From a virus: 64,000 nucleotides of DNA. Shown in pieces: positions 1-64,000 of the stretch (position 1 is its first letter; every line of letters starts with the position of its first letter). Under the pieces are notes generated by a model. That model did not search any database, was not told the DNA's origin, and was given only the letters and a program-made list of their open reading frames with translations. Both the position numbers and the translations under genes were made by a program. The stretch covers positions 43,116-107,115 of IMG/VR virus record IMGVR_UViG_3300014720_000019. The stretch is one strand, 5' to 3'.

Positions 1-1
1 A

Positions 2-382
2 GGTATTGTATCAATTGCTGGTATTCCTATCAGAACCGTTGAAACTTGGTATAGAGATCCAGTTGATGGTGTCAGAAAGTATCTATGGCCTAGAAACAAG
101 GTTGTATTTGTATCTGAAGCTGCACCTAATGGTAGCTATGAAGCACCTGGCAGAACTCAATATTGTGTATCAGAAGAAAGCGGTGGTGAGCCTGGATTGT
201 GGATGAGAGAACAAAGAGATACTCCTATTCCTTCTGCGCCTGGTATGTATGTACAAATGGGCAATGCTGGTCTACCTTATCTCCTATATCCTCATAGAGT
301 TGCTCACATGAAGGTAGCTGAAATTCAAGATATTAATACTAGAATTGGGGTCCTTGGGGACTTGCAATATGGAAGTTTGTAA
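2..382 (+). CDS. Probable major capsid protein, C-terminal 126 residues (5' truncated by window edge)
   Basis: The reading frame is open from base 2 to a TAA at 380-382, so this is the 3' end of a longer gene. The visible part has aromatic/proline-rich motifs (ETWYRDP, YLWPRNKVVFVSE, then MYVQMGNAGLPYLLYPHRV) that resemble the C-terminal domain of lambda gpE-type capsid proteins, where a conserved loop precedes the final strands. It lies upstream of the sheath and tube genes, the usual place for the major capsid gene, and is followed at once by a strong hairpin terminator, as expected for a very highly expressed gene. The family call is inference from a fragment; another head protein is possible. 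Confidence 0.5.
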   Translation, partial: GIVSIAGIPIRTVETWYRDPVDGVRKYLWPRNKVVFVSEAAPNGSYEAPGRTQYCVSEESGGEPGLWMREQRDTPIPSAPGMYVQMGNAGLPYLLYPHRVAHMKVAEIQDINTRIGVLGDLQYGSL

Positions 383-412
383 GAGCACCAATTAATTAAA
401 TAAACTTTATAT

Positions 413-454
413 TAATAAAAAGAGGCTAGATTATTTTCTAGCCTCTTTTTATTA
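413..454. terminator. Bidirectional hairpin terminator
   Basis: An 18-bp perfect stem (413-430 with 437-454) encloses a 6-base loop. The outer part is A-rich on one side and T-rich on the other, so it would end transcription both of the capsid-like gene (+) and of the homing endonuclease gene (-), whose stop codon lies just beyond at 456. Confidence 0.85.
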
Positions 455-455
455 T

Positions 456-1364
456 TTATTTAATCTTAATTTTATATCCAGACCAACCTTTATAATAAGA
501 ACCCTTTTCAATTAAATCATGAATAGATTGCTTACTTATATTATTATCTTTACAAAATGTAGTAAGATCCCTAAATATATACTCATTACCACTATTATCT
601 TTTATATGATACTCAAATAATCTCCCCCTTTTTGGGCCATTTTTAGCAGTCTCACTTATTATTATATCTTTATCTTTATTTATATCAACTTTATATCCAG
701 ACCAACCTTTATAAAAAGTACCTTTATTAATCATATTACCTAAATGAGTCCTACTTAAATTGTGTAGATTACAAAACTCAGTTAAGTTATTAAATACATA
801 TTGATTACCTTCTAAGTCAGTTACATGATACTCAAACTCTATTCTTGTTCCAAGTCTTTTAATATCATGTTTAGCCTCTTTAAGAGGTATTTTTCTAACT
901 GCTTTAGAAGGTTTATTAGTTCTACTTGTAATTAGTCTTTGTTTATCTTCGTCACTCATTTTTCTACCTTTAGCAGCCTCACTAATTTTCTTTCTAGCCT
1001 CTTCACTATGAGTTTTACCAGACATATAATTTGTACTAGCAGAAGGATTAATATTATAACCATAGTCCCTATCCCAACTCTTATAATAGTCCATCCAATA
1101 TTGTTCTCTTGCTGTTAACAGAGCAATATTATCAGACCCATCTTCTAACTTTGGCACCACCTCTAACACTTCAAATATAAAGTCCTCTTCACCATATTTA
1201 TTGAAGGCCTTCTGAAGATAATCATTATCATGTTGATTCCTTCTTAGATTTAGTAGGTGGTCCCCTTTTCTACCATTAAGATATACTGTTTGACCAATAT
1301 ATCTTTTACCTGTTGTTTTATTGGTTATAGAGTATATACCAGCTACCTTATTTCTTGTTCTCAT
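456..1364 (-). CDS. GIY-YIG homing endonuclease with NUMOD-type DNA-binding repeats
   Basis: A free-standing homing endonuclease that would cut a recognition site and promote its own spread. Residues 9-11 (GIY) and 22-24 (YIG) give the family signature, followed by the R/H-containing helix, FNKYGEEDF, and a Glu in AREQYWMDYY that matches the conserved metal-binding Glu. A NUMOD3-like stretch (SGKTHSEEARKKISEA) follows near residue 115, then two repeats of about 50 residues that each end in YKGWSGYK, typical of modular DNA-binding tails. The gene is on the strand opposite to the virion operon, between the capsid-like gene and the next structural gene, which is the pattern of a mobile intruder. 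The domain set looks intact. Confidence 0.9.
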   Translation of the reverse strand: MRTRNKVAGIYSITNKTTGKRYIGQTVYLNGRKGDHLLNLRRNQHDNDYLQKAFNKYGEEDFIFEVLEVVPKLEDGSDNIALLTAREQYWMDYYKSWDRDYGYNINPSASTNYMSGKTHSEEARKKISEAAKGRKMSDEDKQRLITSRTNKPSKAVRKIPLKEAKHDIKRLGTRIEFEYHVTDLEGNQYVFNNLTEFCNLHNLSRTHLGNMINKGTFYKGWSGYKVDINKDKDIIISETAKNGPKRGRLFEYHIKDNSGNEYIFRDLTTFCKDNNISKQSIHDLIEKGSYYKGWSGYKIKIK

Positions 1365-1408
1365 ACATTGTTATAAGTATAAATATAAACACTTAAACAA
1401 CAGATTAA

Positions 1409-1684
1409 TCATCTCCAACTAATATTAAGACTAAACACATCTTTATATATAACTACATACCCATTTTTACTTAGCTCTTTCTCTATATATTCAACATTAG
1501 ATATAAAGGGTATAACAACATCTGTATAACCATTAGTAGCTCTTTGTCTAATCATATCAGCAACCTTTTGTAACTCTTCATCCCTATCAACATTATTGGC
1601 CAACCTATTAGCCTCTTTAGCATTTAATAATGGCAATACAACTTGCTCTTTATTCTGTGTATTATTCTGTGGTTTAGTGTTCAT
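1409..1684 (-). CDS. Small hypothetical protein (91 aa)
   Basis: I do not recognise a named family. The N-terminal 20 residues are Asn/Gln-rich and look disordered; the rest is an alpha/beta segment ending in SLNISWR. Small phage proteins with a 'GY-V---KD--SLNISW' ending are common and uncharacterised. An AGGAG Shine-Dalgarno lies 4-5 bases before the ATG. It lies 44 bases upstream of the homing endonuclease on the same strand and is probably co-transcribed with it, so it may have arrived in the same insertion. Confidence 0.65.
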   Translation of the reverse strand: MNTKPQNNTQNKEQVVLPLLNAKEANRLANNVDRDEELQKVADMIRQRATNGYTDVVIPFISNVEYIEKELSKNGYVVIYKDVFSLNISWR

Positions 1685-1817
1685 ATAACTCCTATATACG
1701 TGCCTACTTTGTTATTTAAAGGCCTACATTATATATGACATTGTATTATATATTTATAGACAAAATAAGGTAAGTAGAATAACTTACTAGACAAATAATA
1801 AGAGAGAAATAATAATA
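1685..1817. promoter_or_regulatory. Divergent intergenic region with probable promoters
   Basis: This 133-bp spacer separates the small - strand gene from the + strand virion genes, so both directions need a start signal here. Read on the - strand it holds two TATAAT hexamers (complement of 1728-1733 and 1745-1750), but no convincing -35 box at the usual distance. Toward the + gene I see no clear promoter. AT-richness makes chance hexamers likely, so only the region is proposed. Confidence 0.3.
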
Positions 1818-2972
1818 ATGGGATTGTATCAAGTTAATCAAGTCCTTAAAGGCGCTAGAAATAGTGGTGGTCTAAAGACTTATAATCAAGCATCAGTAGT
1901 AGAGAAGCCAGTAGCAGCTATCTCTGGTACAACTATTACATTTACTGGAGGCAACCTTGAAGTAGAAGGTAAGTTGTATGGACTATCCACCTTTGACTTT
2001 GCACCTTTTGCTGCATTGTTAAAAGCATCAACAACCTATGTACTAAGTGCTGTTCCTTCCTTTGTTGAACCTGCTGATAAGACAGCCGCACAAACTGCTG
2101 GTGTTAACTACACAGTTAGCCAAACTAGTCTTGGTGAGTCAGTATTAGCTTACTTCTTAAATCCTGCTGCTGAGACTCAAATTAATGCGTTAGGTGGCTA
2201 TTTAGCAGTAACTGAAAGAGTACAAGCTGGCACTGCAACTGAAGCAGATTTTAGAGCATTTTCTTTCTACTCCAGTGAAAGAGACAAGCTAGCAGATCCT
2301 AGATACACTGGTCAAAGATTACCTATTAGTGGTTTGAAGTATGTACTAACAGAAGTAACACCACAAGATAACTCTAGTAAGGCTAATGCTCTAGCAACCT
2401 TCACAGCTAATGACTTTGCTAAGTTTAGAGCAACCCAAGGTGACATTCCTGCTGAGTTAAAAGTACTAGCAACTGCTGCTGCTGTTACCGCATATGAGAC
2501 ACCTGGCAAGACATTCTTGTGTAAGAGAATCTTTGGCTATACATCATTAAACAATGCTAATGCTAATATTGGTGGTGTTGAAGTTGGCGTATATAACATT
2601 ACAACTGGTGCATTGTTACCTACTCCTTTCACCAATCCAACTGACATTATTACTGGTGCAGCATTGTCTGGTTTAACACACTTTGTAGTGTATGAGTTCT
2701 ACTACCCATCATACATTGAACCTGGTAATGAGGGCTTCAAAGATAGACCTTTAAATATCCTCTCTGTAAGAGAAGCAAGTGGTCTTGGTAGAATCAATCC
2801 AATCTACTTAGATAATCCTTTCAACATTCAAAGATCCGCTCTAATGCAAGCTAAAGCTAGACCATCTTTAACTCTATATAACAACCCTTGTGATCTTGTT
2901 AAAGTTACAGTTTCTAGCTTAGGTCCAGTAGTTCTTAGCAATCTTGTTCCTGTTTATGATACACTTATCTAA
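1818..2972 (+). CDS. Virion structural protein, family not recognised (384 aa)
   Basis: The protein is rich in Ala, Thr, Leu and small residues, with no signal peptide or membrane helix, and looks like an alternating beta/coil virion protein. It is the first gene of the long + strand structural run after the endonuclease insertion, and its codon choice resembles the sheath and tube genes, which suggests high expression. The position next to the capsid-like gene fits a head decoration, head fibre or neck protein, but nothing in the sequence decides between them. There is no Shine-Dalgarno; the ATG follows an AATAATAATA run. Confidence 0.7.
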   Translation: MGLYQVNQVLKGARNSGGLKTYNQASVVEKPVAAISGTTITFTGGNLEVEGKLYGLSTFDFAPFAALLKASTTYVLSAVPSFVEPADKTAAQTAGVNYTVSQTSLGESVLAYFLNPAAETQINALGGYLAVTERVQAGTATEADFRAFSFYSSERDKLADPRYTGQRLPISGLKYVLTEVTPQDNSSKANALATFTANDFAKFRATQGDIPAELKVLATAAAVTAYETPGKTFLCKRIFGYTSLNNANANIGGVEVGVYNITTGALLPTPFTNPTDIITGAALSGLTHFVVYEFYYPSYIEPGNEGFKDRPLNILSVREASGLGRINPIYLDNPFNIQRSALMQAKARPSLTLYNNPCDLVKVTVSSLGPVVLSNLVPVYDTLI

Positions 2973-3008
2973 TTAAGTAGATAACTAACAAAGGTATAAA
3001 AACAAGAC

Positions 3009-3686
3009 ATGTTTGATCCAACTATTAGAGTAAGAGTTATAGCTGATTTCAAATACAAAGATATGTACTACTTAACTGCTGGTACATATCTTAGTTTTGA
3101 TCTATATGACAGCACAAAGATTGCTGAGCTAATCAGTCTATATAACCCACAGTATGAATATAGGGAGCACATTGAGTTACCAGCAAGAGACAGTCTTCCT
3201 TATCATGTTAAGAATCAGTTAGAAGAGACCTACACCTCTAACAAACCAGCAGACGCTAATGAGTATCTACCAAAGAGTGACGTGCCATTCTATGAAGTAG
3301 GTGGTGAAACCTTCTCACCTTATGGCATATCACCATATGAAGAAGACAAGCCAGTTGTAGCCCTTGCTGATAACACATATGAGCCAGAAGTAACAGAGCC
3401 TAAGTTCCCTGAGATTCAGCCTTCAGTATTAGAGGGAAAAGTAGTAATCAAAGAAGAAGTAACTGAATCTACTGACGTTGCAAAAGACTATGAATATGTA
3501 ATAGAAGAAGCACCTAAACAAGCTTACAGTGAACTAACAACCGTTATATTAAATTCAACAGAGGATGAGTTAGAGGCTAGATCAGCCTCTGACATTAAAA
3601 AGGCAGTATTAGAATTTGATCCAAGTTATGACTATACAAATAAGAAAGAAGCTATCAAGTACATCTTATCTAGAACAGAACAATAA
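3009..3686 (+). CDS. Hypothetical head/neck protein with HeH/SAP-like C-terminus (225 aa)
   Basis: The N-terminal 60 residues form a compact beta-rich segment (VRVIADFKYKDMYYLTAGTY), followed by an acidic, Pro/Glu-rich linker (about residues 75-165). The last 45 residues contain SASDIKKAVLEFDPSYDYTNKKEAIKYIL, interrupted here only for length, which resembles the helix-extended loop-helix (HeH/SAP/LEM) pattern often found at the C-terminus of small phage head-completion proteins. The gene lies between two structural genes with short spacers and is certainly in the late operon. The role is unknown; a head-tail connector accessory protein is possible. Confidence 0.65.
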   Translation: MFDPTIRVRVIADFKYKDMYYLTAGTYLSFDLYDSTKIAELISLYNPQYEYREHIELPARDSLPYHVKNQLEETYTSNKPADANEYLPKSDVPFYEVGGETFSPYGISPYEEDKPVVALADNTYEPEVTEPKFPEIQPSVLEGKVVIKEEVTESTDVAKDYEYVIEEAPKQAYSELTTVILNSTEDELEARSASDIKKAVLEFDPSYDYTNKKEAIKYILSRTEQ

Positions 3687-3689
3687 CAA

Positions 3690-5612
3690 ATGAACTTTGC
3701 ACAAGACATACAGAGTAGTCTTGATACAACTAATTTCATAAAGCTAGTAAGGCCTCTATGTGTGCTAACACAAGGGGCCTCCTTTATAGCTGATACTGAC
3801 ATTATCTTTCAAGGGCTACAACAGTTTAATAACATAGGACTTGTATTATCTGCTGCTAAAGATAAAGATAATACACAACTATTTAAGACACCAACAACAT
3901 ATCAAGCGGTATTAAATCTAATAACAAACTCTGAGTATAGTAGTGGTCTTATTAATGTAGCAGCAGAGTTAACAGCAGCAAACATCATTAGATCATTACC
4001 TCTTAATGACTCATTAAAGTTAATTGAAAGGGGTAACACATTAGAACAAAGAGCCTATTCAAATTTAGATAGAATTATATTCTTATATACTAATAACAAC
4101 AGTACTACAACTAATAGTAGTAAAACATCAAAAGAGTATTTCTTCTTTGCACCTGAATTAGACAAAACAACAATACCAGCATCAGCATTTGATGTTGGAT
4201 TAGAGACTGATATTGTATCTATTGATAATGTTAAGGTTGTCCCATCTATAACAGTTGATCCTAATCATATAGCCTTTATATATTTCAACATATTAAAGTC
4301 AGAACCAGGCACACCACCTCTATTAAATGAAGGGGCCACGCAAGTATTTAATGGAGAGACAATAGAGAATATAGTATTTAGACTTACATCTGATATAAAT
4401 GCTTTATGTACTAGTGTTTATACAACTGGTACTCAAGTATATCCATATTCAAATCTAATAGCAGCACCTACTAGAACCACTGATAATATTACAAACATAA
4501 GTCTTAAAAAGAAGGATTTATACCCTCTAACAACAACATTTAAGAATAAAACTGCTAGATTTAATACATCTCTTTACAGTGTTTATATTGAATTTACAGC
4601 TAGAAGATTATCTACACTAATAGCAAGTGAAGCCATCATTGTTAGACCTATAACTATACATAAGGGTATTTTAATTACTGGATATGTTGGTACTTACAAT
4701 AGCAGTACAACATACATCAATAACAACGTTGTTATATATAACAATAATGCTTATAGATGTATTGTATCTAATAGTATTAACATTGATCCAACCAATACTA
4801 CTAATTGGTTATTATTAGATCTATCAACTATTACTTATACAAGTAGTAATTTAGTTAATAACAAGAATAACTATTTATATGACTACATAAATGGATTAGT
4901 AGTAGGAGTACAAAGTACAACCTCATTACTATATCAATCCTTACAACCAAAGGGCCCTTTATCAGCCATAATTGATGTTAATAAAGGTGTCACATCAACT
5001 GCATCTTCAACCACAACAAACAAGACAATAGATCACAAGGTTGAGATAGATACATTCTACTTTGGTGTAGTTGATAGTAGTAATCCACAATGCACACAAG
5101 CTGGTAAGTTACTATTTAGAATATCAACGTTATCTAATGATGTGCCTTGGATACCTATTAACATAATAGTTGGTGATAAACCAGAAGATGTAGCATTTAA
5201 GCTAGTACAAAAGCTATTAGAGTATAGGGTAGCAGATGATACTCATGTTGTAGGAGCACAGATATACAACAATGCAGTCTATATTAATGCATATAAGATA
5301 TCTAATCCAGAAGTAAAAGTAGTAGTAGATGTTAAGTTTGAAGGGGTAGGGGGTATAACTGTTGCTGCCTATTATCACTTAGAAGCACCACAATCAACAG
5401 CATATAACACCTCACCAAGATCAGTTGCAGTAACAACAATACTAAGAATTACTAACAATCCCCCATCTGACAGCAACATTAATAAAGGCGCATCAACTGT
5501 TGACATTGGTAAAAGAGGCAATAGTAAGATGAGTAAAGTTAGAGATAAGATTGGAACACTAAACGATGTAACAGGATCACAATATGTATGGAATAGATCA
5601 AGTATGTATTAA
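3690..5612 (+). CDS. Large virion structural protein with a carbohydrate-binding-like module (640 aa)
   Basis: A large beta-rich protein of the late operon. Around residues 330-375 it has the spaced pattern Y-N-S-T-Y ... VVIYNNNAYRC ... N-P-T-N-T-TNW, which matches the layout of small chitin/cellulose-binding modules (CBM5/12 type), with the aromatic residues in place. Such modules occur in phage tail and neck proteins and may bind surface glycans. The rest is unassigned. It starts 3 bases after the previous stop and its 3' end overlaps the next gene by 29 bases, so it is translationally coupled. A neck or tail-completion role is inferred from its place just before the sheath. Confidence 0.7.
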   Translation: MNFAQDIQSSLDTTNFIKLVRPLCVLTQGASFIADTDIIFQGLQQFNNIGLVLSAAKDKDNTQLFKTPTTYQAVLNLITNSEYSSGLINVAAELTAANIIRSLPLNDSLKLIERGNTLEQRAYSNLDRIIFLYTNNNSTTTNSSKTSKEYFFFAPELDKTTIPASAFDVGLETDIVSIDNVKVVPSITVDPNHIAFIYFNILKSEPGTPPLLNEGATQVFNGETIENIVFRLTSDINALCTSVYTTGTQVYPYSNLIAAPTRTTDNITNISLKKKDLYPLTTTFKNKTARFNTSLYSVYIEFTARRLSTLIASEAIIVRPITIHKGILITGYVGTYNSSTTYINNNVVIYNNNAYRCIVSNSINIDPTNTTNWLLLDLSTITYTSSNLVNNKNNYLYDYINGLVVGVQSTTSLLYQSLQPKGPLSAIIDVNKGVTSTASSTTTNKTIDHKVEIDTFYFGVVDSSNPQCTQAGKLLFRISTLSNDVPWIPINIIVGDKPEDVAFKLVQKLLEYRVADDTHVVGAQIYNNAVYINAYKISNPEVKVVVDVKFEGVGGITVAAYYHLEAPQSTAYNTSPRSVAVTTILRITNNPPSDSNINKGASTVDIGKRGNSKMSKVRDKIGTLNDVTGSQYVWNRSSMY

Positions 5613-6258
5613 CGTTGCTACACAGATAGCAAGTCACCCTTTGATATTAGCCAATCTAATAACAAATCCAATAACTGGAGAGAAGGTGCCAATTACTAAT
5701 TACAGATTATATGGTGGGATTGAAACATCAAGTAACACTTTAACATGCGCTGTATATCCAGCACCAATAACATCATTAACAGCAAAAGAGCCAACATCAC
5801 AGACAGCCAGTGTTATATATAGACCATATACATTAGGGCAAGAACAAGATGAAGTAATGTTTATGATTCATATAAGCTTTTACTATAACAGTGTTACTGC
5901 TGGCTCCCAATCAACACCACTAATAATTCAAAATGTGCCTACACAATTACCTATAAATAATGATGAAATACTAATAGAAAATAGTAGAACATTAGAACTA
6001 TATACAGATGTGTCTATGCATATATTAAGTCAATGCATTGAACTGTTAAGACTAATAATATATGACATTAAGATAGATGATTTAAACACAAAGATTGAAG
6101 TACTTAGATCCTCATTTGTAGGAGGTGAGTGGGAGAGATCTCCCTACTTTAAAGAGGTTGTAACAGCCTGTCTAGTAACAACATTTCCTCCTAAAGCATC
6201 AAAACTAAGCACTAACATACAAAACATACAATATACAATACAGGATAATAATCAGTGA
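5584..6258 (+). CDS. Tail/neck structural protein, family not recognised (224 aa)
   Basis: It overlaps the upstream gene by 29 bases and ends in the GTGA that also starts the sheath gene. The protein has beta-rich stretches (VMFMIHISFYYNSV) and a helical segment (MHILSQCIELLRLIIYDIKI). A protein of this size immediately before a sheath gene is often a tail terminator or neck protein, and its pattern (short N-terminal helix, then strands and one long helix) fits that group, but the assignment is by position only. ATG 5584 is the only good start; the next Met is far inside the domain. Confidence 0.6.
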   Translation: MYGIDQVCINVATQIASHPLILANLITNPITGEKVPITNYRLYGGIETSSNTLTCAVYPAPITSLTAKEPTSQTASVIYRPYTLGQEQDEVMFMIHISFYYNSVTAGSQSTPLIIQNVPTQLPINNDEILIENSRTLELYTDVSMHILSQCIELLRLIIYDIKIDDLNTKIEVLRSSFVGGEWERSPYFKEVVTACLVTTFPPKASKLSTNIQNIQYTIQDNNQ

Positions 6259-9017
6259 GAATCCCAGAAGTAATATTTAATGAGACACCATCATTAGGTG
6301 CCCCTATAAACACCTCAGCAGCTAATAGAGTTGCCATTATTGGTGAGTTTACAAAGGGCCCTTTAAACACAGTACTTCTTTCAGACTTTAAAGACTTTGC
6401 AAGAATATATGGATATGATACAGGTGTTGCCAATCAATCCTTTCAAGCAGCATATGATCAAGGTGCTAGAGAGTTTGGTATTAAGAGAGTTATTGGTAAA
6501 CCAGTAGCACCAAAGATTGATTTATTGATTGGTGGAGTTGCTACAAAGGCTAACAATCTAACAATTAATTTAAAGTTTATTGGTCAACCAGTAAGCACTG
6601 CTACTAGTTACATTGAAACGTTTATAGTATCATCTGGCAGTTATACTGGAACAGCAGATAAGAGATACTTGTTTAAAATAACACAGGGGCCAATCACTCT
6701 AAATGCTACATACAATCAAGCAACATCTGCTACTACTATTACAACATCTATTGCTAATGCTGAGAAGGTTGTAATTGGATCTAAGATTGTAAGTACTGAG
6801 TCAGGAGTATTAACAGCACCTACAACTACAACTGTAACAGCCGTTGATCCTCTAACTGGTGTAATAACATTATCAGCACCGTTAGTAACAGTAGTTGCTG
6901 GTTATGGCAGCTTTACACTTACTAATAAAGCAACATTAAAATGGGTTGTATTACCCATAACTCAATACCCATTTGCTACTAACTTACCTATTGTTACTTG
7001 GGGTAATGATAGTGCTGATATTCCAACATATGTTGACACTACTGGAGCAACTATAAGTGGTGCTGTCTTAGGATCAACATTAGATCTAACAACTGATGCT
7101 GGTGTATTCAAGTCAATAGCAGAAGGTATATCTCTTAAGTTTAGTACAACTGGAGTACCCATTGAGTTATATCCTGGTGAACAGTTTACTGTTAGAGTTA
7201 ACTCAACTGAGTATTCAGTACCAGTTGCACAAGGTGCTACAGCATCAGATGTTATTAACAACATACAAGACTTAGTAGGCGGTGTAACCCCTATTGGTAT
7301 TATTGACAGACTGCCAAATGAACAAGGTGCAAGACTATTCTTATCAGAGGATATTATCAACCAACCAACTGAGTTTTTTGATCTAGATGAGCCTGACAGA
7401 GTAACAATTGCAAGTGGCTATAGCTTATGGGTTGACTTAGATGAGGCAGACGGCCAAGTAGTTACTACAGGTTCAGCAACATCTGGCTCCACATCATTGA
7501 CCGTAGCAGATGCAACTAACATATCTATTGATTCAATTGTTACTGGTACTAGCATCAGTCAAGGCACTACTGTTATTAGTAAATCTGGCAATGTATTAAC
7601 TTTAAGTGATCCAGTTGCTGCTAACATTGTTGGCGCATCTATTACATTCTCCAACCTAAATGGTATTAACTTTAGTAACTATACAAGCCTAAATAAGACT
7701 GGTTTCTCAGCAACATCAAACAATGCTAGAAATGCCTTCTTAACAACATACACTGCTGATGGGTTTCCTCTCATTAGATTCACAGCTATTAGTCCTGGTC
7801 AATGGGGTAATAACTTAGCACTTACAATTAATAGCACAGGTAATAGTAAGTTTACAGTTGTAATTGAAGATAAGAATGACAATACAAATGATAAGCAGAT
7901 TGAATCATTTAGTGTTGACTTGTCTAGAGACGTAGCAGCAGATGGATCAATCACATCAATTGCATCTAGTTATGTCATTGCTGACTATCTACCAGTGTCA
8001 ACAGGTAGTAATTTATTCCCATCACAAATTGTAACAAGAACACCACAAAGATTAGCACCAGCTAACCTATTTATTACTGATACAAATGACATTAGACATA
8101 TTAATTATGTTGGTAATTCTAAGCTTACTAACTTGTTCTTGAAGAAGGGCTATGATGGTCCCCTACCAACAGAGAATGACTATGTATCCGCAGTGAGATC
8201 ATTGGCAGAACAAAGAGTTAACTTTATTGTTGTTGCTAGTGAGTTAGGTGCTAGGACAAGTGTAAGACAAGCACAGTTAGCAGTGGCTAATAACAGTGGT
8301 GAGTTAGAAGGTAGAAAGATTGCAATCTTAACCTCTACTAGAAGCCTAACACCTGGTTTAGCAAGAGTTGAGACTGCTGGTATTAACACTGAAAGAGGTG
8401 TATATGTAGCAGGTTGGGCAACCTATGGTGGCTCTACTAATACTGGCAGATTCAGCGTTCCATTGTCTGCATTCTATGCAGGTAAGTTGAGCTATATTCC
8501 TGAGAACATAAGCCCTGCTGCTAGAAGAAGTGCTGGCTCTATTCAAGGTGTAATTGAGACTGACTTAGATGGTTACATATCTACTAGTGCCAAGCAACAA
8601 TTCATTGATGCTAAGGTTGATATGATTGCTATTGACCCCGCCTTAGATGGTTATTATGTAATACAAGGTAGAACACTAACAAATGTTACTGGTAAGGATA
8701 ACATCAATCTAGTTAGAATTAATGACAGGATTAGAAGAGACTTGTATACTAACTTACAAAGCTATAAAGGTGAGACAAACTCTAGAGTTATTAGAGGACA
8801 AATAGCCTCTGCTATATCAGCTTATATGACATTACTACAAAGAAGTGGTTATATTAGTTCCTACAATCAGCCAGTAATTGATGAGACTAATAACCCTGCT
8901 AGTGCATACTTTACTGGCACCTTAAATATAGCCTTATCATACACACCAATATATCCAATTGGCTTAATTGTGATTACATTAACCAGAGATGTATCTGGTA
9001 GCGTTCAAATAGGTTAA
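6255..9017 (+). CDS. Contractile tail sheath protein (920 aa)
   Basis: The main evidence that this phage is a myovirus. The N-terminus (IPEVIFNETPS, then AANRVAIIGEFTKGPLN at about residues 23-39) is the hallmark start of sheath proteins, and the C-terminal third holds the conserved sheath core leading into a final beta-strand segment (ALSYTPIYPIGLIVITL). At 920 residues it is longer than T4 gp18 (659). The extra length includes two similar beta-modules, near residues 168-218 and 405-470, each with the pattern V-G-S-I-V ... T-V ... G-(V/I)-(I/L)-TLS-P. The start is GTG at 6255, inside GTGA with the upstream TGA stop, preceded by AGGA. Confidence 0.93.
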   Translation: MRIPEVIFNETPSLGAPINTSAANRVAIIGEFTKGPLNTVLLSDFKDFARIYGYDTGVANQSFQAAYDQGAREFGIKRVIGKPVAPKIDLLIGGVATKANNLTINLKFIGQPVSTATSYIETFIVSSGSYTGTADKRYLFKITQGPITLNATYNQATSATTITTSIANAEKVVIGSKIVSTESGVLTAPTTTTVTAVDPLTGVITLSAPLVTVVAGYGSFTLTNKATLKWVVLPITQYPFATNLPIVTWGNDSADIPTYVDTTGATISGAVLGSTLDLTTDAGVFKSIAEGISLKFSTTGVPIELYPGEQFTVRVNSTEYSVPVAQGATASDVINNIQDLVGGVTPIGIIDRLPNEQGARLFLSEDIINQPTEFFDLDEPDRVTIASGYSLWVDLDEADGQVVTTGSATSGSTSLTVADATNISIDSIVTGTSISQGTTVISKSGNVLTLSDPVAANIVGASITFSNLNGINFSNYTSLNKTGFSATSNNARNAFLTTYTADGFPLIRFTAISPGQWGNNLALTINSTGNSKFTVVIEDKNDNTNDKQIESFSVDLSRDVAADGSITSIASSYVIADYLPVSTGSNLFPSQIVTRTPQRLAPANLFITDTNDIRHINYVGNSKLTNLFLKKGYDGPLPTENDYVSAVRSLAEQRVNFIVVASELGARTSVRQAQLAVANNSGELEGRKIAILTSTRSLTPGLARVETAGINTERGVYVAGWATYGGSTNTGRFSVPLSAFYAGKLSYIPENISPAARRSAGSIQGVIETDLDGYISTSAKQQFIDAKVDMIAIDPALDGYYVIQGRTLTNVTGKDNINLVRINDRIRRDLYTNLQSYKGETNSRVIRGQIASAISAYMTLLQRSGYISSYNQPVIDETNNPASAYFTGTLNIALSYTPIYPIGLIVITLTRDVSGSVQIG

Positions 9018-9037
9018 TAATACAGAGTAAACAATAA

Positions 9038-9853
9038 ATGTTAGACATATATAAAGCGCCAGTTAATAATGTAATATTAGATCCCATTCAAGGCTTTGAC
9101 ATTGCTGCTTGGTTACAAGACTCAGCAACAGGTCAGATAGCCTTGTTTGGTGACTTTCAATCTATTACATTAACTATTAGAGATAGTACTGAAACATATT
9201 TACCATTAGGTACAAGATTCCCAGTTTATCTAAATGGTGAAGTTCAAATAGCTTTTGTTATTGAGCAAGGTCTAGTTGATATGAACTTCATGCAAAGAAC
9301 CTTTGGCGTTCAGAACATGGTAAGAGAGCAACTAGTAACAAGAGGCCCTAGATTCCAACTAACCTTTGATGCTAATGCTTATGAACTAGCACAGAATTAC
9401 ATTGGACAAGGAACCACAGCCCCAGGCATTCAATATAGAGGTGGTGGAACTTCATTCAATCAGATTGTAGGTGGTTCTAATGCCAGCTTTGCAATAAACA
9501 ATTTAACACTTGATCCATCAGCTACTAACGCTTCAAGTGGCATTAACAATCAAGCTTTACCAATCACACAAGGTAGATATGAGTTACAACGCTGTAAGAT
9601 TGACTCTCTATCAGTTGGTATCATGCCTGGTAGAAGGGTAATTGCACAACGTTGGGAGGGAGTAGCAGAAGGTATTAGATTTATACCTCAGTCACTTCAA
9701 GACTTTAGAAGTCAAAATGGTGGTAGAAGTCCAGCCTTTAATGCTCCTAGTGGCACCGCTCTTAGCTCCAATTCTAATATTCCTCTAACATCTGGTGGTT
9801 TAAGACCTCAAGTATTTGGTGGAGCAGGTGGTGGACAAAGCCCAACTATCTAA
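9038..9853 (+). CDS. Tail tube protein (271 aa)
   Basis: It directly follows the sheath gene, the usual tube position, and has the tube-like beta pattern: LFGDFQSITLTIRD, PVYLNGEVQIAFVIEQG, and a conserved C-terminal block GRYELQRCKIDSLSVG-IMPGRRVIAQRWEG. The same block recurs in the next two genes, so this is the first and longest of three paralogues. An Asn/Gly-rich insertion at about residues 120-180 and a Gly/Ser-rich tail distinguish it. Its codon use is biased like that of the sheath gene, which fits an abundant product. A strong hairpin terminator follows. Confidence 0.8.
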   Translation: MLDIYKAPVNNVILDPIQGFDIAAWLQDSATGQIALFGDFQSITLTIRDSTETYLPLGTRFPVYLNGEVQIAFVIEQGLVDMNFMQRTFGVQNMVREQLVTRGPRFQLTFDANAYELAQNYIGQGTTAPGIQYRGGGTSFNQIVGGSNASFAINNLTLDPSATNASSGINNQALPITQGRYELQRCKIDSLSVGIMPGRRVIAQRWEGVAEGIRFIPQSLQDFRSQNGGRSPAFNAPSGTALSSNSNIPLTSGGLRPQVFGGAGGGQSPTI

Positions 9854-9875
9854 ATAAAACAAACAAACAAACTTA

Positions 9876-9932
9876 TAAACAAAATAAAACAGTGTTATTA
9901 TTAAAAGTAGTAACACTGTTTTATTTTGTTTA
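9876..9932. terminator. Long hairpin terminator after the tube gene
   Basis: A 22-bp perfect stem (9876-9897 with 9911-9932) extends by further pairs around a 7-base loop. The descending arm is T-rich. It lies 22 bases after the tube stop and ends only 7 bases before the next start codon, so it would cut read-through from the abundant sheath/tube transcript into the minor paralogues. Confidence 0.85.
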
Positions 9933-9939
9933 ATTAACT

Positions 9940-10398
9940 ATGAATATTAATACAGATAGAAAGATTATTGTATATACAAATATAAATGACAAGATTGATA
10001 TTGTGGGCAGTTTTAATGTATTATCTGTAACACTAAGATCTGCTAATAAACAAGATCAATTATATTATAAAAACGATAATTATATTCCTCTAATAGGAGA
10101 AGATATAGTTGCATTTGTATTAGAAGATGGATATTTAGATGTAGAGTATAATTATAGTTTTAAAGTAGTAAATGGAGAAATTATTAGATCACCTAGGTTT
10201 AATATAACTTTTAACTCCTCACCACTAAATCTAGCAACATTTAAACCATTAAATAATAACAAAGGTAGATATGAACTAAGAAGGTGTAAGTTCGGTAGTT
10301 TTATTAATGGTAACTTAGAAGGTGTATCTGATCATTTAAAATATATAGAAGATGAAACAGTAGAACAATTTATAGAAAGGGCCAAATCTAATGACTGA
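9940..10398 (+). CDS. Second tail-tube-like paralogue (152 aa)
   Basis: It shares with the first tube protein the strands VGSFNVLSVTLRS and VAFVLEDGYLDVEY, a SPRFNITF segment matching GPRFQLTF, and GRYELRRCKFGSF in place of GRYELQRCKIDSL. It lacks the MPGRRVIA loop and the insertion of the first copy. Proteins of this kind in contractile systems often form the tube-initiator or baseplate rings below the main tube; that role is inferred. The ATG follows a T-rich terminator arm with no Shine-Dalgarno. The 3' end overlaps the next gene by 8 bases. Confidence 0.72.
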   Translation: MNINTDRKIIVYTNINDKIDIVGSFNVLSVTLRSANKQDQLYYKNDNYIPLIGEDIVAFVLEDGYLDVEYNYSFKVVNGEIIRSPRFNITFNSSPLNLATFKPLNNNKGRYELRRCKFGSFINGNLEGVSDHLKYIEDETVEQFIERAKSND

Positions 10399-10831
10399 AC
10401 AAATAAAAGATCCAAGAACAAGTTGGGAGATATATGGTTATACAACAGACCCAACAAACAATAAACAGGAGGTTGTTTTATATGGTATGGAGTTTAAGTT
10501 AGACCAACTAAATAAAACAATAACAATAGAGAGATGTTTAGTATCACAAGATATATTAAAACACTTTAAGGTTAAGAGAGAAGACTCTGAACAAATAAGT
10601 AACCCACCATTATTTACACTTACAACTGAACAGTATTATGTAGAAGATCTTAGAGGCTCTATTATAAATGGTAGGTATGAACTAACTAACTGTAAGATAA
10701 AGATACATAAAGTGTCTTTAATGCCTGGTAGAAGGGTTATAGCTTATGATGTTACTTGTACTTATGATGAGATGATATATTATAAAGAATCAGTTGAAAC
10801 CTTTATTGATGAGATATTAGCCATTAATTAA
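10391..10831 (+). CDS. Third tail-tube-like paralogue (146 aa)
   Basis: It has the same C-terminal signature as the first tube protein: NGRYELTNCKIKIHKVSLMPGRRVIAYDV in full alignment (quoted here as NGRYELTNCKI and SLMPGRRVIA). The N-terminal half is more diverged. It overlaps the upstream paralogue by 8 bases and is followed by a terminator, so copies two and three form their own small transcription unit. It is probably a tube-initiator or hub-adapter ring protein near the baseplate, since the hub gene comes next; this is inference. Confidence 0.7.
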   Translation: MTEQIKDPRTSWEIYGYTTDPTNNKQEVVLYGMEFKLDQLNKTITIERCLVSQDILKHFKVKREDSEQISNPPLFTLTTEQYYVEDLRGSIINGRYELTNCKIKIHKVSLMPGRRVIAYDVTCTYDEMIYYKESVETFIDEILAIN

Positions 10832-10851
10832 GCACACAATATATAACTTAT

Positions 10852-10888
10852 AAAGACTGTACTATATACTAATAAGTACAGTCTTTTT
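10852..10888 (+). terminator. Rho-independent terminator
   Basis: A 12-bp perfect stem (10852-10863 with 10875-10886) has an 11-base loop and runs into a short T tract. It sits between the third tube-like gene and the hub gene, which then has its own AGGAGA ribosome site at about 10912-10917. Confidence 0.8.
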
Positions 10889-10921
10889 ACATATAAACAT
10901 ATACAACTAATAGGAGAATAG

Positions 10922-13468
10922 ATGGCTAAGTATTATGAGGATGCAGCATCAACACCAGTGTTTGCAGTCACCTTTGTAAGTAATAGAGATGGCATTGTTA
11001 ATAGCACAGATGGACAAGTAACAACTAGTAATAATACTAATACAAACACACAAAATAGCAATCAAGCTAAATCAATAGAAGATATAACTAACGCAGATTA
11101 TAAATTCTCTAGTGATAGCATTAAACAGGGTTACTTAGTAAAAGTTGATAGAGTAAATAGGTTTAAGTCTCAGGTTATTGATCAATTTAAAAGACAGGGA
11201 AGAACAGTAACATCTAACTTTAAATATGTAGCAGGTCTTACACCAGAGATTGAGGAATTTCAAGGCTTTTCTTTAGATGATTTAAGAGCTGATTTATTTA
11301 CATATGTTGATACTAATATGAAAGGTTATTTACCTAGTAACGTTACTGCTGCTACTGCGGTTGAACAAGATATAAAATCTAATACAGCATCAAAGATAAA
11401 AGACACTGAATACTTAATCTACTCTAACTTACCCATTGTTAATGTTGGTGGGTCTGACTTATCACAGCAATCTAATTGGTACCTAACAGAAGCAGAGGTA
11501 GAGCTAACTAGAGATTGGCCCATTTGTAAGGCTAAGTTAGTAGTAACTTGTAAGCTTAATGATGATGGCACTATACCCTCTATAGTAGAGGTTGAGAAGG
11601 GCTTTACATATGGTAGAGAAAACAATCAATTAACACTATTAAAGAACAATGAAGGCCGCCTCTTATCAGCAGATGATGAAGTAAGAATATATGCTGGATA
11701 TAAGAGTGAACCCTGTATAAGTATGAATGACTTAGACGACTATCCTTATAGCTTTTCTACACTAAAAACAAATAAACTTGATCCAGAGAAGGACAAAGAT
11801 ACTATTAAAGAAGTACAATCTTTACAAAAACAAAAAGAGGCAATACAAGATGAAATAAACAAATTATATAGTATAAACTTACCCTTTATTGGAGATGCAA
11901 AAGGCAGAGAGTTATTTGGTAATAATGAAAAGTTATTAAAGGATTTAAATACTAAACTACAAGAGCTTGAGCTTCAGATTAATAACTTACAAAGAGATAA
12001 AGGTATTCAAAAAGCAGATTATACAGCAGATAAAGACAAACTAGCTCCTATATTCTGGGGATTCATAGACACTGTTGACTTCATTGGCAGTGCTAATTCA
12101 ATACAAATCATATACAACTTAAGAGATAGAAGTAGAATACTAGCTGACACTAAGCTTATAACACTACCCTATTTAAATGAGAATAAGGGTGAAAGAGGTA
12201 CCTTTGAAGGGCTTAGACATAAGACATTAGAAGGTGTATATAGAGCTGCTAATGGTGGCATATATCTTGATAATAATTATAAGTCAGCATCAGGATTAGA
12301 ATGGAGAAAGGGCTTTAATGTTGGAGAGGTCATAACATTATATGATAATAAGATTGACTTAAATGATCCTGATAAGAAGAGAAGGATTAATGATCAAACT
12401 GCTACCATACAAGAGATATATACAGACGCATTAGCAGAGCAAAGAATTAAGTATGCAGCAGCAATAGAAGATCCTAGTAGATGGGTAATAGCTAATACAT
12501 TCTTATCATCAACTGATATTAGTAGTAACAATTATAATGACTATGATCCTTTGTTTCATATATGGACATTAATGCCGCCCCTTGTAAGTGGTAGTGGTGC
12601 TACTAACATGCAAATAATTAATAAGAGTCCGTTTGAGATATTAGGTTATATGCAAGTAACAGAGGTTATGCCTATTGACTGCTATGCATCACATGTTAAT
12701 GGGCATTTTATATTTGGCCCAAGGATACTTGATACTAGTGGCTTAGATGATCCAGATAGAGGTAATAGAACGTACTTCTTCTTTGACTGTTTTGACAAGT
12801 TACCAGAGTCAAGATCATTGATTAAAAACATAAGAGTACAAACAAGTACTATTGGTGTTTATAACAGATTTACAGTGGCTAGTGCTGACTTTAACAATGC
12901 TACTAACGCATCACTTGGGGACCTATTAAGTATTGTTGATATTACACCTGTTAATACTAGAAATAGAAAGGTGCCAATCAAGCAACATATTATAACTGAT
13001 CCTAAGATTGCAAAGGAGAATAATAAAGAAGGGGCAGCACAAGCCTTAGCACTAACAACAGCATCTAACATGGCTAGAGACAATACTACAATCATATTTA
13101 AAGTGTTAGGTGATTCATCCTTCTGTCCAGGTGAAGCTGTTAGAGTGTTTAACACTGTACTTCATAGTAAGAATGTATTTACATTTAATGGTCAAACAGC
13201 AACATCATCTGCCTTCTTAAAAACCTTATACGACAAAGTAGAAGAGCTAAAGAAGAAGAATGGTGTTAAACAAGTTGATGGTAACAAGAAGATTGCTAAC
13301 TTATCTCAAGTGCTAGAGGAGATTAGAAACAATAGTGGCGCTCTTACTGATGATTTAAACAACGCATTACCAATGTATAAAGTAAGAGCCATTACACACT
13401 CATTAAAAGCAACAGGTGCTGATGCTGGCTTCATTACAAAGATAGTAGCCATTGCTGACATTATATAA
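10922..13468 (+). CDS. Baseplate hub protein, gp27/gpD-like (848 aa)
   Basis: A large hub candidate. The central part carries strand patterns typical of hub domains (EAEVELTRDWPICKAKLVV, DDEVRIYAGYKSEP, then PIFWGFIDTVDFIGS and IIYNLRDRSRIL), as in T4 gp27 and P2 gpD families where a tube-like ring domain is followed by a swivel. A predicted coiled coil (about residues 291-360, rich in Lys/Glu/Gln/Leu) is inserted between them. The C-terminus (FCPGEAVRVFN ... YKVRAITHSLKATGADAGF) fits the end of a hub domain. It lies between tube-like genes and an OB-fold spike gene, as expected. A clear AGGAGA site supports the start. Confidence 0.7.
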   Translation: MAKYYEDAASTPVFAVTFVSNRDGIVNSTDGQVTTSNNTNTNTQNSNQAKSIEDITNADYKFSSDSIKQGYLVKVDRVNRFKSQVIDQFKRQGRTVTSNFKYVAGLTPEIEEFQGFSLDDLRADLFTYVDTNMKGYLPSNVTAATAVEQDIKSNTASKIKDTEYLIYSNLPIVNVGGSDLSQQSNWYLTEAEVELTRDWPICKAKLVVTCKLNDDGTIPSIVEVEKGFTYGRENNQLTLLKNNEGRLLSADDEVRIYAGYKSEPCISMNDLDDYPYSFSTLKTNKLDPEKDKDTIKEVQSLQKQKEAIQDEINKLYSINLPFIGDAKGRELFGNNEKLLKDLNTKLQELELQINNLQRDKGIQKADYTADKDKLAPIFWGFIDTVDFIGSANSIQIIYNLRDRSRILADTKLITLPYLNENKGERGTFEGLRHKTLEGVYRAANGGIYLDNNYKSASGLEWRKGFNVGEVITLYDNKIDLNDPDKKRRINDQTATIQEIYTDALAEQRIKYAAAIEDPSRWVIANTFLSSTDISSNNYNDYDPLFHIWTLMPPLVSGSGATNMQIINKSPFEILGYMQVTEVMPIDCYASHVNGHFIFGPRILDTSGLDDPDRGNRTYFFFDCFDKLPESRSLIKNIRVQTSTIGVYNRFTVASADFNNATNASLGDLLSIVDITPVNTRNRKVPIKQHIITDPKIAKENNKEGAAQALALTTASNMARDNTTIIFKVLGDSSFCPGEAVRVFNTVLHSKNVFTFNGQTATSSAFLKTLYDKVEELKKKNGVKQVDGNKKIANLSQVLEEIRNNSGALTDDLNNALPMYKVRAITHSLKATGADAGFITKIVAIADII

Positions 13469-13495
13469 AGTACAACAGTAATAAGAACAATATAA

Positions 13496-13542
13496 GTAGT
13501 ATTAACACATGTTTATATATAACAACTATGTGTTAATACTAC
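13496..13542. terminator. Intergenic stem-loop
   Basis: A 15-bp perfect stem (13496-13510 with 13528-13542) with a 17-base loop lies between hub and spike genes. It is not followed by a T run, so it may be a weak terminator, an RNA-processing site or an mRNA-stabilising hairpin. Confidence 0.6.
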
Positions 13543-13563
13543 AACAAATAATAAATAAAACAT

Positions 13564-14751
13564 ATGCTAGAAAACCCCTTATACAATCCTGGTGGATACT
13601 TTACAAACCTACAATCATTTGCTGCCATATCTAACAATTGGACATCAATTGGAGAGATAGTTAACTTAACAGATGATGGTGAGTATCAGAGCCACTTAAT
13701 ACAAAGATATGATGTGCAAGTATATAACATGGGAGGAATGATAGTTAAGGGTTGTATACCAGTAACTAATAACTTCAGTGGTAACGGTGTAGGTGAATAT
13801 GCAACTTATAAGGTGGGTGATGCGGTTATAGTCACATCACTATATGGTAGTTATGACAGCGTTGTAATATTGGGTGCTGTATCACTTCCTGGTAACATGG
13901 ATGTCTTCATGGGTAAAGACACAGAGAGATATAAGTTAAGACAACTACAAGCTGATAATACATACGCACCACAGCCTCTAATAACACCTGATAGAGCACA
14001 AAACCCATCAGCCAATAAGATAGCTATTACATCTACTCAGATGGATAAAGATAGTTATAAGAATACAGACTTATTAAAATCATCCAGTGATAGAGTGTCA
14101 CTTGTTAGAGAACAAGGACTACCTAATGGCATTGAAGTTGATAGTGGATTAGGTGACAAGGGTACATACTTTAGAGGTGTTGAGTATAAGTATATAAATG
14201 GTAACTACTATCAAATTGTGGTAGCTGATAAGGAGGACAAATGTGCTAAATCAACTAAGGTTGCAATGGTAGCATTAGACAAGGCTAAGAAGCTAAAAGA
14301 GTTAGGCGGTCAACCTAGAAATAGTAACAGTTTAATTGATACTAGATATAGAGCAGAACAATATCAAAGACTACATGATATAGCATTAGAGACTGCTAAG
14401 AAATGTAATACAAAGGCAATAGCAACTAAGCAAGCAATTAATAATGTAACAACTACAAACACTCCTACAAGTGGCACCAAAGTACCAGCTAACTACAAAC
14501 CTAATGAGAGTAAGTTAGATGTTAAAACATCAGAGCCAAGATTAACACTAACTAGAGATCAAGTTATAGGGTTTGTATCTAATAAGCAATGGAATAATAG
14601 TTTACCTAAAGATCAAGAGATAGCCGCTATAAGAACTTTATATTTATACTATGGATTAAAAGATGATACAAAAGGACAAGTGACTCAACCTCTAATTGAT
14701 AAGATATTAGCAGATCCTGACTATGCAACTTATAAAAAGACTAATAAATAG
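13564..14751 (+). CDS. Baseplate spike/OB-fold protein, gp5 N-terminal-like (395 aa)
   Basis: Residues about 47-110 (YDVQVYNMGGMIVKGCIPV ... YKVGDAVIVTSLYGSYDSVVILGAV) have the strand order of the gp5/VgrG OB-fold that caps the tail tube and carries the membrane-piercing spike. No lysozyme domain follows directly; instead the muramidase, amidase and peptidase are encoded by the next two genes. The second half is Lys/Thr-rich and partly helical (about residues 215-300), then a loosely structured C-terminus. The gene ends in TAG and lies just upstream of the amidase. Confidence 0.65.
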   Translation: MLENPLYNPGGYFTNLQSFAAISNNWTSIGEIVNLTDDGEYQSHLIQRYDVQVYNMGGMIVKGCIPVTNNFSGNGVGEYATYKVGDAVIVTSLYGSYDSVVILGAVSLPGNMDVFMGKDTERYKLRQLQADNTYAPQPLITPDRAQNPSANKIAITSTQMDKDSYKNTDLLKSSSDRVSLVREQGLPNGIEVDSGLGDKGTYFRGVEYKYINGNYYQIVVADKEDKCAKSTKVAMVALDKAKKLKELGGQPRNSNSLIDTRYRAEQYQRLHDIALETAKKCNTKAIATKQAINNVTTTNTPTSGTKVPANYKPNESKLDVKTSEPRLTLTRDQVIGFVSNKQWNNSLPKDQEIAAIRTLYLYYGLKDDTKGQVTQPLIDKILADPDYATYKKTNK

Positions 14752-14764
14752 AGTAACAAATAAC

Positions 14765-15178
14765 ATGTTTATAGTAGTACTACATCAAACAACATCAAGT
14801 GCTAAAGACTTCTTACAAGCAGCACCAACAGCGCCATTCTCATATCATTTATTCATTGATATTAATGGTAATACAACATACTTAGTTGAATCATCTAGAC
14901 AAGCAAAAGCCTGTGCTAATTGTCTAGTAGATGGTATAACTAATGTGGATCAACAATCATATCAGATATGTTTTGAGTCAACAGATGGCACCTTATCAGG
15001 CCCTCAATATATGTCACTTGGTTATATATTATCTCTATTAGATATAAGACTTAATAATGTATATATACACTCAGAGATATCACCATCTAATGACTTGAAG
15101 CTAATTGATAAGGATAAGATTATAAAGGCTTATAATAAGTTCTTACCTAACAAGACTATATATACAGGATTAGAGTAA
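14765..15178 (+). CDS. N-acetylmuramoyl-L-alanine amidase-like protein (137 aa)
   Basis: Predicted to cleave the bond between N-acetylmuramic acid and the peptide stem. It shows the amidase_2/T7-lysozyme layout: IVVLHQTT with a first Zn-ligand His, FSYHLFIDINGNTTYLVE, the central SYQICFESTDG strand, and a late YIHSEISPSND carrying the second His. The third ligand (Cys or Asp) is probably the Asp of SPSND. A longer frame begins at 14723, but it would overlap the upstream gene; I prefer ATG 14765, which gives MFIVVLHQ and has the local AAATAACATG start context. There is no signal peptide, so it is probably carried in the virion. It ends in TAATG with the next gene. Confidence 0.78.
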   Translation: MFIVVLHQTTSSAKDFLQAAPTAPFSYHLFIDINGNTTYLVESSRQAKACANCLVDGITNVDQQSYQICFESTDGTLSGPQYMSLGYILSLLDIRLNNVYIHSEISPSNDLKLIDKDKIIKAYNKFLPNKTIYTGLE

Positions 15179-16320
15179 TGGCTAGAACAAGAAAAGACTA
15201 TGAGGCCCTATTAACTAACACCAATGTTGTTGCATACTTAAATGCTATTAGCAAAGTAGAAGCACCTACATACTATACTGCTAATGGTGGAACAACATAT
15301 GTACCAACAAGTCCTGCTCATCCAAATGTAATTATTCCACCTGGAACATCAGCAGCATTTGGTAGATATCAATTTGTGCCTGGAACGTGGAGTGAAATAC
15401 AAGCTGGATTAGGACCTTTAGATATAAGAAAACCAAGAGATCAAGATATAGCTGCATTATATAGAATGGATTCTCTTAGGGGTACATTAGATAATGTGAT
15501 AGCTGGTAATTGCATTGCAACACTTGATAGTAACTCAGAAGAATGGGCAGCACTGCCTAACTCTTCTTCTGGCTTTGCTTATAAGGGTCAAGGTAGTCAA
15601 TATGATGCTCAATCATTTTGTAAGTTAGTTGATAGTTTAAAAGGAACAACATTACCAGGAGGGCCTCTTGTTAACAACAACACACCCACCCTATCTAACA
15701 GTAATACTAACAACAACTTAAGTAATCAAGGTAGTACCAACTTTGCAGATATAACATGTCCACCTATTAAAGAGGATGATTTATATAGAGCTAACTTTCA
15801 AATAAGTAATCCAGGATGTAAGATAACAGGTTTAATACAACCATTAACAGGAGGATCAACTAATGGGGCCACAGTTAGAAGTAATAGTGTAACTAATAGT
15901 GGTGTTGGCTTCTCTATTAATAAGCAAGGCTTTGGTAGTTGTACCAGTCTAAGAAGTCCATGTAACTTATCGGAGGTTGTATTTACATCTGGTTATGGGT
16001 GGAGATGGGGTAGAATGCATAATGGAGTTGACTTAGCAGGGCCAATTGACACACCAATATATGCAGCATCTAATGGTAAGGTTATATTTGCTGGTTGGCA
16101 AGATGGATATGGTAATAGAATAGAGATTATGAGTCCTGAGAACATAAGAACAACATATAGCCACTTAGAAGCTTTTAAATGTGTAGAAGGACAGCAAGTA
16201 CAAGTAGGACAACAGATTGGTGACATGGGTAGTACTGGCTTTTCAACTGGACCACATTTACACTTTGAAGTTGACTTAGGTGCTGGTTATATTGATCCAC
16301 AAGAATGTATTAGATTCTAA
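15178..16320 (+). CDS. Two-domain tail lysin: GH104-like muramidase plus M23 endopeptidase (380 aa)
   Basis: The N-terminal domain (about residues 15-155) resembles lambda endolysin R (GH104 lytic transglycosylase): ISKVEAP with the probable catalytic Glu28, SAAFGRYQFVPGTW, and PRDQDIAALYRMD. The C-terminal domain (about residues 265-375) is an M23 Zn-metallopeptidase with HNGVD (His281, Asp285) and HLHFE (His360, His362). A low-complexity Asn/Ser/Thr linker joins them. Together it can cut glycan and peptide cross-links. The lack of a signal peptide and the place among baseplate genes point to a virion-borne local wall-piercing enzyme. ATG 15178 overlaps the amidase stop (TAATG). Confidence 0.9.
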   Translation: MARTRKDYEALLTNTNVVAYLNAISKVEAPTYYTANGGTTYVPTSPAHPNVIIPPGTSAAFGRYQFVPGTWSEIQAGLGPLDIRKPRDQDIAALYRMDSLRGTLDNVIAGNCIATLDSNSEEWAALPNSSSGFAYKGQGSQYDAQSFCKLVDSLKGTTLPGGPLVNNNTPTLSNSNTNNNLSNQGSTNFADITCPPIKEDDLYRANFQISNPGCKITGLIQPLTGGSTNGATVRSNSVTNSGVGFSINKQGFGSCTSLRSPCNLSEVVFTSGYGWRWGRMHNGVDLAGPIDTPIYAASNGKVIFAGWQDGYGNRIEIMSPENIRTTYSHLEAFKCVEGQQVQVGQQIGDMGSTGFSTGPHLHFEVDLGAGYIDPQECIRF

Positions 16321-16362
16321 TAATAATTAATAATAACTAATTAATAATAACTAATAATAACA

Positions 16363-16869
16363 ATGAACTACATAGAAACAGAAGCATATTCTAACTGTTG
16401 TACTGAGTGGCAGTTTTATTACAATAAGATATTAGGAGACGCTGGCATAACACCTCTTAAAAGAGACCTAATAACCTATCTTATAACTCCTACATATTAT
16501 AATGACAACACTGTCTATTTTGATTATAGAGGCTCTATAATCAACACTCTTATAACATCTAATATTACTAATTATAAGACTGCTTCATCTTATGTATTAC
16601 AAATGAAACAAGATGAGGATAATTATATATTTAACACCTATCCAACTAAGAATGAATACTCAATATATGATGTTATATTCTTAGTTGCTAGGATTAATAA
16701 CTGGTCAATAGATGGTCAACTGTTATTAGATATAAGGGCCACTCAATACAATACAAATTTAATAATAACTAATAAGTATGAAGCATTAAAACAATTAGAT
16801 ATATATTTAAATACAAATATAGCTGACACTTTATTTGGCTTATATCAAAGAACATACATAATAAGATAA
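16363..16869 (+). CDS. Hypothetical baseplate-region protein (168 aa)
   Basis: Not recognised. A Tyr/Asn/Ile-rich protein (FDYRGSIINTLITSNI, IYDVIFLVARINNW) with no membrane helix or obvious motif. It lies between the tail lysin and another unknown protein, 4 bases before the next start, so it is part of the late operon. Its codon use is more AT-rich than that of the sheath, suggesting a minor component. The start follows TAATAACAATG without Shine-Dalgarno. Confidence 0.6.
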   Translation: MNYIETEAYSNCCTEWQFYYNKILGDAGITPLKRDLITYLITPTYYNDNTVYFDYRGSIINTLITSNITNYKTASSYVLQMKQDEDNYIFNTYPTKNEYSIYDVIFLVARINNWSIDGQLLLDIRATQYNTNLIITNKYEALKQLDIYLNTNIADTLFGLYQRTYIIR

Positions 16870-16873
16870 CAAC

Positions 16874-17899
16874 ATGTATAAACAGATAAACGTATTACCA
16901 ATAAACATTAATAATCTAAGTAATGATCAAAAGGTTATAGTCAATGATTTAGCTATAACAATGAATCAATCATCTAATAACTTGTATAAACTATTAACAC
17001 TATTTAATGAAGCAACAACAACTATTGGTTTATACAAGCTTATATATAAGTTAGAAGAGATACTAATAACATTAAATATTATAAATACTATTGATTCTAA
17101 TACATATGATATTAGAGAACAATCAATAGGTAATAAGGAGTTACTATCTATTAAAGAGCATTCAATTAGAATGTTTAACAATGAGAGAAGTTGGATAACA
17201 AGCTATGGATCATTGGGTTATTATCTAGGTTTTATAACTACTAAGAATGCATCATACTTATCACCATCAGAGCAGTCATATTATTCTTGTCTATCACTCA
17301 TTAAGTTATATTCTAATTACAATGACTTAGGACAAGCAATACAACAAGATGATAAACAGTATGATGAGTTTATATATAAATACATATCAACTGTCATTAA
17401 TAGGCAACCAGATGTAGCCACAGTTATTAGACATTTAAAGATATTACATAATTACAACTTGTCCAAATACGGGGCCATTTATCTACTAACTAATTTTAAA
17501 CAAAGACAACATATAGACTTTATATTTCAAACAATATCTATCAACTATATGTACTTCTTAAGAGATGTATATAAAGCTATAAAAGAGGGTGAGTTAGTTA
17601 TTAATGATATACCACTAGAAGAGACTTTAATAGACCCAGTAGAAAGCTTATATAAGTATAATGATGAGTTGATAGGACCAGGAGGTATTAATACTCTTAC
17701 AGTCCTACTAGCATCTAGTCTAATAAGAAGGGCTCATTATTTATGTAATAGAAACTATATAGACAACATAGATAGAATAAATAATCTAATAATAAAGGCC
17801 ACATCTTTACTATTGTTTAGTCCTATAACTAAATCAATAGGAGAAGAGATAAGTCAAATAATAACAAGGGAGATACCAATATATGACAACAACATTTAG
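16874..17899 (+). CDS. Hypothetical baseplate-region protein, mostly helical (341 aa)
   Basis: Not recognised. The sequence is dominated by Leu/Ile/Asn/Tyr and appears largely alpha-helical, with a region near residues 100-200 rich in Tyr and Ser. It ends in TAG, overlapping the next gene by 17 bases, so the two are translationally coupled. The position between the tail lysin and a very large structural protein suggests a baseplate or assembly role; no domain supports a more exact call. Confidence 0.6.
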   Translation: MYKQINVLPININNLSNDQKVIVNDLAITMNQSSNNLYKLLTLFNEATTTIGLYKLIYKLEEILITLNIINTIDSNTYDIREQSIGNKELLSIKEHSIRMFNNERSWITSYGSLGYYLGFITTKNASYLSPSEQSYYSCLSLIKLYSNYNDLGQAIQQDDKQYDEFIYKYISTVINRQPDVATVIRHLKILHNYNLSKYGAIYLLTNFKQRQHIDFIFQTISINYMYFLRDVYKAIKEGELVINDIPLEETLIDPVESLYKYNDELIGPGGINTLTVLLASSLIRRAHYLCNRNYIDNIDRINNLIIKATSLLLFSPITKSIGEEISQIITREIPIYDNNI

Positions 17900-20800
17900 T
17901 GAACTAGACAAGCCAACAATACAATTAGATCAACTAGATAAAGTAACCTTTGATGGTACTGTCTACAATGAAGTTACTAAGTCTGCTGATAATATTTTAG
18001 CAACAACACAATTAAACAGTAATTTATCCTATGACAACTTCTTATTACACTCATCTAAAGAGTGGTTATCAACATTAGAAGATATAACATCAGATCTTGT
18101 TAAAGAGACTAAAGACACATCTGATAGGATTAAACAACAAAATAAAGTAATAGATGGCATCAATAAAGCAGCCCCAGATGCAGCCCCATTTAAAGACACA
18201 TCTGCTAAGCTGCAAGAAGGAGTTAAAGACTTATCAGAGAGTAGCAAAGCAATGGCACAAGTATATGATTATACAGGTGCTATTAACTTCATATCAAGTA
18301 CAAGTGTTAACACAGTTGCTGGCTCCATTGTTAGTACTAGTGACCTAGGTATGTTTAATAGAAGCCCCTCTATTACAAACATTGCTAATACAAAGGTAGA
18401 TAAGATATCAACCTCCTTTCAATTTAGTGACACATCATTAACACAAGATGACAAACATATAACAATTACCAATCAAAGAACTATTAGTGCTAGTGATGAC
18501 AATAAGGTTGTATCTAATACCACATCAACTACATCATCTGATAATAAGACAACTGCTGTTAACAGTCATCAAGTAGTAACTAATGAGCAAGCTTTATATA
18601 ATAACACAACAACAGTAGTAGCTAAGGAGGCTGCTATATTTGGTAGTGGAGGACCAACAACAGTAATAGGACAAACAGGTATAACAATAGCTGCTGGTCA
18701 AACAAATAAGACAACAGCATCAGGCGCATCAACAGACCCAGCACCAACTGAGATATTACCAGAATTACCACCTCCTAATATTGAATTATTATCAATAGGA
18801 GATATAACATCAAAGGCTAATGGTAGCTGCATTACAAGTGGAGATACAATTGGTAATAACTGTAATAAGTTTGGAGTCATATCAATTGACAACACTCAAT
18901 CTTCAACAACAACAGCTATTACAAGTAAGGCTCAAACGGTAGTTACTAGTGATGCTTTAACATATAATGGCACACAAAACACTGGCATACTAGTAACACC
19001 TACTGCCATATTAGCAGGTACAGGATTAGCACCACTAATACCAATACTAGGAGAAGTATTACCACCAATTATTATTGACTTGCCAGAGTTACCAGAGTTT
19101 CCATTTGGCAGTTTAGCAGACTTCTTATCTAAGTGTTTACCATTCAATATTGCCACACCAACTACTATTAATAATAATAGTAGTACTACTAACACAGATA
19201 TAACCACAAGTGTTGGTAATGGAGAAATAATAACCAGCCCTGTTCTTAATCCTGCTGAGCCTCCACCATTAGAAGTTGCACCAGAACCTCCATTAGTTGT
19301 ATTAGAGCCGCAGTCTAGTACACAACCAACCACACCAACATTAGATGAGCCAGTTGATATATCATTAGAAGATCCATTAGTACAACCAAGTAAGACATCT
19401 GAGCCTGCTAGCAATAAACAAGTAAAAGCTAATAAGACTGATAGAGCAGTTGATGAGGCACCAGTTCAATCTAACCAAACAAAGAACAAACAACATAATA
19501 CCAAAGGTGTAGTAATAGCTGCTTCTCAATTAGGCATATTACATCCTGTATTACAAAGACCAGAGGATGTTATTAATCCTAATAAAAACACCACACAATC
19601 TACATCTATAGTGCCTGAGATATCACCACAACTAACATATGGTGAGTCATTAAAGTCAATAACAAACTTACAACAATTTGAAGTTGTTCAGTCATTTAGT
19701 AAAGACATTAGACCTTTTATAACAGGTAATTATAGTGACTTTACAAAGGCAATTGCAATAGTAGAAACAAGTGGAATAACTATTAGTACTGACTACCCAA
19801 CAACCATTAATAATATATTATCTGATAAGTCTATAGTTAATCAGATACAGACATTTATTAACACTAAAAGACCAATTGGACAGGGAGGACAACAGCCACC
19901 AAACATACAAGATGATATATCTAATCCTATATCAGATCTTAATAGTGGTGGCAATAACTTTAGAACGCCTGCTACACCTGGACAAGGCATATTAGATACT
20001 ATGACAGTATTAGGTGAACCATCAACTACAACTAAAATGTCTATACTAAGAACAACTCCTGGTTGGTTTAGTAATAATGATCAAATAGCTAACATTGATC
20101 CTAATACTGTAACTGACTTTAAGTTTGGGGATGAACTAATTGATAATGCTAACTTAGCTGGCATATCAGAGTTATTAAATAACAAGTATGTAGATACTAT
20201 TAAAGGATTAATACCAGATTCTAAGATACAATCAGCCCTCTCATTAACACAAGATATAGCTGCTGGCAGAATAACAACACCACAAGAGTATGCAAGAGCT
20301 ATTGCTAATGTAGCAGGAGGAGAAATAGCAACATACATAACATATGCTGAGCAAGCATTTAACATATATCAACAAGTAGAACAGGGCAACTATACAGCAC
20401 TATTAGATATACCAGGAGTATCTAATGTATTAGGCAGTAAAGGCACAGCAGTAGCATCAAAGGTGTTATCTCTAATAAGTAAGAAGAACATAACTGATAA
20501 GGATATATATGATGTAGCTGGTAGTATATTCACAGCATTAACAGGCATTGGAATACCCTTATTAGATGAGCTAGCTAAACTACTAGGATGTATTGACTCA
20601 TTAAAACAAACAGAGCCCTTTCTACAATCAATATCTAACCCAGACTTACAAGACATTATTGATTATCTACCTAGAATAATACAATCAGCAAAAGATAATA
20701 ATGTTGTATTAAATATAAACCCTGATAACTCTAGAATAATACAATCAGCAAAGGATAATAATGTTGTATTAAATATAAACCCTGATAACTGTGGTCAAGT

Positions 20801-21194
20801 AATAGAGTTATCAGCAGAAGAAGCAACTATAACTGTAATAGAGATTGGGCCATCATATATTAAGTTCAAGTTAGATAGTAGAGATCTAATAAGATTTAAC
20901 AATAATCCATTACCAGACATAGGAACATATGTAAATGTATACTCAGAGTTCTACACTGATAGAGTTACAAATAAAGTCTTATTACCTTATAAAGTTGGGA
21001 CTCAATTCACATCTAATATCATTGAATATGTAATTACAAGTAGAAATGGAAGTGAATACACAGCAACTCTTATAAATACTAATACTATATTAACCTTAGA
21101 AGATAACATCACAGGCAGTCTATATGAGTATAGATCTATAGACATTGGTAATAGATTAGCACCTTACATACTAGACTCATACATACTTTTATAA
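17883..21194 (+). CDS. Very large Thr/Ser-rich baseplate or spike-associated protein (1103 aa)
   Basis: The first 130 residues are helical with charged heptads (ETKDTSDRIKQQNKVIDGI). Residues about 140-340 are Thr/Ser/Asn-rich short strands (DDKHITITNQRTISASD, TTVIGQTGITIAAGQT), the texture of an elongated beta-helix or spike stalk. A Pro-rich, low-complexity linker (about residues 395-560) leads to a helical C-terminal part and a final beta domain. Near residue 930 a 20-residue unit is repeated exactly through a DNA tandem duplication. An AAGGGAGA site lies just before the ATG, inside the upstream gene. The function is unknown; size and place suggest a central baseplate component. Confidence 0.65.
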   Translation: MTTTFSELDKPTIQLDQLDKVTFDGTVYNEVTKSADNILATTQLNSNLSYDNFLLHSSKEWLSTLEDITSDLVKETKDTSDRIKQQNKVIDGINKAAPDAAPFKDTSAKLQEGVKDLSESSKAMAQVYDYTGAINFISSTSVNTVAGSIVSTSDLGMFNRSPSITNIANTKVDKISTSFQFSDTSLTQDDKHITITNQRTISASDDNKVVSNTTSTTSSDNKTTAVNSHQVVTNEQALYNNTTTVVAKEAAIFGSGGPTTVIGQTGITIAAGQTNKTTASGASTDPAPTEILPELPPPNIELLSIGDITSKANGSCITSGDTIGNNCNKFGVISIDNTQSSTTTAITSKAQTVVTSDALTYNGTQNTGILVTPTAILAGTGLAPLIPILGEVLPPIIIDLPELPEFPFGSLADFLSKCLPFNIATPTTINNNSSTTNTDITTSVGNGEIITSPVLNPAEPPPLEVAPEPPLVVLEPQSSTQPTTPTLDEPVDISLEDPLVQPSKTSEPASNKQVKANKTDRAVDEAPVQSNQTKNKQHNTKGVVIAASQLGILHPVLQRPEDVINPNKNTTQSTSIVPEISPQLTYGESLKSITNLQQFEVVQSFSKDIRPFITGNYSDFTKAIAIVETSGITISTDYPTTINNILSDKSIVNQIQTFINTKRPIGQGGQQPPNIQDDISNPISDLNSGGNNFRTPATPGQGILDTMTVLGEPSTTTKMSILRTTPGWFSNNDQIANIDPNTVTDFKFGDELIDNANLAGISELLNNKYVDTIKGLIPDSKIQSALSLTQDIAAGRITTPQEYARAIANVAGGEIATYITYAEQAFNIYQQVEQGNYTALLDIPGVSNVLGSKGTAVASKVLSLISKKNITDKDIYDVAGSIFTALTGIGIPLLDELAKLLGCIDSLKQTEPFLQSISNPDLQDIIDYLPRIIQSAKDNNVVLNINPDNSRIIQSAKDNNVVLNINPDNCGQVIELSAEEATITVIEIGPSYIKFKLDSRDLIRFNNNPLPDIGTYVNVYSEFYTDRVTNKVLLPYKVGTQFTSNIIEYVITSRNGSEYTATLINTNTILTLEDNITGSLYEYRSIDIGNRLAPYILDSYILL
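20671..20790 (+). repeat. 60-bp in-frame tandem duplication
   Basis: Bases 20671-20730 and 20731-20790 are identical except for one A-to-G change (20693 versus 20753). Because 60 is a multiple of three, the 1103-residue protein simply gains a second copy of a 20-residue unit (RIIQSAKDNNVVLNINPDN plus one residue), and the single change is silent. Confidence 0.97.
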
Positions 21195-21207
21195 GAGATA
21201 AAATAAC

Positions 21208-21558
21208 ATGTTTATACCAGCTACTAAATACATAACAGAAGGATTTGCCATATATCTAATACCTAAAACAGATAGTCAAATAGCCACTATAAAAATTACC
21301 TATTCAGATATTAATCCAATACTAGATTGGCTCAAATGCAACAAACAGCTAACTATATATGAGGAGGACATATTAATACTAAGAGAGCCAAGAATAGTAA
21401 CTATTAATTACACTCTTATAAAAGGCTTTTACACCATAGATGTATCCTACAAACAAGGCTTATACATTGTTGATAATGAATCAATAACAATAGGTCTAGT
21501 AAAAGATGAAAAGACAGTGCATATTAACTTTCCACAATCAGCATATAAACTAATATAA
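21208..21558 (+). CDS. Small hypothetical baseplate-region protein (116 aa)
   Basis: Not recognised. It is an all-beta-looking protein (FAIYLIPK, TIYEEDILILREPRIVTINYT). It lies between the 1103-residue protein and a gp25-like wedge protein. In contractile systems small beta proteins here (LysM or gp53-like adaptors) join hub and wedge, but there is no recognisable LysM motif. The start follows AAAATAACATG, the common context of this operon. Confidence 0.6.
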   Translation: MFIPATKYITEGFAIYLIPKTDSQIATIKITYSDINPILDWLKCNKQLTIYEEDILILREPRIVTINYTLIKGFYTIDVSYKQGLYIVDNESITIGLVKDEKTVHINFPQSAYKLI

Positions 21559-21562
21559 CAAC

Positions 21563-21922
21563 ATGTTTGATATAAAAGGTACTACAGATATTGAGTTAGA
21601 TAATAGAGGAGATATAATACTTGAGACAACACCTAACTCATTATTTAGAAAGGCATTATTAACACCTAAAGGTTATATATCATATGAGTATGCTCCTGAC
21701 TCTACTATTGATAGTAACTATGGTAATAATGTTTATTACAAGATTAGAGAGAATATAAACACTGATGTAATAGCAACATTAAATGATGATGTTAGAGATG
21801 CTGCATCCTATGTTAATGTGCCAACAAAGAACATACAAGCATCAGTTGATTCTTTAGCAACTATAAACTATCTAATAACATATACAGACACATCTACACA
21901 GGAGATAACAATAAATGTCTAG
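21563..21922 (+). CDS. Baseplate wedge protein, gp25 / Mu gp46-like (119 aa)
   Basis: The length and pattern match the gp25/W family: FDIKGTTDIELDNRGDIIL, then an LLTPKG block, YGNNVYYKIRENIN, and a helix with DDVRDAASY. In T4 gp25 starts sheath polymerisation around the baseplate and forms the inner wedge core with gp6 and gp53. The neighbouring J-like gene, which overlaps it by 8 bases, is the usual partner. The LLTPKG motif corresponds to the more common LLTPRG. Confidence 0.75.
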   Translation: MFDIKGTTDIELDNRGDIILETTPNSLFRKALLTPKGYISYEYAPDSTIDSNYGNNVYYKIRENINTDVIATLNDDVRDAASYVNVPTKNIQASVDSLATINYLITYTDTSTQEITINV

Positions 21923-22976
21923 AACAATTGAACAGATATTAGATGATATAAAACTTCAGTTTAGAGATGGCCCCTTACAAACAGCAGCTAATAACAGGGG
22001 CAACTTATACTCTTTAATAAGGGGTATAGCTATATCATGTTATAACCAAGAACAAATAATAGAAGAGTTATTAAATACTAGACTAGTAACAACAGCATCA
22101 GGTGTTAATTTAGACATATATGCTAATAACTATGGTCTTATTAGAAGACAAGGTACAAGTGCATTTGGCTCTGTTATTATTAAGTCAACTGAGGATTTAG
22201 TATTGCCATCTAGAACATTACTACAAACACAAGATGGACTATTAACCTATGAAACAGTGGCAGCAACAAGACTACCAGCTAATAAGGAGATAACGGTTGA
22301 CATTGCATCTATATCTAAGACCTTTGAAGCAAACCTATCAGCCTCATCCGTTCTTATATCCCCTATATATCCAAAGTTATTTATTCAAGTTGGTAAGTTT
22401 AGAGATACTAGTAATATTATTATTGGCTCATTAAGTGGTGGTTCAAGTGTTGAGTCTGATAACTCATTAAGAGATAGGTTATCTATTTATATTAATAATA
22501 AAGGCATAGTAACCCTGCCATCTATTAAAGCATTAGCACAGAACTATGTTAGTGATGTCTACTTTGTTGAAGGAAGACCAGCCCCAGGATATACAACAAT
22601 ATATGTAAACACACAAGATCAATTAACAATTGACCTACTAACTAATAAGTTAAATGAGATAAAACCTATTGGCACCTTATTAGTAATTGAACCAATACAA
22701 TACCAACAAGTAGATATTATAGTAGAAGTGACATATACAAATAACATTACTGACTCCTTATCTATTATTAACAGTAGTGTTAAACAAGCTATAAATATAT
22801 ACTTTAATAGCTTGTCAATTGGAGATACTTTAATATTAAATAACTTGTCAACTTTTATTAGTTCATATACTGGATATATTAATAGAATAGTTAAACCATC
22901 AACTGATTTAACACCTCTAATTAGTCAGTATTTATTGATTCCAAATGAGGTAAAAATTAATGTTAAATCAAAGTAA
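21915..22976 (+). CDS. Baseplate J-like wedge protein (353 aa)
   Basis: A clear gpJ/gp6-type protein: ASGVNLDIYANNYGLIRRQGTSAFGSVIIKS (quoted in parts: GVNLDIYANNYGL, RRQGTSAFGSV), VLPSRTLLQTQDGLLYET-like segment, LSGGSSVESDNSLRDRL, and a C-terminal domain YQQVDIIVEVTY. These proteins dimerise to form the iris-like ring of the baseplate. The length is close to that of P2/Mu J proteins. AGGAGA lies 11 bases before the start. The 3' end overlaps the next gene by 17 bases. Confidence 0.88.
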   Translation: MSRTIEQILDDIKLQFRDGPLQTAANNRGNLYSLIRGIAISCYNQEQIIEELLNTRLVTTASGVNLDIYANNYGLIRRQGTSAFGSVIIKSTEDLVLPSRTLLQTQDGLLTYETVAATRLPANKEITVDIASISKTFEANLSASSVLISPIYPKLFIQVGKFRDTSNIIIGSLSGGSSVESDNSLRDRLSIYINNKGIVTLPSIKALAQNYVSDVYFVEGRPAPGYTTIYVNTQDQLTIDLLTNKLNEIKPIGTLLVIEPIQYQQVDIIVEVTYTNNITDSLSIINSSVKQAINIYFNSLSIGDTLILNNLSTFISSYTGYINRIVKPSTDLTPLISQYLLIPNEVKINVKSK

Positions 22977-25023
22977 TTACTATTTTAATTTACTACTAAC
23001 ATATTTAGATCAGGGCGGTAATAATATATGGTGGTCAACTAATAAGATTAAAACAACAAAGCCTACAGCACAACTTGTTGTAACTGGACAAGGTATAGAA
23101 GATGGATGTATAGAAGAGGATTGCATCCCTATTTGCTCAGAGATTATAGAGAATGAGCAGCAGATATTAGAAGAGATAGTTGGCACCCAACAATTAATAT
23201 ATCCAACATTTAATATATCTAATACACTATCAATTAAGTTAAACAACTTATATCTTATAGACACGCCAAACTACATAGAAGATGAGTGTATTGAATCAGA
23301 ATGCATTGAAGAGTTTGGTATATGGACAAAGGCTATAAAAACTAATAATAAAGTTGTAGTTGAGGATGAGACGTACTATTTCATAAAAGCTAATATTGAT
23401 GGATATGGTTTTGCCTATATATATTCCATATTCTTAATTCATGAAGAAACAGGAGAAGAAATACAAATAGTAAAGAACAAAGGATTATTATCACCTAATA
23501 TTACTATTGAATATGAAGTTCCACAGGGATTTAACGTTGCTCTTGTTATAACTAAGTTCAACATAGAAGAAATAGTAACAACATACAAATTTGTATCTAG
23601 CCCTTTATATTTAAGATCAAATTTTAATACAAATATTGTTTGGGGCCCCTTATATCACAACATAGAAGAAGTATTACTAACAATAATATATCTATTAAAT
23701 ACTGATCTAGATATAGAAGATGATAATAGATTAATATTATATAAAACAAAACAACAAGTACTAACAAATATTCTTCTTCAAACTATACAATCAATTACTA
23801 CTGATAATAGTTATAACTACTCATATATAAAGAATAAAACTAGTCCATCTTTATACAATTTACTAGTAACAAATAACACTGAAGTAATAGATGATATAAG
23901 TATTAATCCCGCAATATATGAGACTCATAATTACATAAAAGAAGAAGAGTCAGATCTTATTATATTGTTATTAACTATTGTACTAGCTCTAACTAATAGC
24001 CCTTTACTACAAATTTATATTGACAAAACAATCTCTATTGATAGTTATAACTTAAAGGAGTTAGTATTAAAAGTAATAGCTTTAACTGAAGCTTATAAAA
24101 TAACTAAGGATATATACATATTATCAATTGCTACAACTACTATAAATCAAATAGAAAAGAGATTTCTAATAACTAATAACAAGTACATTGAATCTCTAAA
24201 TAATCCTATACAGACAATAGAGTCTAAGATTTATGGCGATTTGTTTAATTACTATATTAACAAGACAACTATAACTACTAAAGATTATATTGAATCGGAG
24301 ATAACCTATCTAGCTAATATCAACCTGTATTTGACAGATGCAAAACAAATAATAACGAATAATCCTATTCATCTATTACTACTTAATCTAATAGAAGCAT
24401 CAATATATAAGCCAAACCCCACCTCTCTAATAACTACAGTTACTAACATATCAAATACAAGTTATTTATCATCTAATATATTTGAATCTTATAAACTACA
24501 TAAAAAAGAAGTAATAACAACATTTAAAGATTCTATACCAACTGATTTTGGTTGGTTATCTTCTTCTACTCCTATACTAGACCAAATAATAGAAGCAATA
24601 ACAAAACCAATAATTGATTTATATATTCACTCTAAATATATACAAGATAGTTATATATATAAAGAAGCCCTAATAAATACATATAAAGGATTATTTATCA
24701 ATAGTAAAGAATTATTACCCCTAACTTTTACCAACAATTTAGGACTAATTAGAGATAGCTTATGGCCTGGTAAGTATAGTAATAGCGTTGATTTAGAAGT
24801 CAAAGGATATATAGATGAAGACATTTATGATAGATATAACAATATAAAAAGTCTAGGTATTGAGACAAATCTTATATCTACTATAGATCTTCCAGTTATT
24901 AATAATTTTGATACGTGCATTGATATTATTAAGAAAGAGGACTTTAGATGTCAAGTTGACATTAATGGTCAGTTAATACTACTAACAGATGGACAGTGTG
25001 ATTTAGCGCCGCCAGTACTATGA
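22960..25023 (+). CDS. Large hypothetical baseplate protein (687 aa)
   Basis: Not recognised. It is rich in Ile, Asn, Thr and Tyr. Near the N-terminus two acidic Cys motifs occur (GCIEEDCIPIC and ECIESECIEE). The middle is largely helical and the C-terminus is beta-rich, ending with two more Cys residues. It follows the J-like gene, where many phages encode the tail-fibre-attaching wedge (I-like or gp7-like) protein; that is only a positional guess. Its stop TGA forms ATGA with a 25-codon downstream frame. Confidence 0.62.
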   Translation: MLNQSNYYFNLLLTYLDQGGNNIWWSTNKIKTTKPTAQLVVTGQGIEDGCIEEDCIPICSEIIENEQQILEEIVGTQQLIYPTFNISNTLSIKLNNLYLIDTPNYIEDECIESECIEEFGIWTKAIKTNNKVVVEDETYYFIKANIDGYGFAYIYSIFLIHEETGEEIQIVKNKGLLSPNITIEYEVPQGFNVALVITKFNIEEIVTTYKFVSSPLYLRSNFNTNIVWGPLYHNIEEVLLTIIYLLNTDLDIEDDNRLILYKTKQQVLTNILLQTIQSITTDNSYNYSYIKNKTSPSLYNLLVTNNTEVIDDISINPAIYETHNYIKEEESDLIILLLTIVLALTNSPLLQIYIDKTISIDSYNLKELVLKVIALTEAYKITKDIYILSIATTTINQIEKRFLITNNKYIESLNNPIQTIESKIYGDLFNYYINKTTITTKDYIESEITYLANINLYLTDAKQIITNNPIHLLLLNLIEASIYKPNPTSLITTVTNISNTSYLSSNIFESYKLHKKEVITTFKDSIPTDFGWLSSSTPILDQIIEAITKPIIDLYIHSKYIQDSYIYKEALINTYKGLFINSKELLPLTFTNNLGLIRDSLWPGKYSNSVDLEVKGYIDEDIYDRYNNIKSLGIETNLISTIDLPVINNFDTCIDIIKKEDFRCQVDINGQLILLTDGQCDLAPPVL

Positions 25024-25097
25024 ATATTACTACAAGAAACAAACTATCCAATAACGCAAGAAACATCAATTCAAGACAACATATTAATAGAAAGTAA
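25020..25097 (+). CDS. Candidate 25-residue basic microprotein
   Basis: A 26-codon frame starts in the ATGA shared with the upstream stop (25020-25023) and ends in the TAATG shared with the downstream start (25095-25099). It fills the whole spacer with no base left over. The product begins MNITTRNKLSNNARNINSRQ and is very basic (seven Arg/Lys). There is no Shine-Dalgarno, so translation would depend on coupling. It may be a real small protein, a coupling leader that carries ribosomes to the next gene, or a remnant; the double overlap is the only evidence. Confidence 0.4.
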   Translation: MNITTRNKLSNNARNINSRQHINRK

Positions 25098-26167
25098 TGA
25101 GTAACATAACAATTCCTGAGTTACCCTTAGTAACAACAATTCCTCTTAATAGCCTCATACCATTTGAAAATATACAAAATAATGAGACACAAGCTACAAC
25201 CTTATCTACAATCCTATCTAATGTTGTTCCTAGTACAAAGTTATATATAAATAATGTATTATCTGGCACCTATCCAGCTTTAAACATAATAGCTGGATCT
25301 AATATAACTTTAGCTGGATCTAACTCATCTAATTACTATAACCTAACCATTAATAGCACCATACCAAACCCCCTATCAATTGCTAATGTTGGAGGAGGCA
25401 TTCAATTATATAAGAACTTTAATACTAATTATAACTTTAAGACGTTAGTAGCAGGTTCTAATATATCTATTACACCAGATACTGACATAGTAACCATCTC
25501 AGCTACTAATGTTGGTGAGACTAACACTGTTACAACTGTTGGTACAGGCGTATCATTATTTAAACAAAAGACAGGATCAGATCTACAATTCAAATCTATA
25601 GTAGCAGGCTCCAACATATCTATTGATACAAGTAATAACAATCAAATAGTAATTAATAGTACTGGTGGATCTTCTAATGCAACGGGCCAAAATATAGGTA
25701 TTGGCACAGGTAGATTATATGTTAATAATGTGTCATCCGTACTTAGATTCAAAACACTAAGAGCAGGATCTAACATACTTATAAGTGATGGTGCATCAGA
25801 GGTTATTATTAGTGCTGTTACTGGTGGAGAAGGAACCACCACTAACTTAGCTTCTAAGTATATAACAGGACAATCATTTGGCTCTCTTATCCCAAGTAAC
25901 AATCAAGTATTTAAAGTAGTTAATAGTGATCGGTGGGCATTAGCATTACCAAGTGATAGTACAACACCAATTATAAACTTTCTAGCTTTCTATTTAAGTG
26001 GTAGACTATATTTATCTAACAACTTTATTGATGGATTAACTGGCATAGTAGCAGGTACTATCTACTATCTTAACAATAATTCAACATACTCAACTACAGC
26101 TTCTACTGTTGTATTAGGAGTTGGTATAAATACAACAACAATATGGTTTAAACCCTATGCTGCATAA
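25097..26167 (+). CDS. Tail fibre-like protein with three beta repeats (356 aa)
   Basis: Three repeats of about 40-45 residues (about 96-135, 145-186 and 200-240) share the pattern G-G-(I/V)-LY/LF ... (F)K(T/S)(L/I)-AGSNI-I ... V-I-(S/N), which is typical of repetitive fibre shafts. The N-terminal 60 residues may attach to the baseplate, and the C-terminal 110 residues form a different domain (GIVAGTIYYLNNNSTY ... GVGINTTTIWFKPY) that could be the receptor-binding or trimerisation tip. It overlaps the following oxidoreductase gene by 11 bases. Confidence 0.7.
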   Translation: MSNITIPELPLVTTIPLNSLIPFENIQNNETQATTLSTILSNVVPSTKLYINNVLSGTYPALNIIAGSNITLAGSNSSNYYNLTINSTIPNPLSIANVGGGIQLYKNFNTNYNFKTLVAGSNISITPDTDIVTISATNVGETNTVTTVGTGVSLFKQKTGSDLQFKSIVAGSNISIDTSNNNQIVINSTGGSSNATGQNIGIGTGRLYVNNVSSVLRFKTLRAGSNILISDGASEVIISAVTGGEGTTTNLASKYITGQSFGSLIPSNNQVFKVVNSDRWALALPSDSTTPIINFLAFYLSGRLYLSNNFIDGLTGIVAGTIYYLNNNSTYSTTASTVVLGVGINTTTIWFKPYAA

Positions 26168-27218
26168 TAGAACATTAGTAATAATAGGGGCAGGGCCAAG
26201 AGGCTTAGCATGTGCCATACAAGGACAAGATATATTTAATAATATATACATCATTGATGATAGTCCCACTACTAGTTGGAGTTCAGTATCAACTGTTGCT
26301 AACTTTGAACTTAGATCACCAATGTCATTTGACCTAGTAACCTATAGTAATAATTATAGAGAATATTCTTTAGGATCAATATTAAACCAAGAAGACATAA
26401 TATTTGACACCCAAGAAGCAATAGAGAGTGACTCTAGAAGACTAAACAGAGTTGATTTTTACAATTATATATGTACTATAAAGTCTATGTTAGAGAGCAA
26501 ATCAAATATCAACTTTATATATAGTAAAGTTATAAGCATATACAACAATAAAGTACAACTAGCTAATAATGATTATATAAAGTTTGACTATTTAATACTT
26601 GCTCAAGGAGTAGTAGAAAGACTAACACCAACAAACTTAAAATCCTACAAACAAGTAACTAACTTAGACATATTAAACAACACATATGACAAGTTATTAG
26701 TAGTTGGTAGTGGACAAGGCGCATATGACATAGCTTCCTACTTATATAACAAGGGCACAAATGTTGGCATTTATATTAACAAACTACCTAAGATACATCA
26801 ATATCCAGCCCCATCTTATAGTATATGGCAGTCAAGATCAGCCCTATCTAACTACTGTGCATTATTACCATCTATTGACTCAAGAAAAAGATATATAACT
26901 AATGTCAAACAATGGGGGCCATCAATAACACCAAACAATGAATATCTACTAACAACAATACCCATATATTTGAATGAAGACATAAAAGATGTTATTAGTA
27001 AATACAATAATAGATACATATGTAGAACAGGTATAACACCTATTAATACATTAGGATTACAACAAACAGATATAACCACTAACTTTAGAGTTAAAGGTAC
27101 TGACATATTTGTAACAGGCCCCTTATCAACCCTATATGATGGACCAAGAGTAAATTCAATAATATCAAGCAGTTCAACTGCAATTAAAATAATGGAGGAG
27201 ATAGATGCAAGTATTTAA
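26157..27218 (+). CDS. FAD/NAD(P)-binding oxidoreductase (monooxygenase-like) (353 aa)
   Basis: A flavoprotein-type enzyme in the middle of the baseplate genes. The N-terminal Rossmann motif is VIIGAGPRGLACA (Gly11-x-Gly13-x-x-Gly16) with acids at 34-35 that could hold the FAD ribose. LILAQG (residues 147-151) matches the LATG strand of flavin monooxygenases, and a second dinucleotide motif LLVVGSGQGAYDIA (Gly184-x-Gly186) should bind NAD(P)H. DIFVTGP near residue 325 fits the closing FAD contact. The layout resembles FAD-dependent N-hydroxylating or flavin-containing monooxygenases; the substrate is unknown. It overlaps the fibre-like gene by 11 bases and the next gene by 14, so it is co-expressed with virion proteins. 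Confidence 0.85.
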   Translation: MLHNRTLVIIGAGPRGLACAIQGQDIFNNIYIIDDSPTTSWSSVSTVANFELRSPMSFDLVTYSNNYREYSLGSILNQEDIIFDTQEAIESDSRRLNRVDFYNYICTIKSMLESKSNINFIYSKVISIYNNKVQLANNDYIKFDYLILAQGVVERLTPTNLKSYKQVTNLDILNNTYDKLLVVGSGQGAYDIASYLYNKGTNVGIYINKLPKIHQYPAPSYSIWQSRSALSNYCALLPSIDSRKRYITNVKQWGPSITPNNEYLLTTIPIYLNEDIKDVISKYNNRYICRTGITPINTLGLQQTDITTNFRVKGTDIFVTGPLSTLYDGPRVNSIISSSSTAIKIMEEIDASI

Positions 27219-27735
27219 CTTTAATAGACTAGCAAAAGGTAGAAGTATATTTCTAAAAGGCATAGCCAACTATTTAAAGCAGTCATGTTTTATAACAATT
27301 GGTAGATATTCAGAGTGGACAGATGAGACACAACCACCACTAGTAACAGAACAAACAGCCACTGATGAAGTAATTATATACAAAAGACCTAGACTAATAA
27401 TGCTAGCAACTAAGACTAATTGTGGTGGTATATCATGTGGTAATAAGCTTATTAATGATGATAGATATTATTTAATAGATCCTACTAATCCTTCTATTGT
27501 TGATTCTAAGGCCACTCATATATACATAGAAGGAGATATTAGATATAAGGATTATCTTTGTGCATACTTTAGAACAACATCAATTGTAGTAGGCGCACAG
27601 GCTCCTAACAGTACAGCATTGTTCAAACCAGAACAGATGACTAATAAGGGCCAAGTATATATATCTACAAACCACACAAGAATAACAAGAGAATTAAATC
27701 AAAGACATCTTGTACAACAACTAATAGCATTATAA
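27205..27735 (+). CDS. Baseplate wedge-like protein, gp8-type domain suspected (176 aa)
   Basis: The N-terminus (LKQSCFITIGRYSEWTDETQPP) has the 'IGR--W-DE--PP' spacing found at the start of T4-type gp8-like wedge domains and their relatives, followed by a beta-rich domain (YLIDPTNPSIVDSKATHIYIEG). It is shorter than gp8 (334 residues). Ribosome site GGAGGAG lies 5 bases before the ATG, inside the oxidoreductase gene, one of the strongest in the operon. A baseplate role is inferred from the motif and neighbours. Confidence 0.55.
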   Translation: MQVFNFNRLAKGRSIFLKGIANYLKQSCFITIGRYSEWTDETQPPLVTEQTATDEVIIYKRPRLIMLATKTNCGGISCGNKLINDDRYYLIDPTNPSIVDSKATHIYIEGDIRYKDYLCAYFRTTSIVVGAQAPNSTALFKPEQMTNKGQVYISTNHTRITRELNQRHLVQQLIAL

Positions 27736-27752
27736 TAATTTATAAAAAAAAC

Positions 27753-30700
27753 ATGGCACCAATAAATACATATAGAAATGATTTTCCCTCCACTATAAAG
27801 GATGAGTGGATTAAAGTCTTATTTAACAATAACAGACCATTACAATCTAGAGAGTTATTAGAGTTACAAGACTTAGTACATACTAATAGTAAGAAGATAT
27901 TTGACACTATTTATAAGAATGGCACTCCTATATCAGGATTAGATATAACCTTACAACAAACATCTGTATCAGGAGTTAGAACATTTAAGTGTACAGAGGG
28001 AGTTATATACATTGAAGGTCAGTTTATAACAATCCCCTCCTCAACATTTACAGTTGCTAATACAACAGCAGTTGTTGGTGTTCTAATAACAGAGACAATA
28101 GTAACAGAGACAAATGATCCATCACTTAATGATCCAGAGAAAGGTGGGGAGTTATGGGGCGCTGCTGGTGCTTATAGATTAAGATGGACAGCATCAATAG
28201 CAGTAGATGCTTCTTCTATGTATCCTATTGCTAACATTAATAACAATAAAGTAATTAGAATATTACCCACTGATCCAACTAAACAGCTATTAGCTAATTA
28301 CATATATGATGCTGAAGGTAACTTTATTATTAGAGGATTTAACACTAGTAGTATTGCCACATCAACATCCACATCTAACTCTAACAATCTAAACAACTTA
28401 TTACTACAACAAGATGGACTAACTAGTAATATTAATACTATACAAGGTCAGATACAAGCTCTAATTGATTCTAACAATAGACTGAATACCTCCCTATCTC
28501 AGTATAAGCAGCAAATAATAGTACAATATACAACTCAGTTAGCAGACTTAATAGTACAAACTGAAGCTCTTATAACGTCTAACAACAATAGTATTAATAC
28601 TTTAAAAGATAAGCTAAACGTATTAAATACTAATAATAGTCTATTACAACAAGACATTGATGTTGAGAAGAAAACACAAATAAACATAGAGACAGTATCT
28701 ATATCACCTGGCATTGGCTATGTTGAGGGTAATAGGATTGTTAAGACAGATAATACACTATTAACAATACAAAAGAACCTACCAGTATCACAGATATATA
28801 ATGCTGTATTTACATATAATGGCACCTCAGCTTTTACCTCATATCAGTTTAGTATCTTACAATTATCAACACTAATATCTAATAGAAGTTTGATAAGAAT
28901 ACAACTAGCAAACATTGTATTTAATGACGTTGAACATACAATACAAGCTGACATATCACTACCAAATACAATCACTTCAATTGCTGATATAGTTCTATTT
29001 ATAGTTAATGAGTTTAACCAGTCAATCACAGCTACAACATTTACCTCTGCAACCTTATCACTAAATAATAATGATTTACTATCTGTTATTAAACAGAACT
29101 ATGAGGTAATACTTACTAATAGTAGTACTATCACATTTAGATTTATAACACTTAGAAATTCAGCAACAGTGCCTAATATCAATATCTCTCTATTAAAAAG
29201 AGATAGCAATAATACTATTACTGGTGTTGGTGCTGGTATTACTATTACAAAGACACTAACAAGTAATGCATCTTCTACACTTAATGCTTATAAGTTAGGC
29301 TTTACTCCTGTATCAGCTATTAATAGATTAAGTGCCACACTAATAGCTACTAGTAAACCCATCATTAGAGGAGCTGTTCCTGGTACGTCTGACAACCTAG
29401 GACAAGCAACAGTATCTAGAATAATATCAGTTGGTAAAGACTTTACATCTTATATAGAAGGCGTTGATTACAGACTTATTAATCAAAGTCAAATTGATTG
29501 GTCACTACCATCAACCAATGAACCAGCCCCAGGCACAACATACTTTGTAACATACTTATACTCATCAATACTTACTAACAATGTTGATTATGTGTTAAGT
29601 AATGACAGTGTTAAGTTTATTAATAGAACACCAGCAATTGGTCAATCATTCTCTGTTGATTATAGTTATTATCAATCTAAGTCTGGTGTAATAACATTAG
29701 ATAGGGATGGCAATATTGATTATATATTATCAGAAGCTGGTATTAATCCACCATTACCCTCAGTGCCTTCCTACTTACTACCAATTACAACATTTAAACT
29801 ATCAATAAATCAATCAACCTTTCAGTCAATTGGTCTTAATAAGTTTACTAATAAAGACTTATATGAGTTATCTACTAGACTGACACAAGCTGTATTTGCC
29901 TTAGAAGATAAGCCAGAACTAATATCTGATAACTTTCTAACTTATAGTTCTCAAGACTTAGATAATAGTGGTTATACTGCTGCTATATGTCCTAACAAAC
30001 AAGCAATAACTAATGGATATACATACAAAGAAGCATCAATAAACACACCAGAAGCTTCTAGATATATTAATGAGAACTATGTATCATTACCAACATCAGT
30101 TACCCCTGTAACATATATAAAACAGGATAGAATAACAGAGTATAAAGATCTAATAAAGACTTCTTATAGACCTATATTAAGACTTAGTTCTTACTCGCTC
30201 TTCTTTAATAATAATAAAGCAAAAGCCACCCCTTGTAACTCATTTAATAGTAGTAATAGTAAAACTAATAATAGAATTGATATTAATAATCAATCATTAT
30301 TTGGTCTTCTATCAAACAGCTTAGAAGAGGCCCTTACAACTAATAATGCATTTAACTCTAACTCATATGATCAAGAATCAGAGAACTACATATCTAGTAA
30401 CGTATCATTATTACCATCATTATCAATTGATTTATATTTAACAGATTTAGACCCTGCTTCTACTAATTACAAAATCTACATTGATAATAAGTTAGTACAA
30501 ACAACATTAGTATTATTAAATGGCACCTTAGCTGGCACCTTATTAAACACCTTTAAACCTAACTCTAGTGGCAAGGCTACAGTCAGAGTTGTAATACCTA
30601 ATGACATAACAACTGGTACACATACAATAGAAGCTAGAAACACCGTATACTCTATTAGAAGTAAGTTCTCAGTGTTTAATAACCTATTAAATCACATAGT

Positions 30701-31784
30701 ATTTGATGCTACTAATAAGCAAGTAACTAGTGGTTTAATACCTCCATACCTATCAGAAGACAGAGTAATATACACATTAGAACAAACGTTCATAGCAGAT
30801 GATTATTATTGGTTAAATGGCATAGTATTATACACCTCACAAACACCATCAATAGCTGCTGAATTGACCATTCTATTATTAGATGAAGATAGAAATGTAA
30901 TATCATATGGAGAAGCTACAATCTTTCTTAATAACAAAGTTAGATTAAACTTTCTAGTACCATGTTTAATAGAGAGAGATAAGTCTTATATACTGTGTAT
31001 TAAATCACCACAACAAGGCTTTAAGTTTGCCATTGCTAAGATTAATGAGCCAGACATAACAACTGGTAAATACTTTGGTAATCAATTATTTAGTAATGGT
31101 TGTTTATACTACTCACAAGATGGTATTAATAGTCTAGAATTAACAGACTATGATCTAACATATGAGTTAATTAGAGATGTGTTTACAGCTAATACAAAAC
31201 AAGTAAATCTAGGTACATACACTGTAAACTCTATTACAGCATTTACTATTAACACAAGAGATGTAGTACCACCTCTAACATCAATCATATATGAGTATGC
31301 AACAGAGAATGGCATATGGAATAAGTTTATACCTAACAGAGTAACTCAATTAGATGCTAAGTCTAATCAGATATCATTTAGAGCCACACTATTTACTAAT
31401 AGATTAGACATATCACCATTACTACTAATAAAGGGCTCCTCTATTAGTTTTTATTCTACTAATTCTAGCAGTACTATAGTATCTAACTACACATCCTTTG
31501 GTAATAACTATTCAACAGTAACTATTAAGGTTGGATATATTAGAGATAGCTCTTCATCACTAATTGTGTATCACAGTCAACAACAAACTAATGAGACATG
31601 GAAGATTGCAACACTAACAACAACGTCTCTAATTGATGAGAATATAAACTTATATGAGGCTATATATAGAGTTACTTATAACACAGCATCAACTGGCTCT
31701 AAGTATAGAATAGATCTAATATCAACTGACACTGCAAACCCATTAACAATTAAATACATCTATGTCAATCCTCAATTTATCTAA
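27753..31784 (+). CDS. Large DUF4815-type tail/baseplate protein (1343 aa)
   Basis: The N-terminus has the DUF4815 hallmarks: RNDFPSTIKDEW, VLFNNNRPLQSRELLELQ, DTIYKNGTPISG, and later SPGIGYVEGNRIVK (about residue 322). DUF4815 proteins are large structural proteins of T4-like and jumbo phages, thought to link fibres to the baseplate. A predicted coiled coil spans about residues 213-310 (Gln/Leu/Asn heptads). The C-terminal half has repeated jelly-roll-like segments (ADDYYWLNGIVLYTS) shared with the next gene. The 3' end overlaps that gene by 23 bases. Confidence 0.75.
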   Translation: MAPINTYRNDFPSTIKDEWIKVLFNNNRPLQSRELLELQDLVHTNSKKIFDTIYKNGTPISGLDITLQQTSVSGVRTFKCTEGVIYIEGQFITIPSSTFTVANTTAVVGVLITETIVTETNDPSLNDPEKGGELWGAAGAYRLRWTASIAVDASSMYPIANINNNKVIRILPTDPTKQLLANYIYDAEGNFIIRGFNTSSIATSTSTSNSNNLNNLLLQQDGLTSNINTIQGQIQALIDSNNRLNTSLSQYKQQIIVQYTTQLADLIVQTEALITSNNNSINTLKDKLNVLNTNNSLLQQDIDVEKKTQINIETVSISPGIGYVEGNRIVKTDNTLLTIQKNLPVSQIYNAVFTYNGTSAFTSYQFSILQLSTLISNRSLIRIQLANIVFNDVEHTIQADISLPNTITSIADIVLFIVNEFNQSITATTFTSATLSLNNNDLLSVIKQNYEVILTNSSTITFRFITLRNSATVPNINISLLKRDSNNTITGVGAGITITKTLTSNASSTLNAYKLGFTPVSAINRLSATLIATSKPIIRGAVPGTSDNLGQATVSRIISVGKDFTSYIEGVDYRLINQSQIDWSLPSTNEPAPGTTYFVTYLYSSILTNNVDYVLSNDSVKFINRTPAIGQSFSVDYSYYQSKSGVITLDRDGNIDYILSEAGINPPLPSVPSYLLPITTFKLSINQSTFQSIGLNKFTNKDLYELSTRLTQAVFALEDKPELISDNFLTYSSQDLDNSGYTAAICPNKQAITNGYTYKEASINTPEASRYINENYVSLPTSVTPVTYIKQDRITEYKDLIKTSYRPILRLSSYSLFFNNNKAKATPCNSFNSSNSKTNNRIDINNQSLFGLLSNSLEEALTTNNAFNSNSYDQESENYISSNVSLLPSLSIDLYLTDLDPASTNYKIYIDNKLVQTTLVLLNGTLAGTLLNTFKPNSSGKATVRVVIPNDITTGTHTIEARNTVYSIRSKFSVFNNLLNHIVFDATNKQVTSGLIPPYLSEDRVIYTLEQTFIADDYYWLNGIVLYTSQTPSIAAELTILLLDEDRNVISYGEATIFLNNKVRLNFLVPCLIERDKSYILCIKSPQQGFKFAIAKINEPDITTGKYFGNQLFSNGCLYYSQDGINSLELTDYDLTYELIRDVFTANTKQVNLGTYTVNSITAFTINTRDVVPPLTSIIYEYATENGIWNKFIPNRVTQLDAKSNQISFRATLFTNRLDISPLLLIKGSSISFYSTNSSSTIVSNYTSFGNNYSTVTIKVGYIRDSSSSLIVYHSQQQTNETWKIATLTTTSLIDENINLYEAIYRVTYNTASTGSKYRIDLISTDTANPLTIKYIYVNPQFI

Positions 31785-34119
31785 TTATAAAAGTAGTAGG
31801 TATAATCCCTACTACTTAAAGTTATTACCAGTAGCATCCAGAGAAAGACCACCACAAGCATTAGAGTTTGAAGATATACAAGATATTGCTATTAATAATA
31901 TAAGTACTTATACAAAGAATAACTTTAACACTTATCAAGTGTTATCAGGACTAAAAGTATTACTAATATCTAACAACTCTATAACTCTAAGTCCAGCTAG
32001 AATCCTATTAAATAATTATCCAGTCATAATAGAGACAGATCAAACAACAATTGATTCAACATCTTCTACATTTACTATATACTTAGCTATTAACATAACA
32101 AGACAAGACAATAAATACACCTATAACTATTCTTTCAATACTAATGATGGTTATCCACTTATCCAATGTAATAACGCCTCTTATAAATACCTTGTTAGAG
32201 ATAAGAGTAAAGATTATATAAGACAACAGTTATTTGAGATATATGGCAACTTCATTGAAAAGGGCCTTACATATAAAGACGGGTGTATAACACCTGGTAT
32301 TGCTTATATAAAGGGTAATAAGATAGTAGTTTCATATCACACTCCAATAACAACAAATCTATTAGAATATAAACTAATACTAAATGAGTTAGGACAAGTA
32401 CAGCCTGTATCATCTAACATTAGATTAGATCTTAACAATGTGATTGATCTTGGTACATACTCTAATAATAAGTGGTCCCCTAACAACTACAACAAGCTAA
32501 TAACTAATAAGGATATACAAGTACTACAACAAGGCTTATCTAATATAAGAGATTATCTATTAGAGACGGCCTTATTAAAGCCAATAGATACAACGTCTAA
32601 TCTAATAACTGATACTTTTAATAATACTAACAATGCTGATACTACTAACCCCTTATTTGATTGTGACATAGAACAAGGTAATCTAATACTTAATAAGTTT
32701 AGTAGGATTACAAAGGATATAACAATAAATAATAGAGGTACTAACACTAAGATTACTAATACTAACTCATATGTTATTGTTCAAGACTACACAGAAACAC
32801 CTCTTATATCACAACTAACATCAGACTCATTTATAACAACTAACACATCTTCTAGAGGTGTATTAAAGTTGGGGCCTTCTAAGTTAGACACATCAATATA
32901 TAAGAGAACATCTGATAAGACTATATTACTAACACAAACAGTAATATCAGCAGAAGCATATGGATTAACACCTAACTCATCAGACTTTAGATTAACAGTT
33001 GGTTCCAAACTAATATCAACTATTATTAGAACAGATGCTAATGGAAAGGCTTTATTTAACTTCTCATTACCACAAGGATGTACTGCTAATGACATAATTA
33101 CTGTGCAGAATAACACATCATCTGCTACATCATCATTGTTAGATAATACATACTCAGTTGATAATACTTATATTGGTCAAACGTTTACTATTGATAATGA
33201 CAATACAACTATTGTTGGAGGCTCTTTATATATTAGAAGAGTAGCAGCAGCTAACCCAACTATTAAAGTACTTATTACTAGATATAACAATCAAGTACAA
33301 GAGGTAATAGGTCAGACGATAATAGAGACTATAAACATTAAAACATCTGTTAATGGCACCCTATCAACCCCCTACACATTTGATCTACCAATAACCCTAT
33401 CAAAGGGGCAATATGCACTTGTAATAACATCATTAAACGGGCCAATAGATCTATTCATATCTAATAACAGTTCACTTGTTAATTCAAACTTAATAGCAGT
33501 AACAAATAACACAGCAACCCCTTATCTAAATAAAGACTTAAAGTTTGAGTTGTATAAACCAATATACACATCAACATCAGTACCAACAACAATAACAGTT
33601 AGAGATAACATTGATAAGTTTGACCACATATATTATCCAGGTAAGTTTAGAATTAATAGCATTGAATATACAAATGAAGCACCTATCAACCCCACCAACT
33701 CAATTGACATTGTATTAGACATTAATAAGTACTCTCTTGTATCACCAATACTAATTAGTACTAATAAGACAACATCTACATACATATCAAGAACCATTAG
33801 AACTAACTTTAGTTATAAGAGTGTTTACTTAGAAATGGATGCAATAATACCAGACTCAACAGAAGTAATAGTATACATATCATCCAATCAAGGATATACA
33901 TGGGACCGACTATCTAACCCCACATCATACCTAGTTGATGGCAATGATCAAACATTTAGATACATATATAACAACAATCTATCATCTCTTGTATCAATAA
34001 TTAATCAGGTAGGAGGTACAACACAAGCAACTAGAAACTATCTAACAATTAGAATTGATTTAGCTACACAATCAGACAATAAACCTATAGTAAAAGGCTA
34101 CAAAGCATATACATCATAA
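31762..34119 (+). CDS. Second DUF4815-like tail protein, paralogue of the upstream gene (785 aa)
   Basis: It shares the layout of the 1343-residue protein: an N-terminal segment with RPPQALEFEDIQDIAINNI, the diagnostic DGCITPGIAYIKGNKIVV (about residue 177), and a later module GGSLYIRRVAAANPTIKVLI that parallels WLNGIVLYTSQTPSIAAELTI. It lacks the long coiled coil. The pair probably arose by duplication and may form concentric or hetero-oligomeric fibre-attachment rings; that is inference. It overlaps the upstream gene by 23 bases and the downstream start through TAATG. Confidence 0.65.
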   Translation: MSILNLSNYKSSRYNPYYLKLLPVASRERPPQALEFEDIQDIAINNISTYTKNNFNTYQVLSGLKVLLISNNSITLSPARILLNNYPVIIETDQTTIDSTSSTFTIYLAINITRQDNKYTYNYSFNTNDGYPLIQCNNASYKYLVRDKSKDYIRQQLFEIYGNFIEKGLTYKDGCITPGIAYIKGNKIVVSYHTPITTNLLEYKLILNELGQVQPVSSNIRLDLNNVIDLGTYSNNKWSPNNYNKLITNKDIQVLQQGLSNIRDYLLETALLKPIDTTSNLITDTFNNTNNADTTNPLFDCDIEQGNLILNKFSRITKDITINNRGTNTKITNTNSYVIVQDYTETPLISQLTSDSFITTNTSSRGVLKLGPSKLDTSIYKRTSDKTILLTQTVISAEAYGLTPNSSDFRLTVGSKLISTIIRTDANGKALFNFSLPQGCTANDIITVQNNTSSATSSLLDNTYSVDNTYIGQTFTIDNDNTTIVGGSLYIRRVAAANPTIKVLITRYNNQVQEVIGQTIIETINIKTSVNGTLSTPYTFDLPITLSKGQYALVITSLNGPIDLFISNNSSLVNSNLIAVTNNTATPYLNKDLKFELYKPIYTSTSVPTTITVRDNIDKFDHIYYPGKFRINSIEYTNEAPINPTNSIDIVLDINKYSLVSPILISTNKTTSTYISRTIRTNFSYKSVYLEMDAIIPDSTEVIVYISSNQGYTWDRLSNPTSYLVDGNDQTFRYIYNNNLSSLVSIINQVGGTTQATRNYLTIRIDLATQSDNKPIVKGYKAYTS

Positions 34120-35504
34120 TGACAAACGCACCTATAAGAGTAGGTGGCCAGCCATTACCAGACAGTGTAATACAAGGCACCACAAGATCACCAATAGTAC
34201 CTTTAAATAGAGATTCAAACTCATTAATACAACAAACTGTTGCTATTAAACAATCAATATACAGGGTTAAGTTAACATCTAATGGTAAGACATTCAACAT
34301 GTTATTACCGCCATCAATTGAAACTAAGCACCCTGGTAAGTCTAATCCATTACAAATGCCAGGACTACAAATAGAAGCATCAGCAGCTATATCTAAATTA
34401 AAAATACCAGGCTTCTTTCCCATCTATCAACACCTTGGAGTAGAAACATTAACAGTATCAATGTCAGGCATGTTTACAGGATATGATGGCACTGATACTC
34501 TTGCTAATGCTAGTGAGTGGGAAGGATGGAAGGATCTAACAATTAAAGAGGGTCAAGACTCCTATGCTGCTGCTAATGAGTTATATGAATTTGCAGTTAG
34601 AAATAAATCCCTTATTGAAGTAATAATATACACATCTGATGGCTCATTTACACCTAGAGAAAAGTCAACAGCCACCACATTTAGAGATAGCCAATCTAAC
34701 ATTAGATTTAAGGGTTATATAAAAGACTTCAAACAGATATATGTAAGACAAGATAGAAACTATTACATGTTGAAGTTTGAGATTATAGATTTAACACAAG
34801 CAACTTGTAAGTCCATATCTAATAAAACAGATAATAATACTAATAAAACAAGTCCTATTACATTTGGTAAAAAGATTGATCAATTAACCAACCAAGAAAT
34901 AATTGATATTCAAAAAGTACTAAATAAAAAAGGTTTATACAGAGGGCCTATTAATGGTCAAAATACAGCCGCCTTTCAATCAGTTATTGATTTTGTAAGA
35001 AGACAGTTTAATGTTGATGTTGATAATAATGGAATATACACAGGCACCTCTCAATCAGATAAAAATAGCCCAAATAAAAATAGTACAGACCTAGCAAGAT
35101 TATTAGATGTTATTATTGATAATCCTGGATTATCTACTAACACTAATATATCCTCAAATACCACTACTAATACTAGCAATAATTCTAATAATACAGAATT
35201 AACTCCCTCTAATAATCCAACACCAATTCAACAACAGGCTCAAATAAATAGATCTCAATATAGTAAAGACTTTAGTAATAAATTTCTAACATCAATAAAT
35301 AATAGACAAACTGTATCTGCAACAGATATAAACAAATATTTTAATTATCCTCCATTTAAAAATCAAGACATATATGTAACATATCTTGGTAGTAATAAAA
35401 CGAACAAATCTATATTAGAAATAAAATCAACTACTACAGGATTAAGAATCGGTACATACATTGCTATACCTGATGGAAACAAAGTTAGATTAGATAGATA
35501 CTAA
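34119..35504 (+). CDS. Baseplate-associated protein with peptidoglycan-binding-like domain (461 aa)
   Basis: The N-terminal 230 residues form a beta domain (YRVKLTSNGKTFNMLLPPSI, GVETLTVSMSGMFTGYDG, YYMLKFEIIDLTQ) with the texture of baseplate adaptor proteins. At about residues 260-310 the sequence NQEIIDIQKVLNKKGLYRGP-INGQNTAAFQSVIDFVRRQF matches the PG_binding_1 repeat (I-x-x-I-Q-x-x-L-N-x-x-G-x-Y-x-G-x-x-x-G). A Ser/Asn/Thr-rich linker and a small C-terminal beta domain (YVTYLGSNKTNKSILEIKS) follow. It may hold the baseplate to peptidoglycan while the tail lysins act. Confidence 0.62.
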   Translation: MTNAPIRVGGQPLPDSVIQGTTRSPIVPLNRDSNSLIQQTVAIKQSIYRVKLTSNGKTFNMLLPPSIETKHPGKSNPLQMPGLQIEASAAISKLKIPGFFPIYQHLGVETLTVSMSGMFTGYDGTDTLANASEWEGWKDLTIKEGQDSYAAANELYEFAVRNKSLIEVIIYTSDGSFTPREKSTATTFRDSQSNIRFKGYIKDFKQIYVRQDRNYYMLKFEIIDLTQATCKSISNKTDNNTNKTSPITFGKKIDQLTNQEIIDIQKVLNKKGLYRGPINGQNTAAFQSVIDFVRRQFNVDVDNNGIYTGTSQSDKNSPNKNSTDLARLLDVIIDNPGLSTNTNISSNTTTNTSNNSNNTELTPSNNPTPIQQQAQINRSQYSKDFSNKFLTSINNRQTVSATDINKYFNYPPFKNQDIYVTYLGSNKTNKSILEIKSTTTGLRIGTYIAIPDGNKVRLDRY

Positions 35505-35509
35505 ACAAT

Positions 35510-35941
35510 ATGAACTATTACTATATACCATTAACAGATGACACAACTAACTATTCTAATTACATATCATCTGACTTCAAATTATTCTATTACAACAACT
35601 CTGATTGGTTGGCTCTTAGACCACCAACTTTATACAATTTATATCCACAAGAACTACCTATTACACAAGACCCTTGTTATAGTGGATACATATATGAAGA
35701 TTATAACTTTGAAGGCACCTATTATGGCACCTCATTAACCCCTACAAACACTCTATTATTTGTATATAAACAGTTTAATACTGACATATTATTTCAATCA
35801 ATATACCCACCAACACCCCTATTTAAAGTGCCTAGTAAATCAACTAATTTAGTATTACAGTCAGACTTTATAGAACAGTATATTGGTATTAAACTGCCTA
35901 ATACAAATGACACAATAAACTTATTATTAACAACTAATTAA
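35510..35941 (+). CDS. Hypothetical virion protein (143 aa)
   Basis: Not recognised. A Tyr/Thr/Leu-rich beta-type protein (YYYIPLTDDTTNY, SGYIYEDYNFEGTYYGTSL). It starts 5 bases after the previous stop with the ACAATATG context. It sits in the block of small unknown genes between the DUF4815 pair and the terminase. A parallel frame exists at 35538-35738 but lacks the coding texture of its neighbours, so I keep only this one. Confidence 0.55.
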   Translation: MNYYYIPLTDDTTNYSNYISSDFKLFYYNNSDWLALRPPTLYNLYPQELPITQDPCYSGYIYEDYNFEGTYYGTSLTPTNTLLFVYKQFNTDILFQSIYPPTPLFKVPSKSTNLVLQSDFIEQYIGIKLPNTNDTINLLLTTN

Positions 35942-35948
35942 ATAACAA

Positions 35949-36413
35949 ATGAGATTCACATTACAATCAAGAAAGAATATATTACAACAAGTAATTACAA
36001 CGCCAGTAGCAATACTTATTAATGCTCCTATATATGGTGGCACATCACCCAACCTATCACAGTTACAAGCACTTGATAATATAACAATGCAAGACGTTGT
36101 TAAATATGAATTAACGGGCACTTATAAGAGGTTTATATTTCCTCAACTAACAATACAAGAAGAGTTAATAGGACAACAAATATATGCCAAAGTGGAAGCA
36201 CCAGTATCTTTTACAACGGCTATTACTAATGCCACACATATATGTTATGTGTACAATGCTTTAGTAGCAGGTGCCACTGATTTAAACTTTAATAATAGGG
36301 GCAATGATCAAGGCATTCCATTACTAGTTAAACCCATATCAGACACGCCACTTAATATTGTTCCACCAGCAACACTAGACTACACATTTGTAATTAGACT
36401 TGGAAGTGGCTAA
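35949..36413 (+). CDS. Hypothetical virion protein (154 aa)
   Basis: Not recognised. Likely a small beta-sandwich: LQQVITTPVAILINAPIYGG, then paired strands KRFIFPQLTIQEEL and ATHICYVYNALVAG, ending YTFVIRLGSG. It begins 7 bases after the previous stop (AAATAACAAATG) and its TAA overlaps the next ATG by one base (TAATG). It could be a minor tail or neck component. Confidence 0.58.
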   Translation: MRFTLQSRKNILQQVITTPVAILINAPIYGGTSPNLSQLQALDNITMQDVVKYELTGTYKRFIFPQLTIQEELIGQQIYAKVEAPVSFTTAITNATHICYVYNALVAGATDLNFNNRGNDQGIPLLVKPISDTPLNIVPPATLDYTFVIRLGSG

Positions 36414-37117
36414 TGGCTAGAGAGATTGTAAAAGCATATAACACAACATATGGTGAGTTAGATGATGCTCTTATAAACATAGATGTTACATGGGGGCAAC
36501 TAAGAACATGGGATAAGTTTAAGTTTGCTAAGCATCCCTATAAAACTTATTATATAAACCCTTTATCAAATAACATTGATGAGGTATTTGGTCCATATAA
36601 AGTGTTTGATATATTAGGTAATACGCTTCAAGTTGAAAGAACATCTAACTCTTTTAAAGCATCTAAAGATCTAATTAAATGTGGACCAATTATTACCTAT
36701 TTAAAGACTGATACAAGTTTATACATGTTATTTGTATCAAGAAACGCTGTGACTAACCCATTACAACAAGAAGACATAATTGTTAGTACTATTCAACAGA
36801 GCACCATATCTATACACAACACAACACAATTACCCATCTATTATGCGTTAGAAGCCACCCCAGAACCATCTATTAATCTAGTAGAAGTGGCACCTAATGT
36901 AATAGAGATAATACAACCAACATCTGCATTATATTTACAGATAATAGTTAACAATAATCTAGTAAACATTAACAGTACAAACACAAGAACAAAGACTATT
37001 AATAATAAATACTTATTAGTATGTCCATCTATCATATCTAAGATACAAGTAGCCAAGTTAACAGGTAATCCAATATCCACTATAACTGATGAGTTAGATC
37101 TAACAATAACAATTTAA
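36413..37117 (+). CDS. Hypothetical virion protein (234 aa)
   Basis: Not recognised. The N-terminal 120 residues look like a compact domain (WGQLRTWDKFKFAKHPYKTYYI, GPYKVFDILGNTLQVERTSN) and the C-terminus is strand-rich and Asn/Thr-rich. It is coupled to the upstream gene by TAATG and lies 4 bases before the terminase start. Its position suggests a head-tail or DNA-packaging accessory protein, without direct support. Confidence 0.58.
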   Translation: MAREIVKAYNTTYGELDDALINIDVTWGQLRTWDKFKFAKHPYKTYYINPLSNNIDEVFGPYKVFDILGNTLQVERTSNSFKASKDLIKCGPIITYLKTDTSLYMLFVSRNAVTNPLQQEDIIVSTIQQSTISIHNTTQLPIYYALEATPEPSINLVEVAPNVIEIIQPTSALYLQIIVNNNLVNINSTNTRTKTINNKYLLVCPSIISKIQVAKLTGNPISTITDELDLTITI

Positions 37118-37121
37118 TACT

Positions 37122-38864
37122 ATGGGCAGACCACAAGCTGAATACACTACAAAAGACTTCTTAAATGATTTATTAGCAGATCTAACGGAGGTCACAATAA
37201 ACACGCCACAAGGTAGCAATATAGACATTGTTACCTTTGCTAATTCAATACTATTTAATGATGGTGATACTAAGTTATGGCCAACACAAGAAGCCATATT
37301 AAAGGCCATATATAATGAGCCCCTTGATCAAGTACATAAAGACATACTTAATCTATGGAGAGAACAAGGAAAGACTAATTGGTTAGAGGGCAGACATTAT
37401 ACCAACTTAATACTAGAAGCTGGAAGAGGCGCTTCTAAGTCAAGTCTAAGTTCTATTATATGTTTATATGAGTTTTATACACTCATATCATTAAAAGATC
37501 CAGGTCTTCATTATGGTCTGATGTCCTTCTCCCCAATAGCCTTATTTGCAATAGCACAAACAGCAGACCAAGTATCAGAGACAAGTTTTAAAGCTATTAA
37601 GTCCTTTCTAGAGAACTCTAACTTCTTTAAATCTCTTATCAAGAAGAAGAAAATAATAGTACTCAGTGATGAGATTAGATGTCCTGATAAATTTGTATCA
37701 CTTTTTGCTAAGCATACCAACTCTAAAGCACTAGTTGGTTATAACTTAAAGATGTTATTTATTGATGAGATGGCCCGTTTTGAAACAACAGCAGATGGTA
37801 TTAATACTGGTTTAAATATATATCAGAACACTGGTAAGGGATTAAATAGATTCAAGGGAAAAGGTAAGAAGATAGTAGTATCATCTGCTTGGTCTTTTAC
37901 TGATCCAATGGTAACACTTAAACACCAAGCACAAGGAGACCCCTACTCATTAGTAATGGAGTTAACATGTTTTGATGTTAATCCAACCATTACTAGAAGT
38001 AATCCTGATGTGATATCTGAGTATGCCTCCGATCCAAAGAGAGCTAGACTAGAGTATGAGAACATAAGATCATCCAATGAAAGCGCCTTCTTTGAAGCCT
38101 CCTTATTAGATGAGTTATGTAAGATTCAATCATCAATTGATGTTACTGAATATAACTTAGACATTGAGGATAGAGGTTATAAAGGCATAAGAATTAATAG
38201 AATATCCAACATTAATAGTGCTTGTTTTATACATGTTGACACTAGTGTTAAGAAGGATGCAACAGCATTATCAATAGCAACTATCAATAATAATGGACAA
38301 ATAGAAATAATAGGTGTAGCTTGTTGGACACCAGGCATTGATGAGTATGGTAAGTTTAGAGAGGTGTCATATATAAACATTGAAGAGATATTGATATACA
38401 TATCACAATACATGAACATCATGTCTATATCATTTGATGGTTTTAACTCAAGTTCTCTAAATCAAAACTTATATAGTAGAGGCCTAAATACTAAGATAGT
38501 ATCATTCTCAAGAGAGAAACAATTATCCTATTACAACTTACTTAGACAGTTAATACAAAGAGGTGACGTGTTATTTCCTAGAGATAGTCCTTGGACGGGT
38601 ATTATAAAAACCGATCTACCCTCACTAGTTATTAAAGACAATGGACAGATTGTTCATCCATATGGGTCTAAGGACTTACCAGACGCACTAGCTGTTTCTG
38701 TCTTTGAAGCTTATACATATGGTTCTGCTTGTAATCTTATTAATAAGATAGAGATGAACGCACCTAAACTATTGAATATAAATACTCCTAGAAAGATAAC
38801 AGTCGGAGGCTCTATAAATAGATTACAACAACATAAGCTGAGAGCTAAATATAACTATTACTAA
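37122..38864 (+). CDS. terL: Terminase large subunit (580 aa)
   Basis: The packaging motor that translocates DNA into the prohead and cuts it. The ATPase has a variant Walker A LEAGRGASKSS (Lys106) and Walker B MLFIDEMAR (Asp214, Glu215), with a coupling-motif-like VVSSAW near 251-256. The RNase H-like nuclease domain follows with HVDTSVKKDATAL (Asp372, Asp378), SISFDGFNSS (Asp438) and the terminal KDLPDALAVSVFEA (Asp517, Asp520). All expected acids are present, so it should be active. The length fits T4-like and jumbo terminases. Unusually it lies inside the tail module, directly before the tape-measure locus; no small subunit is obvious beside it. Confidence 0.93.
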   Translation: MGRPQAEYTTKDFLNDLLADLTEVTINTPQGSNIDIVTFANSILFNDGDTKLWPTQEAILKAIYNEPLDQVHKDILNLWREQGKTNWLEGRHYTNLILEAGRGASKSSLSSIICLYEFYTLISLKDPGLHYGLMSFSPIALFAIAQTADQVSETSFKAIKSFLENSNFFKSLIKKKKIIVLSDEIRCPDKFVSLFAKHTNSKALVGYNLKMLFIDEMARFETTADGINTGLNIYQNTGKGLNRFKGKGKKIVVSSAWSFTDPMVTLKHQAQGDPYSLVMELTCFDVNPTITRSNPDVISEYASDPKRARLEYENIRSSNESAFFEASLLDELCKIQSSIDVTEYNLDIEDRGYKGIRINRISNINSACFIHVDTSVKKDATALSIATINNNGQIEIIGVACWTPGIDEYGKFREVSYINIEEILIYISQYMNIMSISFDGFNSSSLNQNLYSRGLNTKIVSFSREKQLSYYNLLRQLIQRGDVLFPRDSPWTGIIKTDLPSLVIKDNGQIVHPYGSKDLPDALAVSVFEAYTYGSACNLINKIEMNAPKLLNINTPRKITVGGSINRLQQHKLRAKYNYY

Positions 38865-38875
38865 CTACTAATAAC

Positions 38876-39661
38876 ATGCTTATAAGAACACCAATTATAT
38901 TCACCTTAGAACCATTTATAGAAACACAACAAGATCCTATAATACCTCAACCAACTACAATAACCCCTGACAATGAGTTAGATTTAGTAACAGTGCCCAT
39001 CTTCTTAGCACCTAGATACTATTTAAAGATAAGAGCCCCTCATAATATTAGAAATGATGCGTTTTATATACCATCTGATTACACATACTATATTCCTTGG
39101 GAAGGTATATACAAAGATCAAATAAGACTAGCATTACCACCAACAATTGGGTGGGGAGAAGGCTCTTGTTACACCGTTGAATATTGGGAATGGACACCAG
39201 TTGTAAGACCCTTGTTATATAAGAAGAGACCTACTAAACACCGTCATATAAAGACTGAACACTGGTTAATACCCCATCCATCTAATAGATATTTAGTCAA
39301 TTATCAATACATAGATAGATATAGATTTAACACGTTAAAGTTAACACTGACATCAACTGGCTCTCCTATATCATTAGCTAATAATAATGACGTATTAGTT
39401 GTGACATCTATTAATAAAACAAGTAACTATTCAATATCCCCTGTTATAGCTACTAATACAAGTCTAATACAAAGGGCTGTTAATTATGACAAGACAGCAG
39501 ACTTACTACTAACAACTGATATACCTACAGATCAAGTATTTACTATTAACTACATTAAACCAGTAGACATAAGAAACATTCTATTTAAGAACAGTTTATT
39601 CCCACAAAACATATATATTAACAACAGCACCTTCTTACAAAATCAACCAGTAACCTTTTAA
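38876..39661 (+). CDS. Hypothetical virion protein (261 aa)
   Basis: Not recognised. It is rich in Pro, Tyr and Trp in its first half (DYTYYIPWEGIYKDQIRLAL, TVEYWEWTPVVRPLLYKKRP) and in Thr/Asn/Ile in its second (DVLVVTSINKTSNYSISPVI). It looks like a beta-rich structural protein. It lies between the terminase and the tape-measure gene; a tail-chaperone or tail-tip role is possible but unsupported. Confidence 0.58.
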   Translation: MLIRTPIIFTLEPFIETQQDPIIPQPTTITPDNELDLVTVPIFLAPRYYLKIRAPHNIRNDAFYIPSDYTYYIPWEGIYKDQIRLALPPTIGWGEGSCYTVEYWEWTPVVRPLLYKKRPTKHRHIKTEHWLIPHPSNRYLVNYQYIDRYRFNTLKLTLTSTGSPISLANNNDVLVVTSINKTSNYSISPVIATNTSLIQRAVNYDKTADLLLTTDIPTDQVFTINYIKPVDIRNILFKNSLFPQNIYINNSTFLQNQPVTF

Positions 39662-39670
39662 CAAACAACA

Positions 39671-42600
39671 ATGAATCTACTTGGTAAAATTGCAACAGGA
39701 TTAGGATTATATAGTGCCACCTCACTAGGATGGGGTGTACTTAATAATGACTTTAATCCATATCAACAAGGTGACTGGAATTGGCAATACAAAGGGGCCT
39801 CATACAGTGATAGAGTTGGTAATTTTACAATGTTTAGTGATAACAAAAGTAGATATAATGACTATTTAAAAGGCTATAACAAGACAGTTGGATATGATTT
39901 TAACTTAGTTGGCATTGATCCACAGCAAGTTAAAAGACAACAAATAATAGAGGACAACTTATATAAACAAGGTACTCTATCTTCTAATGAGAATCTAGCA
40001 CTTATTGGTAATCCAACTGGAGCTAATACAACATCTAGTAATAACTTAATACTAGAGAATAAAGTAGGTGGTAGATCATTATTTGTTACAAGTTTTAATG
40101 AAGAGAAAAAGAGGCCTAATTGGGTAGCTTATAACATTAGAAAGGAGAATCTTGGATCAACAGAAAGAGCAAACATATTTACGTACGACACTAATGTTGA
40201 TAGTAGATATCAGATGCTTGATAGTGGAGTAAAGGGCTTTCAAAGAGGCCACAACTTTCCATCATCTCTAGCAACTGCTAATGAGGATATAAACAAAGCA
40301 ACATTTGTTATCACTAATATGACCGCACAAGCAGGAGAGCTAAACACTGGTGCATGGAAGTACTTGGAACACTATTTAAGAGATCAAGTAAAAGATAATA
40401 ATCAACAAGTAGTTGTATTAAGTGGTAATTATGGCAGTGGTGGTATAGGAACACAAGGCTATAGAAAATATGTTGATGGAGTTGAAGTTCCAAGTATTAT
40501 GTGGAAGGTTGCAATCTTCTTAGATAGTAATGGCAAAATATCATCTAATAGTAAAAGCATTGTTACCGCATTTCCTAACCAACAAAATGTTAATAGTGAT
40601 TGGAGAAGATATCAATTAAAGAATGGTAATGATTTAAAGACTCTACTAAACACAGAAAGATTATTACCCGCCCTAGACAAAGAAACAGAAGAGGCCGTCT
40701 TAAAAAATGCTTTTAGTTTGCCAGATGATAAGAGTAAACTATTAAGCTTAGATAATCTAGTAAATAACAACTTTATGAATGAAGCTGTTATATCTACTAG
40801 AGCAAGAGAGAAAGGCATTCATAATCCTTTACTAGGTCCCTTATTTGATCCTTCAAAGTCAATGAAGGGTGTTGTCATATCAAACAAGAGAACTCACTCT
40901 GAATCATTTGAACTAGCTAGATACAATGCATCTATGATGGGTACTGGCCGTTTCACATCAGCAATAGAAGTGACTGATATGAGTACAGTGCAAGGCCTAA
41001 TGTATCTAGCAAAAGGAGATCAAATGACATGGGGGGATAAGAAGATAGCAGAGGTGTTTGATTATGCTGCTAATTCACCCTCTTTAGCATCTAGGATTAA
41101 TGAGTACTTCTTTATACCTAATGGCATGGGTAGAGTGTATAAAGAAGAGAAGGGCTTTATACCCTCATTATTTGGTGCTGTTGGTGCTCTCATTGATCAA
41201 TCATATATAACTAATAACCCAGTATTAAAGTCATATAAGAGTGACGCTGACAGTTACTACACAACAAAGAATAGTATATTTCAAGACTTACTAGAAAACT
41301 CATCAGCAGCCATACTAGCAACAACCTCATCAATTGGTGTGTACTTAGCAGTTGGTGAGCCTTTAAAGGCAATGCTGTCTAAGAGCATATTAGACACACA
41401 AAAGGCCCTAATAGATGCGTCTGACAGTCACTCCATTAAGAAGAATAGTAGTACTAGTAGTAATCCACTAGTTAGACAATTGACAGAAGCAAAACATAGA
41501 ATTGCTAATGTATTAATTGGAGGAGATAAAGACACAAATGTTGGCTTTAAGTTGCAACAGATTGAAAGAGCAATGGGGCCAAATGCAAACACGCCATACT
41601 ATGATGTAAAGAATGGCACCTTATCAGCCTACTATCTTGACAACTATGCTAGATATAGAGGAGCATCATTCTTTGAATCAACCGCACAACACTTCTTATT
41701 AGACATAGTTAATCCATACACTGTTGGCAAGGCTGAATATATAAAACTTAGAAGCGCTATTAATGATTATGTTAATGAGGTGTATAGACCTGCTGATATT
41801 AAGATCGTTGATAGAGCTAAGCCTATATCAGGTGTAGCTAGAACAATTGAATGGGCATCAGAGACAATTGATATTGACTTTAATGGTGATAAGAGAGCTA
41901 TTAAGATTGGCACTGCAATAGAAGCAATCAGAAATAAGACCGCCTTAGTTGATCCTACCAATAAAGGTGTAACTAGAGCTATGGATTCTGTTCTAATTGA
42001 TGAGATTAATGACGTTGTTAATAAGAAGTATGCAGTAGATATTACTAATGTGTCACTAGAAAGAAGCATGATACTTGCTAAGAAGACACAAGCAATATTA
42101 AACCTAATACCTATGCCCTGGGCTTGGGGCATATTTGCTGGCAGGCAAGATAAAGTTACAGCCCCTATGATTGGTAACTTGTTAGACATTGAAGGCTTTA
42201 CAAGACATATTAATGCGTCTATTAGTAATCAAGGATTCTGGGGTGCTGCTAATGAGTTTATGTACTTCAACATTGATGGCAATAACAGTAATAACGCTGC
42301 TTACAGAATAACTAATCACATAGCAACAAGTACTAGAGCAATACTAGCATTCAATGATAGAGGGGGCCAATCAAAGGCAGACTTAGAAGCAATTGAACAA
42401 GTTGCAAGTACATACTCTAATGCTGAGAAGGTAGTAGTAGAGAGACTTGATAAGGCTGAGAAAGCTAGATCATATAAGTCCTCAACAACACTAGGTAGAG
42501 AGATATTTAACACTGACGCTTTAAATCAAGATGAAGTGTTAGAATTGTTAGACCTTGAAGCTAACTATCAAAGTGAATGGAAGAAAGCATCTGGTAGTAG

Positions 42601-45600
42601 AACCAACATAAAACAAATAACACTTGATGACACCTTATACAAGTATGCTAATAAGGGCAATGCTACTAATAGTTTAGGCTTCTCATTACACACTCTAGAC
42701 AAGGGCGGTGATTATACTGGCATGAAGATTGCCAGCACTAAACTAGCAGGTGCTAAGTGGATAGTTGGAGCCTTATTCATACCACACCTATTAGGTGTTG
42801 AGTTCTTACAAAGAAGTGGTGCCTCACTACTAACAACTGCACTACAACAATTAAACTTTAACAAGACAACAACTAACACAACAATAGAACTACAATCTAC
42901 TAACTTTGTATCTGGTAGAGAGTTTGCTAAGTACTTTGGTGCTAACAATAATATAGCTGATGTTATTGGTAATGTAGAGACATTAGTAGGATTAGCAGGT
43001 ATTACAACATGGGCATGGAAGAACAGTTCATCGTTCATGCCTGAAATACATGCAAAGTTATATCAAGGTGATAATGTATTTAACTCAATAACAGAGATAG
43101 CAACAGAGTTAGATAGTAGTACTGGTAACTATAAGTTCAACGCTGTTAATGGTAGAGCAGCGATTGAAGGTGTATTAAATAATAAAGCTGGCAATATTAA
43201 CTCCTTTAGAGCCAAGCTTGCTAGTGATAAAGAAGTAGTGTTTAGTGTTGTTAGAGATGGTTCTAAGATAGTAGGACTACAAACATTAAACGCCCAAATT
43301 AAGAAGAACATGACTTCATTTGGCATAACATTAGGTCTATCATTAACAGCAATGCAGACGGCCAGATATGTTATTAGTTCTGCTATTAATGGTGAAAGGC
43401 AGTTGACAGGATCAGCCTTACTATCTACCTATGCATTAGCAGTACCAGCAGTAATAATAGGTACAACATCAATAGCTGACAATATAGCTCACACTGTTAA
43501 CTTATTAAGCGGTGGTAAGACTGGATGGAATGATTATAAGCTTACATCTGCTGTTACACGGGGCCTTTTATGGACCACACAACAAACTGCTAATATATTT
43601 GCTAAGAGTCCATTATTAGCAACAACAATAGCAGCAACAGGTCTATTAACAGCCTATATAAGTGGTGCTGCCAAATACTTAACTCCCTTTCAAGGTGACA
43701 TCAACGGACCAAGGTTAGATGAGACAAACACTACTGCTATTACTAAATTAGGCAAGTATGTAGAGCATGTTAATAGAAAGATTAATAATGCTTATAACAA
43801 TGCTGAAGCAGATAAAGGTGACATAGCAGTTAGTGACACCGTATCACCACTAGAAGTTAATGGTGCTTTATTTGCCATAGCACTTAGTAAGATAATGAAT
43901 CCAATACTATCATCACAGAAGGGTAGTACTGCATATGTTGTAGCAATACAATCACCAACACCAGTCTTTCAATACTACAGTGTTTATAAGACTATAAAGG
44001 ATAGTCAAGGCAACACATATTCAACGCTTAATCTAGGCTTACAAGGTCCACCAGCATTTGGCTTTGCACCTATCAACTTAAGTCTACCAATAGCCTTTGC
44101 AATGAATGCAAGAAGCAATGATGGAATACTAATTAGAACGGGCTACCTGGGTACAGGTTTAATGCTGAATGAAAATAACAAAGATAGCATGTCCATGCAA
44201 GACTATTTAAATTTATATGGTAATGTTGCTCTATGGAGTGGACTTGCTGTAAAAGGTGTTAGCACGTTATACAGTGTTAGAACAAAGGGTATTAATAAAC
44301 AAATAACAAAGAGTGGAACACAGGCAGCATTACCACCCCTTGTACAATCAATGAAGGGAGGTAGAGATGCCTTCTTATCAACTATTGGCACCTTACCTTT
44401 AAAGATAGCAGCACAATCATTTACCATTGCAACTGGTGATGTGAGAATGATGTCACTAAGATTAAGAGGTGGCTACTTATCAATGTTGCCAATTGGTATT
44501 AACGCACTAGTAATGGGTGCGTTTAGCAATCACTTATATGACGTGTTTAAACAAACAACACAACCCTATGTTGATAGAGAGAAGGCCAAAGATGATAAAG
44601 ATCCAATAAGAGCTGTTCTTATTGGTGGTATGGCTATTACATATGGTATTAGAGATTATTATAAAAACACATTTCAAAGGGCTAAAGAGCTAACAAGATT
44701 AGAAGGCATACTATTAAATGGCACTGACAAGATTGCATATGATATGTCTTCAATTAACATATTCTCTAGTGCTGGTCAAAACAAATATGTTAAAGGAGCT
44801 ATTAAAGTATTAAACATTGTATCTGGTGCTGCTAGTCCAGTTATATCTAAGATAGCTCCATCAATATCAGCAGTAAAACAACTATATCAATCTGCAACCA
44901 CTAATGTTAGTAGAGTGTTTAGCAGTACAAGTAGAAAAGCTAGATATGGCAAATCAGCAATTATGGGGGGCCTCTTCTACCACTTCATAACAGATCCAAA
45001 AGCAGGACTAATAAACCCAGAAGTAGCATTTGGTGATCTTAAGACACAAGAAGAAGATAAATATACATGGTCACCTAGAAGACTAACAACTGTTGCTGGT
45101 GGTGCCTTATTATTTGCAGCAACTGCACACTTATCAGGTGTAACACCAGCAACACTAAACCCCTTTCAACCACTAAGATCGGAGGAGATATTTGATAGTT
45201 ATAGAGCAAGGTTAGAGACAGTTGTTGAGTTGAGAGGAAAGAAGGGGCCACTTAACAATGTTAGATCTTGGTACAACGAGTATAGACTAACAGCACAAAG
45301 TAGAGAGGTACAGACAATATTTGATGCCTTACAAAATGGCGATCCACTGATTGAAGAGTTAAAGAAGATAGAGACTGATCCAGCCACTGGAAAGCCTGTA
45401 ACAAGAACAATTGCCTATCTAACAAGTAATCCTCTATCAAATATAAAGAATCAAGCAGCCAATAATGCTAAAGATGTGATAGACAATTTAAGCCAATTAG
45501 ATCCAACAAACACTGGACACTTAGATCTAGTTAGTGCTGCTAAAGCTGATCCTAAAGCAGTATTAGATAAGTTGTATGTAGACGATGGTATTGGTAAACC

Positions 45601-48600
45601 TAGAGTAAACATAGAAAAACACACAACAACCTTAGAGGCTATTGACTTTGCACATCCAAATGTAAGTACCAACATTAGAGTTAGTAGAATATCTAAGTTT
45701 GCAGTTGTAGGTGTTGGCTTAGGCGCTGGTTTAATGCTTAGCAATTATCTTGCTCAATCATTTGGATATAAGGACATACAAGATGCTTTTATAGGCGCTG
45801 GCAGCAATGATAAATATAGTCTAACTGAACAGATAAAGACTGGATTGATAGACTTACTAAAAATACAGACTAAACAGGATAGAGAGCACTCATATGATTT
45901 AGCAAAGGGATTAGTTGGACCCAACTTTAGAACTAGTAAGGGTGAGTTTCTATTAGCTCCAGAGAACACAGTAAAGGGATCAATTAATAAAGCAGTAAAG
46001 AATCTAAGCAACCTAGTAATAAGTAACGCTCCTAACACCTTTGTAGGCTTAGGAGCTGTTGGTATAACTGTTAGACCTGATGACAATGATGTTAGAGTTA
46101 GAGACTACTTCCAACTACAATCAGCATCACAAGACTTTAGTAGTGCCATGTATTCAATGTCAGCAGTGTTTGGTTTACAGGAGCTTGCTAAGAAGGGCTT
46201 CCTTGCTAACACTATAATAGCCGCCACAAGAGGGGTTGATGATAAAGAATTAAATCAAGCACAACTTAGAAGTATTGCTACTAATATAATAACTGCTGTT
46301 TATAGTCAACCAATAAGAAAGCCAAAGGATAGGATTAAGTTTACCACTCCTAACAAGTTGATGTTAGAAGGTATGCAAGGTAACAGACAACTATCAATGT
46401 CTGTTACTAATAGATTAAAGAACCTACAAGCAATGTCATATGGCACCACAGAACAGTTAGCATTATACACATTGACTAACAACATGTTTGTAGCTGATCC
46501 AGCAATACAAAATCAATTCTATAAAGCTCTTAGACAATTATCCTTACATGATGATCAAACAGGATTAGGAGAGCTCAATCAAAACACATTAATAGGGGGC
46601 AGACTAAATGTTAGCAGTGTAAAGATAAAGGGTAATAATGACAACCCATTCACACCATTTAAACTAACAACAGTTGAATCTAACAATGAAGATGCCTTCT
46701 TTGAAATGCAAGGCATAGCAGTACAACTAACAACTAATCAATATCTAGAACAAAAGGATCTAGGTGAGATGTTGAAGGACAACATTGCTAGATTCTATGC
46801 ATCGTCATCACTACAAGGACTAGTTAATGCTTTACCTCCTGGTCTTGGATTAGTAGCACAAATACTAGCAGCAGTTGGTGGTATAGGTGTTGTTGCTAGC
46901 ATGTTATACACTGCTGGTTATAGAGCATCAATGAATCAAGCATCTGTTGTAAATACAAGATTGTATGAACAACTAAACAAGTTTTATGACAAGGATAATT
47001 GGTTCACAGACAATAAAGTGGAAGGAATAGAAACTCCTAACACTACTGGAACACACTATCTAACAGTAAAGAGAGCAGGTGTAGTATTTGCAGTAGAAGA
47101 AGGACTTACCTCAACTCAAATACAAAAGTATCAAGATGATATTGACAAGTTACAAAGCAAACTAGCATTAAGCTTTGATCAATCTTATACTCAATTTAGT
47201 GATAGATATGGCGCTGAATATACCAATAACAAACAGAAGTTAGAAGCCTTTTATAATGACATTATTGATAGTAATAAAGTAACTGGTAGCACAACAACAG
47301 TACTAGCACAAAGAGATCAACTAATAGCTAGAAACTATGCTAAAGAGTTTCAACCAGTAATGGGTGTGGCCAATCAAACAGTAGTAACATATAACACCTC
47401 TAACAATCAAAGAATAACAGAGCATCTAATTGATCAGTTCACACAAAAGCAAGTATTAGATGCTTATTTAGAAGGCCAGCATTTACAGCACTTAGAGATT
47501 GCCAAAAATTCAAAGGGTGCTATAAAACCTATGAGTATAAGAGACTTTACTGATAAGTATTATAAAAACATAACCTATGATGACCTATTAAATTCAAAAA
47601 TAAAGGGCTTTGAAAGTAATGGCTACAACATCTTTGGTAAGGATAGATTTGCAACTAGAATGTCAATTAATCTTATAACTGAAGTGTATGCCGCCAAGTA
47701 TGATTATATTATTGATACATTCTTTAACACTGTTGATGAGAGCATTGATGATGTATTTAAAATAAGAGATGACAACATTTATTCAAAGTTTACTAGTAAC
47801 AGCATAAACGAGTTAGATCTAAACACACATACTTCTGTTAAGGCTCACGCTGCCAATAGAAGATTAGAGATGAAGATCCAACTTAGAGAGAATATAAAGA
47901 CTAGAATGGATAGTATATTTGCTCCTAAGAAGACTGGTAAGTGGGCATGGTTAGATAGTCTATTAACCTTTGTTGGAGGCAACTCAACAGTAAGAGATAA
48001 CATACAAGGTATGACCTTACAAGCTGGTGAGGCTGCAATGGATACAGTAAAGGGTATAAGAAGTGATTTAGGGGGCATGTTTAATAGAACTGGACCAGTT
48101 CCAACCTATCTAACAACAGAGGCACAAGAAGCAGTAAAACAGGAGATTATTAAAAGAACTGGACAAGGGGTTAAAGGTTCAATGCCCGTATCTAGCATAC
48201 CAGCACCCCTACAAAGTCAAGGAGCCACCTTATCCTTTGAGAATACACTATTAAGCTTTGGTAGTGGATTAATGGCCGCCTTTCAATTCATGCAATTTGC
48301 ATCAATGAATCTACTAACAATGAGAGCCGCAGCAAGTATATCCTCATCAAAGACTGGTGAAAGAGAGAAGGAGATGGCTAGAGAGGAGCTTGCTAAGGAG
48401 GGCTTTGAAAATATATTTGCTGCTATGTTTTGGGGCACAATACTAAGTGGTGAGTTGATAAAAGGATATGGTTTACCCCTAGCAGGAGGACTAGCTGCTG
48501 GTTATATTGGCTATGAGTTCTTATTTAATAAGAGAGGTATTGGCATGACAATAACTGGTGGTGCAGTTGGTGCTGGTTTATTTGCTACTGCTGTTGGTAT

Positions 48601-50212
48601 GCAGTGGTTTTCTAGAAATACTGGACCCAACAAATGGGCCTTATCACTAGGATTAGCTGGTCTAGTAATGCTTAGCAGAGGCGTATCTGATAGCATGGGA
48701 TCTGCAATAGCAGCCGTATCACCACAAGCAGGAAAGTATATAGCAGATCAATTAGAAGCTTTAAACAGTGCTGGTAGATATGGCATGAGAAAGCTACAAG
48801 ATCAGAGTCAATATATTAACTTAGTAGCTGGTGGTACATTTGCATTTGCTGGAGCATATAGCATGTTTAAAGGAGGCCCAACAGCATTAAATCTTGGACT
48901 AACAGCAGTTGGTGCTTTACTAGCAAGTGTTGGCTTAGTGCATGGTATAAACACAATAACAGAGAACAAAGATACTAGATGGGAAGGTGCAAGCAGAGCA
49001 GGCTTATCAGTTGTTGCTAACATATTAACAAGTAAGTACATACCTAAAGGTGTTGACATACTAAGCAAGACAATAGGAGCTAAGATAAGTCAAGAGATAG
49101 GAGAAAAGATAGCAATTGAATCACTAACAACCTCAGTAAGAAGTGCAGGAGGATCTGCACTTAGAAAGCTTGGTGGTGATGCATTAGTAAAGAATGTAGC
49201 AGGTAAGTTAGCAGCTACAAAAGCAGTTGGAAGCTTTGTTGGTAAAGCTGTATCTGGATTTGTTGGAGGACCTTGGGGAGCCACAATAATGATAGGTTGG
49301 AGCATATTTGAATTGTTATCAATATTAATAGCACCAGAAGCTGTGGATCAGACAACATCATGGCTAACTAATTTACCAACACAAGTGTTAGGTGGATATG
49401 GACAGCTTCTATTAACACCATCTAATCAGATATATCAAGATAAAAGATATAGAGACTTAGACACAAGAAATCCTATGTACTTTGGTACAGTAACAGACGC
49501 ATTAAAACAAGAATGGGCGGGTCAAGTAGACACGCTAACTGACTTCACAGGAAGAACCACACTAGCTAGAAACGTAGGAGCATTAGACGCACCAATGGGA
49601 GGCTATCAAGTAACTAGTCAAGGTTATGGTCCTAGATCATTAGATGCGGTTGAAGAGTTAGCTTTGATAATAAGAAGTAAGGGTTATAATCAACTAGTAA
49701 CTGGTAGACAGTTCTGGAACAGTAGAATGGATACCGCATTAAATGTGGCTCTTGTTAATCAATATATGAATATAACTAATCAAATACAAATGCAAGCTTG
49801 GGAGAATGATGTTAGAAAGACAGTAGAAAGAGAGAAGGCTAGAATAACAAAGGCACCAATATTCTCTGCAAAAGACTATAAACAGATGGCTAAAGACACA
49901 CAACCACTAGCAGAGATATTAAATAGTTTATTTGTTAAACAAAGTGCTGAATTTGCAAGTAACAACTCATTAGTAGTTAATGTAAAAGCACAAGCTGCTC
50001 CTGATAATAATCCAAGTCAAAAGATGTCCTTTGGCACTATATCTCCAACCGCTTTAAAGGCAGAGAAGGTAATACAAGATAATGGCACTCCTAAGATATC
50101 ATTTAGCAAAACAGTTGTTCCTAATATTGATCAAGTAAGAAAAGATCATAGAGATTATATTGGTCCTGAAAATACAGTTGCACAACATATTATTGCTCCA
50201 CTTAATGTATAA
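39671..50212 (+). CDS. Giant tape-measure-type protein with N-terminal DNA/RNA non-specific endonuclease domain (3513 aa)
   Basis: At 10.5 kb the largest gene here. Residues about 130-330 (about 40060-40660) form a Serratia-nuclease-type domain: KGFQRGHNFPSSLA (Arg192-Gly-His194, a DRGH variant), TNMTAQ (216-220), and LNTGAWKYLE with Asn225 and Glu233. The His-to-Asn and Asn-to-Glu spacings (31 and 8) match the catalytic layout of that family. The rest has about twenty hydrophobic, Gly/Ala-rich segments (for example LPLAGGLAAGYIGYEFLF) separated by polar helices and coiled coils, the texture of tape-measure proteins that set tail length and enter the host envelope. At about 0.15 nm per residue the upper bound is a tail near 0.5 micrometre. 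A large ejected internal protein is the alternative. Confidence 0.82.
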   Translation: MNLLGKIATGLGLYSATSLGWGVLNNDFNPYQQGDWNWQYKGASYSDRVGNFTMFSDNKSRYNDYLKGYNKTVGYDFNLVGIDPQQVKRQQIIEDNLYKQGTLSSNENLALIGNPTGANTTSSNNLILENKVGGRSLFVTSFNEEKKRPNWVAYNIRKENLGSTERANIFTYDTNVDSRYQMLDSGVKGFQRGHNFPSSLATANEDINKATFVITNMTAQAGELNTGAWKYLEHYLRDQVKDNNQQVVVLSGNYGSGGIGTQGYRKYVDGVEVPSIMWKVAIFLDSNGKISSNSKSIVTAFPNQQNVNSDWRRYQLKNGNDLKTLLNTERLLPALDKETEEAVLKNAFSLPDDKSKLLSLDNLVNNNFMNEAVISTRAREKGIHNPLLGPLFDPSKSMKGVVISNKRTHSESFELARYNASMMGTGRFTSAIEVTDMSTVQGLMYLAKGDQMTWGDKKIAEVFDYAANSPSLASRINEYFFIPNGMGRVYKEEKGFIPSLFGAVGALIDQSYITNNPVLKSYKSDADSYYTTKNSIFQDLLENSSAAILATTSSIGVYLAVGEPLKAMLSKSILDTQKALIDASDSHSIKKNSSTSSNPLVRQLTEAKHRIANVLIGGDKDTNVGFKLQQIERAMGPNANTPYYDVKNGTLSAYYLDNYARYRGASFFESTAQHFLLDIVNPYTVGKAEYIKLRSAINDYVNEVYRPADIKIVDRAKPISGVARTIEWASETIDIDFNGDKRAIKIGTAIEAIRNKTALVDPTNKGVTRAMDSVLIDEINDVVNKKYAVDITNVSLERSMILAKKTQAILNLIPMPWAWGIFAGRQDKVTAPMIGNLLDIEGFTRHINASISNQGFWGAANEFMYFNIDGNNSNNAAYRITNHIATSTRAILAFNDRGGQSKADLEAIEQVASTYSNAEKVVVERLDKAEKARSYKSSTTLGREIFNTDALNQDEVLELLDLEANYQSEWKKASGSRTNIKQITLDDTLYKYANKGNATNSLGFSLHTLDKGGDYTGMKIASTKLAGAKWIVGALFIPHLLGVEFLQRSGASLLTTALQQLNFNKTTTNTTIELQSTNFVSGREFAKYFGANNNIADVIGNVETLVGLAGITTWAWKNSSSFMPEIHAKLYQGDNVFNSITEIATELDSSTGNYKFNAVNGRAAIEGVLNNKAGNINSFRAKLASDKEVVFSVVRDGSKIVGLQTLNAQIKKNMTSFGITLGLSLTAMQTARYVISSAINGERQLTGSALLSTYALAVPAVIIGTTSIADNIAHTVNLLSGGKTGWNDYKLTSAVTRGLLWTTQQTANIFAKSPLLATTIAATGLLTAYISGAAKYLTPFQGDINGPRLDETNTTAITKLGKYVEHVNRKINNAYNNAEADKGDIAVSDTVSPLEVNGALFAIALSKIMNPILSSQKGSTAYVVAIQSPTPVFQYYSVYKTIKDSQGNTYSTLNLGLQGPPAFGFAPINLSLPIAFAMNARSNDGILIRTGYLGTGLMLNENNKDSMSMQDYLNLYGNVALWSGLAVKGVSTLYSVRTKGINKQITKSGTQAALPPLVQSMKGGRDAFLSTIGTLPLKIAAQSFTIATGDVRMMSLRLRGGYLSMLPIGINALVMGAFSNHLYDVFKQTTQPYVDREKAKDDKDPIRAVLIGGMAITYGIRDYYKNTFQRAKELTRLEGILLNGTDKIAYDMSSINIFSSAGQNKYVKGAIKVLNIVSGAASPVISKIAPSISAVKQLYQSATTNVSRVFSSTSRKARYGKSAIMGGLFYHFITDPKAGLINPEVAFGDLKTQEEDKYTWSPRRLTTVAGGALLFAATAHLSGVTPATLNPFQPLRSEEIFDSYRARLETVVELRGKKGPLNNVRSWYNEYRLTAQSREVQTIFDALQNGDPLIEELKKIETDPATGKPVTRTIAYLTSNPLSNIKNQAANNAKDVIDNLSQLDPTNTGHLDLVSAAKADPKAVLDKLYVDDGIGKPRVNIEKHTTTLEAIDFAHPNVSTNIRVSRISKFAVVGVGLGAGLMLSNYLAQSFGYKDIQDAFIGAGSNDKYSLTEQIKTGLIDLLKIQTKQDREHSYDLAKGLVGPNFRTSKGEFLLAPENTVKGSINKAVKNLSNLVISNAPNTFVGLGAVGITVRPDDNDVRVRDYFQLQSASQDFSSAMYSMSAVFGLQELAKKGFLANTIIAATRGVDDKELNQAQLRSIATNIITAVYSQPIRKPKDRIKFTTPNKLMLEGMQGNRQLSMSVTNRLKNLQAMSYGTTEQLALYTLTNNMFVADPAIQNQFYKALRQLSLHDDQTGLGELNQNTLIGGRLNVSSVKIKGNNDNPFTPFKLTTVESNNEDAFFEMQGIAVQLTTNQYLEQKDLGEMLKDNIARFYASSSLQGLVNALPPGLGLVAQILAAVGGIGVVASMLYTAGYRASMNQASVVNTRLYEQLNKFYDKDNWFTDNKVEGIETPNTTGTHYLTVKRAGVVFAVEEGLTSTQIQKYQDDIDKLQSKLALSFDQSYTQFSDRYGAEYTNNKQKLEAFYNDIIDSNKVTGSTTTVLAQRDQLIARNYAKEFQPVMGVANQTVVTYNTSNNQRITEHLIDQFTQKQVLDAYLEGQHLQHLEIAKNSKGAIKPMSIRDFTDKYYKNITYDDLLNSKIKGFESNGYNIFGKDRFATRMSINLITEVYAAKYDYIIDTFFNTVDESIDDVFKIRDDNIYSKFTSNSINELDLNTHTSVKAHAANRRLEMKIQLRENIKTRMDSIFAPKKTGKWAWLDSLLTFVGGNSTVRDNIQGMTLQAGEAAMDTVKGIRSDLGGMFNRTGPVPTYLTTEAQEAVKQEIIKRTGQGVKGSMPVSSIPAPLQSQGATLSFENTLLSFGSGLMAAFQFMQFASMNLLTMRAAASISSSKTGEREKEMAREELAKEGFENIFAAMFWGTILSGELIKGYGLPLAGGLAAGYIGYEFLFNKRGIGMTITGGAVGAGLFATAVGMQWFSRNTGPNKWALSLGLAGLVMLSRGVSDSMGSAIAAVSPQAGKYIADQLEALNSAGRYGMRKLQDQSQYINLVAGGTFAFAGAYSMFKGGPTALNLGLTAVGALLASVGLVHGINTITENKDTRWEGASRAGLSVVANILTSKYIPKGVDILSKTIGAKISQEIGEKIAIESLTTSVRSAGGSALRKLGGDALVKNVAGKLAATKAVGSFVGKAVSGFVGGPWGATIMIGWSIFELLSILIAPEAVDQTTSWLTNLPTQVLGGYGQLLLTPSNQIYQDKRYRDLDTRNPMYFGTVTDALKQEWAGQVDTLTDFTGRTTLARNVGALDAPMGGYQVTSQGYGPRSLDAVEELALIIRSKGYNQLVTGRQFWNSRMDTALNVALVNQYMNITNQIQMQAWENDVRKTVEREKARITKAPIFSAKDYKQMAKDTQPLAEILNSLFVKQSAEFASNNSLVVNVKAQAAPDNNPSQKMSFGTISPTALKAEKVIQDNGTPKISFSKTVVPNIDQVRKDHRDYIGPENTVAQHIIAPLNV

Positions 50213-50241
50213 TATATACATTACTTACAATATACAAATAA

Positions 50242-51330
50242 ATGTCTAACACTACCAGACAAGATAATAGACCCGCCACATATTCAGTTAGTAAACTAAG
50301 AACATTTCACACATGTTCTATGATGTACAAATATAAGTATGTAGATAAACTTAGAGATAACAGTCTAACAAAAGCCACCTTACTTGGCTCTTGTTTACAT
50401 CAAATATTAGAAGACACATATAGACCACATATTAACATTGATAATCCACCTAGAATATTAGAAGAAGCTATTATATTAGCCTCTACCAATGAAGTACTAA
50501 GTAAGGTGTTTGTACATGATTTAACTGAGCAAATAACAACTGTATATAACTACTACAAGCAAGTAGATGATTTATATTACAGAGCAAGTGTTGATTACAC
50601 AGGCCCTAATGCAATTAGAAAAGGTGATGGTACTGTTGCACAAGCACCAGAGATGACAGCAACTTGGAAAAAAGAGATTGCTAAATTAAACATTACTAAC
50701 ACGCAGGACACTATTAACTCCTATATCAAATCAGTTGATGGTAGATGGGAGAATATAGACTTCTTTGACCTAGTACTAAATGTTATAAAGATTGCTAACA
50801 AGTTTAGCTTGGCACCTTCTATTAAGAAGATATTAGGAGTTGAATTAGAGTTCTCACCTGAGACTAACATTATAACAACGCCTAACACTGGAGATAAGGG
50901 ACCAATACTAGAAGCATATATAGATCTAATAGCAGAGATGCAAGATGGAGAAGTTGCTATTATTGATTATAAGAGTGGCTCACAAGACTACACAGCAGCA
51001 GACATTGACTTTAACAGCCAGCTACTAACATATTCATATGCGTATGAGCAATTAACCCAACAACAACCTAAGTACATTGGTATATACAATCTAAGAACTA
51101 ATAGTCTTGTATACAGTCAAATGGTGCCAGCTTTTAGAGATCAGGTAATACAACAATTAACCTCTGTTCACAAAGATATTACTAATAACAAGTTTGAGAA
51201 GAGAATACCCAACAAAGACTATGCTAACTCTTGTCCATGCCTTGATCAATTCCATAAACCCTGCCCCTTTTTACAACATTGCTATCCTGATCTATTTAAT
51301 AAGATAAACAATATAACAGTTGATTTATAA
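50242..51330 (+). CDS. Cas4/RecB-family PD-(D/E)XK nuclease with Fe-S cysteines (362 aa)
   Basis: Predicted DNA exonuclease. It has the RecB/Cas4 layout: YSVSKLRTFHTC with Cys25, GSCLHQILED (motif His53), AYIDLIAE and VAIIDYKSGS (catalytic Asp, Asp and Lys), and QLLTYSYAYEQL. The C-terminal cysteines SCPCLDQFHKPCPFLQHC (Cys331, 333, 341, 347) with Cys25 can form the 4Fe-4S cluster of Cas4/AddB enzymes. No cas1, cas2, helicase or CRISPR array is nearby, so this is a stand-alone phage nuclease, likely for recombination, replication-end processing or host DNA degradation. It follows the tape-measure gene by 29 bases and is followed by a terminator. Confidence 0.85.
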   Translation: MSNTTRQDNRPATYSVSKLRTFHTCSMMYKYKYVDKLRDNSLTKATLLGSCLHQILEDTYRPHINIDNPPRILEEAIILASTNEVLSKVFVHDLTEQITTVYNYYKQVDDLYYRASVDYTGPNAIRKGDGTVAQAPEMTATWKKEIAKLNITNTQDTINSYIKSVDGRWENIDFFDLVLNVIKIANKFSLAPSIKKILGVELEFSPETNIITTPNTGDKGPILEAYIDLIAEMQDGEVAIIDYKSGSQDYTAADIDFNSQLLTYSYAYEQLTQQQPKYIGIYNLRTNSLVYSQMVPAFRDQVIQQLTSVHKDITNNKFEKRIPNKDYANSCPCLDQFHKPCPFLQHCYPDLFNKINNITVDL

Positions 51331-51361
51331 CTATTAGACAAATAATTAAATACTAACAATT

Positions 51362-51405
51362 TATAGGCGCTATTATAGTAAACATATGCTATAATAGCGC
51401 CTATA
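51362..51405 (+). terminator. Hairpin terminator after the Cas4-like gene
   Basis: A 17-bp stem (51362-51378 with 51389-51405) with a GC-rich core (GGCGC/GCGCC) and a 10-base loop, followed by ATTTGT. It probably ends the long + strand late transcript. The 77 bases after it are AT-rich and hold a possible TATACT box (51428-51433) for the next two genes. Confidence 0.85.
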
Positions 51406-51482
51406 TTTGTAATAGATATAATTACTTTATACTATTAACAAATTAAATAAATATTTACTATTTTGTATAAGAGGATACAATT

Positions 51483-51866
51483 TTGAGGCCGCATGAGGGC
51501 AGGAGTAAGCTACTCAATTACATTAAAAAGGAATACCCTTGGAAGCAACCTTTTATATATGTATATAGAGAAGATAACAGACTAATGAGTCATGAGTTTA
51601 GTTGGACACAGGTTGAGACGGCTATTAAATGGGCCAAATCAATTAATCCAGAGAACTATAAGATTATGATGTACTTAGCAACCACAGAGAGAACAAGGCA
51701 GGCAATAGCAGATGCTTTGTATTTAGACATGACAACAATCAAAAGAAGAGCTGATAAATGTTTAAATCAAATAATGCATTATTTGATTGGAGTATATGTT
51801 AAACAAGAAGACTTTGATGATTTAATACAACCAATTGATCTTAGATCAAAACTAGATTTGGATTAA
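51483..51866 (+). CDS. Helix-turn-helix protein, sigma-region-4-like (127 aa)
   Basis: Start codon TTG at 51483, chosen because AGAGGA lies about 8 bases upstream and no in-frame ATG exists before residue 35. The C-terminal part TERTRQAIADALYLDMTTIKRRADKCLNQIM has the spacing of a sigma-70 region 4 type helix-turn-helix (quoted parts: RQAIADALYLDMTTIKRRAD). The N-terminal half is basic and aromatic. It could be a transcription regulator or phage sigma-like factor, or a DNA-binding packaging protein. It is 4 bases upstream of the next gene. Confidence 0.6.
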   Translation: MRPHEGRSKLLNYIKKEYPWKQPFIYVYREDNRLMSHEFSWTQVETAIKWAKSINPENYKIMMYLATTERTRQAIADALYLDMTTIKRRADKCLNQIMHYLIGVYVKQEDFDDLIQPIDLRSKLDLD

Positions 51867-51870
51867 TAGT

Positions 51871-52650
51871 ATGATAGATCCGCATTTATTTGTAAAGAAG
51901 ATAGAACAAGATTTAAGAGATCAACTAACAATTGATGGCAGAATTGGAGAGAAACCCTATCAACTAATACTTAATGATCTAGATTATTTAAGAGAGAAGT
52001 TAGTAGAAGATAATAGTTTAGCAACTCCTACAATAGTACCAACTAACTTAATTGATCAACATGGCTTAGCAAGTTATTTAATACAGTTTTATCAATCGGG
52101 TCAGCCTCTTGCAAGTATAGCTAATTCATTATCAACTATTGCTGGAATGGCTATTAAAGTTACAGACATTGAAGAGTGGCTAACAACTTATAAAGAGACT
52201 AATAGTTTATACATTAAACCTAATGAGAATAAGATTGGATCAATCTTTGATGCTAGTTCTAGATATCAAGACTTGTATGAGAATCTAACAAACTTATTAG
52301 AAGATATAAAACTAGCAGCTAATGACAGTTTTAAACACAAATCAACAACAAAGGAGCAAGTGCTTATTGAGTTGTTTAGAGAGATGAGAATGCTCACAAC
52401 AGAGGCTGATAAGTTTGTATCAACTCAGATAAGAGCACAATCAATGAGAACATTAATAGCAGACATTGTTAATGCGGTGTCTGCATACAATCCAATTGTT
52501 GCTAGAGATCTAATAAGTATTATTAAAGTTAAGAGTTCACTGTGGGATGCATTACTACTTGGAGGAATATCACAGCCAGTACTACATCAAGTTGATAAGA
52601 ACACTATAAAACAGATGAGAGCTGAATTAAAAGAAGATGACGATGAGTAA
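51871..52650 (+). CDS. Helical hypothetical protein, possible small terminase or regulator (259 aa)
   Basis: Not firmly recognised. Residues about 70-105 (YLIQFYQSGQPLASIANSLS, then KVTDIEEWLTTY) look like a resolvase or TerS-type helix-turn-helix. Residues 125-240 are a long helical oligomerisation region, and the tail is acidic (KEDDDE). This order, DNA-binding head plus central helices plus acidic tail, fits small terminase subunits, and none is seen elsewhere in the window; but it also fits a regulator working with the upstream protein. It ends at a strong bidirectional terminator. Confidence 0.5.
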   Translation: MIDPHLFVKKIEQDLRDQLTIDGRIGEKPYQLILNDLDYLREKLVEDNSLATPTIVPTNLIDQHGLASYLIQFYQSGQPLASIANSLSTIAGMAIKVTDIEEWLTTYKETNSLYIKPNENKIGSIFDASSRYQDLYENLTNLLEDIKLAANDSFKHKSTTKEQVLIELFREMRMLTTEADKFVSTQIRAQSMRTLIADIVNAVSAYNPIVARDLISIIKVKSSLWDALLLGGISQPVLHQVDKNTIKQMRAELKEDDDE

Positions 52651-52665
52651 TAATAATAAATAAAC

Positions 52666-52733
52666 AATAAACAAATAAAATAATAAAAGGAGCCCTATAA
52701 TTTAAGCTCCTTTTATTATTTTATTTGTTTATT
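52666..52733. terminator. Long bidirectional terminator between convergent genes
   Basis: A 28-bp perfect stem (52666-52693 with 52706-52733) with a 12-base loop and a GGAGC core. A-rich on the left and T-rich on the right, it serves both the + gene ending at 52650 and the - gene whose last codons and stop (52721) lie within the right arm. Confidence 0.92.
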
Positions 52734-53557
52734 AAACGTAATAAAAACTTATAGAATTTAACAGGGCTTCTCTTAACTGTTTTTATACTATTATGCAACC
52801 AATTAGTCTTTAGTATAAGAGTTTGTAATGTATCTTCTAGTAAAGCAACAGTTGTATTAAACCTATTTAATGTTTGTCTATCATCCTCATAATTTATAGT
52901 AGGAGTAATAACCCAATGAAGCTCAATAATTCCATATATTTGTTCTTTATAGCCTAATAACTTATAAGACTTTGATTGAAGTCCAAGCTTATCTAAATAT
53001 TGATCACCCTTACTATTAAGTTCTGTTTTATCTATTCTTTGAAACTCTCTAGTTGAGCCTAATAGTATTTCATCTTTTATATAGTCAATAGGTATGTTTT
53101 GTATGTCATTTTTAGTAGATGATACTTTATTACTAACAACTTCATAAATTATACTAAACTTCATTAGATGTGCTCTAGTATGATCATATGTACCATTATG
53201 AATTTTACCAATTGCAACTCTATCAGCTCCTGTAATACCTAGTAATTGATTCATCAGATCATCTAATCTATCTAGTAATATTAAATCCTTCTTAGTTATA
53301 AAATTATAACTCTCCTCTACTTTTTGAGGAAGAGCTAATAAACCAGTAATAAATGATATTAGGTCATTTAACTTTTGTATTCCAAATACAAATATTAATA
53401 TATATAATAAAAGATTTGTATCAGAGTAGTCTTCTAATCCCATAGTTCTTTTTATATCATGTAATAAACTAGGCTCCTCTTTTATCTCATATGATTTATT
53501 GTTATTAGTATTATTAGTATGGCTATTTATATTATGTTGATGGGTATATTTAGTCAT
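52721..53557 (-). CDS. Membrane-anchored GAF-like protein (278 aa)
   Basis: The N-terminal 40 residues are Asn/His-rich and polar. One strong hydrophobic helix follows (about 48-75, LLLYILIFVFGI and ISFITGLLAL), then a globular domain with a GAF-like pattern: a leading helix (LDRLDDLMNQLLGITGADRV), strand AIGKIHNGTYDH, and a closing strand YGIIELHWV, as in small-molecule-sensing GAF domains. A C-terminal basic helix may lie on the membrane. No kinase, cyclase or effector domain is fused. It faces the + strand across a shared terminator and has a 17-base palindrome just upstream. The ligand and role are unknown. Confidence 0.6.
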   Translation of the reverse strand: MTKYTHQHNINSHTNNTNNNKSYEIKEEPSLLHDIKRTMGLEDYSDTNLLLYILIFVFGIQKLNDLISFITGLLALPQKVEESYNFITKKDLILLDRLDDLMNQLLGITGADRVAIGKIHNGTYDHTRAHLMKFSIIYEVVSNKVSSTKNDIQNIPIDYIKDEILLGSTREFQRIDKTELNSKGDQYLDKLGLQSKSYKLLGYKEQIYGIIELHWVITPTINYEDDRQTLNRFNTTVALLEDTLQTLILKTNWLHNSIKTVKRSPVKFYKFLLRLINK

Positions 53558-53575
53558 AAATTCTTTGTATAGTTT

Positions 53576-53592
53576 TGTTATACGTTATAACA
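53576..53592. promoter_or_regulatory. Palindromic operator-like site
   Basis: TGTTATA-CGT-TATAACA, a perfect 7+7 inverted repeat with a 3-base spacer, lies 19 bases upstream of the - strand GAF-like gene in the 183-bp divergent region (53558-53740). The rest of that region holds only a weaker 8-bp stem-loop (53626-53650) and AT-rich DNA. The site could bind a dimeric regulator. Confidence 0.35.
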
Positions 53593-53740
53593 TTTATATA
53601 AAGGAATATACTAAGACATAATATTTATTAGTTGGTTTAATGAACTAATAATAGGTCCAAATAACACTATAAATATGCCATATTTATAGATATAAAATAT
53701 GTTATATAGTTTATATAACAATATTAATAACAATAATCAG

Positions 53741-53887
53741 ATGGCAACCAAACAACCAGAACCTAAAGCCCTTTTTGCTAAAGGCCCCACCAAAGGAACA
53801 AAGATAAATACAAAGAAAACCAATAGCAAGGGTAATGTAAAAGCTAAACTAAGCTCTAGCTATACAAAAGGTAAATGCTCAATGTAG
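53741..53887 (+). CDS. Small Lys-rich protein (48 aa)
   Basis: A short, very basic frame (MATKQPEPKALFAKGPTKGT, then further Lys/Thr/Ser residues) that ends before a terminator on the + strand, alone among - strand genes. A longer version from 53699 would add MLYSLYNNINNNNQ, which looks like translated AT-rich leader, so I start at MATKQ. The composition suggests binding to nucleic acid or disorder. Independent promoter and terminator boundaries support it being a gene; no family is recognised. Confidence 0.5.
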   Translation: MATKQPEPKALFAKGPTKGTKINTKKTNSKGNVKAKLSSSYTKGKCSM

Positions 53888-53913
53888 TAGTCAATACTAA
53901 ATAAATAACAAAT

Positions 53914-53949
53914 AATAAAAGAAGGAGATATTACACTCCTTCTTTTATT
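53914..53949. terminator. Bidirectional terminator between convergent genes
   Basis: A 14-bp perfect stem (53914-53927 with 53936-53949) with core GAAGGAG/CTCCTTC and an 8-base loop, T-rich on both outgoing sides. It separates the small + gene from the barstar-like - gene. Confidence 0.9.
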
Positions 53950-53968
53950 GTTATTATAAGTTATAAAA

Positions 53969-54376
53969 CTAATAAATATAAGTACCAAGATAGAAATTAA
54001 GAGGCGTTGTTTTATCCTTATTAGCATCCCTTAATATATTAACAGCAGTATAATAAGCTTCTGAATCATCATTAAAGAACAACTCACTATTAACCCATAT
54101 AATATTAACTTGTAGTCCCTTATCAACAGCATCTATAACACTAGTAAAAGGACTAATAATATGCTCAATTACTGTTGGATTATTGTTAGTCCATATATCA
54201 ATAATATCTCCTAAACACTCATCTAATGCATCATAGTTACGATCATAATACTCAGGAAACTTTAATAGCAGTCCAATTTCAGTTAAGAACTCTTTCTTAT
54301 TAGATATCTTATTACCATCTAATATAAGATAAACATTAGTTAGATCTGTCTTATTAACTGTGTTACTTGATGTCAT
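53969..54376 (-). CDS. Barstar-family protein (135 aa)
   Basis: Barstar inhibits barnase-type ribonucleases by plugging the active site. The family block is clear: LILDGNKISNKKEFLTEI (residues 17-34), then KFPEYYDRNYDALDECLGDI (39-58). The two barnase-contacting acids of Bacillus barstar (Asp35, Asp39) correspond to Asp49 and Glu53, and the neighbouring Cys is kept (Cys54). The length is somewhat above that of barstar (90). No RNase toxin lies nearby, so it is not half of a toxin-immunity pair here; neutralising a host barnase-like effector is the best inference. AAAGGAAG lies 6 bases before the ATG, which overlaps the upstream stop by ATGA. Confidence 0.85.
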   Translation of the reverse strand: MTSSNTVNKTDLTNVYLILDGNKISNKKEFLTEIGLLLKFPEYYDRNYDALDECLGDIIDIWTNNNPTVIEHIISPFTSVIDAVDKGLQVNIIWVNSELFFNDDSEAYYTAVNILRDANKDKTTPLNFYLGTYIY

Positions 54377-54585
54377 TTAGTACTTCCTTTCTTCTTTCTA
54401 ATACTAACTTTTACTTCAATTAACTCTAAGTCTTGTAACTCTTTAATAGCTCTGTTAACCTCATTAGGAGTTAATCTACATTTAACTCCTTGCTCTACAA
54501 CATCAACATACTTAGTAGTACTATATAAAGAGTAGTATAAAATTGCCGCCTCTTTTGACAGCAACTTATCTGTTAAAGTAATCAT
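54373..54585 (-). CDS. Small winged-helix-like protein (70 aa)
   Basis: The pattern fits a minimal winged helix: helix SKEAAILYYSLYSTTKYVDV, recognition segment LTPNEVNRAIKELQDLELIE and a basic wing/tail VKVSIRKKKGSTK. The element 'LT--EVNRAI-EL---ELIE' is typical of wHTH recognition helices. ATGA overlaps link it both to the upstream gene (54582-54585) and to the barstar gene (54373-54376). It may regulate this island or be a small DNA-binding partner. Confidence 0.62.
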   Translation of the reverse strand: MITLTDKLLSKEAAILYYSLYSTTKYVDVVEQGVKCRLTPNEVNRAIKELQDLELIEVKVSIRKKKGSTK

Positions 54586-55157
54586 TGTTTAACTACTGTA
54601 TATAAGAAATTATCAAACTCAAATGATACAAGCTTTCTTAGATCAACAGTTCTAATATTACTACCATTTTTACCATCTGGCTCCTCATTATCATAGACTA
54701 ATATAGATCCTAAACCTAATGTATTTGGACTATAAACAGTACCATTAATAGTTCTAATATTACCATCCTTTTTAATAAAAGTAATAGTAATATTATCATC
54801 CTTCTTTAAATCATTAATAATCTCTAAAGCATCAGCTAGGCTAACATTAGTATTAGTAGTTTTTATATCATCGTTATCATTAAACTCAACAGTGTTTAAA
54901 TAATATGTTCTATAAGTACCATTATCTGTATAACTAAAGTAGCTATTATCAGCTAAGAACTCCATACTATCAGACACAATATCTTGAGTGATAATAGGTC
55001 TAACATCAATATTACCAAAGTCAATAGTTGCATGTCTAGTTCTTAGTTCATTCTTAATATCAAGTGTAGTAGTTGAGCCTTTCTCTTTAATTAATCTAAT
55101 AGCAGTTGCTAGAACTAGATCATTATAAAACTCTGTTAAACCATAATATGTACTCAT
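54582..55157 (-). CDS. Hypothetical protein with helix-turn-helix-like N-terminus and SH3-like C-terminus (191 aa)
   Basis: Not recognised by name. Residues 10-80 look like a winged helix (LATAIRLIKEKGSTTTLDIK, DSMEFLADNSYFSYTDNGTY). Residues 115-190 look like a small beta barrel (ITITFIKKDGNIRTINGTVY, LGSILVYDNEE, IRTVDLRKLVSFEFDN). It is the first of three ATGA-coupled genes ending in barstar, 22 bases downstream of the PARP gene. An AAAGGA site lies about 9 bases before the ATG. Confidence 0.6.
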   Translation of the reverse strand: MSTYYGLTEFYNDLVLATAIRLIKEKGSTTTLDIKNELRTRHATIDFGNIDVRPIITQDIVSDSMEFLADNSYFSYTDNGTYRTYYLNTVEFNDNDDIKTTNTNVSLADALEIINDLKKDDNITITFIKKDGNIRTINGTVYSPNTLGLGSILVYDNEEPDGKNGSNIRTVDLRKLVSFEFDNFLYTVVKQ

Positions 55158-55179
55158 TACATTATATTCCTTTTATTTA

Positions 55180-56364
55180 TTACAACCAAATTATATATTC
55201 TAAATAACATTGTTCTTCTTTATAAATAATGATTTCACTGTTTAATAAACCATTACCCGCCTCAACAAAAGTACTATCATAGCCCCTCTTATTAAGCTCA
55301 TTAAAAGACAGATTAAAGTCATTACCTGTATACCAACCTTTATATATGTATGGGGTGCCAACATATACCTTGTATATTAAAAGCACCTTATCATTATCAT
55401 AGCCAGTATATCCTAATGACTTACTAGTAACTTCAGAGAAGTATATTCCATCTCCGTATACCTTACCAGAGAAGTGATAATTACCACTAGGTCTTATCTT
55501 CATCCCTTGTTCAATGATAGGTATAACAGATGAGCATCTAGTACCATGTATTAAGTATCTATGACCGCTACTAATGTCTTTATTATTAGCTTCTAAGTAG
55601 TTATAATACTTATTCTTGTGTCTTTCAATGTCAACTTTAAATAAGGCTCTAATCTTATTACCTAGCTGCTTAGTAATATAAGTAATGTTGCTAGGATAGT
55701 CTTTTACAATATCAATTGTTATATTTAGACTAGAAGCAATACTATTAATAACTGGCTTCTCATTACAATCTTCTACATTATTACTAATATCTTCTATGAC
55801 TTGAGAGGCCAATGCATCTAACTTATCTTGTTCTTGTTCTACTAGTTTATTCAAAGATATGTTAGGTAGTAAGTAGTCCTGTACCTTTCTCATATATCTA
55901 GGAATAACAGTATACAACTTTAACAATAAATCATTAACTTGTTGTATATCATAATTATCACCAACTTGGGCCAAATCATTAATATATAGTTGAGCTTGTT
56001 CTAATTGTCTTCTAGTAACTTGATTAGCTTTAACACTGTAAGTAGTAGATACAAGACCATCTCTATACTCCATCATCTTCTTTAAGAAGACATCATATAG
56101 TTCTTGTGTATATATAATGTTATTAGTAGGCCCGTCTTCAGTAACAGTAACAGCAACAAACTCAGTAACATCAACATATCCCTTCTTTATCTTACTTTTA
56201 ATTAAAGATGACCACTGATGTAAAGGTTTAGTTATCTCAATACAACTCTGATCAACTCTGCCATATTTAACTTGTATATGATCACTTGTCTCTTGCATCT
56301 CATAATACTTATTATGATTATCTTCTGTGGTCATAACAAGTCTACAGAATCTATACTGTGACAT
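55180..56364 (-). CDS. Poly(ADP-ribose) polymerase-like enzyme: WGR plus PARP catalytic domain (394 aa)
   Basis: Predicted to move ADP-ribose from NAD+ to a target. The N-terminal WGR domain (about residues 5-70) has KYYEMQE, VKYGRVDQS (Gly35-Arg36) and KSKIKKGYVDVTE. A helical regulatory-type region spans about 110-200. The catalytic domain carries the complete H-Y-E triad: LIHGTR (His273), YGDGIYFSE (Tyr308) and LLNSEIIIY (Glu377), so polymerase rather than only mono-transfer activity is possible. Zinc fingers and BRCT of eukaryotic PARP1 are absent. WGR domains sense DNA ends, so activity may be linked to breaks. It lies upstream of the barstar island in the same orientation. Confidence 0.92.
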   Translation of the reverse strand: MSQYRFCRLVMTTEDNHNKYYEMQETSDHIQVKYGRVDQSCIEITKPLHQWSSLIKSKIKKGYVDVTEFVAVTVTEDGPTNNIIYTQELYDVFLKKMMEYRDGLVSTTYSVKANQVTRRQLEQAQLYINDLAQVGDNYDIQQVNDLLLKLYTVIPRYMRKVQDYLLPNISLNKLVEQEQDKLDALASQVIEDISNNVEDCNEKPVINSIASSLNITIDIVKDYPSNITYITKQLGNKIRALFKVDIERHKNKYYNYLEANNKDISSGHRYLIHGTRCSSVIPIIEQGMKIRPSGNYHFSGKVYGDGIYFSEVTSKSLGYTGYDNDKVLLIYKVYVGTPYIYKGWYTGNDFNLSFNELNKRGYDSTFVEAGNGLLNSEIIIYKEEQCYLEYIIWL

Positions 56365-56390
56365 TGTTTATTACTGTTTATACTTATTAA

Positions 56391-56750
56391 TTACCATACT
56401 TCCCACTCTAATACATAGCCCTCTTGTTTAGCTCTTTGTATAGCATCATCTAAGCTCTTTATTAATCTATCACTAGTCTTAGTATAACCAACAATGTATT
56501 TATCACATGTACAATCTTCAGGACTACTCCAGCATAATAGTTTTGCATCTTGAGCATTAATACTATTATCAACATCCCACCAATAAATAGGATTTGGTTC
56601 CCAGTTACACTCAATTTCTAATTGTCTTATATAAGTACAATAAGCAGTATATGGATCACTTGATCTAGCAATAATAGAAGCATGAGGCTCCTTTATTTGT
56701 AGAATATCAATATAATTAAGACCAGCTTGTAAATGTAAATTAAGACTCAT
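56391..56750 (-). CDS. Hypothetical protein, Cys/Trp-rich (119 aa)
   Basis: Not recognised. The sequence has LNYIDILQIKEPHASIIARS, a Trp-rich middle (NWEPNPIYWWDVDNSINAQDA) and a Cys pair in SSPEDCTCDKYIVGYTK, ending with a helix (SLDDAIQRAKQEGYVLEWEVW). It resembles the size and texture of single-domain early phage proteins. The start is ATGA-coupled to thyX (56747-56750). Confidence 0.6.
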   Translation of the reverse strand: MSLNLHLQAGLNYIDILQIKEPHASIIARSSDPYTAYCTYIRQLEIECNWEPNPIYWWDVDNSINAQDAKLLCWSSPEDCTCDKYIVGYTKTSDRLIKSLDDAIQRAKQEGYVLEWEVW

Positions 56751-57493
56751 TTTATCTTTTTATAGTTGTTATCTTTAACAAGATTATATACACCATACTT
56801 CTCTAATATAACTCTTTCAAGTATGTGTATATTGTATCCATCTTCAAAGTTATATAAGGCGCTACAAGTAATAGGACATTGGGTTATTAGTATATCTTTT
56901 ATTGCTTCTGCTATAAGTCTGATCTCTTTTTGGGCCGTCTTATGCAGTCTAACATTAAGCATTGTAATCCAAGATCTAATACTACCTTCCATATGTAATA
57001 CAGTAGTTGTACACTCTGGTAGTATAAACCTTGCACACTCTTTAGCAACGCCTTGATCAATAAGATGTGAGTAGTAAGTAAAGTTATCATCAATAGCACC
57101 ATTTACTAATTCATATGCAATATCTGATTCATACAAATCAGTACTACTTTGTCTATTAGACTTAGATTGTAATCTAAGTTCAACACCTTCCCAATCTAGT
57201 ACTTCTTTGTATCTCTGTGATAGCTCTTGAGGATGTATAGAAGCATGTCTTAATAACTCTCTACCCATAGCCCTAGACGTTGTTATCTCAAAGCCTAAAT
57301 GACACTGATCAAATACAGACCAATGTCCATTAACAATGCAATGTCTAAGTAGTTTATGTGACTCATCAAACAACTCATTAATCTCTCTAGAACTACTAGC
57401 TCTGGCTTTGCCTACTAATATTTCATCAATAGTCTTCTGATAGTATTCTGTACCTTCAACACCCTCTGTTCTAGTTAATAATCTAACTTGCAT
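56747..57493 (-). CDS. thyX: FAD-dependent thymidylate synthase (ThyX) (248 aa)
   Basis: It makes dTMP from dUMP using methylenetetrahydrofolate, FAD and NADPH. NGHWSVFDQ matches the FAD-contacting EH-SVFE block. The signature RHR-x7-S appears as RHASIHPQELS-QRY (Arg82-His83-Ala84 ... Ser92), so the third residue is Ala instead of Arg. The C-terminal RSWITMLNVRLHKTAQKEIR block matches the dUMP-binding motif. The length is typical. It lies two bases downstream of the dUTPase gene, which supplies the dUMP substrate, so the two form a coherent dTTP-supply unit. Confidence 0.92.
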   Translation of the reverse strand: MQVRLLTRTEGVEGTEYYQKTIDEILVGKARASSSREINELFDESHKLLRHCIVNGHWSVFDQCHLGFEITTSRAMGRELLRHASIHPQELSQRYKEVLDWEGVELRLQSKSNRQSSTDLYESDIAYELVNGAIDDNFTYYSHLIDQGVAKECARFILPECTTTVLHMEGSIRSWITMLNVRLHKTAQKEIRLIAEAIKDILITQCPITCSALYNFEDGYNIHILERVILEKYGVYNLVKDNNYKKIK

Positions 57494-57495
57494 TG

Positions 57496-58041
57496 TTATA
57501 CCCCACCACTACTAGCAAACCCACCCTCACCTCTTTCAGTTGGAGGTAACTCATCAACAAACTCAACCTTACAACCATAACCATTAGGATTAACAAGTTG
57601 TACTAATCTTGTACCAGCTTTAATAGAAACAAACTCTTTACCAGTAATAGGACAAACACTAATACTATTAAGTTCATCTACTGTTGGATTAGTAGATAAT
57701 ATATGATCAATCAAAGCAATGATGTTACCTCTATATAAATCAATAGTACCCACTTCATTACTCAATCTAAATGATGTCTTAGCACCTGTTCCAGACCTTA
57801 GTCTAAGATCATATCCAACCTCATGTTCAGTGCCATCATCATATGTATAGTAGCCAGCCACTTGTATTTGATGATCAATCTTATTACCAGTAGTTCCTCT
57901 ATAAATCTTATAATAGCTAGGAACAATAAGGTCAACACCTCTATCACCAAACTTATAATTAGTAGCAATATGATTGATGTATTGTTGTTTTAACTCTTCA
58001 TCTTTAACAACAAATCTAAATGTAATATCTTGTCTATTCAT
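57496..58041 (-). CDS. dut: dUTPase (deoxyuridine triphosphatase) (181 aa)
   Basis: It hydrolyses dUTP to dUMP, keeping uracil out of DNA and feeding ThyX. All five trimeric dUTPase motifs are visible: DRGVDLIVP (1), LRSGTGAKT (2), SNEVGTIDLYRGNI (3), AGTRLVQLV (4) and RGEGGFASSGGV (5). It is longer than typical (about 150 residues) because of extra residues between motifs 1 and 2 and between 3 and 4. Motif 2 has RSG in the usual place. It is directly upstream of thyX with a 2-base spacer. Confidence 0.93.
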   Translation of the reverse strand: MNRQDITFRFVVKDEELKQQYINHIATNYKFGDRGVDLIVPSYYKIYRGTTGNKIDHQIQVAGYYTYDDGTEHEVGYDLRLRSGTGAKTSFRLSNEVGTIDLYRGNIIALIDHILSTNPTVDELNSISVCPITGKEFVSIKAGTRLVQLVNPNGYGCKVEFVDELPPTERGEGGFASSGGV

Positions 58042-58080
58042 CTTGTTATAACTATGTAATGTGTTTAATTAAATAACAAA

Positions 58081-58326
58081 TTAAATATATATATGGCCCT
58101 TTCTATATTTATCACATAAGTCACTAATAAGTTGGGGTGTTGGTTCTAAATCACATATATTAAACAAGCCATACATATTGTTAAAGGGCAAACTCTTAAT
58201 AACAACCTCTTCTTCTGTTGCACAAGGACATGTTATAGACCAACTCATAAAGTCATGTGGTCTACCTGCTAACTCTATAGAAACAACCTGATTACAAACA
58301 GTACAATATACCTTATGTTTACTCAT
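58081..58326 (-). CDS. Small zinc-ribbon-like protein (81 aa)
   Basis: CTVCNQVV near the N-terminus and ITCPCATEEE about 20 residues later provide four cysteines in a C-x2-C ... C-x-C layout that could bind one zinc. The rest is unassigned (SLPFNNMYGLFNICDLEPT). It opens the - strand run leading to dut and thyX after the HNH insertion. No Shine-Dalgarno precedes the ATG. Confidence 0.6.
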   Translation of the reverse strand: MSKHKVYCTVCNQVVSIELAGRPHDFMSWSITCPCATEEEVVIKSLPFNNMYGLFNICDLEPTPQLISDLCDKYRKGHIYI

Positions 58327-58474
58327 ATGTATAACTTAATCTATCTCTATAACTCATTAACTCATTCAATACCTTCATATACACATACCTATTAGGCAAT
58401 GTTTCCACTATAATTCTCCTATTATTTTACTCTACTAATATGATTACATATGTGTTGTGACTTTATAAAAGGCC
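58327..58474. promoter_or_regulatory. Divergent intergenic region around the HNH gene
   Basis: 148 bp of AT-rich DNA between the - strand zinc-ribbon gene and the + strand HNH gene. No strong hairpin is visible. Toward the HNH gene there is TTTATAAAAGG just before the ATG, which may serve as ribosome site (AAAAGG, only 2 bases from ATG) rather than promoter. Promoters in both directions are expected but not resolved. Confidence 0.25.
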
Positions 58475-58816
58475 ATGTTTATAACAGATGAGATTCAACA
58501 CTTTGTTAGTAATAATCAACCAACATCTAAGTCATTCTATACTAAATTATATAAGTTATTCTTTAAGCATTATATATTACAAGAAACATTTTATAGATGT
58601 GTATACTGTGGCTCCCTGGCAACAACCTTAGATCACATAATACCTAAGACAAAAGGAGGCCAAACATTACACTCAAATCTAGTAGGATGTTGTGTTAGAT
58701 GTAATAAAGATAAAGGTACTAACAAATGGAATGATTGGTATAAACAACAGCCTTATTATAATGAGTCTAGTTATAACTACATATGTAATAGAATTAACCT
58801 AACCACACACCACTAA
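58475..58816 (+). CDS. HNH homing-type endonuclease (113 aa)
   Basis: A compact HNH nuclease: RCVYCGSLATTLDHIIPKTK (first Cys pair and catalytic DH), then a GG turn, Asn in SNLVGCCVRCNKDKGT (second Cys pair), and a C-terminal WNDWY helix. This is the standard Zn-stabilised HNH fold with His and Asn in place. It lies reversed within the - strand early operon, between a ClpP-like gene and a zinc-ribbon gene, and its 3' end overlaps the ClpP-like gene by 23 bases tail-to-tail. Free-standing homing endonuclease is the likely role. Confidence 0.85.
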   Translation: MFITDEIQHFVSNNQPTSKSFYTKLYKLFFKHYILQETFYRCVYCGSLATTLDHIIPKTKGGQTLHSNLVGCCVRCNKDKGTNKWNDWYKQQPYYNESSYNYICNRINLTTHH

Positions 58817-59324
58817 CTATATTCTTCTTAATCAACTCATCTGCAAATATATATACATCTTGTGTCTTCCATTTGCACTTAAAGTTCTTTGTCTTATATA
58901 TACAATCAACTGTCCTTAAAAGATGATTATAAAAACCCTCTTTTGCTTTAACAGGTTGCATTGTGTCTCTAATATCAAACGTCATTGGATGAAATAAGAC
59001 ATATATATGTGGATAAATATATGTATCACATTGAGTAAATAACATATATGTAGCACAACTACTTAATCCAAGAGTACCAATTATATTAATAGCTTTATAA
59101 TTTAAGTTTAAATAGTTATATAACATTAGAGCTGCTGTAACAATTCCACCGTCACTACTAATAAAAAGATTAATCTTCTTATTATCATTATCAAAGTATA
59201 GAGTTATAAGTTGTTCTAATTCTTTTATTAGATTATTAACACCAATAATTGTTATATGACCTGTATACCAAACATCATTACCCACCACATTAATATGTGG
59301 CTCCCAATCTTCTTTTGTACTCAT
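58794..59324 (-). CDS. ClpP-like protease fold protein (176 aa)
   Basis: The crotonase/ClpP core is clear: INLFISSDGGIVTAALMLYN (strand, turn with Gly-Gly and following helix), AINIIGTLGLSSCATYMLFT at the nucleophile elbow, and VLFHPM carrying the catalytic-His position. In ClpP the elbow reads G-x-A-A-S; the aligned residue here is Cys (GLSSC), with Ser one position earlier. It may be a Cys-nucleophile variant, use the neighbouring Ser, or be inactive. Phage ClpP-like proteins often process prohead proteins, but this one lies among early genes, away from the capsid gene. Confidence 0.78.
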   Translation of the reverse strand: MSTKEDWEPHINVVGNDVWYTGHITIIGVNNLIKELEQLITLYFDNDNKKINLFISSDGGIVTAALMLYNYLNLNYKAINIIGTLGLSSCATYMLFTQCDTYIYPHIYVLFHPMTFDIRDTMQPVKAKEGFYNHLLRTVDCIYKTKNFKCKWKTQDVYIFADELIKKNIVSGVWLG

Positions 59325-59341
59325 ATTACTATTTACATAAC

Positions 59342-59539
59342 CTATGATGTTATTACAACTCTAGATACATGATTAACCTTTTCAACTCTAATAAGAGGAT
59401 AATAATAGTATCTTGCCCTTGGTATCTTATCACTATGAACTACAAGTTCAACTGGTGTATCATCACCCAACTTATTAGCTAATCTTTCCAACTCATTTAT
59501 AAGTTGTCTAACTGTTTTATCTGCTATTATATTACTCAA
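59342..59539 (-). CDS. Small hypothetical protein (65 aa), TTG start
   Basis: Typical small phage protein: DKTVRQLINELERLANKLGD, then PVELVVHSDKIP and a strand-rich end YYYPLIRVEKVNHVSRVVIT. Such 'V-QLI-EL-KL-DDTPV--V' proteins are common and uncharacterised. I choose TTG 59539 because a perfect GGAGG (complement of 59546-59550) lies 6 bases upstream; an in-frame ATG at 59554 would place that ribosome site inside the gene and has none of its own. Confidence 0.6.
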   Translation of the reverse strand: MSNIIADKTVRQLINELERLANKLGDDTPVELVVHSDKIPRARYYYYPLIRVEKVNHVSRVVITS

Positions 59540-59564
59540 AACAAACCTCCACATTAAATAAAAA

Positions 59565-60041
59565 CTAATTAGTAAAGTAGTAACTATCTTTAAATAGAAG
59601 ACTCATATCAGTTAGCAACTGTGGTAATTTATCCCACCCTTCTAACACACTATCTAAACCAATAAAGTCTTTACTATAAGACATATCATCAATACCAAAC
59701 AATGTAATAGTATACAACTCTAGATTAGATTCACATTTATATATGGTGCCTTGTACCCAACAGCTACCATCTGGTTGTCTTGGTCCACAAAACATAGTAC
59801 AAATATCATCACTAACTTCAAATAGTGATGATTTTATATATCTACAATCACTATGTTTATTAACTACTAATAAATCATTACTACCTGCCAGCCAGCCTGT
59901 AACCTTATAATTAAGCCAAGTACATCCACTTCTTATAACACCATTCTCTCTATAAGCTTTAGCATTATATTCTTGTCTCCAATCACCCCATTCTTTAGGA
60001 TAATACTCATCAAACCATTCCTCTTCAGTTAGTACTAACAT
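59565..60041 (-). CDS. Hypothetical protein, Trp/Cys-rich (158 aa)
   Basis: Not recognised. N-terminal EEEWFDEYYPKEWGDWRQEY, several spread cysteines (GCTWLNYKV, DCRYIKSSL, DICTMFCG, SCWVQGTIYKC) and an acidic C-terminal half. No clear Zn-finger spacing. It lies 4 bases downstream of the DNA ligase stop, and its ribosome site (AGAGGA) lies in the ligase 3' end, so the two genes are coupled. Confidence 0.6.
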   Translation of the reverse strand: MLVLTEEEWFDEYYPKEWGDWRQEYNAKAYRENGVIRSGCTWLNYKVTGWLAGSNDLLVVNKHSDCRYIKSSLFEVSDDICTMFCGPRQPDGSCWVQGTIYKCESNLELYTITLFGIDDMSYSKDFIGLDSVLEGWDKLPQLLTDMSLLFKDSYYFTN

Positions 60042-60045
60042 TATG

Positions 60046-61251
60046 TTATATATCCTCTCTTGCTAACTGTTTAACCTTACCAAATCTAGGAACACCATCA
60101 TCTGTTAACTCAAAGTATTTAACAGTGGTTGGCTTACCAATATACATATGTTTATTAGTTAACCAATAAGCACACTCTTCATATGTGCCAACAATATCAG
60201 CTTCAAAACCATCAAACACAGCTATTCTTGCTTTACCAGACCAATTACCTCTACCTTCTAATATATCTAATAAGATATATTCAGAGTCAATCCAATCTTT
60301 TCTCTTTAATAAGTACTTAGTTCTTTTATTAATATATGGCTGATTAAACTTTATAATCATACCCTCATAGTTATCTTGAATAAAGCCTTTATACATATTA
60401 TCTAAGAGTAAGATATTACTAATAGGACAAGTGGTTTGCCCAACTAAGAATAGATTAGGACTGATTAGATTCATATCAATAAACCAATTTATTAGATCAG
60501 TATATCTATCTTCAAAACGCTTATTACTAATATAATCAAACACATTATAACTAAGTAGTTTAGAGTCTAATTTATCTTCTACATCCTTAGATTGTCTTCT
60601 ATTATATTTAACATTTAACACTTCATCGGTATTATACTCTCTTCTAAAGATAGACATAATATCACTAAAGGTTAGATCATTATGATTATATAACTCACCA
60701 TCTAATACAACGTCTGGATACATAACAAAGAAGTCTTTTAAAGCCTCATTAATATGATCACAAGACTTAATCTCATCACCTGTTCTTGTAAACAAACCCT
60801 TCTTAATAGCAAGACATCTACCACCATCTAACTTAGATGATAAATATACAATTTCATCTTCATTGCTAACTAACTTATCTAACTTATCTTTATAATCTTT
60901 CCAGTCATAAGCCAACATAGGTTTAATTAAAGTACTACTATCAATATTATTAGTAGACTCAAAGTAACCCTCTTTTAACTTCTTAGTATAGTTATTATCA
61001 ACTTCATATTCAGCTTGTTCTGGCCCTAATCTTTGATTCTTCTTACCAATGTTTTTAGGCTTAGCAACGGTCCAATCACTAACTTGTAACTTACCTTCTA
61101 ATTGACCAATAACACTTCTATATCTATCATCTAATAACTCTTGGCCCCATATTTGAATAGCACCTGTACTAGTTCTTTTATATAGCCATTTAATACTATT
61201 AACATCAATGTTATAACTAGCTAATGTATCTATATCTTTTATATTAGTCAT
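60046..61251 (-). CDS. ATP-dependent DNA ligase (401 aa)
   Basis: It seals nicks using ATP. Nucleotidyltransferase motifs: I, SSKLDGGR (AMP-accepting Lys140 with the start used here); Ia-like FTRTGDEI; III, VLDGELY; IV, EGMIIKF; V, YLLKRKDW. An N-terminal WGR-like region comes first (GAIQIWGQELL, WTVAKPKNIGKKNQR), as in other phage ligases of this type. I start at ATG 61251 because AGGGAG (complement of 61257-61264) lies 5 bases upstream; the longer frame from 61338 has no such site and would overlap the upstream gene. Confidence 0.9.
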   Translation of the reverse strand: MTNIKDIDTLASYNIDVNSIKWLYKRTSTGAIQIWGQELLDDRYRSVIGQLEGKLQVSDWTVAKPKNIGKKNQRLGPEQAEYEVDNNYTKKLKEGYFESTNNIDSSTLIKPMLAYDWKDYKDKLDKLVSNEDEIVYLSSKLDGGRCLAIKKGLFTRTGDEIKSCDHINEALKDFFVMYPDVVLDGELYNHNDLTFSDIMSIFRREYNTDEVLNVKYNRRQSKDVEDKLDSKLLSYNVFDYISNKRFEDRYTDLINWFIDMNLISPNLFLVGQTTCPISNILLLDNMYKGFIQDNYEGMIIKFNQPYINKRTKYLLKRKDWIDSEYILLDILEGRGNWSGKARIAVFDGFEADIVGTYEECAYWLTNKHMYIGKPTTVKYFELTDDGVPRFGKVKQLAREDI

Positions 61252-61324
61252 TACTACTCTCCCTATACTTCTTTGTAAATCTTTTACCATTAAATGTGTG
61301 AGTACAACAATCACAACTAGGCTT

Positions 61325-61663
61325 TTATGTTGTCTCATTTATATTAGGATCAACCACTCTTAACACACCTTTATCATCAACATATAAAGTACTGTAATAA
61401 CTACTCTCACCAACTCTTACATATGGAGTAATATTAGTTACATCTTTATCTCTGCTAACAATATAGTAAATAGGTATAACACTATTAAGTCTAGCCTTTG
61501 CCTCTTTAAACACATCTGACCAAGATTGACCCACCTTACTCAATAAAAACTTATATAAAGGGGTGTAATCAAAGCCATTACTAGGAGCATTATGACAAGT
61601 AGTATTATGCTTTCTATATAGTCTAGACTTATATTTATTAAATATCATGTTGTATAAGCTCAA
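61325..61663 (-). CDS. Hypothetical protein (112 aa)
   Basis: Not recognised. A basic N-terminal segment (NKYKSRLYRKHNTTCHNAP), then SWSDVFKEAKARLNSVIPIY and a beta-rich end (SSYYSTLYVDDKGVLRVVDP). This 'WSDVF-EA--RL' texture recurs in uncharacterised phage proteins encoded beside MNRAQRR-type genes, as is the case here. It overlaps the upstream gene by 26 bases. Confidence 0.6.
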   Translation of the reverse strand: MSLYNMIFNKYKSRLYRKHNTTCHNAPSNGFDYTPLYKFLLSKVGQSWSDVFKEAKARLNSVIPIYYIVSRDKDVTNITPYVRVGESSYYSTLYVDDKGVLRVVDPNINETT

Positions 61664-61940
61664 TTATATTATCAGGGGATACATCATTAAAGTAATCATC
61701 AATAATTTCAATTAATTCTTGCTGATTTAATCTTCTTCCTTTATTATCTTTATTTCCATATAGCTTATCATAGTTACATAATGTACATTTAGGATTGCCA
61801 CAATCATAAGCATCCTGCTTATTTAATACATTCTTCTTAGACAATAAACAATTATATCTACTGTTAGATAATTGTTTTAACTCTTTAAGCCTATTAGTAA
61901 TAACTCTATTATTATGATGTCTTCTCTGTGCCCTGTTCAT
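61638..61940 (-). CDS. Small basic phage protein of the MNRAQRR type with Cys cluster (100 aa)
   Basis: The N-terminus MNRAQRRHHNNRVITNRLKE is highly basic and helical. Cysteines in DCGNPKCTLCNYDK (C-x4-C-x2-C) plus an earlier Cys could hold a metal. The C-terminus is acidic. Small proteins with this start are widespread in phage genomes next to unknown genes; no function is established. ATGA coupling (61937-61940) links it to the upstream gene. Confidence 0.6.
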   Translation of the reverse strand: MNRAQRRHHNNRVITNRLKELKQLSNSRYNCLLSKKNVLNKQDAYDCGNPKCTLCNYDKLYGNKDNKGRRLNQQELIEIIDDYFNDVSPDNIIELIQHDI

Positions 61941-62617
61941 ACGCCTATTAGAAACACCTCCAACTCATCATTATTACCAAACATGTATGGATTCTTAATA
62001 CACTTATAATAGCTACTCATGTCTTCTCTATACTCTTTAAGTCTATCCTTTTCATACTTAGCTAAGACCTTTAAATAGTCCTTACTATTAACTAATACCC
62101 AACTGTTTTTAGTAGTAATAGATACCTCTAATCTATTAGCTTGTTCTATATGGTGACACCACAAAGTAGGCTTGTTATATTTAATAATAGAATATCTTTT
62201 AGCCCTCATTCTACATGTCTCATCATCAGTGCCCCTATTAATATATTTAATATCAAACTTTGACTTATCCCAGTGAGTGAGAAAGGGCTCTAATCTATAC
62301 TGAGGAAAAGCATATAAGCCTCTTAATTGAGGTGGACTATGAAATGAGTTTGGTGTAAAACCCCTATTTAAGTCTTTATATTTGTTATATAGCTCTTTAT
62401 TATTATCAACCCATTGTTGTAATAAATCATCTTGTATAGGATCTAAATCATCAGACATGTAATCATCTAGAGTTAAACATATACCAGCCTCATCCAACAA
62501 TCTTCTAATATTACTGTTAAACGTTTTAGTTGATTGTAATACCTTCTTATGAGGTTTATATTTATGACTACTAACAGGGCCAATCCTAATAAATGTTAAT
62601 GACTTTAAAGGCTGCAT
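61937..62617 (-). CDS. Hypothetical protein (226 aa)
   Basis: Not recognised. It starts with a basic segment (FIRIGPVSSHKYKPHKKVLQ) and has a central LRGLYAFPQYRLEPFLTHW, then KPTLWCHHIEQANRLEVSI and a helical end (KDYLKVLAKYEKDRLKEYRE). The 'RG-YAFP' and 'W-HH' elements look like conserved pocket motifs, so it may be an enzyme, but I cannot name it. It overlaps the phosphoesterase gene by 13 bases. Confidence 0.58.
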   Translation of the reverse strand: MQPLKSLTFIRIGPVSSHKYKPHKKVLQSTKTFNSNIRRLLDEAGICLTLDDYMSDDLDPIQDDLLQQWVDNNKELYNKYKDLNRGFTPNSFHSPPQLRGLYAFPQYRLEPFLTHWDKSKFDIKYINRGTDDETCRMRAKRYSIIKYNKPTLWCHHIEQANRLEVSITTKNSWVLVNSKDYLKVLAKYEKDRLKEYREDMSSYYKCIKNPYMFGNNDELEVFLIGV

Positions 62618-63132
62618 AATATTTCTTTTCTTCTAGTTGTTAGTATTTCTTCTAGGAGTACTGGAGTATAATTAGTTTGTTCAACTGATACATTTATATA
62701 CCTTCTATCAGAAAGAGAGTTAGAATGTAAGTGACCTGATACATTAATCCATTCATCCTTTAAACAATCAGGATGAATAGGAATATGACTTAATATAGCT
62801 TTTAAAGCGGGAAAAACTCTTACACCTGTTATCTTTTCAAAGCCAGCCTCATAATATAACTTATTATCAAATATGTCATGATTACCAGCTATTAGACGTT
62901 TATGACCCTTTAACTCTTTTACAAGCTCTAAGTACTTTTTATTAATAACAACATCGCCTAGATGGTATACATGATCTTCTGGATTAATTATATTATTCCA
63001 ATTAGTAATAATAGTATTATTTAGCTCTTCAAGTGTATTAAAAGGTCTTAGTTTATTACCTTTATCATCTGTCCATTTAAGACTATTCTCATGACCAAAA
63101 TGAGTGTCACTAATTACATATATTTTCACCAT
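62605..63132 (-). CDS. Calcineurin-like metallophosphoesterase (175 aa)
   Basis: All family motifs are present: SDTHFGH (metal-binding Asp and His), HLGDVV, AGNHD, a His in ILSHIPIHP, and SGHLHSN. These coordinate two metals and hydrolyse phosphoesters; in phages the substrate is usually unknown (cyclic nucleotides, nucleotides or RNA ends). A perfect GGAGGA (complement of 63141-63146) lies 8 bases before the ATG. A hairpin terminator separates it from the AAA+ gene upstream. Confidence 0.9.
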   Translation of the reverse strand: MVKIYVISDTHFGHENSLKWTDDKGNKLRPFNTLEELNNTIITNWNNIINPEDHVYHLGDVVINKKYLELVKELKGHKRLIAGNHDIFDNKLYYEAGFEKITGVRVFPALKAILSHIPIHPDCLKDEWINVSGHLHSNSLSDRRYINVSVEQTNYTPVLLEEILTTRRKEILCSL

Positions 63133-63149
63133 TAATTTAATCCTCCATT

Positions 63150-63196
63150 AATACAACCTGTAAGGCTTATATACTACAAACCTTACAGGCTGTATT
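63150..63196 (-). terminator. Hairpin terminator after the AAA+ ATPase gene
   Basis: A 16-position stem with one mismatch (63150-63165 with 63181-63196) and a 15-base loop. It begins four bases beyond the AAA+ stop codon on the - strand and lies just before the ribosome site of the phosphoesterase gene. Confidence 0.75.
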
Positions 63197-63199
63197 ACA

Positions 63200-64000
63200 T
63201 CAAAATGTAAGATATTTAATCCTACTATTAGATAGTTGATATACAGACTCTTTAATCAGTTGTATTGTTATAGGCTCAACAGATCTAGTTTGATCATCTT
63301 CACCCTTCTTATAATAGTAATAATGACCTGTTAGATTAATAGTGTTAGGATTAACATACTCAACAATAATATCTTTATTATCAATTTCTCCTCTGAACTC
63401 AGGGCTATATTCATTGTCTATATCTAATATATCTAGAGATTGACCAAAACTGTACTTTAATTCTAAGCAAATATTAGAGTCTCTAAAGGCTACCTTACCC
63501 TTTGTTACTGCCACACTAATACTGTCATAAACAATCTTATTACCTACTAAGTCACAAACAACAAAGTCTTCAAACTCTCTAAACTCAATATTTAGAATGC
63601 CAATGATTGTATCAATCGGTTCATCTATAAACAAGTTAGTAGTTTTAATAATTTGTAGACAATTGTCTAAGGACAACACTGGAATGCAGCTAATAGCGTC
63701 TACTAGTTCATCTTTATTATGTCTTAGAGATAGTTTAGTAACAAGCTCTTTAATGTTATCTAGAGATAAGCTATCAAATGTCTTTTTAAATAAAACTCTT
63801 GATAATCTATCAACTAGAGGATTAGCATATCTATTATTAGCTTGCTCATTGCCAATTAGAATAAACAATTGTTTAGTATTAACAGAACCATCTAACCACT
63901 CTAATAAGGGAATAGTTGTATCCTCCTTTAACTTCTTCTCATACTCATCAATGAATACAACAACATCATTAAACAAATCACTGCCAATAATGTCCTTCCA
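63200..64000 (-). CDS. AAA+ ATPase, C-terminal part (5' truncated by window edge)
   Basis: The frame is open to base 64000 (it reads WKDIIGSDLFNDVVVFIDEY at the edge), so the gene starts outside the window. Visible AAA+ elements: Walker B VVVFIDEYEKK, sensor-1 Asn in LFILIGNEQANN, and an Arg-finger-like PLVDRLSRVLF. Walker A must lie upstream, outside the window. After the ATPase (about residue 130 of the visible part) comes a beta-rich C-terminal domain (FEDFVVCDLVGNKIVYDSIS). It may be a MoxR/RuvB-like remodeller or clamp-loader-like protein; the fragment does not decide. Confidence 0.8.
   Translation of the reverse strand, partial: WKDIIGSDLFNDVVVFIDEYEKKLKEDTTIPLLEWLDGSVNTKQLFILIGNEQANNRYANPLVDRLSRVLFKKTFDSLSLDNIKELVTKLSLRHNKDELVDAISCIPVLSLDNCLQIIKTTNLFIDEPIDTIIGILNIEFREFEDFVVCDLVGNKIVYDSISVAVTKGKVAFRDSNICLELKYSFGQSLDILDIDNEYSPEFRGEIDNKDIIVEYVNPNTINLTGHYYYYKKGEDDQTRSVEPITIQLIKESVYQLSNSRIKYLTF

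Follow-up and report, generated by a model that had tools for sequence, protein, structure and literature searches.

A NucA-type nuclease domain in a putative exchangeable N-terminal slot of a giant, cysteine-free protein from a relative of Microcystis phage LMM01

The window analysed here is a stretch of 64,000 nucleotides that forms the right-hand portion of a 107-kb IMG/VR virus contig (IMGVR_UViG_3300014720_000019, positions 43,116 to 107,115). A gene for a protein of 3513 residues, referred to below as the giant, follows the terminase gene in this window. The features of the locus, all on the plus strand, are as follows.

37122..38864, +, terminase large subunit, 580 aa, upstream of the giant in an order kept in relatives
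38876..39661, +, 261-aa gene in the interval between terminase and giant; a similar-sized gene lies at the same position in relatives
39671..50212, +, giant protein gene, 3513 aa, ATG start, zero Cys; homologue of LMM01 gp120 (phrog_29513)
40064..40621, +, Endonuclease_NS domain (NucA/Serratia/EndoG type), residues 132-317, by Pfam, PDB profile and Foldseek of a low-confidence model
40181..40183, +, Thr171, in place of the Arg of relatives and NucA (the active-site arginine position), by alignment
40244..40252, +, RGH, residues 192-194, preceded by Gln191; His194 is at the general base position
40343..40345, +, Asn225, metal-ligand position, by motif and NucA alignment
40367..40369, +, Glu233, active-site Glu position, by motif and NucA alignment
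40802..41059, +, junction ("adaptor"), residues 378-463, start of the homology to SNase- and PLD-bearing relatives
41057..42235, +, conserved core, residues 463-855, common to all lineages
45926..46486, +, second conserved block, residues 2086-2272, common to LMM01, WqHQDG and other lineages

Relatives of both the terminase and the giant are found in Microcystis phage LMM01, the MaMV relatives and Microcoleus phage My-WqHQDG (WqHQDG below), and by sequence the contig is a member of this LMM01/WqHQDG lineage, which has phages infecting bloom-forming cyanobacteria. Further relatives were retrieved from IMG/VR via the terminase. The order of terminase, small gene or genes, and giant is identical in LMM01, WqHQDG and the IMG/VR relatives, and the sheath, M23 and baseplate J genes lie about 17-33 kb upstream of the giant gene. 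An Rfam search gave no match, promoter and terminator scans gave signals at about the level of shuffled sequence, P0001 had no match when viral contigs were scanned directly, and the conserved core had no match in bacterial genomes.

A preliminary description of this DNA, made from the letters alone, had proposed a non-specific nuclease domain near the N-terminus of this reading frame and had named RGH with His194, Asn225 and Glu233, at spacings of 31 and 8 residues, as its catalytic positions. The frame (39671-50212, plus strand, 3513 residues from an ATG), the residues and the spacings are all exact, and the identity of the Endonuclease_NS domain is, from profile comparison, beyond doubt. 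Residues 132-317 matched Pfam PF01223 (Endonuclease_NS) at 114.7 bits against a cut-off of 23, with an E-value of 6.5e-33. A profile built from three sequences, those of the window domain and of two relatives, was compared with the PDB; Anabaena NucA (2o3b, 1zm8) was the best match at E 3.5e-38, followed by EXOG, EndoG and Serratia nuclease. As seen in the alignment, His194, Asn216, Asn225 and Glu233 are in register with NucA; Asn225 opens the motif NTGAW, and Glu233 lies within KYLEHY. The Foldseek comparison that the preliminary description had called for also placed NucA first, followed by EXOG, EndoG and Serratia nuclease among the top matches; the model behind it, built from the three-sequence alignment, was poor, with a mean pLDDT of 35 and blocks of 60-73 only within residues 230-350.

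Two substitutions had been overlooked by that description. In the window copy, Gln191 stands where the DRGH signature has Asp (giving QRGH), and Thr171 stands at the place of an active-site Arg, so that the full signature with its arginine is absent here. The active-site comparison was made with the two closest relatives having full N-termini. Among relatives, G001 and L004 carry DRGH with the Arg, and L008 carries DMGH with the Arg. At the DRGH position, the aligned NucA chain has ARGH. We take this structure to be a deliberately weakened D121A mutant, which underlines the weight of the Asp position. With both of these supporting positions altered, the window copy may be an attenuated nuclease, and possibly weak or dead. 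An alternative reading takes the N-terminal domain for a decaying relic, descended from an active ancestor and deprived of catalysis in this phage, since Gln191 and Thr171 replace an Asp and an Arg that G001 and L008 both retain. We nevertheless consider such decay unlikely: His194, Asn216, Asn225 and Glu233 are retained, the frame is open over 3513 codons, and the domain still scores well above the family cut-off. Moreover, human EXOG has Ser instead of the DRGH Asp and is active all the same.

The same NucA-type fusion, for which the preliminary description had suggested a search in related phages, was found in four related IMG/VR contigs with E-values of 5e-37 to 6e-27, three of them near-identical contigs from different metagenomes and one a further contig. 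This recurrence excludes an assembly accident. As a separate observation, a NucA-like nuclease stretch is also present in five "Bacteriophage sp." records of 5.6-6.5 kb from human faeces (MT837612, MT838283, MT838136, MT838156 and MT837939).

From about residue 378 onward, the body of the giant is homologous in several blocks to LMM01 gp120, to its WqHQDG counterpart and to giants of 2400-5500 aa from IMG/VR. The region in front of this body is different. By Pfam, a staphylococcal nuclease (SNase) occupies the N-terminus in four lineages, L025 (3.4e-15), L042 (2.5e-13), L043 (4.5e-7) and L070 (1.2e-10), with L042 having a counterpart, L040, from another metagenome; the catalytic motifs of these cassettes appear intact in all when judged by eye. 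A phospholipase-D-type (PLD) domain occupies the N-terminus of the WqHQDG protein (2.8e-11) and of L052 (1.9e-22). The L052 protein (5484 aa) has an additional GDSL hydrolase beside the PLD (1.4e-23), together with weak, sub-cut-off matches to metallopeptidase (M91 effector) and eCIS-core models. It was also observed that the L052 reading frame from 2726 carries HExxH-like stretches besides its N-terminal GDSL hydrolase and PLD, and is without any Cys. Endonuclease_NS, SNase and PLD are thus three unrelated folds on one homologous body.

The cleanest case is the comparison of L042 with WqHQDG, which are 71% identical along 2963 residues; their first 22 residues also agree, at 82% identity. Between these shared ends, L042 has SNase, whereas WqHQDG has a longer segment with PLD at its end. 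In the tree of the conserved core, the L042/WqHQDG pair has support of 100/100, as does the clade of the window; SNase-bearing L070 pairs with LMM01 at 98/97, but in that pair long branches meet. Only these three groupings of the tree are drawn upon here. No nuclease was recognised at the LMM01 N-terminus by Pfam, by profile-profile comparison or by a custom profile scored against shuffles; a PLD had been considered there from HxK-like motifs seen by eye and was rejected when the same three approaches came back empty. Another candidate, L074, has a PLD N-terminus on the giant behind its terminase. Its body has no detectable homology to the giants above, and it is therefore a positional analogue only. 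This gene (L074:11954-21725, with L072, L073 and L075) lies on a GC-rich contig of 205 kb.

The presence of unrelated enzymes before one shared body points to an N-terminus that serves as a slot for an exchangeable effector, and such a slot is a larger finding than the nuclease alone. Since non-specific cleavage of nucleic acid is shared by all three types, the simplest common description of the slot's occupants is an enzyme attacking nucleic acid, while PLD and GDSL domains could also target lipids. Polymorphic toxins combine a conserved trunk with swapped toxic domains, among which nucleases are common. A conserved trunk with exchanged toxic domains is likewise found here; the giant differs in that its exchanged part is N-terminal instead of C-terminal and that its carrier is of phage virion type. 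As to an adjacent immunity gene, no obvious partner gene was seen, and one search for the NucA inhibitor NuiA, run without a positive control, gave no match. None of the open-licence papers found reports a giant phage protein whose N-terminus is exchanged among unrelated nucleases.

The giant contains no cysteine in its 3513 residues, where 31 would be expected at the rate of the other reading frames of the phage and 24 at the rate of the late-module frames. Its homologues, N-terminal enzymes included, have 0 or 1 Cys each. For calibration, the ejected proteins gp50-52 of phage N4 (3500, 644 and 150 aa) and gp15 and gp16 of T7 are without Cys, whereas T7 gp14 is ejected yet has one; Cys does occur in the majority of the remaining virion proteins of N4 and T7. 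The N4 capsid protein and the sheath of the window phage are Cys-free although not ejected. A chain without Cys, as found here, is a suggestive mark of an ejection protein and not a strict definition. In N4-like polymerases, the lack of Cys has been explained as easing passage through the tail (PMC3915230; PMC4837373). Since the trait is mostly shared by the ejected proteins of N4 and T7, ejection of the giant with the DNA is plausible and, by this analogy, likely. From the late-module location of the gene we infer that the protein is present in the virion. Delivery of the nuclease with the DNA had been well guessed in the preliminary description; it gains indirect support from the zero Cys count and from the swap to unrelated nucleases in sister phages, and may be retained at that strength.

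The same description had called the body a membrane-active tape measure. The protein has 5 strongly hydrophobic segments, and its helix-period fraction of 0.39 equals the 0.39 of lambda gpH but is also close to the 0.41 of a second giant. Against the label, the giant matched no tape-measure family, the only matches being phrog_29513 (function unknown) and the nuclease family, and the gene follows the terminase instead of lying after tail-assembly chaperones and shortly upstream of the baseplate genes. The second giant, a Cys-free protein of 3923 aa, is encoded to the left of the window on the minus strand (L014:851-12622; contig 20851-32622), adjoins the portal gene and is a homologue of LMM01 gp080 (3562 aa). 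Both it and gp080 show HKD-like motifs and a PLDc_2 match at the N-terminus, weak and below cut-off (0.0013 and 0.0003). The missing family match, the position beside the terminase and the second giant together leave the identity as a tape measure unproven. By the usual rule, a tail of 230-260 nm corresponds to roughly 1700 residues of extended helix. This is the tail length of the relative MaMV-DH01 (PMC9927357), which the LMM01 body, at about 2400 residues, would span with room to spare. Another candidate for the true tape measure, an 848-aa reading frame at 10922, was rejected for its low helical periodicity and 6 Cys. Each of the two giants could be a tape measure, and each could be an ejection protein; the giant of the window is filed here as probably an ejected virion protein.

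Starting from the observed domain, active-site residues, exchange and lack of cysteine, a virion location, an ejection route, a site of action and a target can be proposed together. We favour, with a probability of roughly 0.6, a giant virion protein that is threaded through the tail and carries an N-terminal socket for exchangeable enzymes, here of NucA type, which cuts host or competing nucleic acid. The sugar-non-specific nuclease in the socket may derive from a cyanobacterium. At infection the giant, whether tape measure or ejection protein, would leave through the tail; its Cys-free chain would traverse the tube unfolded, and the hydrophobic segments would aid in crossing the membrane. 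Past the envelope, the N-terminal enzyme would refold in the periplasm or cytoplasm and cut host or competing nucleic acid. Other tape measures exit with the tip end, the C-terminus, first. By analogy, the N-terminus of the giant would exit last, right before the DNA. How the phage's own DNA would be spared, a question raised by the preliminary description, could have several answers: the DNA may still be enclosed in the channel when the enzyme refolds, the enzyme may work in another compartment such as the periplasm, or the DNA may be modified.

The enzyme might instead act outside or at the host surface, where it would clear extracellular DNA or envelope material during entry and leave the chromosome alone. 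Nucleases of the NucA, SNase and PLD types are as a rule secreted, and the possible lipid targets of the PLD and GDSL domains would suit such a role. In addition, the nuclease of Tme, a tape-measure-related protein discussed below, is tied to extracellular DNA release (PMC11126660). However, a domain within the tail tube or capsid is unexposed before ejection, and the surface enzymes of phages are usually on fibres or the baseplate; on balance a surface role appears improbable. Less probable still is a part in particle assembly and not as a weapon, by trimming DNA at packaging or head completion or by holding the leading end at the connector: the gene does lie directly behind the terminase region in all relatives, and a virion-associated, packaging-essential head-completion nuclease of the T4 gp4 type is known (PMC7824862), but a conserved step is unlikely to tolerate three unrelated non-specific nuclease folds and a GDSL hydrolase, and LMM01 does without a recognisable nuclease at that N-terminus.

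The reading of an ejected giant with an enzyme socket can be compared with several known systems. The nearest tested precedent is Tme of a Streptomyces davawensis contractile injection system, a tape-measure-related effector with an active and toxic nuclease (PMC11126660). Like the giant, it is large and has hydrophobic segments and a nuclease of the same superfamily (EndA type; DRGH, H-N-N). Unlike in the giant, the nuclease is C-terminal, the carrier is bacterial, and no exchange of unrelated nucleases is described. NucA of Anabaena sp. PCC 7120 is the closest solved relative of the domain itself; it stands alone, whereas the window copy is fused to a body of 3200 residues and departs from it at two active-site positions, which are Gln and Thr. 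The BtI1 hub protein of Bacillus thuringiensis has an N-terminal staphylococcal nuclease (PMC2147016) and resembles the giant in bearing an exchangeable N-terminal domain, nuclease included, on a phage tail protein. It is a baseplate hub of the T4 gp27 type, however, and its relative has peptidoglycan-degrading domains and no other nucleases. N4 gp50 resembles the giant in several traits: it has about 3500 aa, no Cys and an enzymatic activity delivered from the virion through the tail, but it is an RNA polymerase located in a podovirus capsid. Polyvalent proteins are very large multidomain proteins with nucleases and other effectors, proposed to be co-injected with DNA (Iyer et al. 2017; PMC5512222). 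In contrast to the exchange found in the giants, their ParB-type DNases reportedly do not give way to other DNases, and the words PLD, phospholipase, SNase and tape do not occur in the text of that paper (PMC5512222).

A wider proposal, on which we are evenly divided, is that tailed phages, mainly cyanobacterial ones, have a dedicated warhead slot on a giant, Cys-free, ejected protein, which would be the phage counterpart of polymorphic toxins and would be delivered at the first moment of infection. The slot would take unrelated nucleases and occasionally hydrolases or peptidases. If the enzymes are injected, host or rival nucleic acid would come under attack ahead of all phage gene expression. 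Swapping one nuclease type for another would then suggest an arms race over the injection step, the mirror of SNIPE, a host nuclease that associates with tape measures and cuts phage DNA at the site of injection (PMC13190303). The finding would tie phage tails to effector-loaded contractile injection systems, and a direct test is feasible in cultured Microcystis and Microcoleus phages.

Other genes of the window and its relatives showed features of their own. The terminases of L004, L007 and L008, close relatives of the window (about 10000-12200; 8675-11437 in L008) have an apparent intein at the ATP-binding motif (GRGC...HNSSKS), which is short in L004 and L007, longer in L008 and absent from the window terminase. 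Downstream of the giant, on the minus strand of the window, 55180-56364 encodes the catalytic domain of a poly(ADP-ribose) polymerase (E 3.5e-17) together with a weak WGR match.
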